DNA from: Climacium dendroides
Taxonomy: Eukaryota; Streptophyta; Bryopsida; Hypnales; Climaciaceae
Assembly: GCA_950106755.1 (NCBI GenBank)
Contig: OX467088.1
Location: forward strand, 30,218,401 to 30,282,400
Reading direction: 5' to 3'
DNA: 64,000 bases
Shown in pieces: positions 1 to 64,000 of this stretch. Position 1 is the first letter of the stretch, and every line of letters starts with the position of its first letter. The position numbers and the translations under genes were made by a program. The notes under the pieces are model-generated. The model was not told the origin of the DNA. It did no database searches and was given only the letters and a program-made list of their open reading frames with translations.

Positions 1-43
1 GTGGCAGTAGCTTGTAGAGTTTGCGCGCGCGGTTTTTTAGTCC

Positions 44-718
44 CTAAGTTCCCGTGCCCCTCAGCCTCTTGCCCATTCTTAGCCATCTGTTTGTACCTAT
101 AGAAATCAATGTAGCTTTTGAAATACCATGAATTGTCCACCCAGCCATAGGACACACTTCCCGACCCCTCAAGGTAATCCACTCCTTCCCAGCAGAATCT
201 TTGTGGATTTGTCTGTGCACCTCAATGAGACACCGTTTGCGAACATACACCCCACCATGCACATGAAGTCCAGATCGTAGAGCTTGAATATCTCCACGAG
301 GAAACGGTTGCAGGCAATTGCTTGGGCAGCATGTCTTTGTAGACACTTCTGTAATTGCTTCTATAGTAAGAAGGGAGTCCTTCTTGGGTGGATGGTCTGC
401 TTCTCTTCTCTCCTGGCAGCTTTCATAGGAACGAACACCAACACGAATACGATGACCAATGGCATTCATTGCTGCCTTGTATATGTGTGTCTGGTCATAG
501 TCATATAAACTCACGCCATTCAAAAACACGAGTTTTATGTGCCAAGAACGCATAGACCACATCCAAACAGACGGCACCTCCTCCTCGCATAAGGACTCTG
601 CAATTTGAACGGCCACCCGATCATCACCAAGAGGTTTACCATCCACATCAATGACGTCCTCCGCATCCACGCTATGACATACTCCTCTTGCAACATCATC
701 TCCTGCGTCGTTCCTCAA
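44..718 (-). CDS. Hypothetical protein, Cys-rich, transposase-like N-terminal region (3' part cut or decayed)
   Basis: This 224-codon frame is open from an ATG at 718. The frame then meets TGA at 44-46 and stays coding-like to the window edge, so the gene may be longer. Residues 130-135 are CCPSNC, and residues 189-202 (CPMAGWTIHGISKA) form a second Cys/Trp-rich block. Between them is a basic stretch with R and H residues. This spacing resembles the Cys-rich, presumably DNA-binding N-terminal segment of uncharacterised eukaryotic transposase-like proteins, but I cannot name a family, so function is inferred. Upstream on the minus strand the region 940-1911 carries six copies of the ATCCTCGA/TCGAGGAT palindrome, and a telomere-type repeat lies at 2453-2477, where a promoter could be. 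It could instead be a host gene of unknown function. Confidence 0.4.
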   Translation of the reverse strand: MRNDAGDDVARGVCHSVDAEDVIDVDGKPLGDDRVAVQIAESLCEEEVPSVWMWSMRSWHIKLVFLNGVSLYDYDQTHIYKAAMNAIGHRIRVGVRSYESCQERREADHPPKKDSLLTIEAITEVSTKTCCPSNCLQPFPRGDIQALRSGLHVHGGVYVRKRCLIEVHRQIHKDSAGKEWITLRGREVCPMAGWTIHGISKATLISIGTNRWLRMGKRLRGTGT

Positions 719-939
719 AGTAACACCCTTTGTGATCCAAGAAGCCCGTGGGACCCATCACACACTGCAATACCAGCGGGTAAAGTGGGGACCGGATTGA
801 CGAAATCATCAGGCCCATGAATATCCATACTACAAAACAGTAGTCCACGGTTAGAAAAATAAGGTGTTCAACGACATAGTACAATTACAAGTTCAGATAT
901 CAAGACTATAGAATTAAATGACAGAAAACTATTACCCAC

Positions 940-1911
940 AATTATCCTCGACTTGAGGATAATTAAATATATATCAAACCATTAGATAAAAGCAACAGAT
1001 ATCAATTACAAACCAAACTAAACGCTACCCATATGTACAAAGAATTCAAAAGCCACCATGTCAGAAAACTATTATCCACAACTATCCTCGACTCGAGGAT
1101 AATTGAACATATATCAAACCATCAGACAAAAGCAACTGATATCAGATACAAAAAAAGCTAAACGCTATCCATATGTACGAAGAATTCAAAATTCACCGCT
1201 CATAAAATCAAATCCTACGTGGATGAAATGACACAACTATTACTGATTCAAACAAGAATTTCCATTAATAATCTTCATATCGACGATAAAAAATCAAAAC
1301 AATTCTAATCCAACCACAAACAACGAAGAATAGCTTCAGAATGAGGTTTACTTTGTACGCCACTTATAAGTTCCTCACATTACTGAGTTTCATGCAGTAA
1401 CCCCAAATAACACCTACAGGTGTATCAGAAAATCAGAATGAACTCATCTAACGGAGATTCACTTCAAACATTTTAATAAAATTATCCTCGACTCGAAGAT
1501 AAATCAATACATCACACTCTCTGATTGATAAAGAAATCTAAAGACTTCAGGTCCTCTTATCTTGTAAAGACCCATCCGTCTAAAGATCAATCCAAAAGAA
1601 ATATTCAATACGAAATGAATATAAGCTATAGTGATCTAACGATTTTATCCTGGACATAGAGATAATTCATTCAAAGTAAATTTATAATATATACACAATA
1701 TTCCGTTAGGCTAGTAATCAACGATCGTCGACTCGAAGATAAGTGTACCCGACATTGAAATAAAGGTAACAATCAATTAATTATCGTCGAGTCGAAGATA
1801 AGTGTACACATAATTACCACAAAGGTATGAATTAGTTAACGTTCAATCAAACATATGCGTACCCAGAATATCCACAAAGGTGACTATCACTTATCATCGA
1901 CTCAAAGATAA
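940..1911. repeat. Cluster of six dispersed palindromes (TCGA-centred)
   Basis: Copies begin at about 941, 1083, 1481, 1722, 1781 and 1891. The copy at 1083-1101 is a perfect 19-bp inverted repeat with one unpaired central base. The copy at 940-964 has perfect 10-bp outer arms (AATTATCCTC / GAGGATAATT) but a decayed centre. Others show CG-to-TG and CC-to-CT changes. A degenerate copy is visible near 1645. The spacing is irregular, so this is not a tandem array. The DNA between copies is AT-rich and shows no convincing ORF. The cluster lies upstream of the minus-strand ORF at 44-718 and may be its 5' leader or introns. Confidence 0.85.
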
Positions 1912-2452
1912 CTATACCTAGAAATGTCACAAATGAAAATATCAGTTATGTCGACTCACTAAGAAGCTCCTGATTTCAAATCCATTCACGCTCAAAACAG
2001 TAGGACAATACACACGTAAGCAACAATGTGCAACCAGAAAAACGGGCGGGGACGGCAGAACAACAGCGCAAAAGAAACTGTTGCATGCATGAGAACTGTG
2101 CAGCAAGGCCAAAACAAAATACAATAAGGTTCGTGGGAGAGAAGGTTGAACAGTTTTGAAAGGATAGCGGCGCGGCGCCAGCAAGTTCCAATTCAAAAAA
2201 CCCGACTTTTAGGAAAGGACACGAATTCCGGCTTTCTTTCCTGATAGCTTTATCGGAAGGTGATATTTTAAGAGGAATCCTTAATTTACATTCGGTCCAC
2301 AAATTCATGGCGCCGCTCAAGTATTTTCAATAGTCAACTTGCTCTGAGTTTAGATCACTGCAGCGGAATTTAAGTCGCTTCTCCAGGAGTTTCCGAACAG
2401 CATTTACGGCCAGGGAATTTATCACTTCTAAGATTGGACGATCGATTCAACG

Positions 2453-2477
2453 TTAGGGTTTAGGGTTTAGGGTTTAG
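2453..2477. repeat. Interstitial telomere-type repeat (TTTAGGG, about 3.5 units)
   Basis: TTAGGG followed by full TTTAGGG units is plain in the sequence. Read on the minus strand it gives AAACCCTAA, the plant telo-box found in promoters of highly expressed housekeeping genes. Its position upstream of the minus-strand locus fits a promoter element. A relic of telomere repair is the alternative. Confidence 0.7.
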
Positions 2478-3573
2478 TGATCCATCGCAAGGGGGGTGTT
2501 CTTATTAATTAGTATAGCCATGGGTAGATGAAGTATATTTAACTCTATCTCTTAATTGTTTTAGATTTTTCATTATTCTATTTCTTAATTTTGTAGATTT
2601 GTATTGAGCCCATTTCAAATTTATATGGAAATTTATGCAAATTCTAGTGACATCAAAATACTTGAAGTGATTGCATGAAATTTTAAAAGTATCTTATAAT
2701 CAATATCTTCCACAATCATGTATAGCTTTGTCTGACGTCATTTAGTAAGTACAACAATAGGCCCTTTTAGTTGAATGCTATAAGTTTCAAAATAAAGTGC
2801 TATATTAGTTTAATGCAATCAATTTCAAAATAGGATGGGGTGCAAAATTTTCTTAAAATATTGTAGATGATCTTAAGGCAAGTCTCCGACATTAATATAA
2901 TAGAATAGGTGCATTAAAACATAGTGAAATTTTGTTTGACAACAAAACTATAAAAACTTTAATACTAAGTTGTAGGAACTTTAAAAATTCACATGCAATA
3001 ATAATTTTTGAACATTTCATTTGTATTTTGGAAAAGTTTATTTCAAGTATTTTACTTGTACTCCCTCTCCAAAATACAATGGGTTGAGAGCCCTTTGGAA
3101 GAATTTCAATATTTCATTTTTCGACCAGGATATAAATGGAAAAAAAGAAAGTATATTTAAAGAAAGGAAAGAGTGATAAAATAAGAATTATTAGAGCTTC
3201 TTCATTATTATTTTTAATTAGATAATGGAACCAATTTGTTAAGAGCTTAGAATGTCTACTAATATCCTTCCAATGTATCATGGAACATACTAGAAATTAA
3301 TTTGAACATACAATCCTTCAAATGAAGCTTGTGCAATTTAGATAGTAATTACAATTTTTGTATTAAAAAATTCTAGACTACTTACTAGAACAATTTCACA
3401 ATTGACGAGGTCTCCTAGCTTGGAAACAAGGCCTCCAAAGCTTCAATCTTGTATCACCAGTATCATGGAGAGCAATAAAACCTTCTTCTACAAATAATGT
3501 AGGAATTTCAAATGAAGAGAATTCAAGGTTCATTAAGCTATTACGATAACGGAAGGTGCCTCAAAAATATTTA
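2478..3573. other. AT-rich intergenic DNA, nothing recognised
   Basis: No sustained open frame, no palindrome copies and no obvious repeat were seen. It separates the telomere-type repeat from the CACTA element. Confidence 0.6.
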
Positions 3574-3576
3574 TTA

Positions 3577-4504
3577 CACTAGAAGAAAAACGTGTCCATT
3601 GCAACCCACTAAGATGCGACTATGTGTCCTATACAACTGAGATGCGACTATAGCCCTCTATATTTGCACCAAATTTCACGTGTATGTAGTTGTAGTCGCA
3701 AAGTAGTCGGAAAATGAAGAATAGGGTTACGATATTGTAACAGAAGAACTGATATGAGGTATTCTACATCCAGTATTCATTGCAGTTGTCCATGTGGACA
3801 GCTATCCGCGAAGTAGAGTCCACCGTGGAAAAATGCAATCGCTCTGATTATAGGCTGCAACTAAAAACTAGAAGATTGCAACTTAGAAATGACTCAAATG
3901 CAACTAGGAATCAACTATAATGCAACTAGAGCCCGACTACAGTGCAACTAAAAAATGATTCAAATGCAACTAGAGAACAAGTGCAATGCAACTAGAACAT
4001 GACTGAAAATCGATTCAATTGTCCCATATCAATTGTCAAGAATACCATCAGCTTGAACAGATAAGAATGGTAAGTTATAGCATTCTTGTGTAATGAATTT
4101 TGATAGTGAAATTCTAATATTTATATATTTTGTAGATTTTTACACTTTGTAGATTTCTACAATTTGTAGATTTCTATAATCTACAACTCTATAAATTATA
4201 ACCAAGTCGCAAACTAGTTGCAAACCAGTTGTATGTCAATCGCAAACCAGTTGCACATTAGTCACAAACCAGTTGCACACAAATAAGTGAAATAACTTCC
4301 ACATCAGCAACCACGTCACAGTAGTTCATCGATGAAGTTCTCCATTTCCTATCGAATGACAAACAACCTCGCGACTGCAATGCAACTCATGCGACTTGTC
4401 CACTGCGACTGTAGACTCCAGAATATCACCAAGTCGCAAACGTTCGATACGACTACAAACCAGTCGCAAACCGCAGTCGCAAAACCCTGATTTTTCTTTT
4501 AGTG
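3577..4504. mobile_element. Non-autonomous CACTA (En/Spm) transposon, 928 bp
   Basis: The left end reads CACTAGAAGAAAAACG. The right end, reverse-complemented, reads CACTAAAAGAAAAATC, matching the plant CACTA terminus CACTAnAAGAAAAA. The 3-bp target duplication TTA is perfect (3574-3576 and 4505-4507). Inside are many subterminal copies of short motifs such as TGCAACTAG and GTCGCAAACCAGT in both orientations, a hallmark of CACTA elements thought to bind the transposase. No transposase frame is present, so it depends on an autonomous partner elsewhere. Confidence 0.93.
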
Positions 4505-4507
4505 TTA

Positions 4508-5233
4508 CTACACTGAACTTCAATTATATCTTGCAATCTATGTAGTCAAAAATTGTATAATAAAATTCATCATATGTTTGGATACAAATGTTTTTTATTG
4601 TAATGAAAAAATTTGAATTTAATTTGGATAAGAATAATTTTAGAGTATTATTTGATCTTGTATAAATATAAAACCTCTTTCGCTAAATCACTCACAATTA
4701 TTGCTTCTAGCCTAAAATAATAATATGCAAAGCATATATAATACATAGTGAAATTATAATTTTTTTCTTGAAATATACATATTTTGAGGAAATATTTTGA
4801 ATTCTAGAAATATAAATTATTTACCATGACATTTTTCCTACAAAATTTTTCTTATTCATAGGTGTTGCATTTATTTACGTCCAAAAAAATCGTAAGAACT
4901 ACATCTATTTTCAATGTATATGATCTTTTTCCAATTAATCTTGTTTAGTGTAGGGTTGCTTTCAAACTCCTCGATAAGACCCTATAAGATTCAAATGAAT
5001 GTAACAGACCCACTTACAAATTATTTATAGATTTCATAAAAATTTGTAGACTCCAATGAAATGAATAGCGAAAGAATTTGAATTAAATAAATTGAAATTT
5101 TTCTACAAAAGTTAACCCTAAATTCAAAAAATCCCTTATGATTGCATCAACCCTACACAATACTTTGATTACAGCTTGCTTAAGATGTTAGAAAACTCTT
5201 AGACATGAATAGTAAATCATTCAATGGACTCAG
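4508..5233. other. AT-rich intergenic DNA, nothing recognised
   Basis: No gene-like frame was seen. The stretch ends where the first palindrome of the next cluster begins. Confidence 0.5.
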
Positions 5234-5382
5234 TATCCTCGCCTCGAGAATAAAAAGGACCACAAGTCTACTAAATTATCCTCGCCTCGAGGATAAATAT
5301 CCTCCCCTCGAGGATAAATATCCTCCCCTCGAGGATAAATATCCTCGCCTTCAGAATAAATATCCTCGACTCGAGGATAAGT
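5234..5382. repeat. Tandem array of the palindrome: five 21-bp units, plus one outlier
   Basis: Five head-to-tail units occupy 5278-5382, each exactly 21 bp, of the form ATCCTC(G/C)(C/A)CTCGAGGATAAAT. A solitary copy lies at 5234-5252. The unit is divisible by three and stays open in one frame, where it reads as a (Y)P(R/P)LEDK heptad. It is the only tandem arrangement of the palindrome in the window. Whether it is translated is unknown. Confidence 0.9.
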
Positions 5383-5422
5383 ATCCACAAAGCACAAAAA
5401 CATTTGGGACCCTGGGAACTTT

Positions 5423-5657
5423 TTATCGTTGAGTCGACAATAATCATCCTCGCGTAAATGTCTATGGCCTAAATATTTAGTCATGCTGGACTATTGGTAA
5501 TTGCAATTATCTTCGGGTCGATGATAACTAGTTTGTGGACCGAACGTGTATGCAAAAACCCTATAACTGAACATTAAACGAGGATTCGAATTACTAAACC
5601 CTAAGACATTCTGTATAGGACAAAGAGGAATTGCCTAAACCCTAAACCCTTAAACCG
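5423..5657. repeat. Two diverged palindromes and telomere-type CCCTAAA repeat
   Basis: Palindrome relatives lie at 5423-5443 and 5507-5527. Telomere-type sequence lies at 5592-5604 and 5634-5656 (CCTAAA units, about three). The following 5.66-6.2 kb is comparatively GC-rich and lacks a convincing long gene. Taken together this could be the promoter and 5' leader of the plus-strand locus starting near 7.2 kb, mirroring the telo-box of the minus-strand locus at 2.45 kb. Confidence 0.6.
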
Positions 5658-6454
5658 AGCCTGATTCCTCCCCAAACTACCAAGCCTACTACCTAGACCT
5701 ACCACTGCCAAGCCTAGCAGGCCGAGCCTACACCGCGTGGTCTGGCGCCGCCAATCTGTGTTGCCGAGCCTGCCGCCGTTTAGGTTCGGCACTGCTTTGG
5801 TAGGTCATTTTCCTCCCGCCAGCGCACGTACGCGCATTTGTTTTCTGAGCTGTGAATGTGTTTAGTTTCTGTGCATGTGTATAGTTGTTGTGCGTGATTG
5901 TGCGTGATTCTTTGCGGCCAATGTAGTTGAGTGAGTTGTTTCTTGTGAGTGCGTGTAGTTCAGTGAGTTCAATTGAGTTCTGTGTGCGTGATCTTTGTAT
6001 GAGAGTTATTTGCGCAAGTTTTTGTGTTTGTGTTTGTGAATGGTAGTTTGAAGCTCTGCGCACACCTTCATTTTCATTTCCAAGTCGTTTAGAATCGTCC
6101 TTTCCCATAGTGCATGTAGTGGAGTTGGAGTGGAGCGTCGACAAATTTTTTGGGTTTCAGCGCTTGTGTACTGCTGTTATTATCAGGTATGTATTCAGTT
6201 CTTGTTCTTGAATTTCAATTTCTACCTTCTTGCATTGCACTTGCAGTTTGATTTGTTGCTTTTCCTTTTGATTAGTTCATAGTTGCCTGTAACAAGGTTC
6301 GAGTTCATTAGTGTTCAGTTGTTACATTCATAGTTCCTATCTGGACGAATGATTTAGGGTTTAGTAATACGACATGGGATTCAAGGAACTTCATTTGAAC
6401 ATAAGTTTTAGGGTTTACGCCTACACGTCCATTTCCCGAACGAACATGCTGCAG
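5658..6454. other. Likely promoter / 5' leader region of the 7.2-kb locus
   Basis: A GC-rich patch (5.68-5.83 kb) is followed by GT-rich DNA. ORFs here are short or low-complexity and look like by-products of that composition. A GTATGT donor-like site lies at 6187. No firm transcription start can be placed. Confidence 0.3.
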
Positions 6455-7099
6455 TTATCTTCGACCCGAAGATAATTGTGTTTTTCCTTAGTCCAGCACG
6501 ATTTCATTTTCAGGGTCTAGTCATTCTAGAGAGGATAATTATCCTCGACTCGACAATAACAAATTCGAGGGGTCTCAAATCCATTCTTGCCTCGAGGATA
6601 ATTATCCTCGGGGCGAGGTTAACCTCGTGTACCCATGGTGCAATTTATCCTCAAGTCGAGGATAAATTGCGCACAACAAAAGGATTAATAATCCGATGTC
6701 CGTGCAGAAATGATAGCTGAAGCGTTGGAAAACCAAGTCAATTATCGTAAAACCAGCATTGTACATTCCATCAGATGAGTTTTAATTCACAATAAATTTG
6801 AGTGTTTTGATGTCTACGCGCAGTCCTAGAATGTCCGTGCTACTATTATCGTCGACGCGAAGATAATTGTGTTCATCAATACAAATTAAAAATGCTAAAA
6901 TAAGAAAAATTAAAGCCTGCCAAAGGCCTATTCAGGTATGTCAAAGACACAAGAGAACAACATAATGACACTGAAGATGATGGAATCCCGTATCAATGAA
7001 ACACATATAATTCAATTGCATCAGAAGACTAAAGTGAACGAACCATTACTCCAACTAGGTCCACAATGATGACGGTCATTTATCTTCGATTCGAAGATA
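6455..7099. repeat. Cluster of palindromes, including a 31-bp copy with 13-bp perfect arms
   Basis: Copies lie at 6455-6475, 6537-6559, 6582-6620, 6640-6670, 6845-6868 and 7081-7099. The 6640-6670 copy has perfect 13-bp arms (GCAATTTATCCTC / GAGGATAAATTGC) around a 5-base centre. Copies at 6455 and 7081 carry matched changes in both arms (TATCTTCG / CGAAGATA), so pairing is kept although the sequence differs from the commonest form. At 6533-6548 two half-sites meet to make GAGGATAATTATCCTC. Confidence 0.88.
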
Positions 7100-7221
7100 C
7101 ATTGCTTCCTCTTGTCCGAGAGGATAGACCATATTCATGGTCGCCATCGTATCTAGCTATCAACATTGACATCACGCCATGAGTAGAAGTAACAACATTC
7201 TAGGAGTCAAGCCTAGAAATA

Positions 7222-8703
7222 ATGGAAACACATCCTCGACTCGAAGATATCCTTAGTGGAAGTCGTAACCTGATCAATACGTGGGCAAGTGCAGATATGG
7301 AGGCGGAAGGCAGTTACGACTACTCACCTACACTACTACTGATGGAGCCGTTCAAGAACCCGTTTGTGAACGAGCCGTTCACAGCTGAATTGCCAGAGAC
7401 TTACAGGAAGCTCTAGCGATTCAAAGACAACAACATTGCCGCGTGGTCATTCGGCATGAATAAGTACAAGGATTACGTCTACCTTCTCTACCGCGCCAAG
7501 GATCAGACGACCTTTTTACCACTGAAGTAGAACGAGAAAGTTTCAGTAATCGAAGAGCACCACCAACACTATGTCGTTATTGTGCTCCGGGACGTTGGGG
7601 AAGACGGGCGTGCTGGTGATCACTACCACTCTCTTGTCCTAGACATAAAAAGTGATCACGCACGGTTCGACATGGCGTATCTTGTCACTACTTTGGAGGC
7701 GTCTTAGATTACGGAATTGGTGAGGACGTTTGAGGCATCAAAATATCTACCCTGGATTGATGGTACAGCGTTTGTCATTTGTAGAAGACTCAATAATATC
7801 TGGAGAGCATTAGATCGATATACAATCAGACATGTGCAGCAAGTCCCTCCAATTGGTGTGCCTTAGAATCGAAAGAAAAGGAAATCAATTGACCCAAGCC
7901 AGACAGCGACTGCTTCGGGTAGTGTTGCAACTGGTCCAGGACAAGTGTGTTCGGAGCCACGCAGTCATCCGGAGACTCAATCCGGAGGTCCATCGAGTTC
8001 CAAGCCAAAGCGACCGCGGGGAGGCATTGCATCCAAATCAGCAGTGGCTGGTAGTTCTGGGTCAGTCCTTACGACTGTGGAAGCAGTCGACAAGGAGAAA
8101 AAGGATTTCGAGGATTTTGCTGAAATTCATAAGAATTTCTGGAATACTCACGTCGCCTGCTTTGTGTTGGGCCAAGACCCTATTGTAGTGTTGATCAAAC
8201 AATGCTTTCTTGCGAGAGACGAGTATATTATTCGGAAGCTCGAGAGAGGCATTATTGAGGACGTGAAGAAGGAGCTCATCCAATTGGGCGATATCAAGCA
8301 AAGGCAGCGTATTTGCATCACTCCTGTGGATGCCAAGAAACGACTTTTGAAGTCCCCACCCCTGAAATGGGATGACATTAAGGACGGCGGATTCATGATA
8401 ATCAATGGCCAACACAGTGTCACCGCCTCTCAGGAGTTGCAGGTTGAGGACTGCGATGAAACGCGAAGGCGAGAACTTCAGACGTGGGAGGCTTACGTTG
8501 TGTGGACCCTAGACCTAGAGATGTTGACAAACATCTCCGCCTTCTACAACTCCACCAACCACCTCGATCACGCGCAGCCAACCTGGGGGAACCAGATTGT
8601 TAGTTGTCGAAACATCTGGATCCATTGTCTCCGCCCGACAAATGATCCAGAGGAGGCAAATTTCAGAAGAAATGGAGCCGTCTTAAGTAGTATCCAGTAC
8701 CAG
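7222..8703 (+). pseudogene. Locus 1, exon 1: protein with ParB/DGQHR-like motif, four in-frame TAG codons
   Basis: One frame runs 494 codons from ATG 7222 to the donor CAG|GTAAGT after 8703. It is broken only by TAG at 7414, 7528, 7705 and 7864. From 7867 on it is open and gene-like. Around 8390-8420 it reads IINGQHSVTASQEL, followed some 45 residues later by an Asn-rich helix (FYNSTNHL). That arrangement resembles the GQHR...N pattern of ParB/DGQHR-type proteins; this match is by motif only. The first codons (HPRLEDI) are a copy of the 17-bp palindrome, so the true start may lie elsewhere. A paralogue might be functional; this copy would need readthrough at four sites. Confidence 0.55.
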
Positions 8704-8862
8704 GTAAGTCTTGAATGATCCTCATTATCTTCGAGTCAAGGATAGATTTCCTATAGTAGACATTGTTTGCAATACATGTCAGTAGTAATTAATTATCATC
8801 GATTCGCAGATAAGTGCGAAATATGTAGCTGTGCATTGACCCAACCTACTCGTGTCTTGCAG
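8704..8862 (+). other. Intron 1 of locus 1, with two palindromes
   Basis: Donor CAG|GTAAGT and acceptor CTTGCAG|AAA give a 159-bp, phase-0 intron that joins two frames of matching character. It contains diverged palindromes at 8724-8744 and 8793-8813. Confidence 0.7.
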
Positions 8863-10184
8863 AAATTTTGTAAGCTTATGGTCAGTCGCTTCAAAAATAT
8901 CAATCCGGAAAAGGACGGAGCGACTATCAAGACAGCAGCTGACTTGAAGTGTGAGATGAAGATTATCACGCTTCGGGATAGTCTTTTCAAGTACTAGAAT
9001 GAATTTCTGACGATGCATTCTGAGGGCGAGTTAGTCGAGCCAATCACAGGGCTGAAGTTTAAAGAGCTCAAGGGCTTCAATCAAAAAGCTTTCTCCTTGA
9101 AACGAGAGTTTTTCAAGCACCTCGGCCACTTCACAGACAAGGACTTGGCTGCATATGCAATGCATTTGCTGAACAAGACACCTTCCCAGAATGGGTCTTA
9201 CCCGAAAGTGTCCGTGCAGAGGACGAAGATTTTGGTGCCCGACAACTATGCTGGCGCAGATTGGATTGAACGCAGGAAGCGGAAGAAGATTGTCCTTGAA
9301 GAACTCATAGCTATCAAGCCCTCGTTGGACTTACGACAAGACAATGGAGACGTCTTGGACAACGTCTGGAGGGCATGAAAAGCGAGGCACCGATTTTCTG
9401 CGTCGACATGGGACTTCCTTCTTTCACACCCTCGAGGAGAATTTTTTAAGAAGAGGTTGACGAATGAAGCCAAGAATCGGAGGGCAAAAGATCTTGGAGA
9501 GAAGTTCGAGGACGAACAAACTCTTTTCCAAAGGTTCATGAAGTTGAAGTATAGATTGCCTTCTATTTCTGGAGGAGTGGCATTGAGGGATTGGACATTC
9601 AAGAAAGGGTTCTCGTCGTCAATGGGAGTTACAATTACGAGCCACGGCCTCTCAACCTCGCCATTCTTGATGTCCGTCAACTCTGGAAGCCCAAGGAGAC
9701 GGACAAAACACCATCTCTGCAACCATTCCTAGAGTTCCTTGCCACGAAGTTGCAGCCAGCAGCTATGGAGGCGAGTGTATGGTTGTGGATCCTGGGCGAC
9801 CCAACTGAACAGCAAACTGCTGCACAATTTGCCAAAACTCAACTCACAGAGTTTGACTGCGTTCAGTCGAGATACATTTCCAACCGAGCGGAGCGGCTGA
9901 ACAATGTAACGAACCGGTCATCGGCTCCTCCAATGCCGCTGCTCTTTCTATTCAAGAAGGGTGACGAGCACGCTTCTCTGGTGCGGCAGAGAATGAAAAC
10001 GGAATACGGCACCCCCGATATTCCGTACTACCTGGATTCCTCCAAGAACAATGAAGCGAAGTGGAGGTTGTACGCGACGGAACTTCGAATGGAGTTCTAT
10101 TTCGAGATCCTCCAAAGCTTCGCGGTTTCCGGCGAAAATGTCTTGGGCATCTACGTAGGATTGAAGTGTGTGCTGGCTGCAAAG
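8863..10184 (+). pseudogene. Locus 1, exon 2: hypothetical, TAG, TGA and one frameshift
   Basis: The frame from 8863 continues exon 1 in phase. It is stopped by TAG (8995) and TGA (9376) but stays open across them. Near 9590 the coding character moves to another frame (DIQERVLVVNGSYNYEPRP) and runs to the donor AAAG|GTATGC after 10184. Composition is that of a soluble, charged protein. No known domain was recognised. One indel plus two transition-type stops make this copy non-functional as read. Confidence 0.55.
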
Positions 10185-10423
10185 GTATGCTTATCCTCGA
10201 CTCGAGGATAGTTTATTGCTTTTGTTCAATTTTCTAGCATAGGCTTTGTTTTTACATGTTTTTATGATCCTTGAATTATCCTCGACTCGAAGATATAGTC
10301 AATTCTATTCATAATGGCGTAATATATTAGTGACTATGGTGTTTAGGAAATTATCCTCGACTTGAGGATACAAACTCTATAATCATAGTGACTAAGATTT
10401 GGCTCCATTGTTGGCTTGTCTAG
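10185..10423 (+). other. Intron 2 of locus 1, with three palindromes
   Basis: A GTATGC donor and a CTTGTCTAG acceptor bound a 239-bp phase-0 intron. It holds three palindromes, at 10191-10210, 10276-10295 and 10351-10370. The first starts only six bases after the splice donor. In a transcript each could fold as a short hairpin. Confidence 0.65.
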
Positions 10424-11992
10424 ATGTTCGGAGCATACTTCTACGGCATCGTAGACAAAGATCTAACAGCGAGACATCGAGTAGTGGCAACGTTGGCTGA
10501 CTCATTGGATATGAATGATTTTCTTCATTCCAATTCCCCGTATTCTGCGAAGTACGTGCGGCCGTTGCACGTTGGGTCTCCACTTCTGCTCTCCGTGTCT
10601 CCGCCGCATGGCGACGATCTGGAATCACCTCGGTCAGCATCTGAGCGAGAGTCATGAGATGAGGACTCTGGTTCTGGAAACAGACACGAGGTGACACCGC
10701 ATCCCTCAGAAGCAATTCCTGATGAGGACCTACTTGGCATTGACGAATATGGGAGTATGGTGCCCACTTTGAAGCCTGTGCGGACTACCAAGGCAGGGTC
10801 TTCAGTAGACGAAGACATTGAGACAGATACGGAGTGGGACCAATGGCAAGCTGAACTGAGGACCAAGCGGACGCAAGAGCAGCAGGGAGATCGGGGACAA
10901 CCACCTCGTCAGCAATCACATGTGCAGCGGTCACCTGAGCTGCCTCCTCCTCAGCAGTTGGAAGCTACACAAAACCGCGCTGAGGATGAGGTTCCGGATG
11001 CCGCGATGGGTGGTTCCCAAGCGCATGAGGTTGAAGGTAGAGCCGGTTTAGACGTCCTTCCTGCCGAACGCCAAAAAATGAAGTCCGTAATCACTCACGA
11101 GGTTATGGATCTTAGTGATTTTGATTCAGAAGACTTTCCTCACTCCTCTGACGACGACGACGAAGAGAGTGAGCCCGAAAAAGAGGCTGTCGTGTCGACG
11201 TCGGCAATCTCTGAGTTGGCGGCTAAGCCTTCCGCAAAAGTGAAGGATGATCTCGGATATTGGGACATGGTAAACGAGCGGAAGGCTAGGAGAGAGGCAA
11301 GGAAGAAGGCACGACAGGACCAGCTTGACCTCAAGGACAAGCAGATCAGAGAAGCGGTGGCCTCGAGTCAAGAGACCAACCTAAGGTGCGCCAAGCTGGA
11401 GGAAATGGTGGCGGAACTTTTTGCTAGATCTCTATCGCAGACTCTCCCAAGCCAAATTCCAATGCCACCTCCAGTCCACTCCTCCTTGCCTGTAGCATCC
11501 GCGTCCCGCGATGCTGCCAATCCTTCTCATCCTCGAGTCGAGGATAAGACTAACGAGGTTCATCCCTCCGGAGACGACTACGTTGTAGCGACTCCAACAT
11601 CTCAGCTGCCCACGCCTAGTCTCACACGTCACGATGGGCAGTCTGCGCTCATCCCCGAATCTGCGGGCGTCACTCCTGCAGCACATCCTCGAGTCGAGGA
11701 TATTGATGGAGTTCCTGCGTCTTTGTTGGCAAGACCCTCAAGGCCTCCGAAAGTGGTCGACGAAGTAGAGGCTGCTTTATGCACAACTTCCCAAGAAGCG
11801 GGTGGAGAAGATCTTCGTGTCGATGATCTGGAGGAGGAGCTTCTTGATTACGGGGAGGCCGAAGAAGACATCCTCGAGAACATTCTCGAGGAGGGGGAAG
11901 TTCGGTCGGAGGCGACTGCAGTTGGTGAGGGCGAGGGATCACAAGGCGATGCATCGGAGGTACACTTGGCTGATCCATATGCGTTTATCTGA
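10424..11992 (+). pseudogene. Locus 1, exon 3: acidic, low-complexity C-terminal region containing two in-frame palindromes
   Basis: The frame is open from 10424 to TGA at 11990, apart from one TGA at 10655; the same frame resumes directly (DEDSGSGN). The product is acidic and Pro/Ser/Glu-rich, with a charged helix-forming stretch around 11260-11420 (likely coiled coil). Two perfect 17-bp palindromes, at 11529-11545 and 11685-11701, are read as HPRVEDK and HPRVEDI. The end is rich in Glu/Asp (EEELLDYGEAEED). An AATAAA signal follows about 245 bp downstream. No known domain; probably disordered. Confidence 0.55.
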
Positions 11993-12237
11993 GTGTCTGC
12001 GATGTGTAATGATTCGTGTCTTGCTTGGCTTGCGAAAGAGGTTGCTCTTTTGGTGTAGATTCCCTGTACTGAATCAAGTTTCGTTGGCAGGAAATCACAT
12101 TTATGATTGCTAGGCATTGATGCAGACCTCTAGGCCTACCTGCGTGTAGAATAGTGTAGCATAGAGTGTTCGCGTGAATCTGTGCTTCATTTAGTTTCAC
12201 GCAAAGTGTAACATGTAATCTTTGTAAAGAAAATGTA

Positions 12238-12243
12238 AATAAA
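12238..12243 (+). terminator. Poly(A) signal AATAAA of locus 1
   Basis: AATAAA occurs in T/A-rich DNA about 245 bp after the last stop of locus 1, a usual place for a plant polyadenylation signal. Confidence 0.45.
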
Positions 12244-12463
12244 ATTCCTATTCTCACAAGCTTCTAATTTCAATCTTTGTCGATGTTTTGTTTGCTCAGC
12301 CTATAATTCTTAAAAGCTTGTACCATCTGAGGGCATTGAAATCGCTTCCTGACTGGAACATGCAATCCATTAGTGGAATTCTGTGCTCCGTCCCGTTGTC
12401 TAGCTCACCTAATTCTGCATTCAAACAGGTAACTCCATTTCTTTGTTGTTCTGCTTTCATCAG

Positions 12464-13285
12464 GTAGAATTGCACAGGGGTGAAGAGAACGTGACGGATA
12501 TCGTAGAGCCCTCACCCTCGGTCAAGTGGCTCAACATTGTCTTCGATCTGAACGGCATTCTCTGTCAGTGCTTGCCAAGGTTAATCGCTAATAGTTTCAA
12601 GCCGTATCGGATGGAAGACAATGTGTTGTGCCACCTGAACCCGACTATCGTCGGGCCGAAGACCATGTTCGCGCGACAGAACGTCCGAGAGTTCCTGCAC
12701 GAGGTGTCACAAATCGCGAACAAGATTGTTATATAGTCCTCTATGGTGCAGCCCACTGCGGAATTGGTCGTCGAGCATTTGTTTAGGGGAATAAAAGCCC
12801 CGTATGACGTCCTAGGTCAGGAGAAATGCAGGAGGATAGAGACCTCGAAGGGAAAGTTTATCACGCGCGATTCTAAACCAGTATTCTTGAAAGTCCTATC
12901 TGAGCGCATGTTCAACCATAAGGGCGTGTGCACGACTTTCAACATGAACAATACCCTGCTCATTGATGACTCTCCCGAAAAGAGCGTCTGTAATGAGTTG
13001 TGGAATGCTGTGTTCTTCAATACCTGGACTCGTGCTCACTTGACAGACAACTTCCTCATGTCAGAACTCCTTCCTTGGCTTGCGCGCTTAGAGTCGGTGC
13101 ACGATCCGGGGCGTCTACGTGAGTTTGTAGGGGCGAACAGGATTGGCTTGGAACCCCTCACGAAGAACGACTACCAAGTGCAGTTCCTCGTGGAGGGGAT
13201 GAGGATGTCTGCCAGGAATCTGGGATATCGTTTTGAGCTTCCCGGCCTCCAACTAGTGATAGGCCCGGAGAGACGCGATCCCTAG
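12464..13285 (+). pseudogene. FCP1/SCP-type HAD phosphatase-like domain, TAG at the conserved Trp
   Basis: The exon starts after a strong acceptor (pyrimidine tract then TCATCAG at 12463). The frame reads VFDLNGILC near 12538, which matches HAD motif I of the FCP1/SCP phosphatases in the DLNG form, where the second Asp is Asn. Further on NTLLIDDSPEKS near 12949 matches the late acidic motif, followed by WNAVFFNTW. Between them IVI*SSM sits where the family has IW(S/T)S, so the TAG at 12734-12736 replaces a Trp codon (TGG to TAG). Such enzymes dephosphorylate Ser in proteins, e.g. the RNA polymerase II tail. This copy is presumably inactive: stop codon, altered motif I and no clear first exon. 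Confidence 0.65.
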
Positions 13286-13550
13286 TCATCCCTACAATCG
13301 TTTGTTTAGGGTTCCTTCGGGCGGCCTCGTAGGTTTGGATTGAATAGGAACTCACGTTTTGTATTTTTGTAATATTGTACATTTATTCAATTGTATATAA
13401 TTTTGAGAGCAAAGATTTTGGCACAGATGTTCCGCTATTGTATTGAGCGTTCCAATTGTCTGTCCAAGTAAATATGCGTTTCCTTTGCTTGTGATCATTT
13501 CATCAGTGGTATAATGTGGGCAGAACTTGTGTAATCTGGACTTCCTGCAG

Positions 13551-14120
13551 GTTGATTCTCCAAATGGAACTGAAACAAGCAAACATCACCGAGTGGCCAA
13601 GAGCCTCCTTTCCGGGTCGGAGAAGCTTGTTCTCCCTGTCAGCGACGATACACATCATCCTTGCCTCGAGGATGGTGTCCCGACAGATTCTGTAGGTCCA
13701 GCTACGGAGACAAAGGTCGTTAAGGAGCTAGTTGGCTTGCCGAATCAAGTAAGGGGGGCACAGGTTGGGGCTCACAGTGCACCTCATTTTCCTCGACTCG
13801 AGGATAGTGGGCCCCCGTCCCCACGTAGTGTTGGACGGCGAACGTTACTTCCCTCGCACATTCTGTTTCAACGGACGATTGCGAGAGAACAGCAGCAGTC
13901 GACGAGTTCTAAATCAATTGGAAATGCACGTCTGTACATAAACAATGTCGATATGCCATGGCCGACACCTCGAGGATCGAGGTCCCTATCTTCCTCCGAA
14001 TTACCTCCACACAAGCGTCAAGCAAAGCGCAAGGACAGTACCTCTCTAGGTATGGACCTCAGCAGTGGCGCGCAATATCCAAGTGCATCGTACCAGTCCT
14101 CACGACGTGAGGATATCTAG
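13551..14120 (+). CDS. Hypothetical Ser/Pro-rich exon with in-frame palindromes
   Basis: The exon follows an acceptor CTTCCTGCAG. The frame is open for 189 codons to TAG (14118) and stays coding-like a little further. It is Ser/Pro/Arg-rich with no recognised domain. Palindromes at 13657-13673 (HPCLEDG), 13789-13805 (FPRLEDS) and 14097-14113 (SSRREDI) are all read in the same frame. The last is a re-paired variant, TCCTCAC / GTGAGGA. It may be the tail of the phosphatase-like gene or a separate gene. Confidence 0.4.
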   Translation, partial: VDSPNGTETSKHHRVAKSLLSGSEKLVLPVSDDTHHPCLEDGVPTDSVGPATETKVVKELVGLPNQVRGAQVGAHSAPHFPRLEDSGPPSPRSVGRRTLLPSHILFQRTIAREQQQSTSSKSIGNARLYINNVDMPWPTPRGSRSLSSSELPPHKRQAKRKDSTSLGMDLSSGAQYPSASYQSSRREDI

Positions 14121-16541
14121 AGAGGCATGGCAAGGCTGAAGGCGTTGGAGGCGCTAGAGGCGGACAAGAACAATTGTACAGGCCACAAATGACGTTTGGT
14201 CAAGCCGATTCAATTTTGGATGCCATGGGCGTCAAATTGCCTAAACCCTATAAATAGCATGCTGAATAGAATACAGAAAAAAAATTACTTAGAAAAGTTG
14301 AGGTTTATGTGTACAGTTAGCCTCTTCGTTTCTACACAAATTCAGAGTACCTAGTGCTCAATAGCCATTTACGTCCAGTGACATCGTGATAGAGGCTTGA
14401 AAGTTCTTTGTGTAATTAAACTCTCAAGTAATTTGAGCTTACTGAATGCAATTCAACTCACTTTTCTATGCATCTATTTATCCTTTGTTAATTATTTTCT
14501 AGAATGTAGCCTTAGAGATCTTTATTGTTGTTGTGAGTTGAGGGTTCATTTACAACTATTCAATCAATTGAGCTTCGCACTCCGGTTTTCAATGTCTCAA
14601 AATGACCATTTTGTCTCAATTTAACGAATAAGGCCTTTTTCATTGATAAAAACATCTACAAAATTGTAATATAAGCTACTATATTGGGATAAATAACTTC
14701 AATTCCTAATTAAAGATTAAAATAATTCATATGCACTTGTCCAACCCTTTGCCTTTAATTTGAATTTGGTCATTTAGCCCAATCATTGATGATTTTAGCA
14801 TAATGTAACAACAAACCACCTAATATAATACAATAATTGGATTTGATTGTAGTATAAACAATTTCTATGAGGGTAATCACTTACAAGATATCATGTTTAT
14901 GGATTTTAGTGTTCTTTAATTCATTGGCCTTAGTAAATGAAAGCGGCTCTTCCCCTCCCTTCAAGACTATTCTTGTATAGATTTATAAATTATGTACTAT
15001 GAATCATTATAATATAATATATAGTAGTTGTTATATAGTGCGCTTCAAAAAAATGATGCTATAATAACTTGAATATTTTTAAAATTATTAGTTTCAACAT
15101 TTAAGATGTACCCAATAGTATGTCTCACATTGTTTTTAAAATAACCACTAGTAAAGCACTTGGGAGTATACTTGTATTAGATCATGTAATACAAATTTCG
15201 TGAAGTTTGACCTTTTAGATTGAAAGATATTAGCATTCAAAGTGAAAGTTATTAACATTTAAAGTGGAAAAAAAGAAGTTTTGAACCCTAATAGTACCCA
15301 AGAATTATAGATGATTTTGACTTAAAACTTTTGGAATATTTTTGCACAATGAACTTTATATTAAAAAATTTAATGTACTAAAGAGATTATTAGGTGTACC
15401 AATTTTTTAAGACAAATAAATAAATAGAACACATCCAATAAAATTCTACAATGCAACAATGTCCAAAGAAATTACTTCATAACACACTATTTTCCAATCA
15501 CATTTTACACCACATACTTTCAAAGTACAATATAGTAATTCCAATACTGAATTGAAACATATAGATTATTCATCTATGACAAGCCAAAAAAATTACAACA
15601 AATGCAAAACTCCTAATTTCTATAGGATTGAAATGTATAATGTAAGTTCTAAAGAGTCCAATGGAGTGGGCATTCCTTTAAAAAAGAATCTAGCTTGTTC
15701 CTTAATTTGTTCCTAATTGGTCTTGGAGTTGGGAAAGGTGAAGAAAAAATAATAAATACAGGACTTGGACTCAGAGAGTAAAGGCCAATGTTCCAACTGA
15801 GTCTCTTGTATAATATTTTTGAAGCAATTAAGCACCCCCAAAATGGATCGAAAAGTCCAAAATCCATTTTCTAGGAATTTTTTAGATCTTCATTGGGTAG
15901 ATTTGGAGAAAATTCAACCCACTTGAATGCCTTATAAAATGTTTTTCTCTTCCTTTCATATTCAAAAAAATTGTTTGGGACTTGGAGGCTGAGTTGAATT
16001 CATCTCAGCCTCAATAAGTGCTACCATGCTCATGTGGGACTTCACACATACCAATTTCTAGCTCTCCACCAACCAGATTTTGTAACTTCACAGGGACTTG
16101 GGACATAAAGTGAAGTGGCTCTCAGAAAACGCCTCCAGATCAAGAGTGTGCGATCGCAAAAACTACCGACATAGCCCATAAACGACTCCCATTGCATCCG
16201 GCTGCTACCGCGTACGGTCCATGTACCCAGGATATCCGAGAAATCCTCCCTTGGCTCATCAGTAGTCAGTCTACAATGGTATTCAGAAAACTGAACCAAA
16301 TTTTCAGACAGTTACAGTATCAAATGCAGCCACAAGAACGAGGACAAATTGACTTGCGAGCACGTCAACAAATGGCGAACTGATAAGGTGACTGACAAAT
16401 CAACGTAGTATACATGAACCTGATGGAGTTTGTCTTGAGATTCAAATCTTCGATTGGCAGTTTATGAACTAATATATGGAATCACTTTAAAAGTGAAGAG
16501 CAGAACTCCAGTAAAGATCTCATCGCCTGTACAATGCAGTC
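14121..16541. other. AT-rich intergenic DNA
   Basis: Short ORFs only. No palindromes, splice-flanked exons or repeats were recognised. The part after 16.0 kb may be the distal 3' side of the prohibitin gene. Confidence 0.5.
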
Positions 16542-16547
16542 TTTATT
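16542..16547 (-). terminator. Poly(A) signal AATAAA of the prohibitin gene
   Basis: On the minus strand AATAAA lies about 226 bp past the stop codon, in a context free of coding sequence. Confidence 0.5.
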
Positions 16548-16772
16548 CCCATTCCTATAACCACCTTGAGAAGCAGGTCATCTAAGGCAGTTCGCTGTGC
16601 CAAAACTGAACCTAACTGCAACATACCAAGGGGCAGCTTGCCTAGAAAGAAGAGGTAATCTTGAGAATCCACGTTGTCAACACTCAGACTACTCCTGGGA
16701 AAATCGCTCTCTCCAGCAAGAAGACTGACAAGGGAGAGACTACATGTTTACAAGAATAGCTTGGTTCTTCCT

Positions 16773-18355
16773 TTACTTTTTGGTTTGAAGTGATGCCTTC
16801 AGACCGATTTCCTCCACACCCATGTCTTGCAGGTTAAGAAGCAAAGAATCGGCACTCAAAAAGACGCGATTCTGAGAGGTGGAAATGGTGTTCGCGATTT
16901 CACGGCTAGCCTCAATCTTTCGCAAAGTGATGAAAGCCGGATTGTTTGAAATGGCATCACCAATAAGCTGGGCACTCTTTGCCTCTCCCTGAAATATAAA
17001 CAAAAGGAAACTTAGAATCCCCTCCAAAACCTAACGACACAGCTCCTATAAAAAAAACAAAAACAAAAACCAGAAACCAAATTGCAAAATCAACCCTTAC
17101 ACAAAGCCCAACCAAAAGGATCAATTGAGGCACCTGAGCACGAATAATTGCACTTCGTTTGTCTTGCTCTGCTTTCTCCACCACAAACTTGGCTCTCTCA
17201 GCGTCCTGGGCGGCAACTTGCTTCGCTTCAATAGCAGCTGTGAACTCTCTCCCGAAAGTAAGGTTGGTGATCGACACATCATCCAATGCAATATTAAAGC
17301 TCGTAGCGCGCTCCTGCAAGATTCTACGGATTTCCCTGCTCACCACCTGTCATATCCAACTCAGGCAACAATAGTCAATATCGATTAGATAATAAAGAAT
17401 CAACCTCTGTGCGTAGGTAAAAAACAGAATCTAAGCTTTGAATGTGATATCAGAACGCATGAACTCATAGCGAGAAATTGGACTACCCGAGTGAAATAAG
17501 TAAATAAATGTTGAAACACTTCGTGCTCTTATCCTAGAGTGAAATCTGGACGAGCGATTTCAAAGGATTGACAGGCCACTGCAGCCTACCTCACGCTGTG
17601 TAATAAGCTGGCTAGCATTGTATTGGGCAACGACTGCCTTCAAAGTTTCCTGAACGATGGAAGGCAATACTCTTTCCGCGTAGTCCTGCCCTAGAGTGCG
17701 ATAAATCGTTGGTAGCTGATCAGCCATCGGTCGTGTCAGCACTCGCAAAGTAATCCTAACCTGTGAATACAGATGTAAAGAATTAAACATTGATTGCACC
17801 GAAGTAAAGATTGATTGCCTGCAGAGATTACACCTCCCTTCCAACAAATATGCACAATACATTGAACAGATCATACTTCTCAATTCAAGAAATGTAAGAA
17901 AGAAGTCTACGATCAAGCCACAAGCATACAATCATAGTATCACTTACCATCTGAAGATCCCTACTTCCCGATGTGCTCTCAACAATGTTCGGTCGCGCAC
18001 GGACATCGTATATGACAGGTCTGTCAAACCAGGGAATCATAAAATGTGTGCCCTCGGGATAGACCTGCGAACCAAACACCCTCAATACTGATAATTTGAC
18101 TAAAACTAAACCCTAGACGATCAAAAATGAAATGTCAAGTCATCAAGTACCAAGAAAAAAAAATCGCAACCCTTTCACCTTATCCTTGACACCCACGATG
18201 CGATTGAACACAATAGCACGGTGACCACCCTCGACGTTGTACAGGGAGTTCATGGCACCATACAAACCGAGTCCACCGATGACCGCGAGCCTGGCCAAGG
18301 CGCTGGCAGGCCCCGCATTGGGCATCTTTACGTTGCGCATGTTGTTGATATTCAT
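16773..18355 (-). CDS. PHB2: Prohibitin, type II (PHB2-like), five exons, intact
   Basis: Exons on the minus strand are 18355-18179, 18064-17948, 17760-17590, 17346-17134 and 16988-16773. All introns are phase 0 with GT/AG ends. They join into 297 codons with no stop or shift. Residues 20-40 are a hydrophobic anchor after a short basic start, as in inner-membrane prohibitins. The PHB/SPFH core follows ([56 protein letters not shown]). A coiled-coil region ([20 protein letters not shown]) and the end LLLNLQDM close the protein. Type II is indicated by [12 protein letters not shown] and the extended N-terminus. Prohibitins form ring complexes with type I partners in the mitochondrial inner membrane and stabilise respiratory and protease complexes. 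This is the only clearly intact conserved host gene here. Confidence 0.97.
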
Positions 18356-18476
18356 GACTCCAACTCTAGCACTACCCTCCGGGAAAAAAAATTCTTCGAC
18401 GAATCGGAGTGACGCCCGTCGTCAGAGGTGCAAGCGCAGAGGAGAAGAACGGGACTGGGAGAGAAGAATGACGCAG

Positions 18477-18514
18477 GTTTAGGGTTTCTGGAGTAACAAT
18501 GCTTGAACCCTAAA
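18477..18514 (-). promoter_or_regulatory. Telo-box pair upstream of the prohibitin gene
   Basis: The minus strand carries AAACCCTAA at 18487-18479, and a second CCCTAAA-type motif lies at 18505-18514 in the opposite direction. They lie 125-160 bp upstream of the ATG. Telo-boxes are known promoter elements of plant genes expressed in dividing cells, which fits a mitochondrial biogenesis gene. Confidence 0.55.
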
Positions 18515-20257
18515 GCAGGGTTTAGATCACCGTGGGAATAGCACCCTGGGTGCACCGTGGAGCCGCCGTTGGATCAGATCGACGGTGTGGGGGGGAGAGG
18601 AAGCGTACAGGTGAACTTCCGCCACGATAGTGGCCTATTACTACCCTGAACGCAGAATTTTGCGTTTGAAACAGGAAATCATAGAAAAACATTATCTTGG
18701 TTTTGTTGAGACCAACCTAGTTTTCTTCTAAACTTTGTTACATATGAAAAAGTGACAATTTTAAAAGTTTTGCACTTTGCAATAGGAATGGTAGTGTTGA
18801 GTGCTTCGTTGCTGAAAAATGGTCACGAGATTTTATGAGTTAAACGATTAGACAATTTATAATCCATTTGGAAAGTTCTAAATAAAGGGCTTTTGATGTA
18901 CATTCATAGATTGAAGAACAATGAAATAGCTAAACAATTATATTTTTAGATATGAGTTAATTATTTGAAATTAATGCATTTTGATTGGTGGTGAGCATTT
19001 GAACATGTAATCATGTCATTCATGAACATTGTAGGTCATGCAATTTTTATCTTGATTTTTTAAATGATTGTTACTTAATATTCAATTATGATTTATGAAT
19101 GTCCGAAGTGAATGCTTTTTTTTCTTAATTTTTACCATGTAATCCTAAAAAACTAGGGAGCTGAGCCATATTCCATACTTTAAAAAACTATCATCCTATA
19201 TGTCAAGGAAAACAAACTTAAAAAATAGAGTCCTAAGTATGTCCATTCATTAAAACCACAATCATTTTATTGTCTACATTTAAATGATTGCAATACAATT
19301 ATAGGGTACGTAAGATATGATACTATGTCTCCTTGAATTCATACCATTGCCAATCATTTTGATTTTCTAAATTGTAATGATTGCCATAGACATTAATGAT
19401 AAAGAATATAGGACACTATCTAACTACATTCCTTGTATTTCTCTTGACAATCATTTTTATTTAAAAAATCTAAATTGTTCATTTACTAGAAAATAATCAA
19501 CACTCACATTGGTTAATGTATACTTTGTAGATGAATTTTTAGAAACAAATTCATTGAAAACAAAGATATATTTTAAAATCAAAGTACCATAAACTTGAAT
19601 CACTAATAAATCTTAATTATTTTTATGGGCGACACATTTACAACTTCTATATTATTTTATTTATAGTAATGTATACTACTTTGAGTGTGACTTATGGAGT
19701 GAGTTCTTTGAATCGTCATTGAATTTAGCTCCTATTTTTAGGTTATGTGGTAAGTATTAGAAAAAGTAGCATGGACTTCTAGCGCTCATGAATCTTAACT
19801 TCATAAGCAGGATACTTATAACTTCTACATTTTTTGGTATAAATTTTCTGGTGTCTCTCTGCCAATTCAATTAAGATGGAAGTAATTTTCTATTGTAAAC
19901 CAAGTCCTAAAAAGTGTGGAGTTGAAAAATAAGAAGCCAGAGAAATTTATCACTAAGTTACCCTAAATCTAAGGCCAGGTGTAGGCCAAAATAATGTAGA
20001 ACCTAGAATTGGAAGCTAAACAAATTTATCATTAAGTTGAGATGCATTTGTTTTGTTAATGAATCCAATTCTAACTCAATAGCAGAAATTGAGGAAGGTG
20101 TCTCAAAATTTGTTACTTTCTTCTTGTATGAGAAAAACATCTTGTAGTGTAAATAGACAAATTTTTTGAAATCCATTTTCATACTCTTAGAGTGACCATT
20201 GTACAGTGGGGTATCAATGAAAATGGTGTTTTCGAATTCACAGTGAAAGAAATATCA
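18515..20257. other. AT-rich intergenic DNA
   Basis: No gene-like frame or clear element was seen between the prohibitin promoter and the direct repeats at 20.26 kb. Confidence 0.5.
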
Positions 20258-21215
20258 GTGCTACCAACTTTGGCAACTTCCTGAGAGCTAAAAAATTGGT
20301 ATTTTACCATGAAATTTTTGTCACAACATTATCTTTATGTTAATAACACGAGTAACAAATTTCAAGGCAAAAAAATTCACCAAAAAATAGATATTCAAAA
20401 TCTACCAACATGTATAGCTATAAAAAAAAATTCATTGCTACCAACTTTGACAGCCTCCCAAGAATTGAATTTTTTTTTCCATGAAGTTTTTTGAACAATA
20501 AGTTCTCTATATTTATAAAATATTTTCTAAATTTCAATGTCAAAAGATCAATAAAAAAAAAGATATTTACAATCTTCCAACATGTCATCACAAAATTTAA
20601 ACCCTATGATTTATCAACAGTTATTATGTAGTTATTGTTGTTTCATGGATTTGCACATTAACTACAATTTATCATATTATTACGATGCATTACTTCACAT
20701 TGTTACGATGCAATTGCAAGTAATGCATTGTAACAATGCGATAACAATGCAAAGTAATGCATTCTTCACAAAGTTTTTGCCCCTACGGTTTGTTAACAAT
20801 TATCATGTGATTATTGTTGTTTTATGGGTTTGCACATTAATTATAATTTATTGCATCATTACAATACATTACTTCGCATTGTTACAATGTAGTTGCAAGT
20901 AATGCATTGTAATGATGAAATAAATTGCAATTAAGGTGCAAACCCATGAAATAATGATAACTACATGATAATTGTTGATAAATTTTAGGGTTTAAACTTT
21001 GTGATGGTATAGTTATGAGAAACAACAAGAAAAAACATAATTTCACTACTACCAATTTGACATCTTTCTAAGGGCTAAGAGGTTGTTTATTTACCATGAA
21101 AATTTGGGTAGAAGATGTTCTTAATGTTAATAACATGTATGCCAAATTTCAAAGTCAAAAATTTATATAAAAATAGATTTCTATGATCTACCAATGTATG
21201 TAGTTGTGTGAAATA
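20258..21215. repeat. Three diverged direct repeats of about 150-190 bp
   Basis: The phrase CTACCAACTTTG(G/A)CA...ACCATGAA...AATTTCAA opens related blocks at about 20258-20440 and 20441-20584, and a related block follows at 21045-21215. The second block is interrupted by the fold-back element at 20585-21007. Confidence 0.65.
20585..21007. mobile_element. Fold-back (MITE-like) element, 423 bp
   Basis: The two halves are long inverted copies of each other. The left end TCATCACAAA...TTTAAACCCTA is matched by the right end TAGGGTTTAAA...TTTGTGATGG. Arms extend about 170 bp each and meet at a region rich in TTACAATG/CATTGTAA repeats. The neighbouring direct repeats give the empty site (CCAACATG|TATAG), so the element boundaries are supported independently. 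No coding capacity and no clear target duplication. Confidence 0.8.
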
Positions 21216-21592
21216 TTTTAAGGACATATTGAAAATGTTGAAGTATCTTAAACACTCATGCTTCCAAACTAAAATTATTCAAATGACACAATTTCTAAAC
21301 ATAAATGCTTTTCAACAAAATTAAGGATATCAAAATCTAGATGTATGCACTTGTCACATCTCAAAAAATGCATTTGTTTGAAAATTGAACATCATACATG
21401 CATGAAGAAGTTTTTTCCTTTCAATATGAATGCTTGCATTTAGAGTTGAGCATTATAGGAGGTGGGATGTGTGATGATCTGAGGAGCAAGTAATGAGTGA
21501 TTTTTTTTCAAGTAGAGGATTGAAGATTTGTAAACATGAATAGCCTAAGTAGTAACTAAGTGCATGAAGGATGTGACAGTTGAGTGAATCAA

Positions 21593-21693
21593 GGCTATGT
21601 GATGATTAAGTGGGTGAGGCTATGAGATGAGTGATTAAACGAGGCTATGTGATGACTAAGTGAGTGAGGTTATGTGGTGACTAAGTGAGTGAG
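21593..21693. repeat. Short imperfect tandem repeat (GAGGCTATGTGATGACTAAG)
   Basis: About three imperfect units of 25-30 bp follow one another. Flanking DNA from 21216 to 22690 is otherwise AT-rich and without recognised genes. Confidence 0.55.
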
Positions 21694-22698
21694 GGTTGGA
21701 TCATGGATGATGGGTGATTACTCACTAAGGTTTGAATGATGAGTGCATGAGGTTGGTTACTGAAATTTTTTGATCTAATTAACATTCTGAAATTATACTA
21801 AGAAGCTTAGTGATAGAGATGTTTGTGCTATTGTACATGTTTCAAAAACTCATTGTCGCTCAACGCTCTCAAAGATTACTAGTATATGTCCTATTTAAGC
21901 ATCTAGGAGCACTATTTAAAGGGCCTCACATGGAAGTAGCATTTTCAGTTGAATTGTAGTCAAAAAACTTTTTTTGATACCTTGTCACATATCTTAGTAA
22001 TTGAATTTTGCTTAGAAGTATTGTGGGTGGAGTGTAGAAGAATGGGAGTGGGTTGTTTTGACAAATGAGTCTACCTTTGAAGTTGAAAAAAATTCTAGAT
22101 AAGTTCATGTTTGGAGAAATGCATATGAGTGCTATTCATCAAATTGTATAGCTCCAACTTTTAAGAATGGAAGAACTTTATTGATGATTTAACGCACATT
22201 TGCTAAAGGACAAAAATCACAACTTATTTTTTTGCAACCTTGAGTAAGGAAGCAACTGAGATGGGACTTGTCCATGACAACCGTGTGACTACACCGTATC
22301 TTTTGGGAACTTTTGGGGCTCTAACAGTGTTACAATGCAATATTGGATTGCATTAACTACGTTTGCAAGGAAAGAAAACACAGGGGGGATAAAGAAAGGC
22401 CTAAAACCTGCGTTGTGGGGTGTCGCAACATGAATTTTTGATTTTTCTTAGCTTACGTAAAAGTTGGAATGGAAACCAATGACAAAGGAACCGGATCCAA
22501 TTAGAAGGCATAAGAAAACAGAAAATAAATAAGGAAAATAAAATAGTAGGCCAATTGGATCTAATCCAATCCAAAGTTACAAATTGGACAGGAACAGAAA
22601 TCCATCTGACTTTGGTCTAGGAACCAAATTAGGGTTGGACTGGATGTCACGACGACCGGACCGGAAAAGGTCATAATGACTAGTACGGGTCCTGAGAC

Positions 22699-22705
22699 TA
22701 TTTAA
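22699..22705 (+). promoter_or_regulatory. TATA-like box of element A1
   Basis: TATTTAA followed by GGACTGGCC lies about 390 bp upstream of the first ATG of the A1 ORF. Element A3 has a TATA box (37072) at a similar distance from its ORF. Confidence 0.4.
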
Positions 22706-23092
22706 GGACTGGCCTTCTCAGTCACACCTTTTTTCATTTTTATCTCTACTTAAGCGCTCCTTGTGTGCTTCTTCTGTTTCCAATGTCTTAGTCTTTTGTG
22801 TATGACTTGTATCTAAGATTAAGGTAGGGGTATGAGAGTATACCCGTAGACCTCGAGAGTGTGTGTTGCAGGTTTCATTTCCGGTTGAGATCAGAGAGAA
22901 AAAGTGAAGAACGGGACGTGCGGCTAGAAGAAAGTAAGGTAGAACTGGAAAGGGCTTGGAGTGAAACAATCTATGTCGATGTCGTTGTTGCGTAGAAAGA
23001 GAGCGGAATCAGCCAGCTTCGTTCCAGTTGAGGTGAAACTCTAGAAAGTAGTTTTGGTTATTTCCTCCGAGGAGTTGGAGAAGGCCCAACTC

Positions 23093-23657
23093 ATGGAAGA
23101 TCTGACTTTCATGGGTTGCTAAGGGTTTGTAGAAAAATCTTGGGGGTTTAGAGAGGAGCGGATGGTGAAAGAACTATTAGGCAAACTGTCCAATGAGTTT
23201 GACAACACTTTGCGAGGAAATTTTGCCCTCTAGATTGAGGAGGTATGGAGATGGTTTACGATTTCCGAGTAGGAGGTCTAGGAATGGCAAGTCAGAAGGA
23301 CGAGTTCATCTGAGGCAAATTCTAGAGTGCCATCAATCCGAAGGACGGATATGCAATCAAGGATTGCATAGACAACCGCCATTGCCGCTTTCTCTAGTTT
23401 CTAATTTTGGTCCTCCTTCTGGAAAAGCCAACAAGGGTGATGATCACCCTAGGCAACACTATTTTCGGTGCCCTGTGTGGGACTTGGAAATTTGACTGGG
23501 CCCGGATTATTTTTGATCTGGTTGTTCAGTTCATCGGAAGAACGGAGAAGAGTAGGGCCACTCTGGTATGTCCCTACCTCTTCTACCTGTACCATAACCA
23601 CCAACTCCTCACTGATGTAGAAGAGAAAGAGTAGAGGACCCAATAAGTCCTCTTGAA
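23093..23657 (+). pseudogene. A1, part 1: plant transposon protein ORF (decayed)
   Basis: From the ATG at 23093 the frame reads MEDLTFMGC*GFVEKSWGFR, matching copy A3 (MEDLSAMGCVGFLEKPWGFR) with a TAA at the Val codon. A second stop replaces a conserved Trp (TAG, near 23236), then frameshifts follow. The later stretch (ITLGNTIFGALCGTW...PYLFYLYHNHQLLTDVEE) is the clear core of the family. The family resembles the putative plant transposon protein ORF carried by plant gypsy-type elements; its biochemical role is unknown. The ORF is cut by a 609-bp insertion at 23658. Confidence 0.75.
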
Positions 23658-24266
23658 GGGTAAATGTACACTAGAACCTTGTACTTTTTATGTTACAATA
23701 CAATTTTCTTAAAGAACATGGTTTTCTACTTAGTCATACTCAACTTAAAAAATTATTTTTACAACTTTTGTTTTATTTTCCTAGATGCTACATATGTATA
23801 GTCCACTGTACATTATTGAATCTATTGAAAAACTTTTTTGAATGCGTTAAATTTGTACTTTTGTGGATTTAAAAAAAAAGTCACACTCAATTTTGAACTA
23901 CAATCATGTGGAAAAGTACAAAATTTTTGGCCTCAGGAAACTTTTATTTTTATTTTATTTTTTTAGAAAAGACAACAAAGGATCCTTTATTAGAATCTAC
24001 TGTTATATTCACAAACACATCATTCTTGTAGCAAAGATATAGGAAATAGTACTATTTTAGTTGACAATAGATAATTTGGTGAAAAGTGTACTTTTTCAAA
24101 ATTGCCTTAAAGATTCTAGATGCTATTGACTAGTTCTAGAATGGCTAAACAACAAAATTTGAATTTTTTTATTTTTCCACCTTCTATTTTATTTTCTTTA
24201 GTAAATTTGTATTTTTAGTACACCAAAATTTTGCCAAAAGTGTATAGGGTTTAATGTACTTTCACC
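23658..24266. mobile_element. 609-bp terminal-inverted-repeat element inside A1
   Basis: The ends GGGTAAATGTACACTAGAAC and (reverse-complemented right end) GGTGAAAGTACATTAAACCC are imperfect inverted repeats. A perfect 5-bp duplication TTGAA flanks it (23653-23657, 24267-24271). Removing the element and one TTGAA joins the A1 frame as LLKYGESE, which matches LLSYGLSG of copy A4. No ORF inside. The superfamily is unresolved. Confidence 0.85.
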
Positions 24267-24487
24267 TTGAAATATGGAGAGTCGGAGACGGACGATGAGG
24301 TGGAATCCATTCCCGGATCAAATCCGGAAACCGAGGAGGAGGATGAGAAGGTTCCATTGCCGTTGGTCAAGTGACAAAAGACGATGTCTCTCTACAAGCA
24401 AGGGACACCACCTAGTCACGACAAATCAACTCTGGAAAGAAGACTGGAAGATGAGAAGACTGTCTCTAAAGAAGAAATGGATCCCCG
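24267..24487 (+). pseudogene. A1, part 2: acidic linker
   Basis: The frame resumes as an acidic stretch (ESETDDEVESIPGSNPETEEEDEK), the counterpart of the Glu/Asp-rich segments after the core in A2, A3 and A4. It is cut at 24488 by element L. Confidence 0.65.
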
Positions 24488-27400
24488 TGTGAGCACTTTT
24501 TTTATTCACCCATGGTAAACTAGCATTGCACAACTAGGTTCTTAGTATTGTTTTGTAAGTTTTGTCCTAAGGGTGCCTAGCGTCAATCCATTGTGCCTTC
24601 CAAGCAATGGATCTTTTCTAACTCCTACATGTGAAAAATAAACAAAACAACAAGAAATTCTAAATAACTATAAGTTTTACCTTTTTATCTCAACTAACTA
24701 AGCCAATGTGGTTTTTATTCAAAATGAATTCAGTCTAGATTTATCATTTTTAAGTGATAGAACATGTTATGTCATTTCTAAAAATATAAAACTCGTCTTC
24801 ATCCGAGCTTTTTAACAATAGTTATGAAAGGATGAAGTTTGACCGCTAATTGGTTCATCAAACTTCATCCATTGATTTCTACTAATCTACCTTATAATTT
24901 TACTTGAGATTTGACTTTTGGTCTCTGAACTCTATTTACTATTTGACTTTCTAATATGGTTGATTTTGGATGATTTATCTAACTTTCATTCATTTTGACC
25001 CCTAAACTTCATCCGTCTCTATCTTTCTCATTTTTCGTTGGATTTCTAAGTGTGAGACATTTTTAGAAACCTTTAAACTAAAGGTATCACAATTTGAATC
25101 TAAAACTTGGAGAAAATCTAGTTTTAATATTCTAAATTGCAAGGTTAGTTCGGCTAAGGTATTTAAAACCATCTACTTTGCAATTTGATAGTAATTTGGG
25201 TATTTAGAATCTTACCTCACTTTGTGAGTCGTCTTGGACGTTGTAGATGAGTCTTCTAGGATCTCTATTTTCCTCCATGGTTCCGTCGCTCAGTAATTTA
25301 TACTCACCGCTTGAAAGTAGACTTTTAATACAAATTTGCAACTATTCTAGCTACTATTCCTCCTTTCTTCTATTTGGGATTTTATACTATACTTTTCTAA
25401 TGGTTGCCTTAGAAAGCTCTTGACCTCCTAACCACTACTTTTCCATTTTTTGCTTGCCTAATGACACCTTGCGACATTTCACATGGTCCACCCTTCATGT
25501 CTCAATCCTATTGATTGTTCTAGATACTTGAGATTTCTCCTTCTTCTTCAACTTCAACTATAACAATCTAACAATTTGGTTTTCAATTCACAACTATCAT
25601 TCTTATTGAGTTTTTGAACTCAAACTTAGTCTAAGCTAAAAGAGTTGAAAGAGTGGTGAGATAGAACTTTGTTTTGCATTCTTCCTTGCTAATCACACCT
25701 CCCTAATCTATCCTTCTTCTTTTCTAATCTATTTTCTAATTTCCTTATCAAATGCCTTAGCTCTTGGTCTGACTTTTGACAGCTTACTATTTTTAGACTT
25801 CTAATATGTTTTCTTTGTAGAAGCTAAAACTAGCTTTCTAAGTTGATGTGGAACTTGCAAATCGGACTTTTCTAGTAGAAGTTATGCATGGATGAAGTTT
25901 TGAGTCCTAATTAGTGTCTGAAACTTCATCCGCTTGTATCTTACTCATTTTAGCTCGGATTTCTTTGTATTTTATGTTTCTGGAAAGCTCTTGACCTCTA
26001 CTATGATATTTTGAGCTTCAATTTGTACTGACCCTTCTTCTTAGCGGCTTGACTACACCCTTGGTCTCGGCCCTAAAGAAAGACTAATATTAAAAATGAC
26101 AACTTGACCAAACTAAGGCCAAAAGGCCTAATTACATAGAAATGATCAAAAGAAAGGAGAGGTTCAAAGCTTTGCCATCAAAATGAAAATAACTAAGAAT
26201 TCAAATCCCACGAAGTCAAAGCTTCGCCGTATTCTAAAGAATATACAATTTCCTCCTTCACTCTAAAACATGCAAAGTCAAAGCTTCGCCGTTTCAAATG
26301 AGACAAGAAAATTACAAGGAAATACTCCACTTCCACTATAAGTTAGTACAATCATAAAAAACCCTTTAGAGACCCCTATAAAGCGGCATCGCCAAGGTAC
26401 GGAGTGGGGTTTCTCTCTAAGATTAGTACAAGCCAAAAATCCAACAATAATGATCCAAAATCCAAGTTTCAATGACAAAAAACAACCAAAATGAAGCCAA
26501 GATTTGAAAGAACTTGGCCAAGGACAACACAAAGGAAATGATTTGTTAGTAAACAATAAGCTACCAAATGTTAGTGCTAAAATAACTTAAATGACGCTAA
26601 AGAGTTTCCCCAAGCGGCATCGCCAGTCATAGGGGAAGGAGACTCTAGGATTAGTACAAAGTTAGTTCAAAACACCTACAAAACATCAACAAAATACAAG
26701 AACTCTACAAAACATCATCCAAACTTCAAATAACCCACAAGAAATGCCACAGAAAGATAGCTAAGCTTGAAGGGACCCCAAGTCCTTCAAGAGAGCTCCA
26801 AAAACAACAACAAAGGAGCTTGAAATGCTCCAAAAGTAAGGAAATTTGGCAACATGGCCTAAATGGCCAAAATCCAACTAAATGGACCCAAATGAAAACA
26901 AGGCGGTTCAAAATGAACCTAAGGGGTGTTTTGAGAGGAGAATGGGTGCCCTTATATACTCTTCCAAGGGCACCCTCCTCCTCTCTTTTCCTACAAGGTA
27001 ATCTTATCAATTAAGATTTTCATCTAATTTGTCCAATTTTCACTTCTACACTGGTCCAAATTCCTAACTTTTGGAGAAATGCTCCAAATCACAAACGGAT
27101 TGCGCCATTGGCTTCAGAAGGCCATTTTTAGTTTACAAGAACCCCCTCCCCTTTTTCCTATGTCAAAATCACAAAGATTTCTAGCGCTAACTAGAAGACC
27201 AAAATTAGATAAAAATCCAACTTTTGGAGATCAACTTTTCTAAGAAAAGTAACTAGCCTAGGCTCTTTAGTAGGTGTAAGGGAGTAAGAAAAGACCCCGC
27301 TTTGACCTTAATCCGATTCCGTATGCTCCCCGTACGCCGGTCAACTCCACGATTAATCTTTAAATTTGTTAATTTTGAAGGATCTTGATGGTTTTGCATC

Positions 27401-28218
27401 TTTTGACTATCGGAATGCCACGAAACTTATTGGAGCTTGTTATTAACATAAAAGAAGCTACCCTAATTTTTAGTGAGATTTTACCGCTGCTTGGGTAATT
27501 TCTAGGAATTTCCCGTCATTACTTTCAGCGGTTGACTACCCGGAAAAAGATCTTTTGAAGATAAAAAAAACCAAGAATTTTCATGGAACCTCTCATGGAG
27601 TTCCACAAGGGATGTGCAAACTCATATTCCCATTTTGCACATCTTAGGAAGGAGAATCAAATCTTACTATCTCCTTTAACTTCCAGTAAAAAGGAAATCT
27701 TCCAAATAGAAGGGAATCTTGGCAAGCCGATTGCTCCGTTGGACTCCTGGCATGATTTCCACTTCGAACTACCGTACTTAAGTTGTAGATGCCCTCCTAT
27801 GATTCGTCTTGAGTTTTCTTCACCTGTAGGCTAACAATTGGAGTTTCTACCATTTTGCGAATGGAATGGGAAAACTGAAACCTCTCTTTGGGAATCTATA
27901 CTAAGATTTTTACATAGTTCTCTTGGACCAATTTGGTTAGGATCTGTCATTGAAAGGCATGTTTAGACAAGTTGGGCAATTTCTACTAAACATGGTTATT
28001 TTATACAATTTCTGGGTTTCTACCCTATCTACATGCAGAATTTGGTTACAAATAACAAGAAATGCCTCAATTAGGACCAATGGTCATATTGGTATGTAAC
28101 ATCTCCGTTTTGATTATTCACTCTTTTTTGGGCTTTTTGTATATAAAACTACACTCAAAACTTTATAAAATCCAAGAAAAACAATTCCGAATCATGAGTG
28201 ACTAAATGAGCACTCACA
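24488..28218 (+). mobile_element. Element L (3.7 kb), TGT...ACA ends, TSD CCCCG, no recognised coding
   Basis: The left end is TGTGAGCACTTTTTT and the right end, reverse-complemented, is TGTGAGTGCTCATTT. The 5-bp duplication CCCCG is perfect (24483-24487, 28219-28223). I see no direct terminal repeats, which argues against an ordinary LTR element. Inside are only short ORFs. One near 27583-27834 (GNLGKPIAPLDSWHDFHFEL) is matched by the inverted relative R (ANLGEPILPLDSWHDFHLEP near 33050) and may be a relic. Stretches near 26.2-26.7 kb repeat an AAGCTTCGCCG / GCGGCATCGCCA theme. Confidence 0.7.
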
Positions 28219-28719
28219 CCCCGGGACTCGTTCAACAACTTGATAGCTATCATCTGCAACATCAGGGCGGATTGGGAGATTAAGAATAGGACCTTGGCCA
28301 CAATCGGAAAGTTGGTGGATGCGCCATCAGACAACACGCTGCTAAGGAAGGTGGTAGACTGCATTATCGATTTGGTCGAGGCCTGGAAACAAGAAGAAGA
28401 AATAATCCGGTTGCAGAAGGAGGTGGATACCTTGAAGGCAAAAATCTTTGCCTTGAAAGAAGACGTGACCGCCACTCGTGAAATGGCGGAGGAAACTCGG
28501 AAGACAACTAAGTAGGTGAAGGATACCTTGGAAGTATCTGGAATGGCTGCCACCAAGGCTAAGCTGTTTGACGAGGAGGTACAAAATGAAAAGAAACTAT
28601 CCGGTTTCAAGATAGTTAAAATTCTCACAGACTTGCCGAACGGGTCGAAATAGTAATGACGGAGGCACGGACATCGGTGGATCGGATTGAGGAGAGTAGC
28701 TGAAAACTGATTGGGGCTA
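28219..28719 (+). pseudogene. A1, part 3: coiled-coil segment
   Basis: Between L and R the A1 frame reads as a heptad-rich coiled coil (EEEIIRLQKEVDTLKAKIFALK) with TAG at 28513. It corresponds to the coiled coils of A4 (50.1 kb) and A2 (31.3 kb). The short segment KAKLFDEE parallels KVKLYDER of A2. Confidence 0.65.
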
Positions 28720-29158
28720 TATGAGTGCCCATTTGGTCACTCATGACTCAGAAATTGTTTTTTTGGATTTTGTTAGTTTTCAATATAGTTTTATATACAA
28801 AAGCCTAAAAAAGAGTGAATAACCAGAATGGAAATGTCACATACCAATATATCAATTGGTCCTAGATAGGGCATTTTCTACTATTTGTAACCAAATCCTG
28901 CATGTAGATAGGGTAAAATTCCAGAAATTGTACAAAATAACCATGTTTAGTAGAAACTGCCCAACTTGTCTGAATCTGCCTTTCAGTGACAAATCTTAAC
29001 CAAATTGGTCCAAGGGAATTAGGTGAGAATCCTAGTATAAATTTCCAAAGATAGGTTTCAGTTTCCCATTCCATTGGCAAAATAGTAGAAACTTCAATTG
29101 TTAGCTTACAAGTGAAGAAAATTCAAGATGGACCAGAGGAGGGCATCTACGATATAAG

Positions 29159-32100
29159 TGTCATAGCACAAGGAAGCACAAATCCTATCCTTAGGTGTTA
29201 AATTGATGTAAAACACCTTAGATGACTCGTGTATCGTTCCCACAGGATTTCAATGTTAGTTTCTTCAAGATATCTGGAACAGGATTCGAAAAACACCAAA
29301 CCCAAGCAAAACCGGATCTAAATATTCGCAACATAAAACTCTTTCAATACCCTCTCTTCTCCATAATCCAATTCCCTTATATCCACACCAAGTCTTCCAC
29401 CAGTAATCGGACAAGGAGGATTGTCATAATCTTGTGCTTCTCTCTATCCGGATCAACTTAGACGGATGTGGAACCGGAAAGAGGATTCCTATCCAGTTAC
29501 AGTAACTCACAAAATCTTAGTTTAACCTCTACCAAGAGGGTTCCGCTCTTTGGTTTTAGGAAGGGAACGTAAACCCTACCCTTCAGACGTGTTTAGAGTG
29601 AAATGAAGATCCACTTAAAATAACAACAAACACCAGAATAGGAAATAGTTACTTCCTCACAACTAATCCAGATGTTGATCCAGACTAGCAGGTCACTCAG
29701 GAAACCCCTATTATCCTCTCAGTACTACAACGACAGACCTATCCGGACAGAATTCCGAGAGCGTGATCCGGCACCCAATAACTGAGAGATCCTAACTACC
29801 TTCCTATTCCTCTCTTCCGGATCCAGTAGAACCTCATCAGATGTCAGTTGGCGTTTGTTCTCCCTCCTGAAGAATTCACCCAACCTAAGAATGGCTATCC
29901 TACTCAGAAGACACCCAAGGAACTTCAGCAACCAGAACTCCCTCTCAGTACACAAAGTTTTCCTTAACCAAACCTCAATGCTCTCAAAATCAGATCCTAG
30001 ACAGAATCCGGGGGCTACTTGTCTTCCTCCACACCTGCAAACCAGCTACCCGCACTAAACAATGGTTCTAGCATTGTACGGCATACCAATACAGAACTTA
30101 GCCTTTTCAGGCTAGTACTTATGAAGTAGAAATCTGAAATCAATTCGCAAAGTGTTGAAAAACACAAATAAGAAAATACACCCGTCCGGGGCTTCAAGCT
30201 AACTTCAACCCCCTAAATACACACTCCAAGGAACCCCAAAGGTCCCAAGGAATAAAACTAAAGGACAGGAGAATGACAAGTGTCATTCCTTATCCTTCTA
30301 AGTTGACTTTCCTACCAACCCCATCCGATCCGCAAAATGTGGATCTCAGATCCTAAAAATCCGGAAAGTGCAGTCCAAGTGCATGCACCTAAAAAGCACC
30401 TCCCAAGCTACTTCCTACCTACCAAAAACTTGGGTTTTCGGTTGACCATGCTAGGGTCGCTTCCCAAAAACTTCCTAACTACTTTCCTACCTATTTCCTA
30501 GCCTTCTTTAGAGAGGGTTCTTCTAACTTTGTTGCCCCCTTCCTAGCTGGTTGTTTCCTACTGGCTGACGGTTTCCCACTCAAGGGTGGCTTCCCTTTAG
30601 ATGGTGTTGAAGCTTTCCCCTTGAACTTCGTTGGTGAGATTTGCTCAGGTTCCGACTCCTCTTCTCATCCGGTGTCTTCCGATTCCTCTTCTCCGGATCT
30701 CGACAGACTTTCCTCCTGCTCGGATTGGCTTGGAGATTCGTCCTCCGCAGATTGTTGGCTCCTTAGAGGCAAGTCTCTTCCTCTGATGGGAGTAACCTTC
30801 TTCACAGTCTTCTTGGCGGTGGAGGGTTGAGAGCCTTTACTCGGTGGTGTGCCTAGGTCGGATTCCGACTTCCGAATTTGAGTCTTCGATCTGGATCCGT
30901 GCACTGATCCTTCTTTCCTCCCCTCCATACTTTTAGACGTTGGTGTCAACTCCTCCTCCTGCCTTTCCTACTTGGCTGGCGTCTTCGTTGGAGTCTTTGT
31001 AGGTGCATCCTTCTTGGTTGGCTTCATCTCCTCATCCTCCTTCTTTATTCCGGATTTCGGAAACTGTTCTGCTTGGTGAAGAACATCTCTGACTTCAAAC
31101 ATAAACTTCTCCATTTCTTCAGAATACTCTGCCAACACCATGATAGCCTTACCTGCGGCTTCCGGTCCTGCCTCATGGATCCTCTCATCATAGAGTTTGA
31201 CTTTGTTCACAACATCCGCAGTGTTGAAAACAAAGGCCCCAACTCTCCTAATGACCCCCTTAAACTCTGAGGTAAGCCGTTCCACCTCTCTCTTCTTTTC
31301 CTCACCCTTCTCAATTTGCCGCTGGAGATCCGCATTCCTCTTAGTCAACTCCTTGATGCGGGTTTTCCACTTCCGGTTTTCACTATCCCAGAGCAATCTT
31401 TCTACTCTCTCTGCGAGCTCTGACACTTTGATCCCTCCAAGTAGTCCACATACATTCCTCACTGCTCCTCTCTTCGTGTCAACTCCTCCCGGACTTTCCC
31501 TAAGTCCAAAATGATCCTCCCCAAAGTATCCTCTCCTAGAACTTCTGGTTCCGGCGAGGCTTTCCCTTTTCCTTTGGATCCCCTCTTAGAAGAGACTGAC
31601 ACCCTCTTAGCCTCTGTCCTCCTTTCGGAAAGCTCCTTTCCTCTCTCTGAGGATTCCCCCTCAGATCCCTCATCTGGTCCTTCCTTTCTCTCTTCTTCTT
31701 CTTCCTCTAGGGGTGGGGTAAGATTAAGTTTCATTAGGGTGACTGTGGCCTTGTACATGATCTTCTCTGAAGTTTTCAGAGTACCTAGGGAGTCATACAA
31801 GTGAAAGAGGAATGGCCCAATGGGGGTGGCCTTTGCGTTTCCTAGGGCGTTTACCATCTTCCCTACCAGATCTTTCACTATCCCTCCCCAAAACACTTTC
31901 CTCTCCCCACTCAACGCTCCGAAGATCGTATTGGCCCACGTTACCGTGACCCGGTTTGGCCGTTCCGGATACAGGATTGGTACTATAAATTCTAACATCC
32001 TCCTCTCTCTTGCCACCTTGCAATCTGCTACTGCGTAGCCATCCTTAGGGTGAGGAGGATTAGAGAATTTACCTTCCACGAATTTGTGAACCCGCGAAGC

Positions 32101-33018
32101 CATCCCCTCTCCAGATCGAGGAAAGTCGTAGACCCTCTTCCAGATGTCCATAGTCCACTTTCCGGGCAAAGCTCGGACGGTCTTGATCCATTCGTTCGAC
32201 TGCTCATTCATCAACTCTCGGATCATTTCCTCGCTCTTCAAACTCCATGGTCGGTAGAGGAATCCCGCACACCCAAGTTGGCTCAGATCCTCCTCCAACT
32301 GCTTCCTCTCTCCATCATCCTTCGGAATCACTGGACAGATGCTCTTGGTCTTGAAAGGAGATGACCCGCTTGCTTCCGCCTTTACCATGGTTGCAGAACT
32401 CTCCAAAACACTCACCACTCAAACCTCCTACCTTTTTCTTGCCACAGCTCCTGGTCAATCCTCTTCCTCTCCACGACAGGATCCGGAAAGTAAGATCACC
32501 CAATCCTCTCACACCTCTAAAGACAGACCTCGCTCTAAGAGTGCTCCCAAACCACAAAGACACAATGAGGTTTGAGGAACCAAACCCTTGCATATCCTTT
32601 CCTAGCAGTCACAACCGTTGGGAAAGTAGCCGTTTCCGCAATCATCACGGAGGAATCTAGCCATTGAATGGTCCTCCGTGATGTATGGGATTACCGTTGG
32701 ATCCGAGATTTCCTCTTCCCGTCCCGATAATCTTCTAGTAGCGTGCGGATGCGTTTGCTTCCGGCCCCGGTATATCTTTCCGATCCCTGTTTAGTTCCTT
32801 GGATGCGAATCCGGTTCCGGATCTTTAGGAAAACAGGAAACTTACAATATCTTTCTTAACCAAATTATCTATCTACTACTAATCCAATAGTGAGGTAGAG
32901 TTAATATTGGTAATATGATTAGTTTATCATTTTGTAAATCAAAATTTTTTACCAATGTCAACTCTTTACTTCTAAATTCTATATAACCAACTTCATCCTC
33001 TCATTTTGGTCTACGACA
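29159..33018 (-). mobile_element. Element A2 (3.86 kb), TGTCGTAG...CTATGACA, TSD ATAAG
   Basis: The ends on the minus strand are TGTCGTAGACC (33018) and GTGCTATGACA (29159). A perfect ATAAG duplication flanks it (29154-29158, 33019-33023). The L copy provides the empty-site sequence. The element holds one gene-like region, the transposon protein ORF, followed by about 1.3 kb with no reverse transcriptase, integrase or other enzyme that I can see. Near the 3' end is GGAACGATACACGAGTCATC, paralleled in A4. No long terminal repeats were found by eye, so it is either an LTR-less relative or one whose repeats have diverged. Confidence 0.75.
30491..32418 (-). pseudogene. A2 ORF: plant transposon protein with coiled coil and Ser/Lys-rich tail
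   Basis: This is the best-preserved copy for the N-terminal part: 319 uninterrupted codons from 32418. Order: disordered start; core domain (KQLEEDLSQLGCAGFLYRPW, PKDGYAVADCK, LEFIVPILYPERPNRVTVTW, ANTIFGALSGERKV, TPIGPFLFHLY); acidic segment; frame change near 31460; coiled coil (WKTRIKELTKRNADLQRQIE); then a Lys/Ser/Thr-rich tail to TAG at 30491. Stops at 30968 (TAG) and 30665 (TGA) are in the tail. The domain order matches a structural, Gag-like or nucleic-acid-binding role, but that is inference. Confidence 0.75.
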
Positions 33019-33931
33019 ATAAGTATGGTGGTTCTAGGTGGAAATCATGCCAGGAGTCTAACGGCAAAATCGGTTCGCCAAGATTTGCCTTTGTGTGGAA
33101 GATTCCTTGTTCACCAGAAGTTAAAAGAGATAGCGGGATTTGTATTCCTTTTCCACATGCGCAAAGTAAAAATTTAAGGTTGCACATCTCTTGAGGAACT
33201 CCATGAGAGGTTCCCCCAAAAGTCTCGGTTTTTTCTGATCTTCTAAAGATTTTTTTTCGAGCACTCAACCGCCCAAATCCAGGATGGTAAATTCATAGAA
33301 TTTACCATAGGTGCAATAAAATCTCACTAAAAATTAGATTAGCTTGTTTTATGCGAATAACATGCTTCAACAAGTTTCAAGACATTTTGATAGCCAGAAG
33401 ACCTACAATTAGAAAGATCCTCCTTGAATTGACAATTTTAAATATTACGGAGGGGTTGACCGGCGTATCGGGAGCATATGGAATCGGAATGGGGCCCAAA
33501 TTAGGTTTTTTCTTACTCCCTCAAACCTACTTGAGACCCTAGTCTAGTTACTTTCTTCAGAAAAGTCAACCTCCAAAAGTTGGATTTTTACCCCTTTTTG
33601 GTTTTTAGTTGGTGCTAGCTTTAGGTGGTTTTTTGATGGATGAAAGAGGGGTTGAGGATTTCTCCAGATTAAAAATTGCCTTTTGAAGCCAATGGTGCAA
33701 TCCGTTTGTGATTTGGAGCATTTCTCCAAAAGTTAGAAGTTTGGACCAACATAGAAAGTTAAAAAATTAGAATTAGGATGAAAATTTAAAAGGGATAGGA
33801 TTGCTTGGAGTGCACTCCAAGTCTTCTTTAATTTGGGGGATTAGGGGAAGGTATATAAGGCCTCTTCTCCTCACTCATTCCATTTCTCTTGTAGTCTCAT
33901 AGTCTTTTAAGTTCTGGTTCTTTGGGCTGTA

Positions 33932-34190
33932 GTTTGTGTTTTTTCTTTGTGTCATTTGGAGAAGTTTTAGTTGGAACAAAACTCTCAAAGTCTAATTGTG
34001 TACTAGTTTGGGTCATAGTTTGTATTTCTTCTTTGTGTCATTTGGAGAAGTTTTGATTGGAACAAAACTCTTAAAGTCTAGTTGTGTATTAGTTTGGGTT
34101 ATAGTTTGTGTTTCTTCTTTGTGTCATTTGGAAAAGTTTTGGTTGGAACAAAACTCTCAAAGTCTAGATAGTTGTGTATTAGTTTGTAGA
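33932..34190. repeat. Minisatellite, three 86-bp units
   Basis: Units start at 33932, 34018 and 34104, exactly 86 bp apart (GTTTGTGTTTC...TCATTTGGA...AACAAAACTCT). They lie within element R. Confidence 0.85.
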
Positions 34191-34230
34191 TCATGTCTTA
34201 GAATTTGAGTTTAATCCCTTAATACGGCGG

Positions 34231-34420
34231 AGCTTTGACTTCAAGTCCTAAGATTGTTGTAGAACTTTGATGATTTTCTAAAAGACGGTAGAGCTTTTAC
34301 TTCAAGTTCTAGGATTGTTGTAGAACTTTGATGATTTTCTAAAAGACGGCAGAGCTTTGACTTTAAGTCCTAGGATTGTTGTAGAACTTTGATGATTTTC
34401 TAAAAGACGGCGAAGCTTTT
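34231..34420. repeat. Minisatellite, three 61-bp units
   Basis: AGCTTTGACTTCAAGT starts recur at 34231, 34292, 34353 and (partial) 34414, a regular 61-bp period. Copy L has related motifs in reverse orientation near 26.2 kb. Confidence 0.85.
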
Positions 34421-34648
34421 GTCTTATCACTAATCTCAAGTGTCTCCCTTTTTATGAGTTTTTTAGGAATTAAAGTTTAGAATTGAACAGAAATTGTTTT
34501 GCAAGTGTAGGACATTTGCAACACTTAGAAAGATCCATTGCTTGGAAGGTACAATGGATCGACGTTAGAACACCCATAGGATAAAACTAACTAAAAGAAC
34601 CTGGTTGTATTTGCTAATTTACCAAGGGTGGGTAAATAAGCGCTTACA

Positions 34649-35570
34649 AGCTACAAGCTCCAAAGGAATCTAGCTTTTAGATTTTTCTCTACCGAAATTG
34701 TTTTTGGATGAGTCAGTTCTAAGAGAGGGATAGGATAGAACTTCCAAGTCCAAGAAGTCAGAACGAGGAACAGTACCAGCCAACACGCCTGAGGCTGCGA
34801 TTGACTTGGAATCTACGCCCGATTCCGGCCAAGGCGACCCGGCCCCTAACCCTACGGATGGAGAACAGAATCGAAACTTAAACGAGGTTTTCAAGTAGAT
34901 GGAATTCGATCCAAAGAGTCCCACCATAGGATTTCAGTTGTAAACTAGTTATGTGAGTGGGTAGCAAAGAGTTGGGAGTAACTTTAGTTCCTCAACACGT
35001 TTAGAGCTTAGGAATCCGAGTGAAAAAACCGTTGTTAGGCTCAGTGGATAGGGAGGGATTCTTCAGTCGCACTGGAATTCCTAGGTGGTCCGGTTGAGTG
35101 TCTCATCCCCTGTGAGGTTTCACCCCCTTAGTTGGTAAATGAAAAAACTTTAGTAGATGTTGGAATGGACGAGTATACTTGTGACCACCTAACTTCGCAC
35201 GGATAGGAATTGACAATCAAGGTTGTTGTAGTATGAGAGGATTGTATAGAGGGGTCTTTGTGTGACCTGCAATCCGGATTACCATTTGGATTGTTGTAAG
35301 GACCAAACTGGATTTGGAGTAGTTAGAAGAATAGAAAATAGGATAGTGGGTCTTCAACCACAATAAGTCACGAAAAGAGTGGTGAGCCTACTACTTTTGA
35401 AATCAAGTAGCAATCCCTCTGATAGTGAAACAGAGGCAAAACTAAACCGGATAGGAGTATGGATACAAGTAGATAGGTCGGAACGGATTGGTTTACAAAG
35501 GTACTATTGTAGTGCAAGGCAAGTAAATTCCCCGTTATATTTCCAAAAACCACTCTAGAGCATAAATAAA
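34649..35570 (+). pseudogene. A1, part 4: C-terminal coding relic and 3' non-coding end
   Basis: After R, the plus strand reads SKSKKSERGTVPANTPEA...DSGQGDPAPNPTDG, a disordered tail like that of A4, ending at TAG near 34897. The region from 34940 is non-coding and matches the 3' regions of A2 and A4 (GTTGTAGTA...AGAGG...TGTGTGACCTG...ATCCGGA). Confidence 0.55.
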
Positions 35571-36366
35571 TGACTCTAAAGATTGAACCCGCAAGATTCT
35601 GTAAAGCATCTAGCCTTATTAAGTGATTAAGCTAAATCAATGACCAAACCCTACTTTTTGGTCCTACGTTTGAAACTGGAAATACTACAACACCCGAAAA
35701 ATGAAGAACCGGATTCCTCCCACCGTTCCGGTCCTACTAACTACCCGGTCCATAAATCACCACATATTGTCACCACCACCCTAGGATCTTACTACCTCCG
35801 GTCTTGGATACCCCTATAAACCAATCCGTTTCGGACTGTACCCATATTCTTACTCCTATCCGGTTTAATTTTACCTCTAATTTACCATTAGAGGAGTTGC
35901 CGCTTGATTTCAAGAGTGGCAGGTCCACCACTCCAGCCGTGACTTATAGTGATTGAAGGCCTACTATCCTATTTTCTATTCTTCAAACTACTCCAAATCC
36001 GGTTTGCTTCATTACAACAACCCAGATGGTAATCCAAATTGTAGGTCACACAAAAACCCCTCCATACAATCCTTCATACTACAACAACCTTGGATGCCAA
36101 TTCCTATCCGTGCGAAGTTAGGCGGTTACAAGTATACCCGTTTGTTCCAACATCTACTAAAGCTTTTCCATTTACCAACTAAGGTAGTGAGACCTCACAG
36201 GTAATCGAACATTCAATTGGATTTTCCACTCGGGAGTTCTAGCGCGACTAAGAAATCCCTCTCTATCTACCAAGCCTAACAACGGTTTTCTCACCCAGAA
36301 TCCTAAGCTCTAGATGTGTTGAGGAACTGAAGTTACTCCCAACTCTTTACTACCTACTCACATACA
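34948..36366. repeat. Large inverted repeat of A-element 3' regions
   Basis: 34948-35520 is repeated in reverse complement at 35820-36366 (for example AAAGAGTTGGGAGTAACTT near 34967 against AAGTTACTCCCAACTCTTT near 36332). Arms are about 550-600 bp and diverged, with a spacer of about 300 bp. It is best explained by two A-type 3' ends lying tail to tail. A third, direct copy of the terminal AAGTGAAATTCCC motif begins near 36410. Confidence 0.75.
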
Positions 36367-36409
36367 CTAAAATAAAATAAAATGAAACACCAAGGTGTCG
36401 CAGCTTAGG

Positions 36410-37541
36410 GTAAGTGAAATTCCCTATTATGCTCACAAAAACCACTTTAAAGCATAACAAAGTAACTCTAAAGATTGAACCCAAGAGACTCTATGAAGTA
36501 TTTCGTGTTACTAGGTAGTTGGAGGTAAATATCAATACAAATGTTCTTCTTTCTCTCCGGTTTTCCTTCCCCCCCAAACCGGACAACTCCTTTGACCAAT
36601 GACCACTAATTCGGACTACACTTCTACTCGATTTGAACTAGGATCCGGTCACCCAATCAACTCAAGTCTAGCCGGAACTAATACAATCGACCAGATCTTG
36701 CTACTACACCTAAGGATCTCTTCTTCTTTGGTTTCCGTTCTTGTTTTGCTTAACTTCTGTTGGCACTTCAGAGGAATCCACCACTTGGTTTTAGAGAGGT
36801 AGGCCCACCACTTGTCGCAACCTAATTTTTTGATTTTTCTCTCTATCGTGTTCTGTAACACGGAATCCGGATTGAGTAGACCCGGATTGGCACGAAAGAG
36901 GAAAGAAAAGCCAAGAGTTAGAAAGACTAGAAACATAAGCCCTAAAGGAACCGAATTAGGGAGCGGAACGGATATCGGAAACGAATCCGGTCTAGTCCCC
37001 TAACCGGAGGAACGGATCCAGAATTCGCGTCCAGAAAAACGAAAAAAAAAATAATAATGAGATTTTCAGGGTATAAAAGAGACTGTTTTAGGGTTTGTCT
37101 GTCATTTGCACTTGGGAGCACTAGCGTACTTGGCGCGCTCTCAGTGCTTTGAGTTTGTGTCTGCAAATTGAGTGCGTTTTTGTGTGAATTGTGCAAAGTC
37201 TGAGAGTTGTGAGTGTGCGCGTTTGTTTTCTTTACACGGACGTAGAGATTAGAAAAGAATTGAGTGCATGAGCGAGGCGGAAATTGAGAGAGAGAGAAAG
37301 AAAGGGAAAGGGAGCACCGCGATACTTGTGCATTGAGCGATTTGGCCAAGGTCGAGGAGAGTGTGTGAGAAAACGGGCCGTGCGGCTAGGAGAGAAGAGA
37401 GGTAGTGATTTAAAAGAGAGACGGATGCCGCAGTTAAAGCGTAGTCGAAATCAGGGACCAGCGAGCGCTTAGAGGATAGAAATTAGAGTAAGGAAAGTGG
37501 CTCCTTTAGAGCCCAGTAGTGAGCGGGAGAGAGTCGTATTG
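36410..37541 (+). promoter_or_regulatory. 5' region and TATA box of element A3
   Basis: TATAAAA lies at 37072-37078. The following leader contains TTTTAGGGTTTG and a purine-rich stretch. A first in-frame ATG occurs at 37425, followed by TAG at about 37470. The conserved methionine of the family is at 37542. Confidence 0.45.
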
Positions 37542-38402
37542 ATGGAGGACCTCTCCGCCATGGGTTGCGTAGGGTTCTTGGAGAAACCCTGGGGGTTTCG
37601 GAACGAGGCAATAGTGAGGTAGCTCATTGAAGGAGCCCCTAACCAGTTCGACAACACTATTCGGCCGGTTCCGTCCATGTGGACCAGGGAGATCTGGAGA
37701 AAAGTTTACGAGCTGGAAGAAGGCGATGCGGAACAAGCGAGCTGGAAGGGAGACTTCATGCGTGGAAAGTTCCGGGGAGCAGCTAACCCCAAGGACGGTT
37801 ACGCAATCGAAGATTGCATCAATGTGCGGCACAAGCGACTACTGGAGTTCCTGGTCCCGATTCTACATCCAAAAAAACCTACCCGGGTGCCTTCCACGCT
37901 CGGAAACGCGATCTTTGGAGCCCTGAGCGGAGAGAAGCGGATGGATTGGGCGGCATTCATTCAAACGATGGTGAATGTCTTAGTCTCAAATGTGGGAAAG
38001 AGTAGGGCTACTCCGGTAAGCCCCTACCTTTTCCACCTATATAAGAATCAGAGTCTCCTTACATCGGAGGAGAACCAGGAGTGGAGGGCGCAGATGGCTC
38101 TCCGGACGTGCGGTGGATCGGATGAGGAATCTGAGACGGAACCGGATAGCCTGGAACCGGAGGAGAAGGGTGAGAACCCTAAGAAGAGGAATTGGGAAGA
38201 AGAAGAAGAGGAGGAAGAGGACATTCCTCTCCACCGAAGGATAAAGAGGACGCCCAGTCTGAGGTACCAAATGCCATGGATGAAGCTGAGCTTTGGTACC
38301 TTGCAATCCGTTCGTGGTGGTTGTCATCTGGAGCCGCGATTGAAGAAGCACTTCATCATCTGGACCACTGGCAGGGTTGTCGTGGACGTGCGTCCGCGGT
38401 GA
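37542..38402 (+). pseudogene. A3 ORF: plant transposon protein, truncated
   Basis: The start at 37542 (MEDLSAMGCVGFLEKPWGF) aligns with A1 and A4. One in-frame TAG (37618) is the only lesion in the core, which reads PKDGYAIEDCINVRHKRLLE, VPILHPKKPTRV, GNAIFGALSGEKRMDW, TPVSPYLFHLYKN. A run of Glu codons follows (EEEEEEEED). The coiled coil and tail of A2 and A4 are missing: after about 38270 the sequence is unrelated and passes into the GC-rich array at 38.4 kb. A transposon boundary or deletion truncated it there. Confidence 0.75.
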
Positions 38403-38625
38403 AATTATGTCCAAAATCGGACGTCCTGACGTTCGCCCGTCCGGACCCTGTGGACGCAAACGAACGGTCCTCGGTCGCCGTCCTACGGGCAGGCGGCGGA
38501 CGGGCGGCCGGATTGGCGGACGGGCCGGTCAGACTGGTGGGCGGGCGGACAGCCGTTTTTATTGGCGGACGAGCAGACGGGCTAGCAGACGGATGGGCGG
38601 ACGGGCGGACGCGCGAACGATTCAA
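38400..38625. repeat. GC-rich GGACGG array 1 (3' side of the hAT gene)
   Basis: Dense GGACGGGCGGACGG-type repeats, almost all as GGACGG on the plus strand after a short CGTCCGGACC start. Flanking DNA is AT-rich. It lies on the 3' side of the hAT gene, opposite array 2, so the two may be subterminal repeats of that element. Confidence 0.85.
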
Positions 38626-38639
38626 GGGCCAAGGGGTTT

Positions 38640-39095
38640 AGGGAGTCTGGGAGTGACCGACTGAGAGAATGAGGGTTTGTAACTTTGCATTTTGCAATTT
38701 TGCATGATTTTCAGTTTGTTTTAGGGTTCTTCTTACATATTTGTGAGTTTTGGCACTTCAAAAAATTTTATGTGCTACACACTTGAAATTGAGAACAAAA
38801 AATAACACATTGAAGATTTCTTCAATATCACTTGGGACAAAATCCCCCCAAAATGATAGTTTCATTAATTTTTTCAAGATAATTTGGCAACCTTGTACTA
38901 CTATGAAATGCTCCGAGAACTAATAAATCTTAGCTATTCATCTCTCTAAATCATAAGCATTTGAGCACCAAGTTCTGTAAATGTTCTTCATTCAAATCCT
39001 TTCTAATTTGAATGCCTAGGGGTGGTAATCACTATCTCCTTTCACCTCTGCCCCGCTACTGTATTCTCTTGATTGGAATCCATCATCTTCATCAC
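38640..39095. other. AT-rich 3' flank of the hAT gene
   Basis: No gene was seen. The last part, near 39.04-39.10 kb, may be the true acidic C-terminus of the transposase in another frame (DEDDGFQSREYSSGAE). Confidence 0.4.
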
Positions 39096-42000
39096 TCATG
39101 GTGTTTTCTTCATCGTCTGATGAAAGTGTTTGAGTTTCCCCTTTTTCTCATGTACTGTTGAAGATACACGAGCTTTCTTAGGCTTGCCCATCATTTGCTC
39201 GTTCTTTGCTTTCATCAAGGTTTTCCCTACACGTTCACGAAGGCGATCAACCGCTTTTCCTTTTCTCAACGGAAGTTTTGGAATAGACGGACGCTTATCA
39301 AAGGGGGTTTTTCCTACATTCACTTTCTTCGTTGGAGAGATTGCAAACGGCTCCATTACTCATTTGTTCTTTGCTTTAGAGGGTTCTTCCATCATCATTG
39401 CCATCTCTGCCTTTCTCCCTTCTTTAGTGAATGCTTCTATAGCATTTGAAGATTCCAGTGTCGGGTTCGCTAGCCTTGTTGAAGATGCTGGTAGGCGGTT
39501 TCCTTGCTTCTTTAACATTGAGGCCAACGTCTCATCTTCCTCGTCATCGGTGAATGAAGAAATCTGCAATCTTCGATTTTTGGTATGTTCTATTTCTTTC
39601 GAAATGATGGAAGCTCGTGTCGGACGTTGAGAACTTCCTGAACCCACCAAAGTAGTGCTTACACTATTAAATAGTGAGCGTGCACCTATTGGAGGAATGC
39701 TACGCGGTGGACGTACAAAACTTGTCATGTTTTCCTTTGTGCCTTGGCCACTGTGAAGCAAGTTCGGACTTCCACATTCTATCAAACACAAACGTACATT
39801 GTCTTGTGTCCCACTCGCTTCATGGTTTAGGCTACTTGGTTCCCCGTTGCTTTTGCTTGCCAATCCTCCTAGAGACTCCACGCTTATCTTGTCCACATTC
39901 ATTTGCTCGCGGTCCTCAACGTTGTCATTCTTTTCTAGTTGGGCCACCACTATGGATGGAGACCTACCGCTTCCAATCACTTCATCTATTTCGGAAGTTC
40001 TAGCATTGGATGCTATGGTTCCATTAGAAGTCAGGACTTGGACATTTGCGTCCTCTTCGTTTAGATTGAAGACCTTGTCACTACTTAGAAATCGATTTCC
40101 ATCTACAAACCTTGCTATGGAAGGTACGCCTTCATCGTTTCCACAATCATTATCGTCCATTGGAAAGTCGTACTCGTCTCGGTCATTGTTGCCCATGTCA
40201 TCATCATTCATATTTACTCTTCCAAACGGTTCACCTCCAAAATTGTATGTGTTGCCATCCAAATCTTCTTCTTCATTGAATATTGGGTCGTCCCAATTTG
40301 CTTCTTGTCCATGTGCTTCATTCCCGTCCACACGAACACCTTCTTCTTCATCTTCGCTGTTCTCGTCATCTTCATTTGGTCCCTCCGATTCTTCTGAATC
40401 TACATTTTCAAGGTACCACTTCTTCTCATCCCTCTCCTTGGATGCGGCCAACACTCTTGAATTAGTGTTCACATACACCAAATCCGCAGCTCTCTTTGTT
40501 CTCAACTTATTCCGAGATTTGTTGTAAACAAAAGAATAGCTACTCCAGTTCCGTTCACATGAAGATGAAGATACCGGTTGGCCCAATATTCTCCTTGCAA
40601 TTGGAGCAATGAGCTTCCCACATGCGCCTTCAAAATCCCACCAAACGTGTGCCGATAATTTTTGTTCACTTGGATCCAACATGTTGTGGAAGGGAGGCTC
40701 CCTATGTTGAAACGCCATGAATTCCTTAACGACGTCCGCGTAGTCCGTAGGTTTACATATTCACATGAGAACATGCTTGCATGCCTCGGTGGCCTCTGAA
40801 TCGTCGGCTAGTTCTTTATCGTGCAAAAGATAGGGATTCAAAAGAGCTCCTGTATATTGGAGATCGGTCTCTACCATTTCCCATCTAGCGTTGAACGCCT
40901 CCTTCAATGGTTTGGCAAATTCGGGGCTCAATAGAAAAGGCGGATTTTCTAACCCCCCCACATGCGACCGTATCTTCCTCATAATATGCAAAACTTTCCC
41001 TGAACATGGAGTCTTTGCATCTAAATCACGAAGGCCATACACAACAATGCCCATCAACTGCACAAAATTTGTGCAACGCCTCTAGAAATGCTCATTGTTT
41101 ATTATCTTCTTTGTACACCGAGACTTTGTACGGTTCTTCTTTTTCTTGTCATCCAACGTCCTCACATATTGTTCCCAACGCGGATCTATCACACTCTGTT
41201 GAAGTGCTCCCTTCACTTTCAACAAGCGTTCAAGTGCAATGAAATTTGAAGCAAATCTTGTTTCGCCTGGCATCAATAAGCTGTGCTCTTTTTTGTATGA
41301 ACGAAATATTGCAAGCGGCATGTGCTGCTTTCTAAAAAACGTAAGAACCATATGAGCTTTGGCCACGACATCCGCCACCCATGCTTCCTTCCCCCAATCT
41401 TTTAGCAACAAATTCAAGGCGTGCACCACACAACCTTGAAAAGAAATGTGAGGATATTTGTCTTTTATGATTCTACATGCTCGAGGGTTTACAGGAGCAT
41501 TGTTCGTTGTTATTTGCACCACATATGCGGACCCACCTCCTGTATGAATTTGTCCAAAATAGAGGCCAAGTACTCTGCGTTTTTTACGAACCCACTTGTG
41601 TCCACCGATCCCAAAAATTGCTCCCCTGCAGAAGATACAAGCATACAATTCACCAATGGCCGATTTGTAACCGAACTCCATCCATCAATAGACAAGGTTG
41701 CTCCAAACTTTTTGATACTATCCTCGGTCCTCTTCTGCAACTTTAGCTTGACATCTTCTTTCGCTTCTTCTAGTAATTTGGTTCGTAGAGTGTCGTACGA
41801 TGGTGGGCTGTATGGCTTACCAAACTCAGCTGTTTTTTGACTGCTTCTTTGAAGGCCTCACTTCAAGCTACCGCAAATGGTATGTTGGCTGAATAGAAGA
41901 AATTTGCCCACAACGCATTCAAATTGCGTCTATCAGCTTGTTCAAACCCATCTACTAGCCGACTTTGTCTTCGGGGCCGATTGATGGAAGAGGGTGGAGT

Positions 42001-42396
42001 TGGACATTGTTCACTTGATGTTTCCACACTTTGATGTACCCTTGAAGACGCATGATGAATTTCAGACGGCGCTACACATGAGTCCTCTTGTGTTGAACGT
42101 GAAAAATCCCTTCCATTTGAGGCATTGTTTGCAACCCTCCCTATGTTTTCACCATCTATATTGTCAAGGGCCGATCTTCGTGGAAATAACCCATTACAAC
42201 CGGCAAAAAGAGTTCGAATTGACAAAGTCAATTTTGGACATATGCTTACCCTCTTGTCGCGAACACCGTCTTTGCCTTCATATCCAAGGTAGCTCAACAT
42301 GCGACACTTCCAATTTGCAAACACCAAGTCACATGCCTTGCACTGCACTTTACCGCTTGATGGAACAACATACCAACCGGAAAAATCCTTACTCAT
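39096..42396 (-). pseudogene. hAT-superfamily transposase (BED / DUF659 / C-terminal dimerisation), inactive
   Basis: In order on the minus strand: start at 42396 with a BED-like zinc finger (VQCKACDLVF); a linker; DUF659 core (LSIDGWSSVTNRPLVNCMLVSS near 41690); then CVVHALNLLLKDWGKEAW; and the hAT dimerisation domain (SSSCERNWSSYSFVYNKSRN near 40540) followed by a long acidic tail. Lesions: TGA near 41863, a frameshift in an A run near 41850, a second within DUF659 near 41530, breaks near 41080 and 40760, and TGA at 39360. The block VVQITTNNAPVN has Asn where the family has Asp in ITDNA, so a catalytic acid is lost too. A GGACGG array lies about 300 bp upstream (array 2) and another beyond the 3' end (array 1). 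Confidence 0.88.
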
Positions 42397-42702
42397 TGTG
42401 GAAAGCTCTGTTCAAGTTCAAGTCCAAGTTCCAATCTTGTCTTCAGTTCCAAATGTTTAGGTTCAAATCACCATGTCACATGTATCAAATATAGTCTATA
42501 AGCAAAGCCTTAGAAACCAAAGCCCCCTTGTCCACTGAACTATGCATTACCAAACAAGGGACACAAAGATTGCAGCTCCTAGCCCTTGGAAATCTTAGCG
42601 TTCAGTTTCTCAGAAGTGCTTGTAAATGCCTTCTTCCTTGCTCTTATACTCCTAATTTGTTGAATGTTCTATGCCTTAGAAGTAACCGTTGCCAACGGTT
42701 AG

Positions 42703-42842
42703 AAAACCCGGCGGACGGGGTAGGCGGACAGGGCGGACGGATGGTGATTGGGTCGGTCAAGGCGGATGGGCGGGTGGACGGGTCGGACGGGCGGGTCGGA
42801 CGAGCGGACGGGCCAGACGGGCGGTCGTGCGAACAGGGCGGT
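42703..42842. repeat. GC-rich GGACGG array 2 (upstream of the hAT gene)
   Basis: About 140 bp of GGACGG/GGCGGACGGG units on the plus strand, i.e. CCGTCC on the sense strand of the hAT gene. The array ends 307 bp before the hAT ATG. DNA from 42843 to 43292 is AT-rich without genes. Confidence 0.85.
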
Positions 42843-43292
42843 TTTAGCCTTTTAGGGTGGTCAATTTTATTTAGTTACTTCTTTACTTCGAACTTTTGGG
42901 CTCTTGGTTCAGTTGGTTGCATTCCATCCTAGGGATAACTAGATTACGAAAGTAGTAGAAAACAAGTGTTAAGTACTACAACAAAATTCTCAATCAAAGA
43001 CACAATTCAATAAAAATTGGGCATAACATGCACATTTCAATAAAACTTAGTTCAAGAAAATGAATTTTATGATAAAAACATAATATATATACATATATAT
43101 ATTCAAATAAATAAATAATTACTTGCAACATGTTTTTCTTCACTACATGTATATGCAATACAAAAAAGTCATGATGGACATGGTGGGCCACGTACAATAC
43201 TACTAGTCATAAAAAAAATAAAGCCCACACTACATAATTATATCTTGAGTGCCATTAAAATACGACTACATAGGAAATTAAACATTTCACAA

Positions 43293-46200
43293 TTACTTCA
43301 ACACACTATTATCTTCTTCGGCATCACGAGATGTCCCCTCCCTCGCCATGAGTCTTCTACTTGTTCGACGAGGCATTGGTTGCGGACTATTTCCATGGTT
43401 GCTCCCTCCGCGGCTAGCTTGTACCTGCATATCAACCCTCTCAAATTGTCTTTTGGTTTCCGGAGAGTGGTCATCTTCCTCTTCAATCTTCCGTTTATTC
43501 TTCTTCTTCGGAGACAGTTCCACTTCGTGGGCCCTCAAAGCCCTCACAACACAATCTATGTCATCCATCAATTGTTTTATCATTTCATCCTCACTTTTCA
43601 TCATCCAAGTTTGTTCACCTCCCTCTCCTAGATACTTCCTCCACTTGGTTATAATGTCCTTCATATTCATGTCAAATGCCCTTGCAACGTCTTCCATCTT
43701 ATGCTCTGTAGATGATTTACCGTTTAGGTCCACCACAGAATGGACTCTTGCTGCTTCTTCCAACTTCGACAAAATGAGGGCCCGCCCTATCAAATCCGTA
43801 TTGTAGCCCGCAAATTGCTTTATGACTTTTGGATCACGCTCAACCTCCACCAAGAGGTCATTTGGACCCTCTCTCTTCCATTCCTTCTCGGGAATTCGAA
43901 AGAACTTTTGGTGATGTGTGCTCCAATGTCCGCCCATACTGCGACAGAACAACTCTCGAGCCTCGCTGTTCTTAATCTCGAAGGCACGCAACTCAACCTC
44001 CACGTCAGACGTCATCCAAAAGAATTTATCTTTGGTGGAAAATGGGCCATCGCATAGCTCATATATTTGTGATCGAGCATCCCACTTCATTGGTTTCCCC
44101 CAATGCAAATAGTTCTGAAATTTGTATGGCTCTTGGTCAAGTGGAAGGTTCCATCGATTGTATTCGTGCCCCGTAGGCATACGGTACAAAATCCCTAGCA
44201 TTTCATACAGCCTTGGACTCAGAAGAATACGGCATTCGGGACAACGGCGTTGAAATTCTGCCGATCTTTGAATGCAAAACACATGGAATGTATGGCGACA
44301 CTGTCCCAATGCTATAGCTCCTTCGGGCCCAAAACAACCTTGGCAAAGAGAACAATGACCCTCCAAGATGGGAGTATTTGGAAAACTTCCTGGCACAAGC
44401 TCCTTCTCATGTTGCTGGAAGTGAGCTGACAACGTGCCATAAGGGACCCATCCTTCCTCCGCTTCCAAAGTCCAATCAATGTTCTCCATATCATAGGTCT
44501 TTCTGTGGTTTAGCCGCTCATACATCCTATTCATGTTCCCCCAAACCGTAAGTTTTAAATCAAGGTCCTTTCTTTCCTCCTCCAACTTCTCCACAAAACG
44601 CTTATAAGAACTCTTGACATTCTCGTATGCTGTGTCTGATTGCAAATTTGCAATGCATACCTCAAAAGCCCGTTCATGAGTGCGGATGATACTGAGGAAT
44701 GATCTTGTAGTTGTCACGCCCACATCATCCACCGTAAATCCGCATTTTTCTTTGGAAGGATTTCACTTAGTACCCCTACTTCCATCATTCGTTTCATTGT
44801 TGATTCGGCCTCATTCTTTCCTCGAACTGCCAAGTCCAATTGATGCCTTAACTCTTCAACTTCCGGATTTTGTGATTGCATGGAAGCATCTTCAAATGAG
44901 GGGAAAACTATGGATTTTGGACTCGGAATGCGCCGTCGGAGTTCTACGGTCCCATCCTCAGCTTTGCCCTCATCAAAAGGAAGAGATAGTTGATCGCTCT
45001 TTTGTGTTGGTTCACTTGCCTCTAATAGCCCTATTCCGCCAGGCGATTGTTGACCTGCCTTCTCGTTTTGTAATGTCCACAATGTTTTGCGATGCTCTTC
45101 TAACATCTCTTTGCATGTCTTCAACTCCAACACCAACTTCTCATTCATAGCCTTGAGATTCTCATTCATGGCCTTCAAATTGTCATTCGTTCGCTTCAAA
45201 GTCTTGTTATTTTTTTTGACACTCTCATAGTCATTACCCAAGGGCTTCAAGTTTGGGGTCGGCCTCCAATACAACGTGTTGTATTTGCTCTCCAATATCT
45301 CATACTTTGCCTTGAGGTCATCATGATCTTCTTTGGAGTAACGCACCTCCTTCAACTCTAAATTCTGCTATTCCAAAATTTTTTTATGCTTAAGGTCTTC
45401 CAACTTCTCGTCTTGTAGTTTGTCCGCAAACTCGACAAACTTTCTGAAAGCCAAAGCACCATGAAGAACGGATGGTGTCATTTTCGTAAATGTATTAGTT
45501 ATTTGCGCAAGAGCAGGCGTCAATATAGCCACAACTCTAGCTGTACATGATAGAGAATACGCCGTTCTAAATATCTCGCCAAATCCTGATGTTGAATTGC
45601 CTGAAGTGGAGCTGCGTCCTTCATTTGTAGTGCCACCTTCATTAGGATTTCCTCCTACATGCTCAAGGCCACCTTTGTTTATAGTGCTCCCTTCATTTCC
45701 GCCATTTGTTGCTTCTCTCTGAATTTCAAATTGATTCCATCGGAGGGAACACTGCAACAAGTTCTCCATCTCTTCTAGTGGAGGCATCTTTTGTAGAGTC
45801 TTGAGATCCTCTGGGCCCAACAAAGCTAGCAACGGATGATCTTGGATAATCAGGGTCTCTTTGTCGTTGTTTACAGCAGCCTCGTCTTGAGAGTCCATCC
45901 TTACATCTGTCGGTTGAGTTGGATGCTCTTCATTTTGGTTTGGTGAAGTCCGAATTGCATTTTCAGGTCTGGACAGTAGGCTTGGTTTTTTCCTTGATTT
46001 AGGAGACAAAGGGACATAGAACATGATGTCTTGTGTTGTGTCTGCTAAGAACCGGTCAATACAAGCGTGAGCCTCCTTCACGTCTTGAAGGTCTTCTCTA
46101 TCTTCAATGTCTTTTATAGGATCCTCTTCTTGGTGCTTCTGTGACATCGATGTAGATCCATGTTCTGTTGGCCGAGGGAGCTTCATTGCAACGTTGCTTT

Positions 46201-46928
46201 CTGGCACCCCTTCTAACACGTTTTGTGTAGAGTTCAAATCCGTTGGTGGAGTCAAAAACACCTCTCCCTCCACATCGTCCACAAGACAAGTGCTTCCTTT
46301 TGTGGGGTCCCCCATACAAACCGGTTCTATCGCCATTTTCTTTCCATTCAGTACTTCCGTACGACGCACTTGGATTTCAAGAGGGATCTGAATTGATTCC
46401 ACAGCATCCTCTAATGCTTTCTTTTTTTTCACTTCCTTCAGGAAGTTGCGCCTTCGGAACAAATATATCAGGGATATGTTTCTGATGTCTGCCAATCGCA
46501 AGTGTCAATGTCGCTATCGTAGGATACGTACTCCAATCCACTTGACGGCCCAGTATGAGTTCAGCGTAAACCATGCCTGCCAAGCTGTAGTTAATTTTGC
46601 CCTTGCTCATAGCCTTCTCCGGAAATAAGGCCTTCCACACCTCCATCGAACGGTGCACAAAATGATCATTGAGGCAATTCAATGGTTTAAAACAATATTC
46701 ACGGGTGTGAAGAGGGTGACACTCTCGAGGCCACAACTTCCCAATGTGATACATTTTCACGTATTTGCGGCACAATTTAGAGGTCCAATACTCCACATCC
46801 TCTTTTTCCCAACCCGTCTCAGCCTTAATGTTGATGTCATCTAAAATGTCAAACCGTAACTCATGACCAACGCCCTTCGGCTTAGACTTCTTCTTGCCTT
46901 CAGTTGCAGCACTACTTGCCCCCACCAT
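43293..46928 (-). pseudogene. Locus B1: LWP-domain / coiled-coil / RING-H2 protein
   Basis: In order: start 46928; N-terminal block with RKYVKMYHIGKLWP and NYSLAGMVYAELILGRQVDW, shared with the gene at 53.6 kb; a one-base shift in an A8 run near 46428; a long Ser/Glu-rich middle; TAG at 45368 where the duplicate at 63.2 kb has CAA (Gln); a coiled coil (ESKYNTLYW...NEKLVLELKTC); a frame change near 44730; then a RING-H2 finger in the last ORF: C127-x2-C130, C145-x-H147-x2-H150-x2-C153, C164-x2-C167. RING-H2 fingers usually recruit E2 enzymes for ubiquitin transfer. The C-terminus is Lys-rich and could be nuclear. A GC-rich array (47.17-47.43 kb) lies 240 bp upstream. A functional sister copy is possible; this one needs two corrections. 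Confidence 0.65.
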
Positions 46929-47169
46929 GACTGCTTGAGTGTCGAGTACTCACTTGCAATTTTAGAATGGAAATTTCCAATATATAATCCCCGTTCTCTC
47001 AAAATATATAATGTGCTTCACTGTCTCTAAACGTATGTAAGTAACCAAGGACCAAAATCCAATGTAGTATGATCAAAATATGACCCCCACTCTTTACCAC
47101 ATAGGAGCAACTAGCGCGTGAAGCAATAGTAGCACATCCGACATGGCAGTGATTCCCAAATAGAAGAGT

Positions 47170-47430
47170 GAAAATGAGGAAATGTGTGTTGGCCGTCCGC
47201 CAATATATCCGTCCACTCCCAGACCTAAAAGAGGCCCGGGACTGGACCTATCCCGGACCACACGGACGTGGCCTGAGCCGGCGGACGGGCGGACGGAGCT
47301 GCCCCGTCCGCCGTCGAAGCGGACGGCTGGCCCGGCCGTCTAGGTCCGCCCGGCGGACGGGTGGACAAAGCTGCCCCGTCCGCCCCGACTGCGTCCGACC
47401 GCCCCGTCCGCCCCATCCGCCTAGCCTGTC
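47170..47430. repeat. GC-rich GGACGG/CCGTCC array 3 (upstream of B1)
   Basis: Units occur in both orientations (GGCGGACGGGCGGACGG then CCCCGTCCGCCCC). AGCTGCCCCGTCCGCC occurs twice. Long ORFs through it are low-complexity and unlikely to be genes. From 47431 to 48250 there is no gene. Telomere-type CCCTAAA units lie at 47638-47668. At 48186-48230 is a relic of the 3' tail found after the 53.6-kb and 56.0-kb genes. Confidence 0.8.
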
Positions 47431-48258
47431 GCCTATTATTTCGAGGCGTCCAAATTTTTTCCAATTTGGCATGAAACCTAGGATTCTTCTAGTCCGCCTT
47501 TACTTACTGTCAATTTTTTTGGGTCAATTAAAGTTTCAGCATCCTATGCTTTTCTCATTAACCCAGAAAATAAGAAATAGACAAGTTATAATCAGATTTT
47601 AAATAATCATTTAGAGTTCTTTGAAGTTTACAGTGAGACCCTAAACCCTAGAACCCTAAAACCCTTAACTCTTAGTCTCCTACATTTCAGATTACGCCAT
47701 TGTTTTGAGCAAATTGTAAATTTGTAATATTCATTTGAAATTGTATGCATACAAATTTTAACTAGATATAAAGGATATTATTTTTTTATTTATTTTTTCA
47801 TCATGTAGGATATTTCAAAGGGAAAGAAAAAAACAAAAACATGATCAATATTAGTGATGAAGTGAAACGTTATAATTCCCAATTGACCAAATTGAGATGG
47901 TGCTACAATCACAACAATTACTTCAAGGGGTTTGGTTTTGGTTCTAGTTTTGAACCTCATGGACAATTTCCATTGACTTCAAGGTGTTTTGTACATATGG
48001 ACTTATAGAGAAGCCAAAAATGTATATAACTTATGCATGTCACACACTGCAACGCCATGTTTGTACTGTATTTTGTAATGCCCTTTTTTTATTAGGATTG
48101 TTTTAAAAGTAAGGGTATACAAAGAGTGTAAGACTTCACAACATTTCTGAAATTAGTAGAACTGTAAAATCCTTACTCATTGTGAAAAGCATTATAATCT
48201 TCTAATCCATAAAAGATATGTTTTTTTGTTTTTTGTTTTTGTTTTTGTTTTCTTTTGT

Positions 48259-48293
<35 letters not shown>
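48259..48293. repeat. (TA)n microsatellite
   Basis: About 17 TA units with one TG. A shorter (TA)n run lies at 52845-52861. Confidence 0.9.
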
Positions 48294-49078
48294 TTTTTTT
48301 CTTGGAAAATTTGCAACGTGAAGCAATAAAAAAATTTTAGTTTCTATTTGTATAATGCATAAGTTCTTCTTTTATCTAAGGCTGGGATTATACTGTGCCT
48401 AAGGCCGGATGAAAGTCCAGCCGGATTTGCCTTCGATCCATTCTTCAATCCGGCCCCAGTTTTTTCCATCCGGCCCTACTTAATCTAAAGTCTAAACCCC
48501 TTGGGCCGGATTTTCAATTCATGTGCTCTTCAATTTTATCAAGGCTCAATTAAAAAACGTCAATAAAAATATGCATGTTTATCTTTTATTTCTTTTTTAA
48601 TTAAAAACAAAGATTTTTTTCTTTTGTTTCATTTTTCTTTTTGTTTCTATTGTGGGAATCCGGAATCCAGAAACGGATCAATAATACAAGAAGTAGGTGC
48701 GAAAAATAGAAAAAAATAAATAAATTATAGTTAGAGTGTGATTTTTGGACCAGATAGCTTAAATTAGAAAATAAGCATTCCGGCACAACCCTAAACCGGA
48801 ACTTATCTGGATCCGGAATCCGGACTCATCCGGAACATAGGAACCTACCGTATAGGTCTCGTAGCTACGAAAGTAGGATACCGTTGATACAACGGACCTG
48901 TAGCCGTTGTCCTTAAGATCGTAGAAAGACGGTTTAGTACTTAAGTTGGCTTCCTAGGGTTTCCTCTTCACTTTTCTGTTCTGTGTTCCTGAGACTGTTT
49001 GTGTGAGTAGTTGAGAGAAAGAGTGGTGAGTTAGAGACTAAGGTAGCACTACTTTTCCCTCGTTCTCACTTAGATCTT
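48294..49078 (+). promoter_or_regulatory. 5' region of element A4
   Basis: Rich in CCGGAT/TCCGGA motifs, like the rest of A4. No TATA box or element end can be set with confidence. Confidence 0.3.
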
Positions 49079-51028
49079 ATGGCATCCGGACCAGTACGGA
49101 AGGTAGCGGTATCTGCTCGGGTTATCTCTCCGGCCATTCCGGATAGCCCGGAACTACACAAGTAGTTAGAGGAGGACTTAACTAAGTTAGGATGTGTCGG
49201 TCTACTACACCGACCATGGAACCTCAAGAGTGAAGAGATGATTCAAGAGCTACTTCACGGTGTTCCGAATCAGTATGAGCTCACTTTGAGAGGGCGGCCA
49301 ATCACTTGGACCGAGGACATCTAGGCGGACGTCTATCAGTTCCGGAAGAGTGGGAACGGTTTAGAATCGAGGACGGACCGTTTTGTAGCTGGGAAGTTCA
49401 CTGGGTCTACAAACCCTAAGGACGGGTTCGCTATCAGCGAGTGCAAGGACGAGAGACATAGGCGGATACTAGAATTTTTGATTCCGATCTTGTATCCGGA
49501 AAAGCCAACGCGGGTTACCATTACGGTGGCCAATACTATCTTTGGGGCTATGGAGAACCCGGTAGTACACTGGGGTAGGGTCATAGCCAAGATAGTGGCT
49601 AAATTAGCGGATGACGTGACCCGAGCAAAGGCGAGTCCAGTTAGCACCTATTTGTTTCATCTGTACCATCAACAGGAACTTTTGAGTGCGGCAGAAGTAA
49701 TTCAATATGACACCGGAAAGACACTCCTGTCATACGGACTTTCCGGGGAGGAAGCGGAAGATCCGGTCGAGTCTGATCCGGAGGAACTTCCCGAGGAACA
49801 TCTGACCGATCTGAGGACCAAAAAGAGGAAGTCAACCAATCCGGGGTCGAGAATCAAGCCACCGACGATGGAGAGGGGGGAATCCAGCAAAGGACCTGAA
49901 ATGGAAACACAATCCGCATTTTTCAATGCGGGGCTCGAGTGGATACGTGAAGTCAAGGTACTTCACGATGGGTTGTCAGATTTGGTGATAGATACCGCAG
50001 AAGTGTTGAAGGTGGATCCGGATCAGATCGTGGAAGCTGTCAAGCGACTGCTCAAGCCGGAGGATCTGAAGAGGAGGGAGGATCGGATCTAGGAGTTGGA
50101 GGCGGAACGGAACCTACTCCAGACCCGGGTGAATTGGACAGAAGGGAAAATGGTGGCTGCGAAAGAGAAAGAAAAAGAGGCTCTCGCTTTGGTCAAGAAT
50201 CTAATCGGAGCAGTCAACATCAAAGCTGACATCATCACGAAAGCTGCCTTGTTTGACTTGAAGATGATATCGGAAGGCCACATTACCGGAACCAAGGTAG
50301 TTACCATCCTCGTAGACTTCACCGCGAGAATAGAGTGAGTTTTTAAGGAGATCCAGAAGTTACCGGCGGCCATCGACCCAAACCATGCGATGGATTTCTC
50401 CACCTTTCCGGAACTTCCTTTTGTCGCAGGTACCCCAGGGAAGCCAGTGGCAGATCAGGCAACCCGGATGGAGGGTCTGAGGGGGATACTCACACCAGCC
50501 GAGCCTTCCACCAGTAAGATACGGATGACGGAGTTGAATCTGAGGCCAGCCTCGGAACCGGAACTTGAGTCTAGCGCGAAAATGGTTCCGGTGCCATCTA
50601 AGTTCTCAACTCCGGAAGTTTCCAAGGCACAAACAATGCCGAATTTGATGACCGGATCATTCAAGGTTCCGGGACAGCAAGTTAGAGGAGATCTCATCAA
50701 CCGGATCGGGGGGATGACCAATTCGGCTCGGACTAATCCGAAAGGATTTGTACACATGTAAGAGGCCACGCTAGAGAAAGGAAGCGAACCCGCAACATTG
50801 GAGGATACAACACCAGAGAAGGAGAAGGAAGTTTAAGTCATTGAAGATTCGGACGAGGAGAGTGCCCACTCCACTTCCGGAACCAAAGGCGATAGCGATC
50901 CGTCTCCCGCAACGCGCCATATCCAGACTCGGGCCACAACAAAAACTACGCCAGCAAAGAATACGAAGGGGACGCCTACCAGCCAAGCGGGGAGCCGTTC
51001 AAAGAAAGGACGGAAGCCAAGACATTAG
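49079..51028 (+). pseudogene. A4 ORF: full-length plant transposon protein, one frame with six stop codons
   Basis: A single frame of 650 codons, with no frameshift, runs from ATG 49079 to TAG 51026. Internal stops are TAG 49163, TAG 49322, TAG 50090, TGA 50336, TAA 50759 and TAA 50834. Copy A2 has Gln at the first (KQLEEDL) and Trp at the second (DIW), so these arose from CAG and TGG. Order: core domain (KPTRVTITVANTIFGAM, SPVSTYLFHLYHQQE), acidic linker, coiled coil, helical block (ADIITKAALFDLKM), disordered Pro/Ser/Lys tail. It is the best guide to the intact family architecture. The ORF is followed by a 1.2-kb non-coding 3' region. Confidence 0.8.
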
Positions 51029-52212
51029 GGTTGGTAGGAGAAGAAGTATAAGATCCGGAATGGGGTTCCGAGCTTGGATCCGGTTTCCGGAATTTTAGGC
51101 AGATAGTAAGGAAATCCGGTTATCTCGGACGGCAATTAGCAATCTTTCCGGATATTTCAGGAGGTTCAGGGATTGGTGGCTTAGATTTCCGGGTTTCCTT
51201 TTTAGGCTTTTAGGAGTTGACTTCGGGTTTTTTGTGTTAGTATTTTAAGGGCAGGCAAGTTAGTGTCTGCCATTCCATTCCATCCTACTCCACTGCATTT
51301 TAGTGCTTTCACGTATGTATTACAATTTTCTTTTTTTAATTTAAGCCAGCCAGAATACCTTTAGCTGCACTTTTGTTTAAACAAGGTCTTTTTGGCTGAG
51401 TGTATGCATGGGTGTGTGATTTGGTACTGGAGAAAGAGAAGGGAGGGAGAGAAGGAATCCGGATCTTGAGCTACGAATCATCTAGGGGTGGAGCTAGTGA
51501 GAAGGAATGCAAAGCTGAGTAAGGGAGTGTAAGTGTGACGTGCTTTTAATTTGCCGGAACGGCAATCCGGATTAGACGGTAGAGGTCCCTACGAGTCCGG
51601 AACCAGGAGGGTTCTGTGCGGAGTTAAGCAACCGCCAAAGGAAAGGATCTCCCGCTACTTCGGAAAGTCTGCCAACCTCCCCCTTGGTAAATTGTCTTCT
51701 CCTTGAGATTATATTCTTTTGGGTCTATAAGTTCTGATCTTTCGTTGTAGTAAGAGAGGTGTGAAAAGTTCTCTGTGTGACCTGATTCCGGATCGGCCAA
51801 TCCGGAAACTGTAAGAGAATACTCCTCCCTCCTCCTACAACTGTGTTGTCTTGGGTGTGTTGTTTAGTAGATGTAGAGTATAGAGAGGATAATTGTACAA
51901 GTGGTGAGTCCCCACCCCTTTCTAGATCAAGGGCGGACCCTCTGAGGGTAAAACAGAGGCAACAAAAACCAGTGACAGAAGAGAGACGGAACTCAGATCC
52001 GGGTGTGTCCAGATCCGGAACGGAATTCGGAATGTACTAAGTTTCCGAAACGAGATAGGGTAAGTGAAAGAAAAAGGATTAAGTGAGTAGTCACGATCCG
52101 GATACTTCTAACTCAATCGATATCTTACTAGAAGTTCCCTGGAACGATAATTCGTGTCATCTTGCAACCATTTGTCGTTGTAAGGATACTTACGGCTAAC
52201 TGCGCGTACGAC
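51029..52212 (+). mobile_element. 3' non-coding region of element A4
   Basis: Contains TTGTAGTAAGAGAGG...TGTGTGACCTG and, near the end, GGAACGATAATTCGTGTCATC, both shared with A1 and A2. It ends GCGCGTACGACA, similar to the A2 terminus, so the element boundary is probably 52212. From 52213 to 53149 the DNA is AT-rich with no gene. Confidence 0.6.
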
Positions 52213-53149
52213 ATCTATACATTTTATTTCTAAAATACAAAAAGAAGTTTATTTATTGATTACTTCAAAATAAAATAAAAATTTAATATTTTGGTTTTCT
52301 TCTTATACAGAATATGCATTTGTAATCAACATGTTTAATGCTAAAACATAGGTACTTTATTGTAGTCACTTAGATGATTTTCCTTTAAAATTAAATAAAG
52401 TAAATCGATAAGGGAGGTGCTCTAAGAACACCCGTGCTCTAAGAGTGATCATGACGGAGAGGTACATTTTGCTTTAGTGAATGTACTAGCACATTTTAGG
52501 ACATGGTCACTTTTAATGACCGTTGCCTTTCAACTTATTCGCCCTCCATAACTAATTACAGAATGATTTAAAAAATATGAAGGAAATCAAGTTACCAAAA
52601 AAATATGAGGATGAAGGGCCTAACGTGCATTTCAAAATCTACTCTACAATTTTTTAAATGAATCTTTAATGTGGTTTTTTCTCCAAGAGTTAGTGCATTT
52701 GAGGCTCATTTCCAAAAAGCCCTCAACACTATGAAAGTCAAGTTTGTGATGGAAACTCTTGTACAAAATCTTGAATAAGAAAATCATAATCAATCATTTT
52801 GAAAATTGGATTTTTGATGCTAAAGTTAGATTTAAAATAAACTTATATATATATATATATAAAATACTAAGAATAGCAACTTGGTTAAGTATTATTAGAC
52901 TTAGAATCTCTATTCTCATAGATAATTTTCTTTCTATTTAGTATTTAGGAAGCTTTAATTCATTTAATTAAGATTTGTTATGAGATTTCAATTTGTTTTC
53001 ATCAATTTTTTTTGAGATTTCAACTTATGTCCTGTTAAAAATTCTGAAAATTTCACTACATGCCATATTTATTTTATTTTATAATTAATTTTTAACGAAT
53101 CTGACTCGAGCATAGGGTATTCCAAGTGATGAACTTCAATGTGTATAAG

Positions 53150-53470
53150 AACGGCCCGTTCGTCGTCCGCTCGTCCGCCGTCCACCTATCCGCTCGTCCG
53201 CCGTCCGTTGTTCGTCCTCCCGTCCGCTATCCGTCCGACAGTCCGCCGCCCGCTGTCCGTCCGCTGCGCGGTCAGAGCGTCCGTCCGCGGGCTCCGTCCG
53301 ATGCAGTCATCCGCAGTCCGTCGAGGCCGTGCGATTGGACGCGCCGGGGCATATTGCCCGTCCGATCTGGCGGTCGGCCCGTTCGCCCGTCGGATTTGGG
53401 CAGTGATGTCAGTATCGGCGGACGGTATAAAGAGGGGCCCGGACGGCCCATTTCGCGTAGTTGTTTTCCT
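53150..53470. repeat. CCGTCC array 4, upstream of the 53.6-kb gene
   Basis: GTCCGTCCGCC-type units crowd 320 bp, with C-rich orientation on the sense strand. The end of the array runs directly into a TATA box (53426-53431). Confidence 0.88.
53426..53431 (+). promoter_or_regulatory. TATA box at the edge of array 4
   Basis: GGACGGTATAAAGAGG: a canonical TATAAA embedded in the array edge, 222 bp before the ATG at 53648. Confidence 0.65.
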
Positions 53471-53647
53471 TGCGGAGTGGGCAGATCCAGCGCCAATTGG
53501 TATCTGTAAGCCCCTTCCGACTTGGAGCGTGAACAACTGTGAATGAATTAACTTAATTTTTTGTAATCTCTTCATCACCTTCTCAATTATAGAAATTGTA
53601 AACTTCTCACTTAAACATTGCATTCGGTGCGGAAAAGAAGGATTACC

Positions 53648-54754
53648 ATGGCTCCAAAAGGATTTCCCAATCCGCTGAAGAAGAGTACAAAGGGAAAATC
53701 ACAAGACATGGATTGGGACGCCTACTTCAACCACTTTTGTGTGGCTGAAGAGGGATGGCAATACGAGCCCAAAGCAGTATGGACTTGCACAACATGCCGA
53801 GAGTATGTGAAAATGTCACACATTGCAAAACTCTGGCCAGCAAATAACACGGTTGTATTAGAGAGACAAGTGAGACGGTGGGAAGGTCCCATGAACACTT
53901 ACAAAAGTGAACATTTCAAGCAGAGATACGAGGAGAATTGGGCATCTTGTAGTCTAGGTGCTTCCAAACCAAATATCATGAACTATTCCACCATGGCAAT
54001 GATTTGGGCGGAGATTGTACTCCAGAAAGATGTGGATTGGCGTACGGTGCCTGCAAAGGACAAGAAGACCAAATTGAGCTGTGACAAAGCGGTGATAGAC
54101 ACCAATTGGGTTGGCCCAAGCGATTGCATGCCGGAGTGGTCTAATCGGGGTCAATTTGGATTTCCTCCGGAACCATTGCCAGATGCAGAGGACAATGATG
54201 ATGATGACGAAGAAGATTTACCACCTCCACCTCTACTTCCACAAAGGCACGTACGTCGAGAAGAGCGCGAAGACTTGGACTTCCAAAATCAATTGCGAGA
54301 GGCAACAAGAAATAGTATTTTGGATCAAAGTCACCCGCATCAACAACGGTCACCACCTCGTCATGATTGTGATGTGCGTTGCCCGCAATATAGAGGAAGA
54401 AGTTTGCATTTTAGCCCTGGCCCCCACGATGACTTCCAAAACATACGAGGAAGCCATGGAAGCACAAGGTTCACAGACTACGGTGGATCTCAATATGGTG
54501 GGTCGCAATTCTATCCGGGGACAGGAGGGCCGGACTCATATGGGCCTCGTGGAAGCTCATACTACACCGGCTCAAGCGAATGAGGGACAAGAGGGTCCGA
54601 GGCAAATGCATCACCTCCTCCACCTCCACCATTTGGGGGTCCATACTTCTCCGATTACGGACAAGGAGGAGGGTCTGGCGGATATGGGCGATGTGGTGGC
54701 TTCGGTCCCACACCCGAAGGTCGAAATGACGATAGTAGTTCGGATTCAGAATAG
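53648..54754 (+). pseudogene. LWP-domain, Gly/Tyr-rich protein (one internal TGA)
   Basis: The start ACCATGG at 53648 has good context, better than the upstream ATG at 53618. Residues 1-140 share the B1 N-terminal block: REYVKMSHIAKLWP and NYSTMAMIWAEIVLQKDVDW. The C-terminal half is disordered, with acidic, Arg-rich and Gly/Ser/Tyr-rich sections like an RNA-binding or condensate-forming tail. TGA at 54581-54583 breaks the frame, which then continues to TAG at 54752-54754 with the same composition (SPPPPPPFGG, GQGGGSGGYGRCGGFG). A CGA-to-TGA change is the simplest explanation. If the TGA is real the product is 311 residues. Confidence 0.65.
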
Positions 54755-54984
54755 AATATAATCTAGTTTAACTATTTAAGGGTAGAGTAGAAGATGTCTT
54801 TTGACTTATTCGGAGGTTATGGATTTACTATTATTGTTTAAATGTATTTTGGTGACCACTTTTGTGACCATTAGTGGTCAATGATGTCACTATTTAAAAC
54901 TTTGAACATGCACATCTATTGAATATGTTTAGTTGTAGTATCAAAAATCTCTTCTTGGAAATGCTTAACAGTGTTTTTTCTTTT

Positions 54985-55500
54985 TTAGATTTAGTGCAAG
55001 GGTACCGAATGCAATGTTGACTTTCTGTATTCTTTACCTACTCTTGGAAGTTGGAAATGAGATTGAAATGCAATTAGTTCTGGAGAATAAATTAGAATCC
55101 AAATTCATTTGGAAGAATTGTATAATAGTATTGTGGATTTTGATTAGCCCTAATGTAATTGAGCTTATACACATTAAGCCTTCCAATTTTTTGTGTCACG
55201 AAGTTCATAGGTTTGACTTGCAAGAAATATTTGAACTCTTTTTTGCAATTTGAACACCCTCATAGGTAAACATTATAATTTTTAACTCCATAAGGGATAT
55301 TGTTGTGCTTTCTTTTTTTCCATAATGTCTAGCATGTCTAGTTTGAATTTTTATGGTTAAAAACTCGAAATTCCAAGAAAATGATAAATGTAATGAACAT
55401 ATTGACATTTCTTTAGAAGTAAAAATTTCAAGAAATTGAAGGAAGTTGAGAAGAAGCCTTGGGTCTATTTTTTTAATTACTAGGCATTCAAATGCCCAAA
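54985..55500 (+). repeat. Shared 3' tail, copy 1
   Basis: GCAAGGGTACC(G/T), GGAAATGAG, ATATTGTTGTGCTT and GTCTAGTTTGAATTT are found here and in the same order at 58220-58780, downstream of the kinase-like gene. Copy 1 lies about 230 bp after the 53.6-kb gene. Confidence 0.75.
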
Positions 55501-55614
55501 TGCCCATATCCTCCCAAACAAGAAGACCTACATGAAGCTTATTGAATGAAAAGGGGGAAAAATCACCTTAAAAATGAGATGGTAGAAATGAAGCGGACGA
55601 TCTAAAAATCGCCC

Positions 55615-55855
55615 CCTCTGGCCCGTCCGATCACGCAGACTGTCCGTCCGCCCGATCGGACGGGCTAGAGGGGGCGCACGGCCACCCCATCCGCCCGATC
55701 GGACGGCCTCTGTTCGACCATGCGGACCGGACGAGGCATCCGCCAACCTTAGACCGTCCAATCGGACGGCTAGTCCGTCCGCCCGATCGGACGGCCTCCG
55801 TCCGCTGTAGGACTGGAATGAGGCTGTCCGCCTCATATAACACAAGCGGACGGAC
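55615..55855. repeat. GGACGG/CCGTCC array 5 with CCGATCGG palindromes
   Basis: GTCCGCCCGATCGGACGG-type palindromic units recur at least four times; the centre CCGATCGG is self-complementary. A TATAA box lies at its end (55836-55840). Confidence 0.88.
55836..55840 (+). promoter_or_regulatory. TATA box at the edge of array 5
   Basis: CCTCATATAACAC sits inside the last array units, 190 bp before the ATG at 56026, the same arrangement as at 53.4 kb. Confidence 0.55.
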
Positions 55856-56025
55856 CATCCACTCTCACTTTTGCCTTCCTCCTTGCATGCAAGAGAGAGC
55901 GGAGAGCTGGTGGTTTGACCTCCAATGGCTCCTTTCTTTGGGTGGGTAAGAGTCTAATATTTGGGGTAACTCTTGCCAAATTTTTTATAAAACTTTGACG
56001 TTCATCATTCTACCGAGTTATCAAC

Positions 56026-57513
56026 ATGCCGAGGGCGAAGAAGGCTTCCAAGGAGCCGAAGGGAAAAGAAGAAGCCCCCTCTATTCAGTGGACAAGGGAG
56101 AATCCCACGGAGAGTTGCAAAGCATTCTTAATCAAATTGATTATGAAGTTTTATGAGACAGAGGCTACAGTGTCTCTTGACACTAAATATGTGCGATATG
56201 AAGAGGACTGCATCAAAAAATTCTTCGTGGATATGAGGCAGAGGATGTTGGACGCCTTGCACGTACCGTAGTGGATTGATGAAACGGAGAAGAAGAATTT
56301 CCCCAAATTTCTTGACAGCAAGGTGCATGATGCATTATGGAATGCTTCAGTCATTTTGGATAAATATTGGAGGAAGAAACGCGAAAATGATGAAGCCTTT
56401 GAGCATGTCATTATGAAAGCGGATTTATTCACCAAAAGGTGCCAACCATTTAAGAGGAGGCAGAATAGAGTAGGGTCAATTGGTTGGTGGACGAGCAAGC
56501 CTGGAATGGACCAAGCACAAAATACACGTCGCCTTCTAATAGCCCTTCCGGAAACGGCCACGGTGATTCCCGTAAATAACAAAATCATGCGGGGTGGCTA
56601 TGCTACAATTCGGAGAGTGCGAATAGAAGGATGTGCGGAGATTCATCCATCATGGGAGTTTGCAGCAAAGATGTCTCTCCAAGAAGGTGAACGACATGCT
56701 TTTGCAAAGATGGAACACAATACTGAGACTATGGCAGTAAGGATTCCGCATGCTGGAGTGGTACGTTTTTTTGCAGTGCATTCCAAAAAGAATGAAGGAT
56801 ACTCATTCTGGTGGAACGGCGGTACATTGCGTGAAATGATGCGTCGGGATGACGACTATCCAGACAACATAGCCCTTCGAGTGCTGTATGAGCCGCATAT
56901 AACAGAAGAAGAAATCATTGCTGCTAAAAATCTGAAGCGATTTAGAGCCAAACACGTGGAGCTTGCATGGGCATTACTGCACATCATGAATGCGGTGCAC
57001 ACTGCTGGACATCTCCACAACGACATTTCTCCGGACAACATCATGTTTCATTTTCTTGAAGATGAGTCCCAGGTTTACATTGGAGTTTGTGATTGGAGGA
57101 TGACTACAGTGTTGAGCGAGCCCATGAAGTCGTTGTATACATTCACATCAACAGCTGAAAAGGACGAAGCTATAAAGAGGAGGTGGTGGGTGGATCCCAG
57201 TATTACTTATGTACACGGAAGAGATGCGGATGTGCAAAACATCCCTTCTCTTTCCATGCAATCCGAGCAATATGCTGTTGCTAAATTAGCTGAACGGATC
57301 AGTAGGCAGTGCATGTCGGAGGCGTATCACAAGTTGCAGCGTGAATCAAGTAGCTCACATGTCAAGTACCTCCATCCACAATTTGCACAGGTGTTTGATA
57401 CTTACTTGAAGCGCGTTCAGAACAAAGAGAGTACTTTGGCACAAGTCATCTTTCGTTTTAGTACTTCATTCAACTGGCCTATTCCGGATGAACACTTCCG
57501 TGGTTCATATTGA
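56026..57513 (+). pseudogene. Protein-kinase-like protein, one internal TAG, divergent active site
   Basis: One frame of 495 residues, broken only by TAG at 56269 (codon 82). Residues 1-20 are Lys-rich. Kinase features: Gly-loop-like GGYATIRRV at about 190-198; AAK at 213-215 as the ATP-binding Lys; HNDISPDN at about 331-338 in place of the HRDxxxxN loop; CDW at 355-357 in place of DFG. Asp and Asn of the catalytic loop are kept, but Arg of HRD and Phe-Gly of DFG are changed, so it may be weakly active or a pseudokinase. A second in-frame ATG (56323) could start a 396-residue protein with all kinase motifs, avoiding the stop. Confidence 0.7.
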
Positions 57514-58219
57514 AGTTCAAGAATAGTTCATATAAGTATATAGGCTAGTAGTATGCATAGATGCCAAGTAATATGTATGCGAATTACATAGTTGCATAGC
57601 ATATGTGCACCATTTTGATTTTTTAAGACCAATGAATGCCAATGTAGTTGGACTTTTATGTGCCTTTGTAATTGACGAGGATATTTTAATTGATAATGAT
57701 TTTTAAAGTGTGTGAATTGTCCCTATCTTTTGTCATTATTGGTTTGCAATTTTGCATAGAAAAGTCTAAAACCCTGCAATTACGGAATTGTGATTTTTTA
57801 AGTTGGTATTTGCAAGATTGGGAAGTTTTTGTTTTAAATTGTATGGTCTTCCAATTCTTCAATTTGCCATGTATGGTTGAAGATATTCAATTGGACAATG
57901 TATTATGTGTAATTGTAAATTGTCTTCTAGATTCTAGAAGTATGGTTTTTTGTTTGGTATCAATGGTGTCTTGTTAATTTTTTGAATGCAACGGGTTTGT
58001 CGGCTTCATTAAGATGTTAAAAAAAAATAGTAATTACCCCCTAAATGCTTGAGGTACCAAAATATTAAATATGGTGTTTGCAAAACTTAGAAGTTCAGTA
58101 AAACCTAACTATTTTTCATCATTTTAGTGAGGTAATAATTTTGGGAAATTCTTTTTGAAGTCTACTTTTGGCTCCAGAAGTCCGATCTTGCAATTAAAGG
58201 ACAATGATTTTTCTGAAAG

Positions 58220-58780
58220 AGATATTATGCAAGGGTACCTTATGCAATCTTGACTTTTCTTTTGTATTAAGAGCTTTTGGAAATGAGTCTCAAATACAGT
58301 AGATCTTGGAGGAAAATTCATATTGGAAATTCATATTAAAAAATTATAGAGTAAATTTTACAAAGCTGTAAATTGATTGGGCAAGTTTGGCCCATTAACC
58401 TCATATTCTTTGGATCCCCAACATTTTAGATTTGCCTTGCCAAAACGGCTTCAACTTTTTTTTGCGATTTTAACAACATCATTGTCAAATGTTATAATCT
58501 TTCACTCTACAAGTGATATTGTTGTGCTTCCTTTTCCTATGCAATCTCTAACAAGTCTAGTTTGAATTTGTATGGTTACAATTCCCAAAAAATTGATACA
58601 TCTTACCAAAATGTGGCTCTTTGTTCAATTTAGAGCAAATTAAAGGAAGTTTAAATTTGAAAATAAGGCTTCGGCATGTAGGGATTACAACATCCTATGG
58701 TTATTTGGATGATTGAATTTGTTTGAACCATCAACCATTGTTTTCTTGGGCCAATTGAAGGCCCAAATGCCTAAAAAAAA
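58220..58780 (+). repeat. Shared 3' tail, copy 2
   Basis: Matches copy 1 (54985-55500) in the same orientation, diverged by indels. It is 700 bp past the kinase-like gene. The interval 57514-58219 is AT-rich without a gene, and 58781-59077 likewise. Confidence 0.75.
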
Positions 58781-59077
58781 ATGGACTGCACCAAATCTAT
58801 AGGTTAAATTTGAAGAAAAAATGGATGATAATGCCAAATTGCTCGAATTTGAAAGAAAAAAAATTGGATGAAATTGCGCACATCAAATGTAACTCATCTA
58901 AATATGTCGATGAAAAGATAATTCTATCCAAAATATAAATGAATACTAAAAAATTTAGTAACATTATTTTGTCATATATTGCCACTTTAGCAATTCTCCA
59001 AAAATTGGAAAAAAAACCATGGTTTCATCCCTACTCCGAAGTTTACCCCATTTTCCGCCAGATGCCTCGATCGAATG

Positions 59078-59275
59078 ACCCCACACCGACCCGTCTGCCC
59101 CGTCCACCTTCCCGTCCGCCTCCCAGTCCGCCCTCCCCGTCCGCCCTCCCGTCCGGCTCCCCGTCCACCCTTCTGTCCGCCTCCCATCCACCCCGTCCGC
59201 CTCCTCGTTCACTGGACGGTCAGAACGTCCTATGTCGGCGGACGTTCGGGAACCGGCGGACGTAGACGCTGGACG
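59078..59275. repeat. CCGTCC array 6, upstream of the SWIM gene
   Basis: CCCGTCCGCC(T/C)CC-type units in one orientation, changing to GGACGG at the far end. No TATA box was spotted next to it. Confidence 0.85.
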
Positions 59276-59766
59276 TCCATGTAACCCTGACCACTGGCTT
59301 GCATTTTGGCATTTTCGATACTTACAATGGGGAGGCTTTATGACAATGGTAAGTGCCCTTCTGGTCTCCCCTTGAATCCAAATACTTGCATGTACATGAA
59401 ACCAGACATACTTATATCTGCACGTGTGACAACATATGTCTAAATGTATTTTTTATTAGCCAGTATTATGTTTTTAAATCCAATGTTTTTTTATCTATTT
59501 TTTTTTGTCTAGTATTCTTTTTGCAGTATACTAGTCTTTTGTGTAGTCTAGGTAGTATGTTTGTTTCTATTCTAAAATGTTTGTGGTACTCTATTTTTAT
59601 TATCTTGTGATGTTTGGACATCCAAGGATATTCTCCACTAGCCTTAGAGAATGTATCTTTCATTTCCAATGCAAAGTTTTCTCTAAAAGTAATGGAAGGT
59701 AGTCCTTTCTTTTTGTTGTCGTGACGTTCAAGTCTAGATATCGGAAGTACCACCAGAGAGCACTTA

Positions 59767-59792
59767 GGCATCCGTCGGATCCGACGGATGCC
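59767..59792. repeat. Perfect 26-bp palindrome
   Basis: GGCATCCGTCGGA and its exact complement meet at TCC-GGA to form a 26-bp uninterrupted palindrome with a BamHI-type core (GGATCC). It is unrelated in sequence to the TCGA family. It lies in a possible 5' exon of the SWIM gene (frame reading RHPSDPTDAQ). Confidence 0.9.
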
Positions 59793-60071
59793 CAAGTATT
59801 CCCTTCCAATACTATTTTAGGTACCTTGTATGAAGAAATGCATATTTCTTTTCGAAATGAAAACAGGAGGTTGTTGAACATCTACAGGAGATGAAAGACT
59901 AGTTGGCCTTGCTCCAGAAAATGACCTACCCTAAACCATCAAAGGTAGCTCATTCGTATATGCTTTACTTGTGGGGAATAGAAGTTGTGAACTATTCCTT
60001 TGCATGAAGGAAATTGACTTCGGCGTGTACTTTATATCATGGCTTAATGGACTCCCCAGGAGGTTAGGAAA

Positions 60072-61523
60072 GTGTTGGATCTTTCTAATATGAAATGGGA
60101 AGTCCTTCTTCATCTATTGTCATGTGTGAATTTGCAGGGCTTGAGTTTGGAGGAGATGGCAGACTTGCCTTCATATAACCTGTCTGAAACAGTGCACAAT
60201 AAGTGGCTTCAAATGTCCGGAAAGAGAGGAAACAATTTATTTGATGCCACTTGTGATGACAGTATTCGTGCTTGGATGCAAATGACAAAGTATCGCGCCT
60301 ATCTCAGAGGTCATGCAAGCGGATCCGGCCCATCTAAGGAGGAACTGAAGCTAAGAGTTGCAAGACGTAGTGGGTGCCCAAAGAAAATTGCCGAGGCGTT
60401 GAACACATTACCTGAAGCACATGGTCTGGGAAGTCGTGTACCACATTTGGAAGGGGAGGAAATATTTGGAAGCACAAAGAGGAAGTTGGATGTACCTATT
60501 GGTGATGCCAGAGACTCCCATAGACCAGATAAGATCAATTTCTCTCAACCACGTGTCCAGACTAGGTCTACAAAGGCTTCAGAAGAATTGATGGACGGCA
60601 AGGGCAATACAATTGAGGGTCGCCCTTTGCAGTATGTGACCGTTGCATTTGAAAGTGACTGTGACACATCGAAGTGGTACATTGCAAGGATCAGCCACAA
60701 GTCAAATGCCAGATGTCAAGCTCAATAACGGACATCAAACATCAAGTGTAACGCAAAAATTGCAAAGGGGAAGAAGGGAACCCCAGCTCCCATTTATCGC
60801 GGGCGAAAAGAAGAATATGGGAATAGGCGAGAGGTGGTCTCGGACTTCTGGTTCTGTTGGGACATCGAAAGGTGCGTGAAAGGCTCAAAGCGGAAATGGA
60901 TCATTGATTGGCCTGAGGTGCCGGAGGTTTGGCCCGTATTGATTGGGACAAATCTCAATCGAGACGAAACTTTATTACTGCAGCATGCGGGCTTCCACCT
61001 CCAAGAACGACCCACCTTGTCGCCTCGCCGATTGTTCACCATGTCCAAGATTTTTGAAAGTGCTTTGTATGACGAACCACCACCCAAGAACCCGGATGCT
61101 TATCCAATAGTCAGAAACAACCAAACCATCAGAAGAATTGCAAATGCTCCAAGTACAGAACAACGGAACAAGTGGGAGAGTGCTAGGAACATAAAAGGAC
61201 AAATTCTAGGAGTGACCCTACTCCCTTTTCCAAGCCTTGGCGCAATAGTGGAATTGGAGACGGGATCTGACCCTATCAAAAACGTATATCGAATTACGAT
61301 TGGTATGTTCCCCTCGTGCACTTGCCCGGATTTCGTGAATATGGCTGTCTCGGCAATTGGAGGAAGGCAACAATATGTGAACTGTAAACATCTATATTAT
61401 TTGTATAGGTATTTTTGCAAGATGGATATCCATGATGACAAGTTCATTCATGCACCTAGTTATAGCTTCAATGAGTTGAAGCTACTTCTATTTCGAGTGG
61501 GGCTCATCACTATCCCTAAGTAG
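60072..61523 (+). pseudogene. SWIM zinc-finger protein, one internal TAA
   Basis: The frame is open 218 codons from 60072, meets TAA at 60726, then stays open to TAG at 61521; both parts share one frame. The C-terminal part has a SWIM finger, C-T-C-P-D-F...N-C-K-H-L (CxCx(n)CxH), near 61318-61390. SWIM fingers occur in MULE transposases and in DNA- or protein-binding proteins. I see no DDE domain here, so it is a SWIM protein of unknown type. A CAA-to-TAA change would account for the stop (QAQ*RTS). Earlier exons may lie between 59590 and 60060, where a short plausible frame is seen. Array 6 lies upstream. Confidence 0.65.
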
Positions 61524-62384
61524 GCTTAGTGGCAATTTCTGATAAATTCATGCATATTGTATTTGTTTATGTATCAGGCAATAGAAATGATTTAAAACAT
61601 GTACCAATCAAAATGTTGTTGCATTTGCAAAGTGTGGGAGTATGTTTCAGAAGTGTCATTACTAAATTGTGTGAAATGAAATTCCAATGCATGGGTTGAA
61701 CCCTAATCCTATACTCTCGTGCTATCCTACATTTACGAAGATGAACCTAATTTACATTTTTTGCTTTGCCACGTCTTCTCTACAATCCTAGTCACAGTCA
61801 AGTCGAAAGAAAAAAAAAATTAGAAATTTAAAATACACGAAGTAAAACACTTAAGGATAAAAAATAAAAATCTACTGCATTGGTTTGCGGTAGTCAGCAA
61901 AACTTGACCTTTAGCTTGGCTACCCCTTGTATATGAATCCTCTTATACTAGCACTTGTTAGAAATAGCAATCATTATGGGATATTTAGAAGCCCTAGTTC
62001 TCCATTCTCAATTTATCCCCTTCAAACAACACTGTAGAGTTCTTCCAAACCCATTACGGTCTATTTTATAACAAGTATTATACCCGTACTTCTGTGTAGT
62101 AGGATGAATAAGAGTTTAAAATGTATACATAATTTTAGAAGTTTGAGAAGTCAGAAAATAAGAAACCCAACCCTTAAATTATAAATTAAATGTAGACCAC
62201 GGTTATAGGATCCACAGTCATAGGTCACAAAAATTACTATAAATAGTAAGTTTTTGGATGAAAAAAAATTTGACGAAAAAAATTTCCATAAATATACTTT
62301 TGGTGCTCACCGCTCACGAACTTCTCACTCGCGGCTTGCAAGCTCCCCACTCCAAGCTCGCCTGCTAGCATCGTTGTCCTCAAA
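61524..62384. other. AT-rich intergenic DNA
   Basis: No gene or clear repeat was seen. Confidence 0.5.
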
Positions 62385-63225
62385 ACCGTAAGTTTTAAAT
62401 CAGGGTCTTTTCTTTCCTCCTCCAACTTCTCCACAAAACGCATAAGAACTCTTGACATTCTTGTATGCTGTGTCCGATTGCAATGCATACCTCAAGAGCC
62501 CGTTCATGAGTCCGGATGATATAGAGGAATGATCTTGTAGTTGCCACGCCCACACCATCCCCCGTAAATCTGCATTTTCCATTGGAAGGATTTCACTTAG
62601 TACCCCTACTTGCATCATTCGTTTCATTGTTGATTCGGCCTCATTCTTTCCTCGAACTGCCAAGTCCAATTGATGCCTTAACTCTTGGACTTCAGGATTT
62701 TGTGACTGCGTGGAAGCATCTTCAAATAGGGGAAAATTATGGATTTAGGGCTCGGAATGCGTTGTCGGAGTTCTACAGTCCCATCCACAGCTTTGCCCTT
62801 GTCAAAAGGAAGAGATAGTTGATCGCTCTCTTGTGTTGGTTCACTTGCCTCCAACAGCCCTATTCCGCCAGGCGATTGTTGACCTGCCTTCTCATTCTGT
62901 AATGTCCACAATGTTTTGCGATGCTCTTCTAACATCTCTTCGCATGTCTTCAACTCCAACGCCAACTTCTCATTCATGGCCTTGAGATTCTCATTCAAGG
63001 CCTTCAAATTCTCATTCGTGAGCTTCAAAGTCTCGTTATCTTTCTTGACACTCTCATAGTCATCACCCAAGGGCTTTGAGTTTGGGGTCTTCTTCCAATA
63101 CAACATGTTGTATTTGCTCTCCAATATCTCATACTTTGCCTTCAGATCATCATGATCTTCTTTGGAGTAACGCACCTCCTTCAACTCCAAATTCTGTTGT
63201 TCCAAAAAAATTTGATGCTTATATA
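62385..63225 (-). pseudogene. Locus B2: partial duplicate of the B1 coiled-coil region
   Basis: Closely matches B1 44536-45390 over about 840 bp. It keeps KYEILESKYN, NEKLALELKTCEEM, QQSPGGIGLLEA and the flanking introns-free frame. Where B1 has TAG (45368) B2 has CAA, and where B1 has TGA (44714) B2 has TGG. B2 lacks 8 bases of B1 near 62480, which shifts its own frame, and has other small indels. Homology stops abruptly at both ends. No RING finger is present. It is a truncated transposed or segmental copy. Confidence 0.85.
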
Positions 63226-63605
63226 GTCGGGGCCGTATTTGATGCGCATTGTGGAAGATGCAATGTCTGCGGCCATAGACTTCTTTAAAAGGAATGTGGA
63301 AGACGGGGTCATTGATAGTTCTCCTAGTCAATGATCAGTGAGGACGCCATCTGTCCCTCATCCCTACTAAAGTAAACATCTTGGACTCAAGGAGGGTCAT
63401 TCTCACCAACTCCGTGGACGAATACCATGATAGCAGGAAGTTGGACCTCCCTCTTTGTGACAATTATAAACATCCTCGAGATGAGGATGTTATACCAGTC
63501 CCACCTGCACTTCCTACTCACCGAGTAAATGGAATTCACTCAGCGGATGTTGTGGGGATCATTCAAGGAGTACATGATTTAGGCCATCAACTGCAATTGA
63601 TTTAA
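63225..63605 (+). CDS. Hypothetical exon with HPRDED palindrome
   Basis: The ORF 63381-63605 reads a palindrome copy (63471-63489, CATCCTC / GAGGATG) as HPRDEDV, in the same frame as in the 7-14 kb locus. The 63230-63330 stretch has coding character in another frame (MRIVEDAMSAAIDFFKRNVEDG). It may be an edge of a gene related to the palindrome-bearing locus. A decayed copy of the palindrome lies near 63625. Confidence 0.35.
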
Positions 63606-64000
63606 TTGATCTCAAGAATAGTCATCTTGGGATTGAGGATAAGCAATCTTAAAAGAGACCAATCCCTCCTATAGTATTTTCAATGATTGGGATTTAGTAA
63701 GCCTCCTATTTGTAGGTTGAAAAGACTTTCAAAATCCATGTTGGTTTAAGAAGACCATTCATTTCTAACCAAAATCACTAAGTTACAATCCCATTTGGAC
63801 TTCCAAATTTCCGAATGACATAACTTTGCATTTATAACTCCAAATCTCACATGTAAACCCATTTAAAATATTTGTACAATGATTGAATGCCAATGGATTT
63901 TTCTCTTGTCTCAATTGGCCAAGTTCTCACAAATTATGGCCCTCCAAAGATTTGGGTTCACTGAGAGCAATGTCATGCCTTCACCACAACCCTTCTTTTT
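63606..64000. other. AT-rich DNA, nothing recognised
   Basis: No gene-like frame was seen up to the window edge. Confidence 0.5.

Follow-up and report, generated by a model that had tools for sequence, protein, structure and literature searches.

Organization of the locus

The window analysed here, a stretch of 64,000 nucleotides of Climacium dendroides DNA, contains near its start one decayed large DNA transposon. In this element, a DUF7869 transposase gene occupies one side and an opposed, divergent, intron-bearing gene the other, the latter consisting, in order, of a ParB/sulfiredoxin-type exon, a degenerate DNA-methylase-like exon and a NIF-type phosphatase-like part. A 13-kb domain of palindromes had been recognized in the preliminary description, and its extent was borne out within the window; that the domain is a transposon had been missed.

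A decayed 5' portion of the DUF7869-type transposase gene lies at 44-757 on the minus strand and shares 61% identity over 217 residues with the open reading frame L022:6100-7704:-. Beyond that frame, its continuation at L022:5395-6096:- gave a Pfam match to DUF7869 at 7.2e-40; the window fragment itself had no Pfam match above the cut-off. On the upstream side of this gene, palindromes were found between 942 and 1911 (at 942, 1082, 1482, 1722, 1781 and 1891, with weak copies at 1269 and 1645). A group of six is present at 5233-5380 (5233, 5276, 5297, 5318, 5339 and 5360), followed, at 5423-7250, by those upstream of the ParB-like open reading frame (5423, 5507, 6455, 6539, 6581, 6602, 6645, 6846, 7080 and 7230). 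Palindromes are thus located upstream of both divergent genes.

Exon 1 (7297-8703, plus strand, as are all the following parts of this gene) combines a weak PH-like N-terminal part with a ParB/Srx-type domain, as judged from its translation, its homologues and the structure model and fold search of homologue P0010. It carries four in-frame TAG codons, as in a decayed copy, and several other copies of the exon have no stop. Codon reassignment was considered for these TAGs and rejected, the locus L040 having CAG at the one shared TAG site. Intron 1 (8704-8862, splice sites read from the sequence) contains palindromes at 8725 and 8793. Exon 2 (8863-10184), a degenerate N4/N6 DNA-methylase-like region according to its translation, its homologues and weak Pfam and fold matches, is broken by stops and by a frameshift near 9.55-9.6 kb. 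Intron 2 (10185-10423) holds palindromes at 10191, 10276 and 10351. Exon 3 (10424-11992) is acidic and coiled-coil-like, with one in-frame TGA. Some palindromes lie inside exons and also encode protein there: those at 11527 and 11683 are in frame in exon 3 and translate as HPRVED. The NIF/FCP1-type phosphatase-like region (12500-13285) has one in-frame TAG and matches Pfam NIF at 0.005, below the cut-off, while its relative in L005 reaches 2.4e-14. The last open reading frame (13515-14120) includes palindromes at 13655 and 13787 and a variant at 14097-14113.

The right terminal inverted repeat (14610-14628, minus strand) differs by one mismatch from TTCGTTAAAATGAGACAAA and is followed by a target-like AAGGCCTT at 14630-14637. 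Only this end is present in the window. Both inverted ends were seen together in L017 alone, where ATGGCCAT on each side forms a target-site duplication, observed in this one copy; no copy assembled here spans the full length with both ends.

The palindrome family and its distribution

The palindrome has a single-base centre, and a pattern with a 3-base spacer gave no match. Within the window, 25 sites differ by at most three mismatches from TTATCCTCGAnTCGAGGATAA, when 0.01 is expected from shuffles, and all are found between 0.94 and 13.8 kb, so that the family is real. At up to six mismatches, 33 sites were counted between 0.9 and 14.2 kb (0.63 in shuffles). The half-site TATCnTCGA occurs 34 times before 14.2 kb, both strands included, and is absent from the remaining 49.8 kb of the window. 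From 14.2 to 64 kb, two sites with at most six mismatches were obtained against 1.8 expected; with the further requirement of 8 of 10 arm pairs, one site remained and 0.07 was expected. The isolated copy reported at 63.47 kb, with six mismatches and 8 of 10 arm pairs, is therefore a doubtful member of the family. The TCGAnTCGA core is also absent from the 9.9-kb flanks on either side of the window (L027, L028).

Confinement to 13 kb holds for the window; it does not hold for the genome, since the same 412.6-Mb assembly contains 8,241 exact copies of TATCnTCGAnTCGAnGATA (control: 0) and at least 138 matches to the ParB-like exon. When stretches of contig C1 were fetched solely for their palindromes (taken from the top of a list rather than at random, with L022 and L023 adjoining), 11 of 12 also contained terminal repeats, the transposase or the ParB-like gene of this transposon. 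The sole exception, L015, has one palindrome and no trace of the transposon. Short, geneless, non-autonomous copies (mini-elements) also contain palindromes, near their ends. Furthermore, a palindrome with 0-4 mismatches is located just inside intron 1 in every one of the 17 loci that cover this intron, a position kept over deep divergence.

Palindromes are gained locally by tandem duplication of 21-bp and 207-bp units, those at 5276-5360 forming a head-to-tail array of the 21-bp unit. Many sites share a common ancestry through such duplication.

The matched arm changes noted in the preliminary description gave a mixed picture in the window alone. Matching arms at position 6 were counted in 20 of 35 sites (13.9 expected, p = 0.012), mostly because 17 sites have C in both arms; three share a non-C base and nine have changed differently in each arm. 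Over all arm positions, nine matched changes were observed against 5.4 expected (p = 0.07). When other genome copies were included, position 6 co-varied, with agreement in 42 of 67 distinct sites (20.7 ± 3.4 expected) and, upon shuffling within each locus, in 39 of 61 (29.6 expected, p = 0.0017).

Outside this genome, three stretches with one palindrome each were found in viral contigs, which contained no confirmed relative of exon 1. Genome contigs yielded no match with a single-protein query and three loci with an alignment query, all within one cyanobacterial MAG; as their introns are spliced, eukaryotic contamination of the MAG is suggested. The transposase fragment had no match in plasmids. 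Among the publications listed by the literature searches, none describing such an element was seen, and DUF7869 is mentioned in no paper of the library searched.

The ParB-like gene products and the palindrome word

For the 7867-8715 segment of exon 1, 82 homologues were collected. The structure model and fold search of P0010 established the presence of a ParB/Srx-type N-terminal fold; no DNA-binding domain or helix-turn-helix was recognized, the P0010 model being of low confidence after residue 417 and the exon 2 model poor. In the 30 aligned rows, INGQHS or close variants stand in place of the GERRxR phosphate motif. Because GERRxR is missing from the sequences, CTP clamp activity of the ParB-like domain appears doubtful. 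A subgroup of about 11 homologues, with tails such as HIPSHY, reads into the intron without palindrome peptides.

Exon 2 has 13 homologues. In L005 it matches Pfam N6_N4_Mtase with E 0.033, below the cut-off, and the same exon of L006 gave no match. Its low-confidence model (pLDDT 53.8) resembles DNMT2, MTA1 and M1.HpyAVI, and also an acetyltransferase, with a best E of 4.6e-3. The methylase catalytic motif, of the DPPY type, was not seen in the aligned region. Exon 3 had one homologue among the candidates scored; the relative P0083 carries HPRVED and HHRVDD. PDB sequence searches gave nothing better than E 0.2.

Of the two words compared, ATCnTCGA follows one clade of the ParB-like protein and AGCTCGA the other, the second word being represented by three loci, two of them close kin. 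Each of the two sources examined contains both clades. The separation of the words is imperfect, as L041 also holds at 3260 TTATCTTCCAATCGAAGATAA, a palindrome near the first word. Since the word differs with the gene lineage, the palindromes look like a self-recognition code between an element and its own protein.

Interpretation and comparison with known systems

On balance, the transposon probably encodes a dimeric protein complex for which its own palindromes are the DNA binding sites. A dimeric-protein site had been among the roles first proposed, and it is supported indirectly by the two-fold symmetry, the co-varying half-site base, the word that tracks the protein lineage and the geneless mini-elements that carry sites. 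The ParB-like product, alone or as part of a complex, would load at the palindromes; the transposase or a third product could also be the binder. Once loaded, the ParB-like product would, by analogy with VANC for VANDAL, counter host silencing so that its own element stays expressed or mobile. Site and protein would drift together, which would give each lineage its own word. Several points speak against this reading: the missing GERRxR motif, the lack of a recognized DNA-binding domain, the subgroup of homologues whose introns yield no palindrome peptides, the imperfect separation of the words, the shared ancestry of many sites and the protein-coding use of those in exons. In a fuller version, which we advance tentatively, an element-encoded ParB-fold protein and its methylase-like partner may load in a parS-like manner at tens of palindromes in each copy, all specific to its lineage, and thereby let the element's own DNA escape silencing; word and protein would co-evolve, so that families within one nucleus would recognize only themselves.

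In a CACTA-like alternative, rather unlikely in our estimate, the palindromes serve transposition as binding sites of the transposase or a TNPA-like accessory, and the ParB-like gene is incidental. The palindromes near the mini-element ends and upstream of the transposase open reading frame fit such a role; however, many sites lie in introns or precede the ParB-like frame, kilobases from the one end seen, and the word follows the ParB-like lineage, although the transposase may share that history. The chances are slim that the sites are recognized by the methylase-like exon, the element marking itself by modification of TCGA or GATA steps: this region adjoins the ParB-like exon and each palindrome offers two TCGA steps, but the sub-threshold family match (none in L006), the low-confidence model and the unseen DPPY-type motif all argue against it.

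An RNA hairpin, acting in splicing control or as a small-RNA source, would suit the place of palindromes after 5' splice sites in introns 1 and 2, their self-complementary arms and the matched base at position 6. Selection on a hairpin should yield an excess of G-U mismatches; on the gene-sense strand, 51 G-U-type and 58 A-C-type mismatches were counted (143 sites, p = 0.57), so the hairpin role suggested earlier is not supported. Sites also precede the gene and occur in mini-elements, and Rfam gave nothing at the gathering threshold in the window, which makes this reading improbable as well. Tiny mobile palindromes are known as Rickettsia palindromic elements and yeast mitochondrial GC clusters, and the preliminary description had envisaged such a unit. 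The high copy number, the in-frame presence in exons and the transposon-free palindrome of L015 are compatible with colonizers of this kind, but nearly all of the palindrome stretches fetched from contig C1 belong to the transposon, the intron position is conserved, the terminal repeats are those of the whole element and local increase proceeds by tandem duplication. An independent mobile unit is accordingly very improbable.

To our knowledge, sequence-specific anti-silencing by transposons is known only from the VANDAL elements, which are Mutator-like. If the proposed anti-silencing role is true, a second, unrelated transposon family would have the same layout with a ParB-type protein, self-recognition codes would arise repeatedly, and a bacterial chromosome-partition fold would be drawn into the conflict of transposons with silencing by the host. 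Two words and two protein lineages make the specificity directly testable. As described in PMC5735166 and PMC10398659, Arabidopsis VANDALs have element-specific short motifs in introns and upstream non-coding regions, multiplied by tandem repeats; the motifs change with the element lineage, and related elements use different words in one genome. For VANC21 the motif is 9 bases long, its copies all pointing the same way in the array. The present element similarly has element-specific, tandem-expanded motifs in its non-coding parts, here with some in exons too, and its word changes with lineage, both words coexisting in one genome. In contrast, its motif is a 17-21-bp palindrome, its transposase belongs to DUF7869 and matched no Mutator family in Pfam, and its candidate accessory protein has a ParB-type fold, anti-silencing being proposed by analogy.

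In ParB-parS systems, a helix-turn-helix reads a palindrome. Within the bacterial ParB family, GERRxR is the phosphate-binding motif and KorB acts with OB sites that lie close to the promoters of a mobile genome or far from them (PMC11790492), and VirB is an antisilencer that counteracts silencing (PMC10770331). The element shares with them a ParB-type N-terminal fold and specific sites near or away from promoters in a mobile genome. It differs in being a eukaryotic-type transposon with a spliced gene, an attached methylase-like region and neither GERRxR nor a recognized helix-turn-helix. Rickettsia palindromic elements lie in frame in coding exons, as some palindromes do here, but the latter show no sign of independent mobility. 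CACTA elements carry subterminal TNPA repeats, many short motifs clustered near the ends, to which a protein of the element presumably binds. Many short copies per element are likewise present here, whereas many of these sites are located upstream of genes and in introns.

The palindrome-bearing element of the window

The palindrome family of the preliminary description proved to be real: 25 palindromes differing from TTATCCTCGAnTCGAGGATAA by at most three mismatches were found in the window, where 0.01 were expected, and all of them lie within 942-13807. The half-site TATCnTCGA occurs 34 times to the left of 14.2 kb and is absent to its right. When up to six mismatches were allowed, 33 sites were observed between 0.9 and 14.2 kb (0.63 in shuffles) and two between 14.2 and 64 kb (1.8 in shuffles). 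The additional copy reported at 63.47 kb is thus doubtful, rather than dismissed, because one site against 0.07 expected is retained in 14.2-64 kb once eight of ten arm pairs are demanded. The TCGAnTCGA core is absent from both 9.9-kb stretches directly flanking the window.

The palindrome domain corresponds to a single, decayed DNA transposon. The first part of its transposase gene (44-757, minus strand) shares 61% identity over 217 residues with an ORF in L022, another fetched stretch, and the continuation of this ORF matches DUF7869 (7.2e-40). An opposed gene on the plus strand, with predicted splice sites, was read from the sequence: exon 1, of ParB/sulfiredoxin type, spans 7297-8703, exon 2 follows intron 1 and ends at 10184, and exon 3 follows intron 2 and ends at 11992. 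To the right of exon 3, ORF and family matches indicate a NIF-type phosphatase-like ORF and then a last ORF, both on the plus strand. The right end of the transposon was placed by terminal-repeat comparison at 14610-14628; its left end was not found, the transposase homology ending inside the adjoining stretch L027. The opposed gene is interrupted by in-frame stops, mostly TAG, and by a frameshift. TAG predominates among the in-frame stops of the window copy (7297-14120) and of many other copies, and one shared site reads CAG in copy L040 and TAG in the window, a pattern that fits CAG-to-TAG decay, as might arise via deamination at methylated CHG sites.

Introns 1 and 2 contain two and three palindromes, respectively. 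The exonic palindromes at 11527, 11683, 13655 and 13787 share one frame and read as PRVED or PRLED-like peptides; two peptides of this type were also seen in the homologue P0083.

Position and symmetry of the palindromes

Intron 1 was inspected in 19 loci, two of which (L016 and L023) stop short of it. In all 17 others, which represent 14 distinct sites (L021 and L024 are near-identical copies), a palindrome starts 11-28 nt downstream of the first GT where exon 1 ends. These palindromes show 0-4 mismatches to a family word, as compared to 7-10 for exon 1 stretches of equal length; in 300 shuffles of each locus, no equally good match arose. Their arms form all ten pairs in three loci, nine in four, eight in four and seven in six. 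Family palindromes were also present upstream of the ParB-like ORF in 8/10 further copies, the exceptions being L040, truncated upstream, and L034, without a palindrome in its stretch.

The end of exon 1 was placed in 54 of 82 homologues, 34 of which read at least 12 residues beyond it. Palindrome peptides occur in 15 of these 34 tails (0.05 in shuffled tails), with patterns defined after some tails had been viewed and the tail of P0074 cut too early. A subgroup of about 11 homologues (P0016, P0021, P0023, P0035 and similar ones) has a different tail into the intron, with no palindrome peptides, possibly because the sites were lost or a different word is used.

The matched arm changes claimed for the family gave a mixed picture in the window and were borne out at position 6 across genome stretches. 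At position 6, the arms agree in 20 of 35 window sites (13.9 expected, p = 0.012), only three sharing a non-C base and nine carrying two different changes; over all arm positions in the window, p was 0.07. Among 67 distinct sites of genome stretches, agreement at position 6 was observed in 42 (20.7 expected), and in 39/61 (29.6) with a control within loci, the sites not all being independent since tandem duplication, seen in a 21-bp array among the window palindromes and in 207-bp units of L022, spreads variants locally. Arm positions 1 and 2 of the same 67 sites showed no excess of agreement.

Genomic copies and the two palindrome words

The confinement to one 13-kb domain holds within the window and not genome-wide. 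In the 412.6 Mb of the source genome, which its telomere-type repeats suggest to be plant-like, TATCnTCGAnTCGAnGATA has 8,241 exact copies (control, 0), and the ParB-like exon has at least 138 matches, the window included and at least one copy being counted as two pieces. On contig C1, 11 of 12 stretches fetched for palindromes (the first places of the list, hence non-random, with L022 and L023 adjoining) also show terminal repeats, transposase or a ParB-like gene, which argues against the suggested tiny mobile palindrome; L015 has none of these beside its palindrome. L017 is a mini-element of about 240 bp with both terminal repeats, a ATGGCCAT duplication and two palindromes, and is resembled by L018 and L019, each with one terminal repeat within three mismatches.

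In L005 and L006, the word TTCAGCTCGAnTCGAGCTGAA replaces the first one. This second word was found at 77 places in the source genome (at most one mismatch; control, 0). In L041, a stretch chosen because of it, the ParB-like exon is 42% identical to homologue P0081 and 25% to P0010, and second-word palindromes, several of them imperfect, lie upstream and directly after exon 1. A single palindrome near the first word (TTATCTTCCAATCGAAGATAA, L041:3260-3280) in this otherwise second-word element may belong to a nested mini-element. A tree built from 26 rows has a 100/100 branch that separates the two words. Since each side includes loci of both the source genome and the record of the cyanobacterial MAG AVDCRST_MAG81, the word appears to follow the ParB-like protein lineage and not the host, the second word being represented by only three of the loci compared. 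The contigs L004, L005 and L006, filed under this MAG, carry intron-bearing relatives of the transposon and are probably eukaryotic contamination.

A candidate reader of the palindromes

Among the roles proposed earlier, a binding site for a dimeric protein would account for the symmetry, the positions, the mini-elements and the link between word and lineage. The protein would be encoded by the transposon itself, its ParB-like product being the candidate reader, with putative binding and anti-silencing activities, and we favor this explanation with moderate confidence. The word may equally be tied to the transposase lineage. The first-word palindrome in L041 slightly lowers our confidence in the favored explanation, and the rival that the transposase itself binds the palindromes becomes slightly more likely. 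A hairpin in RNA is improbable, as it would give an excess of G-U mismatches, and 51 of these were counted against 58 of A-C type.

By its layout, a system of palindromes read by a ParB-like regulator would work like VANDAL/VANC, in which lineage-specific words lie in introns and upstream of genes and multiply in tandem (PMC5735166), features all shared by the moss element. The transposase differs, so the moss element is not a VANDAL member. The fold of the candidate reader resembles those of KorB and VirB, the latter an antisilencer (PMC10770331); the missing GERRxR motif excludes the candidate reader from the canonical ParB CTPases. No paper on such a transposon was found in the literature searched, most subscription papers lying outside the search.

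Outside the transposon, very similar ORF pairs near the right end of the window (60048-61523) and just left of the window (L027:7535-8953), about 60 kb apart and compared by eye, are another repeat family. In the 39360-44762 region, the minus strand carries an ORF with a hAT-type dimerisation domain (Pfam, 1.6e-9) and a RING-type ORF (Pfam, below cut-off). Recurring stretches between 37.6 and 59.5 kb read as RTDGRADG-like peptide repeats, and the single predicted tRNA-Ser (47279-47350), located inside such a stretch, is probably spurious.
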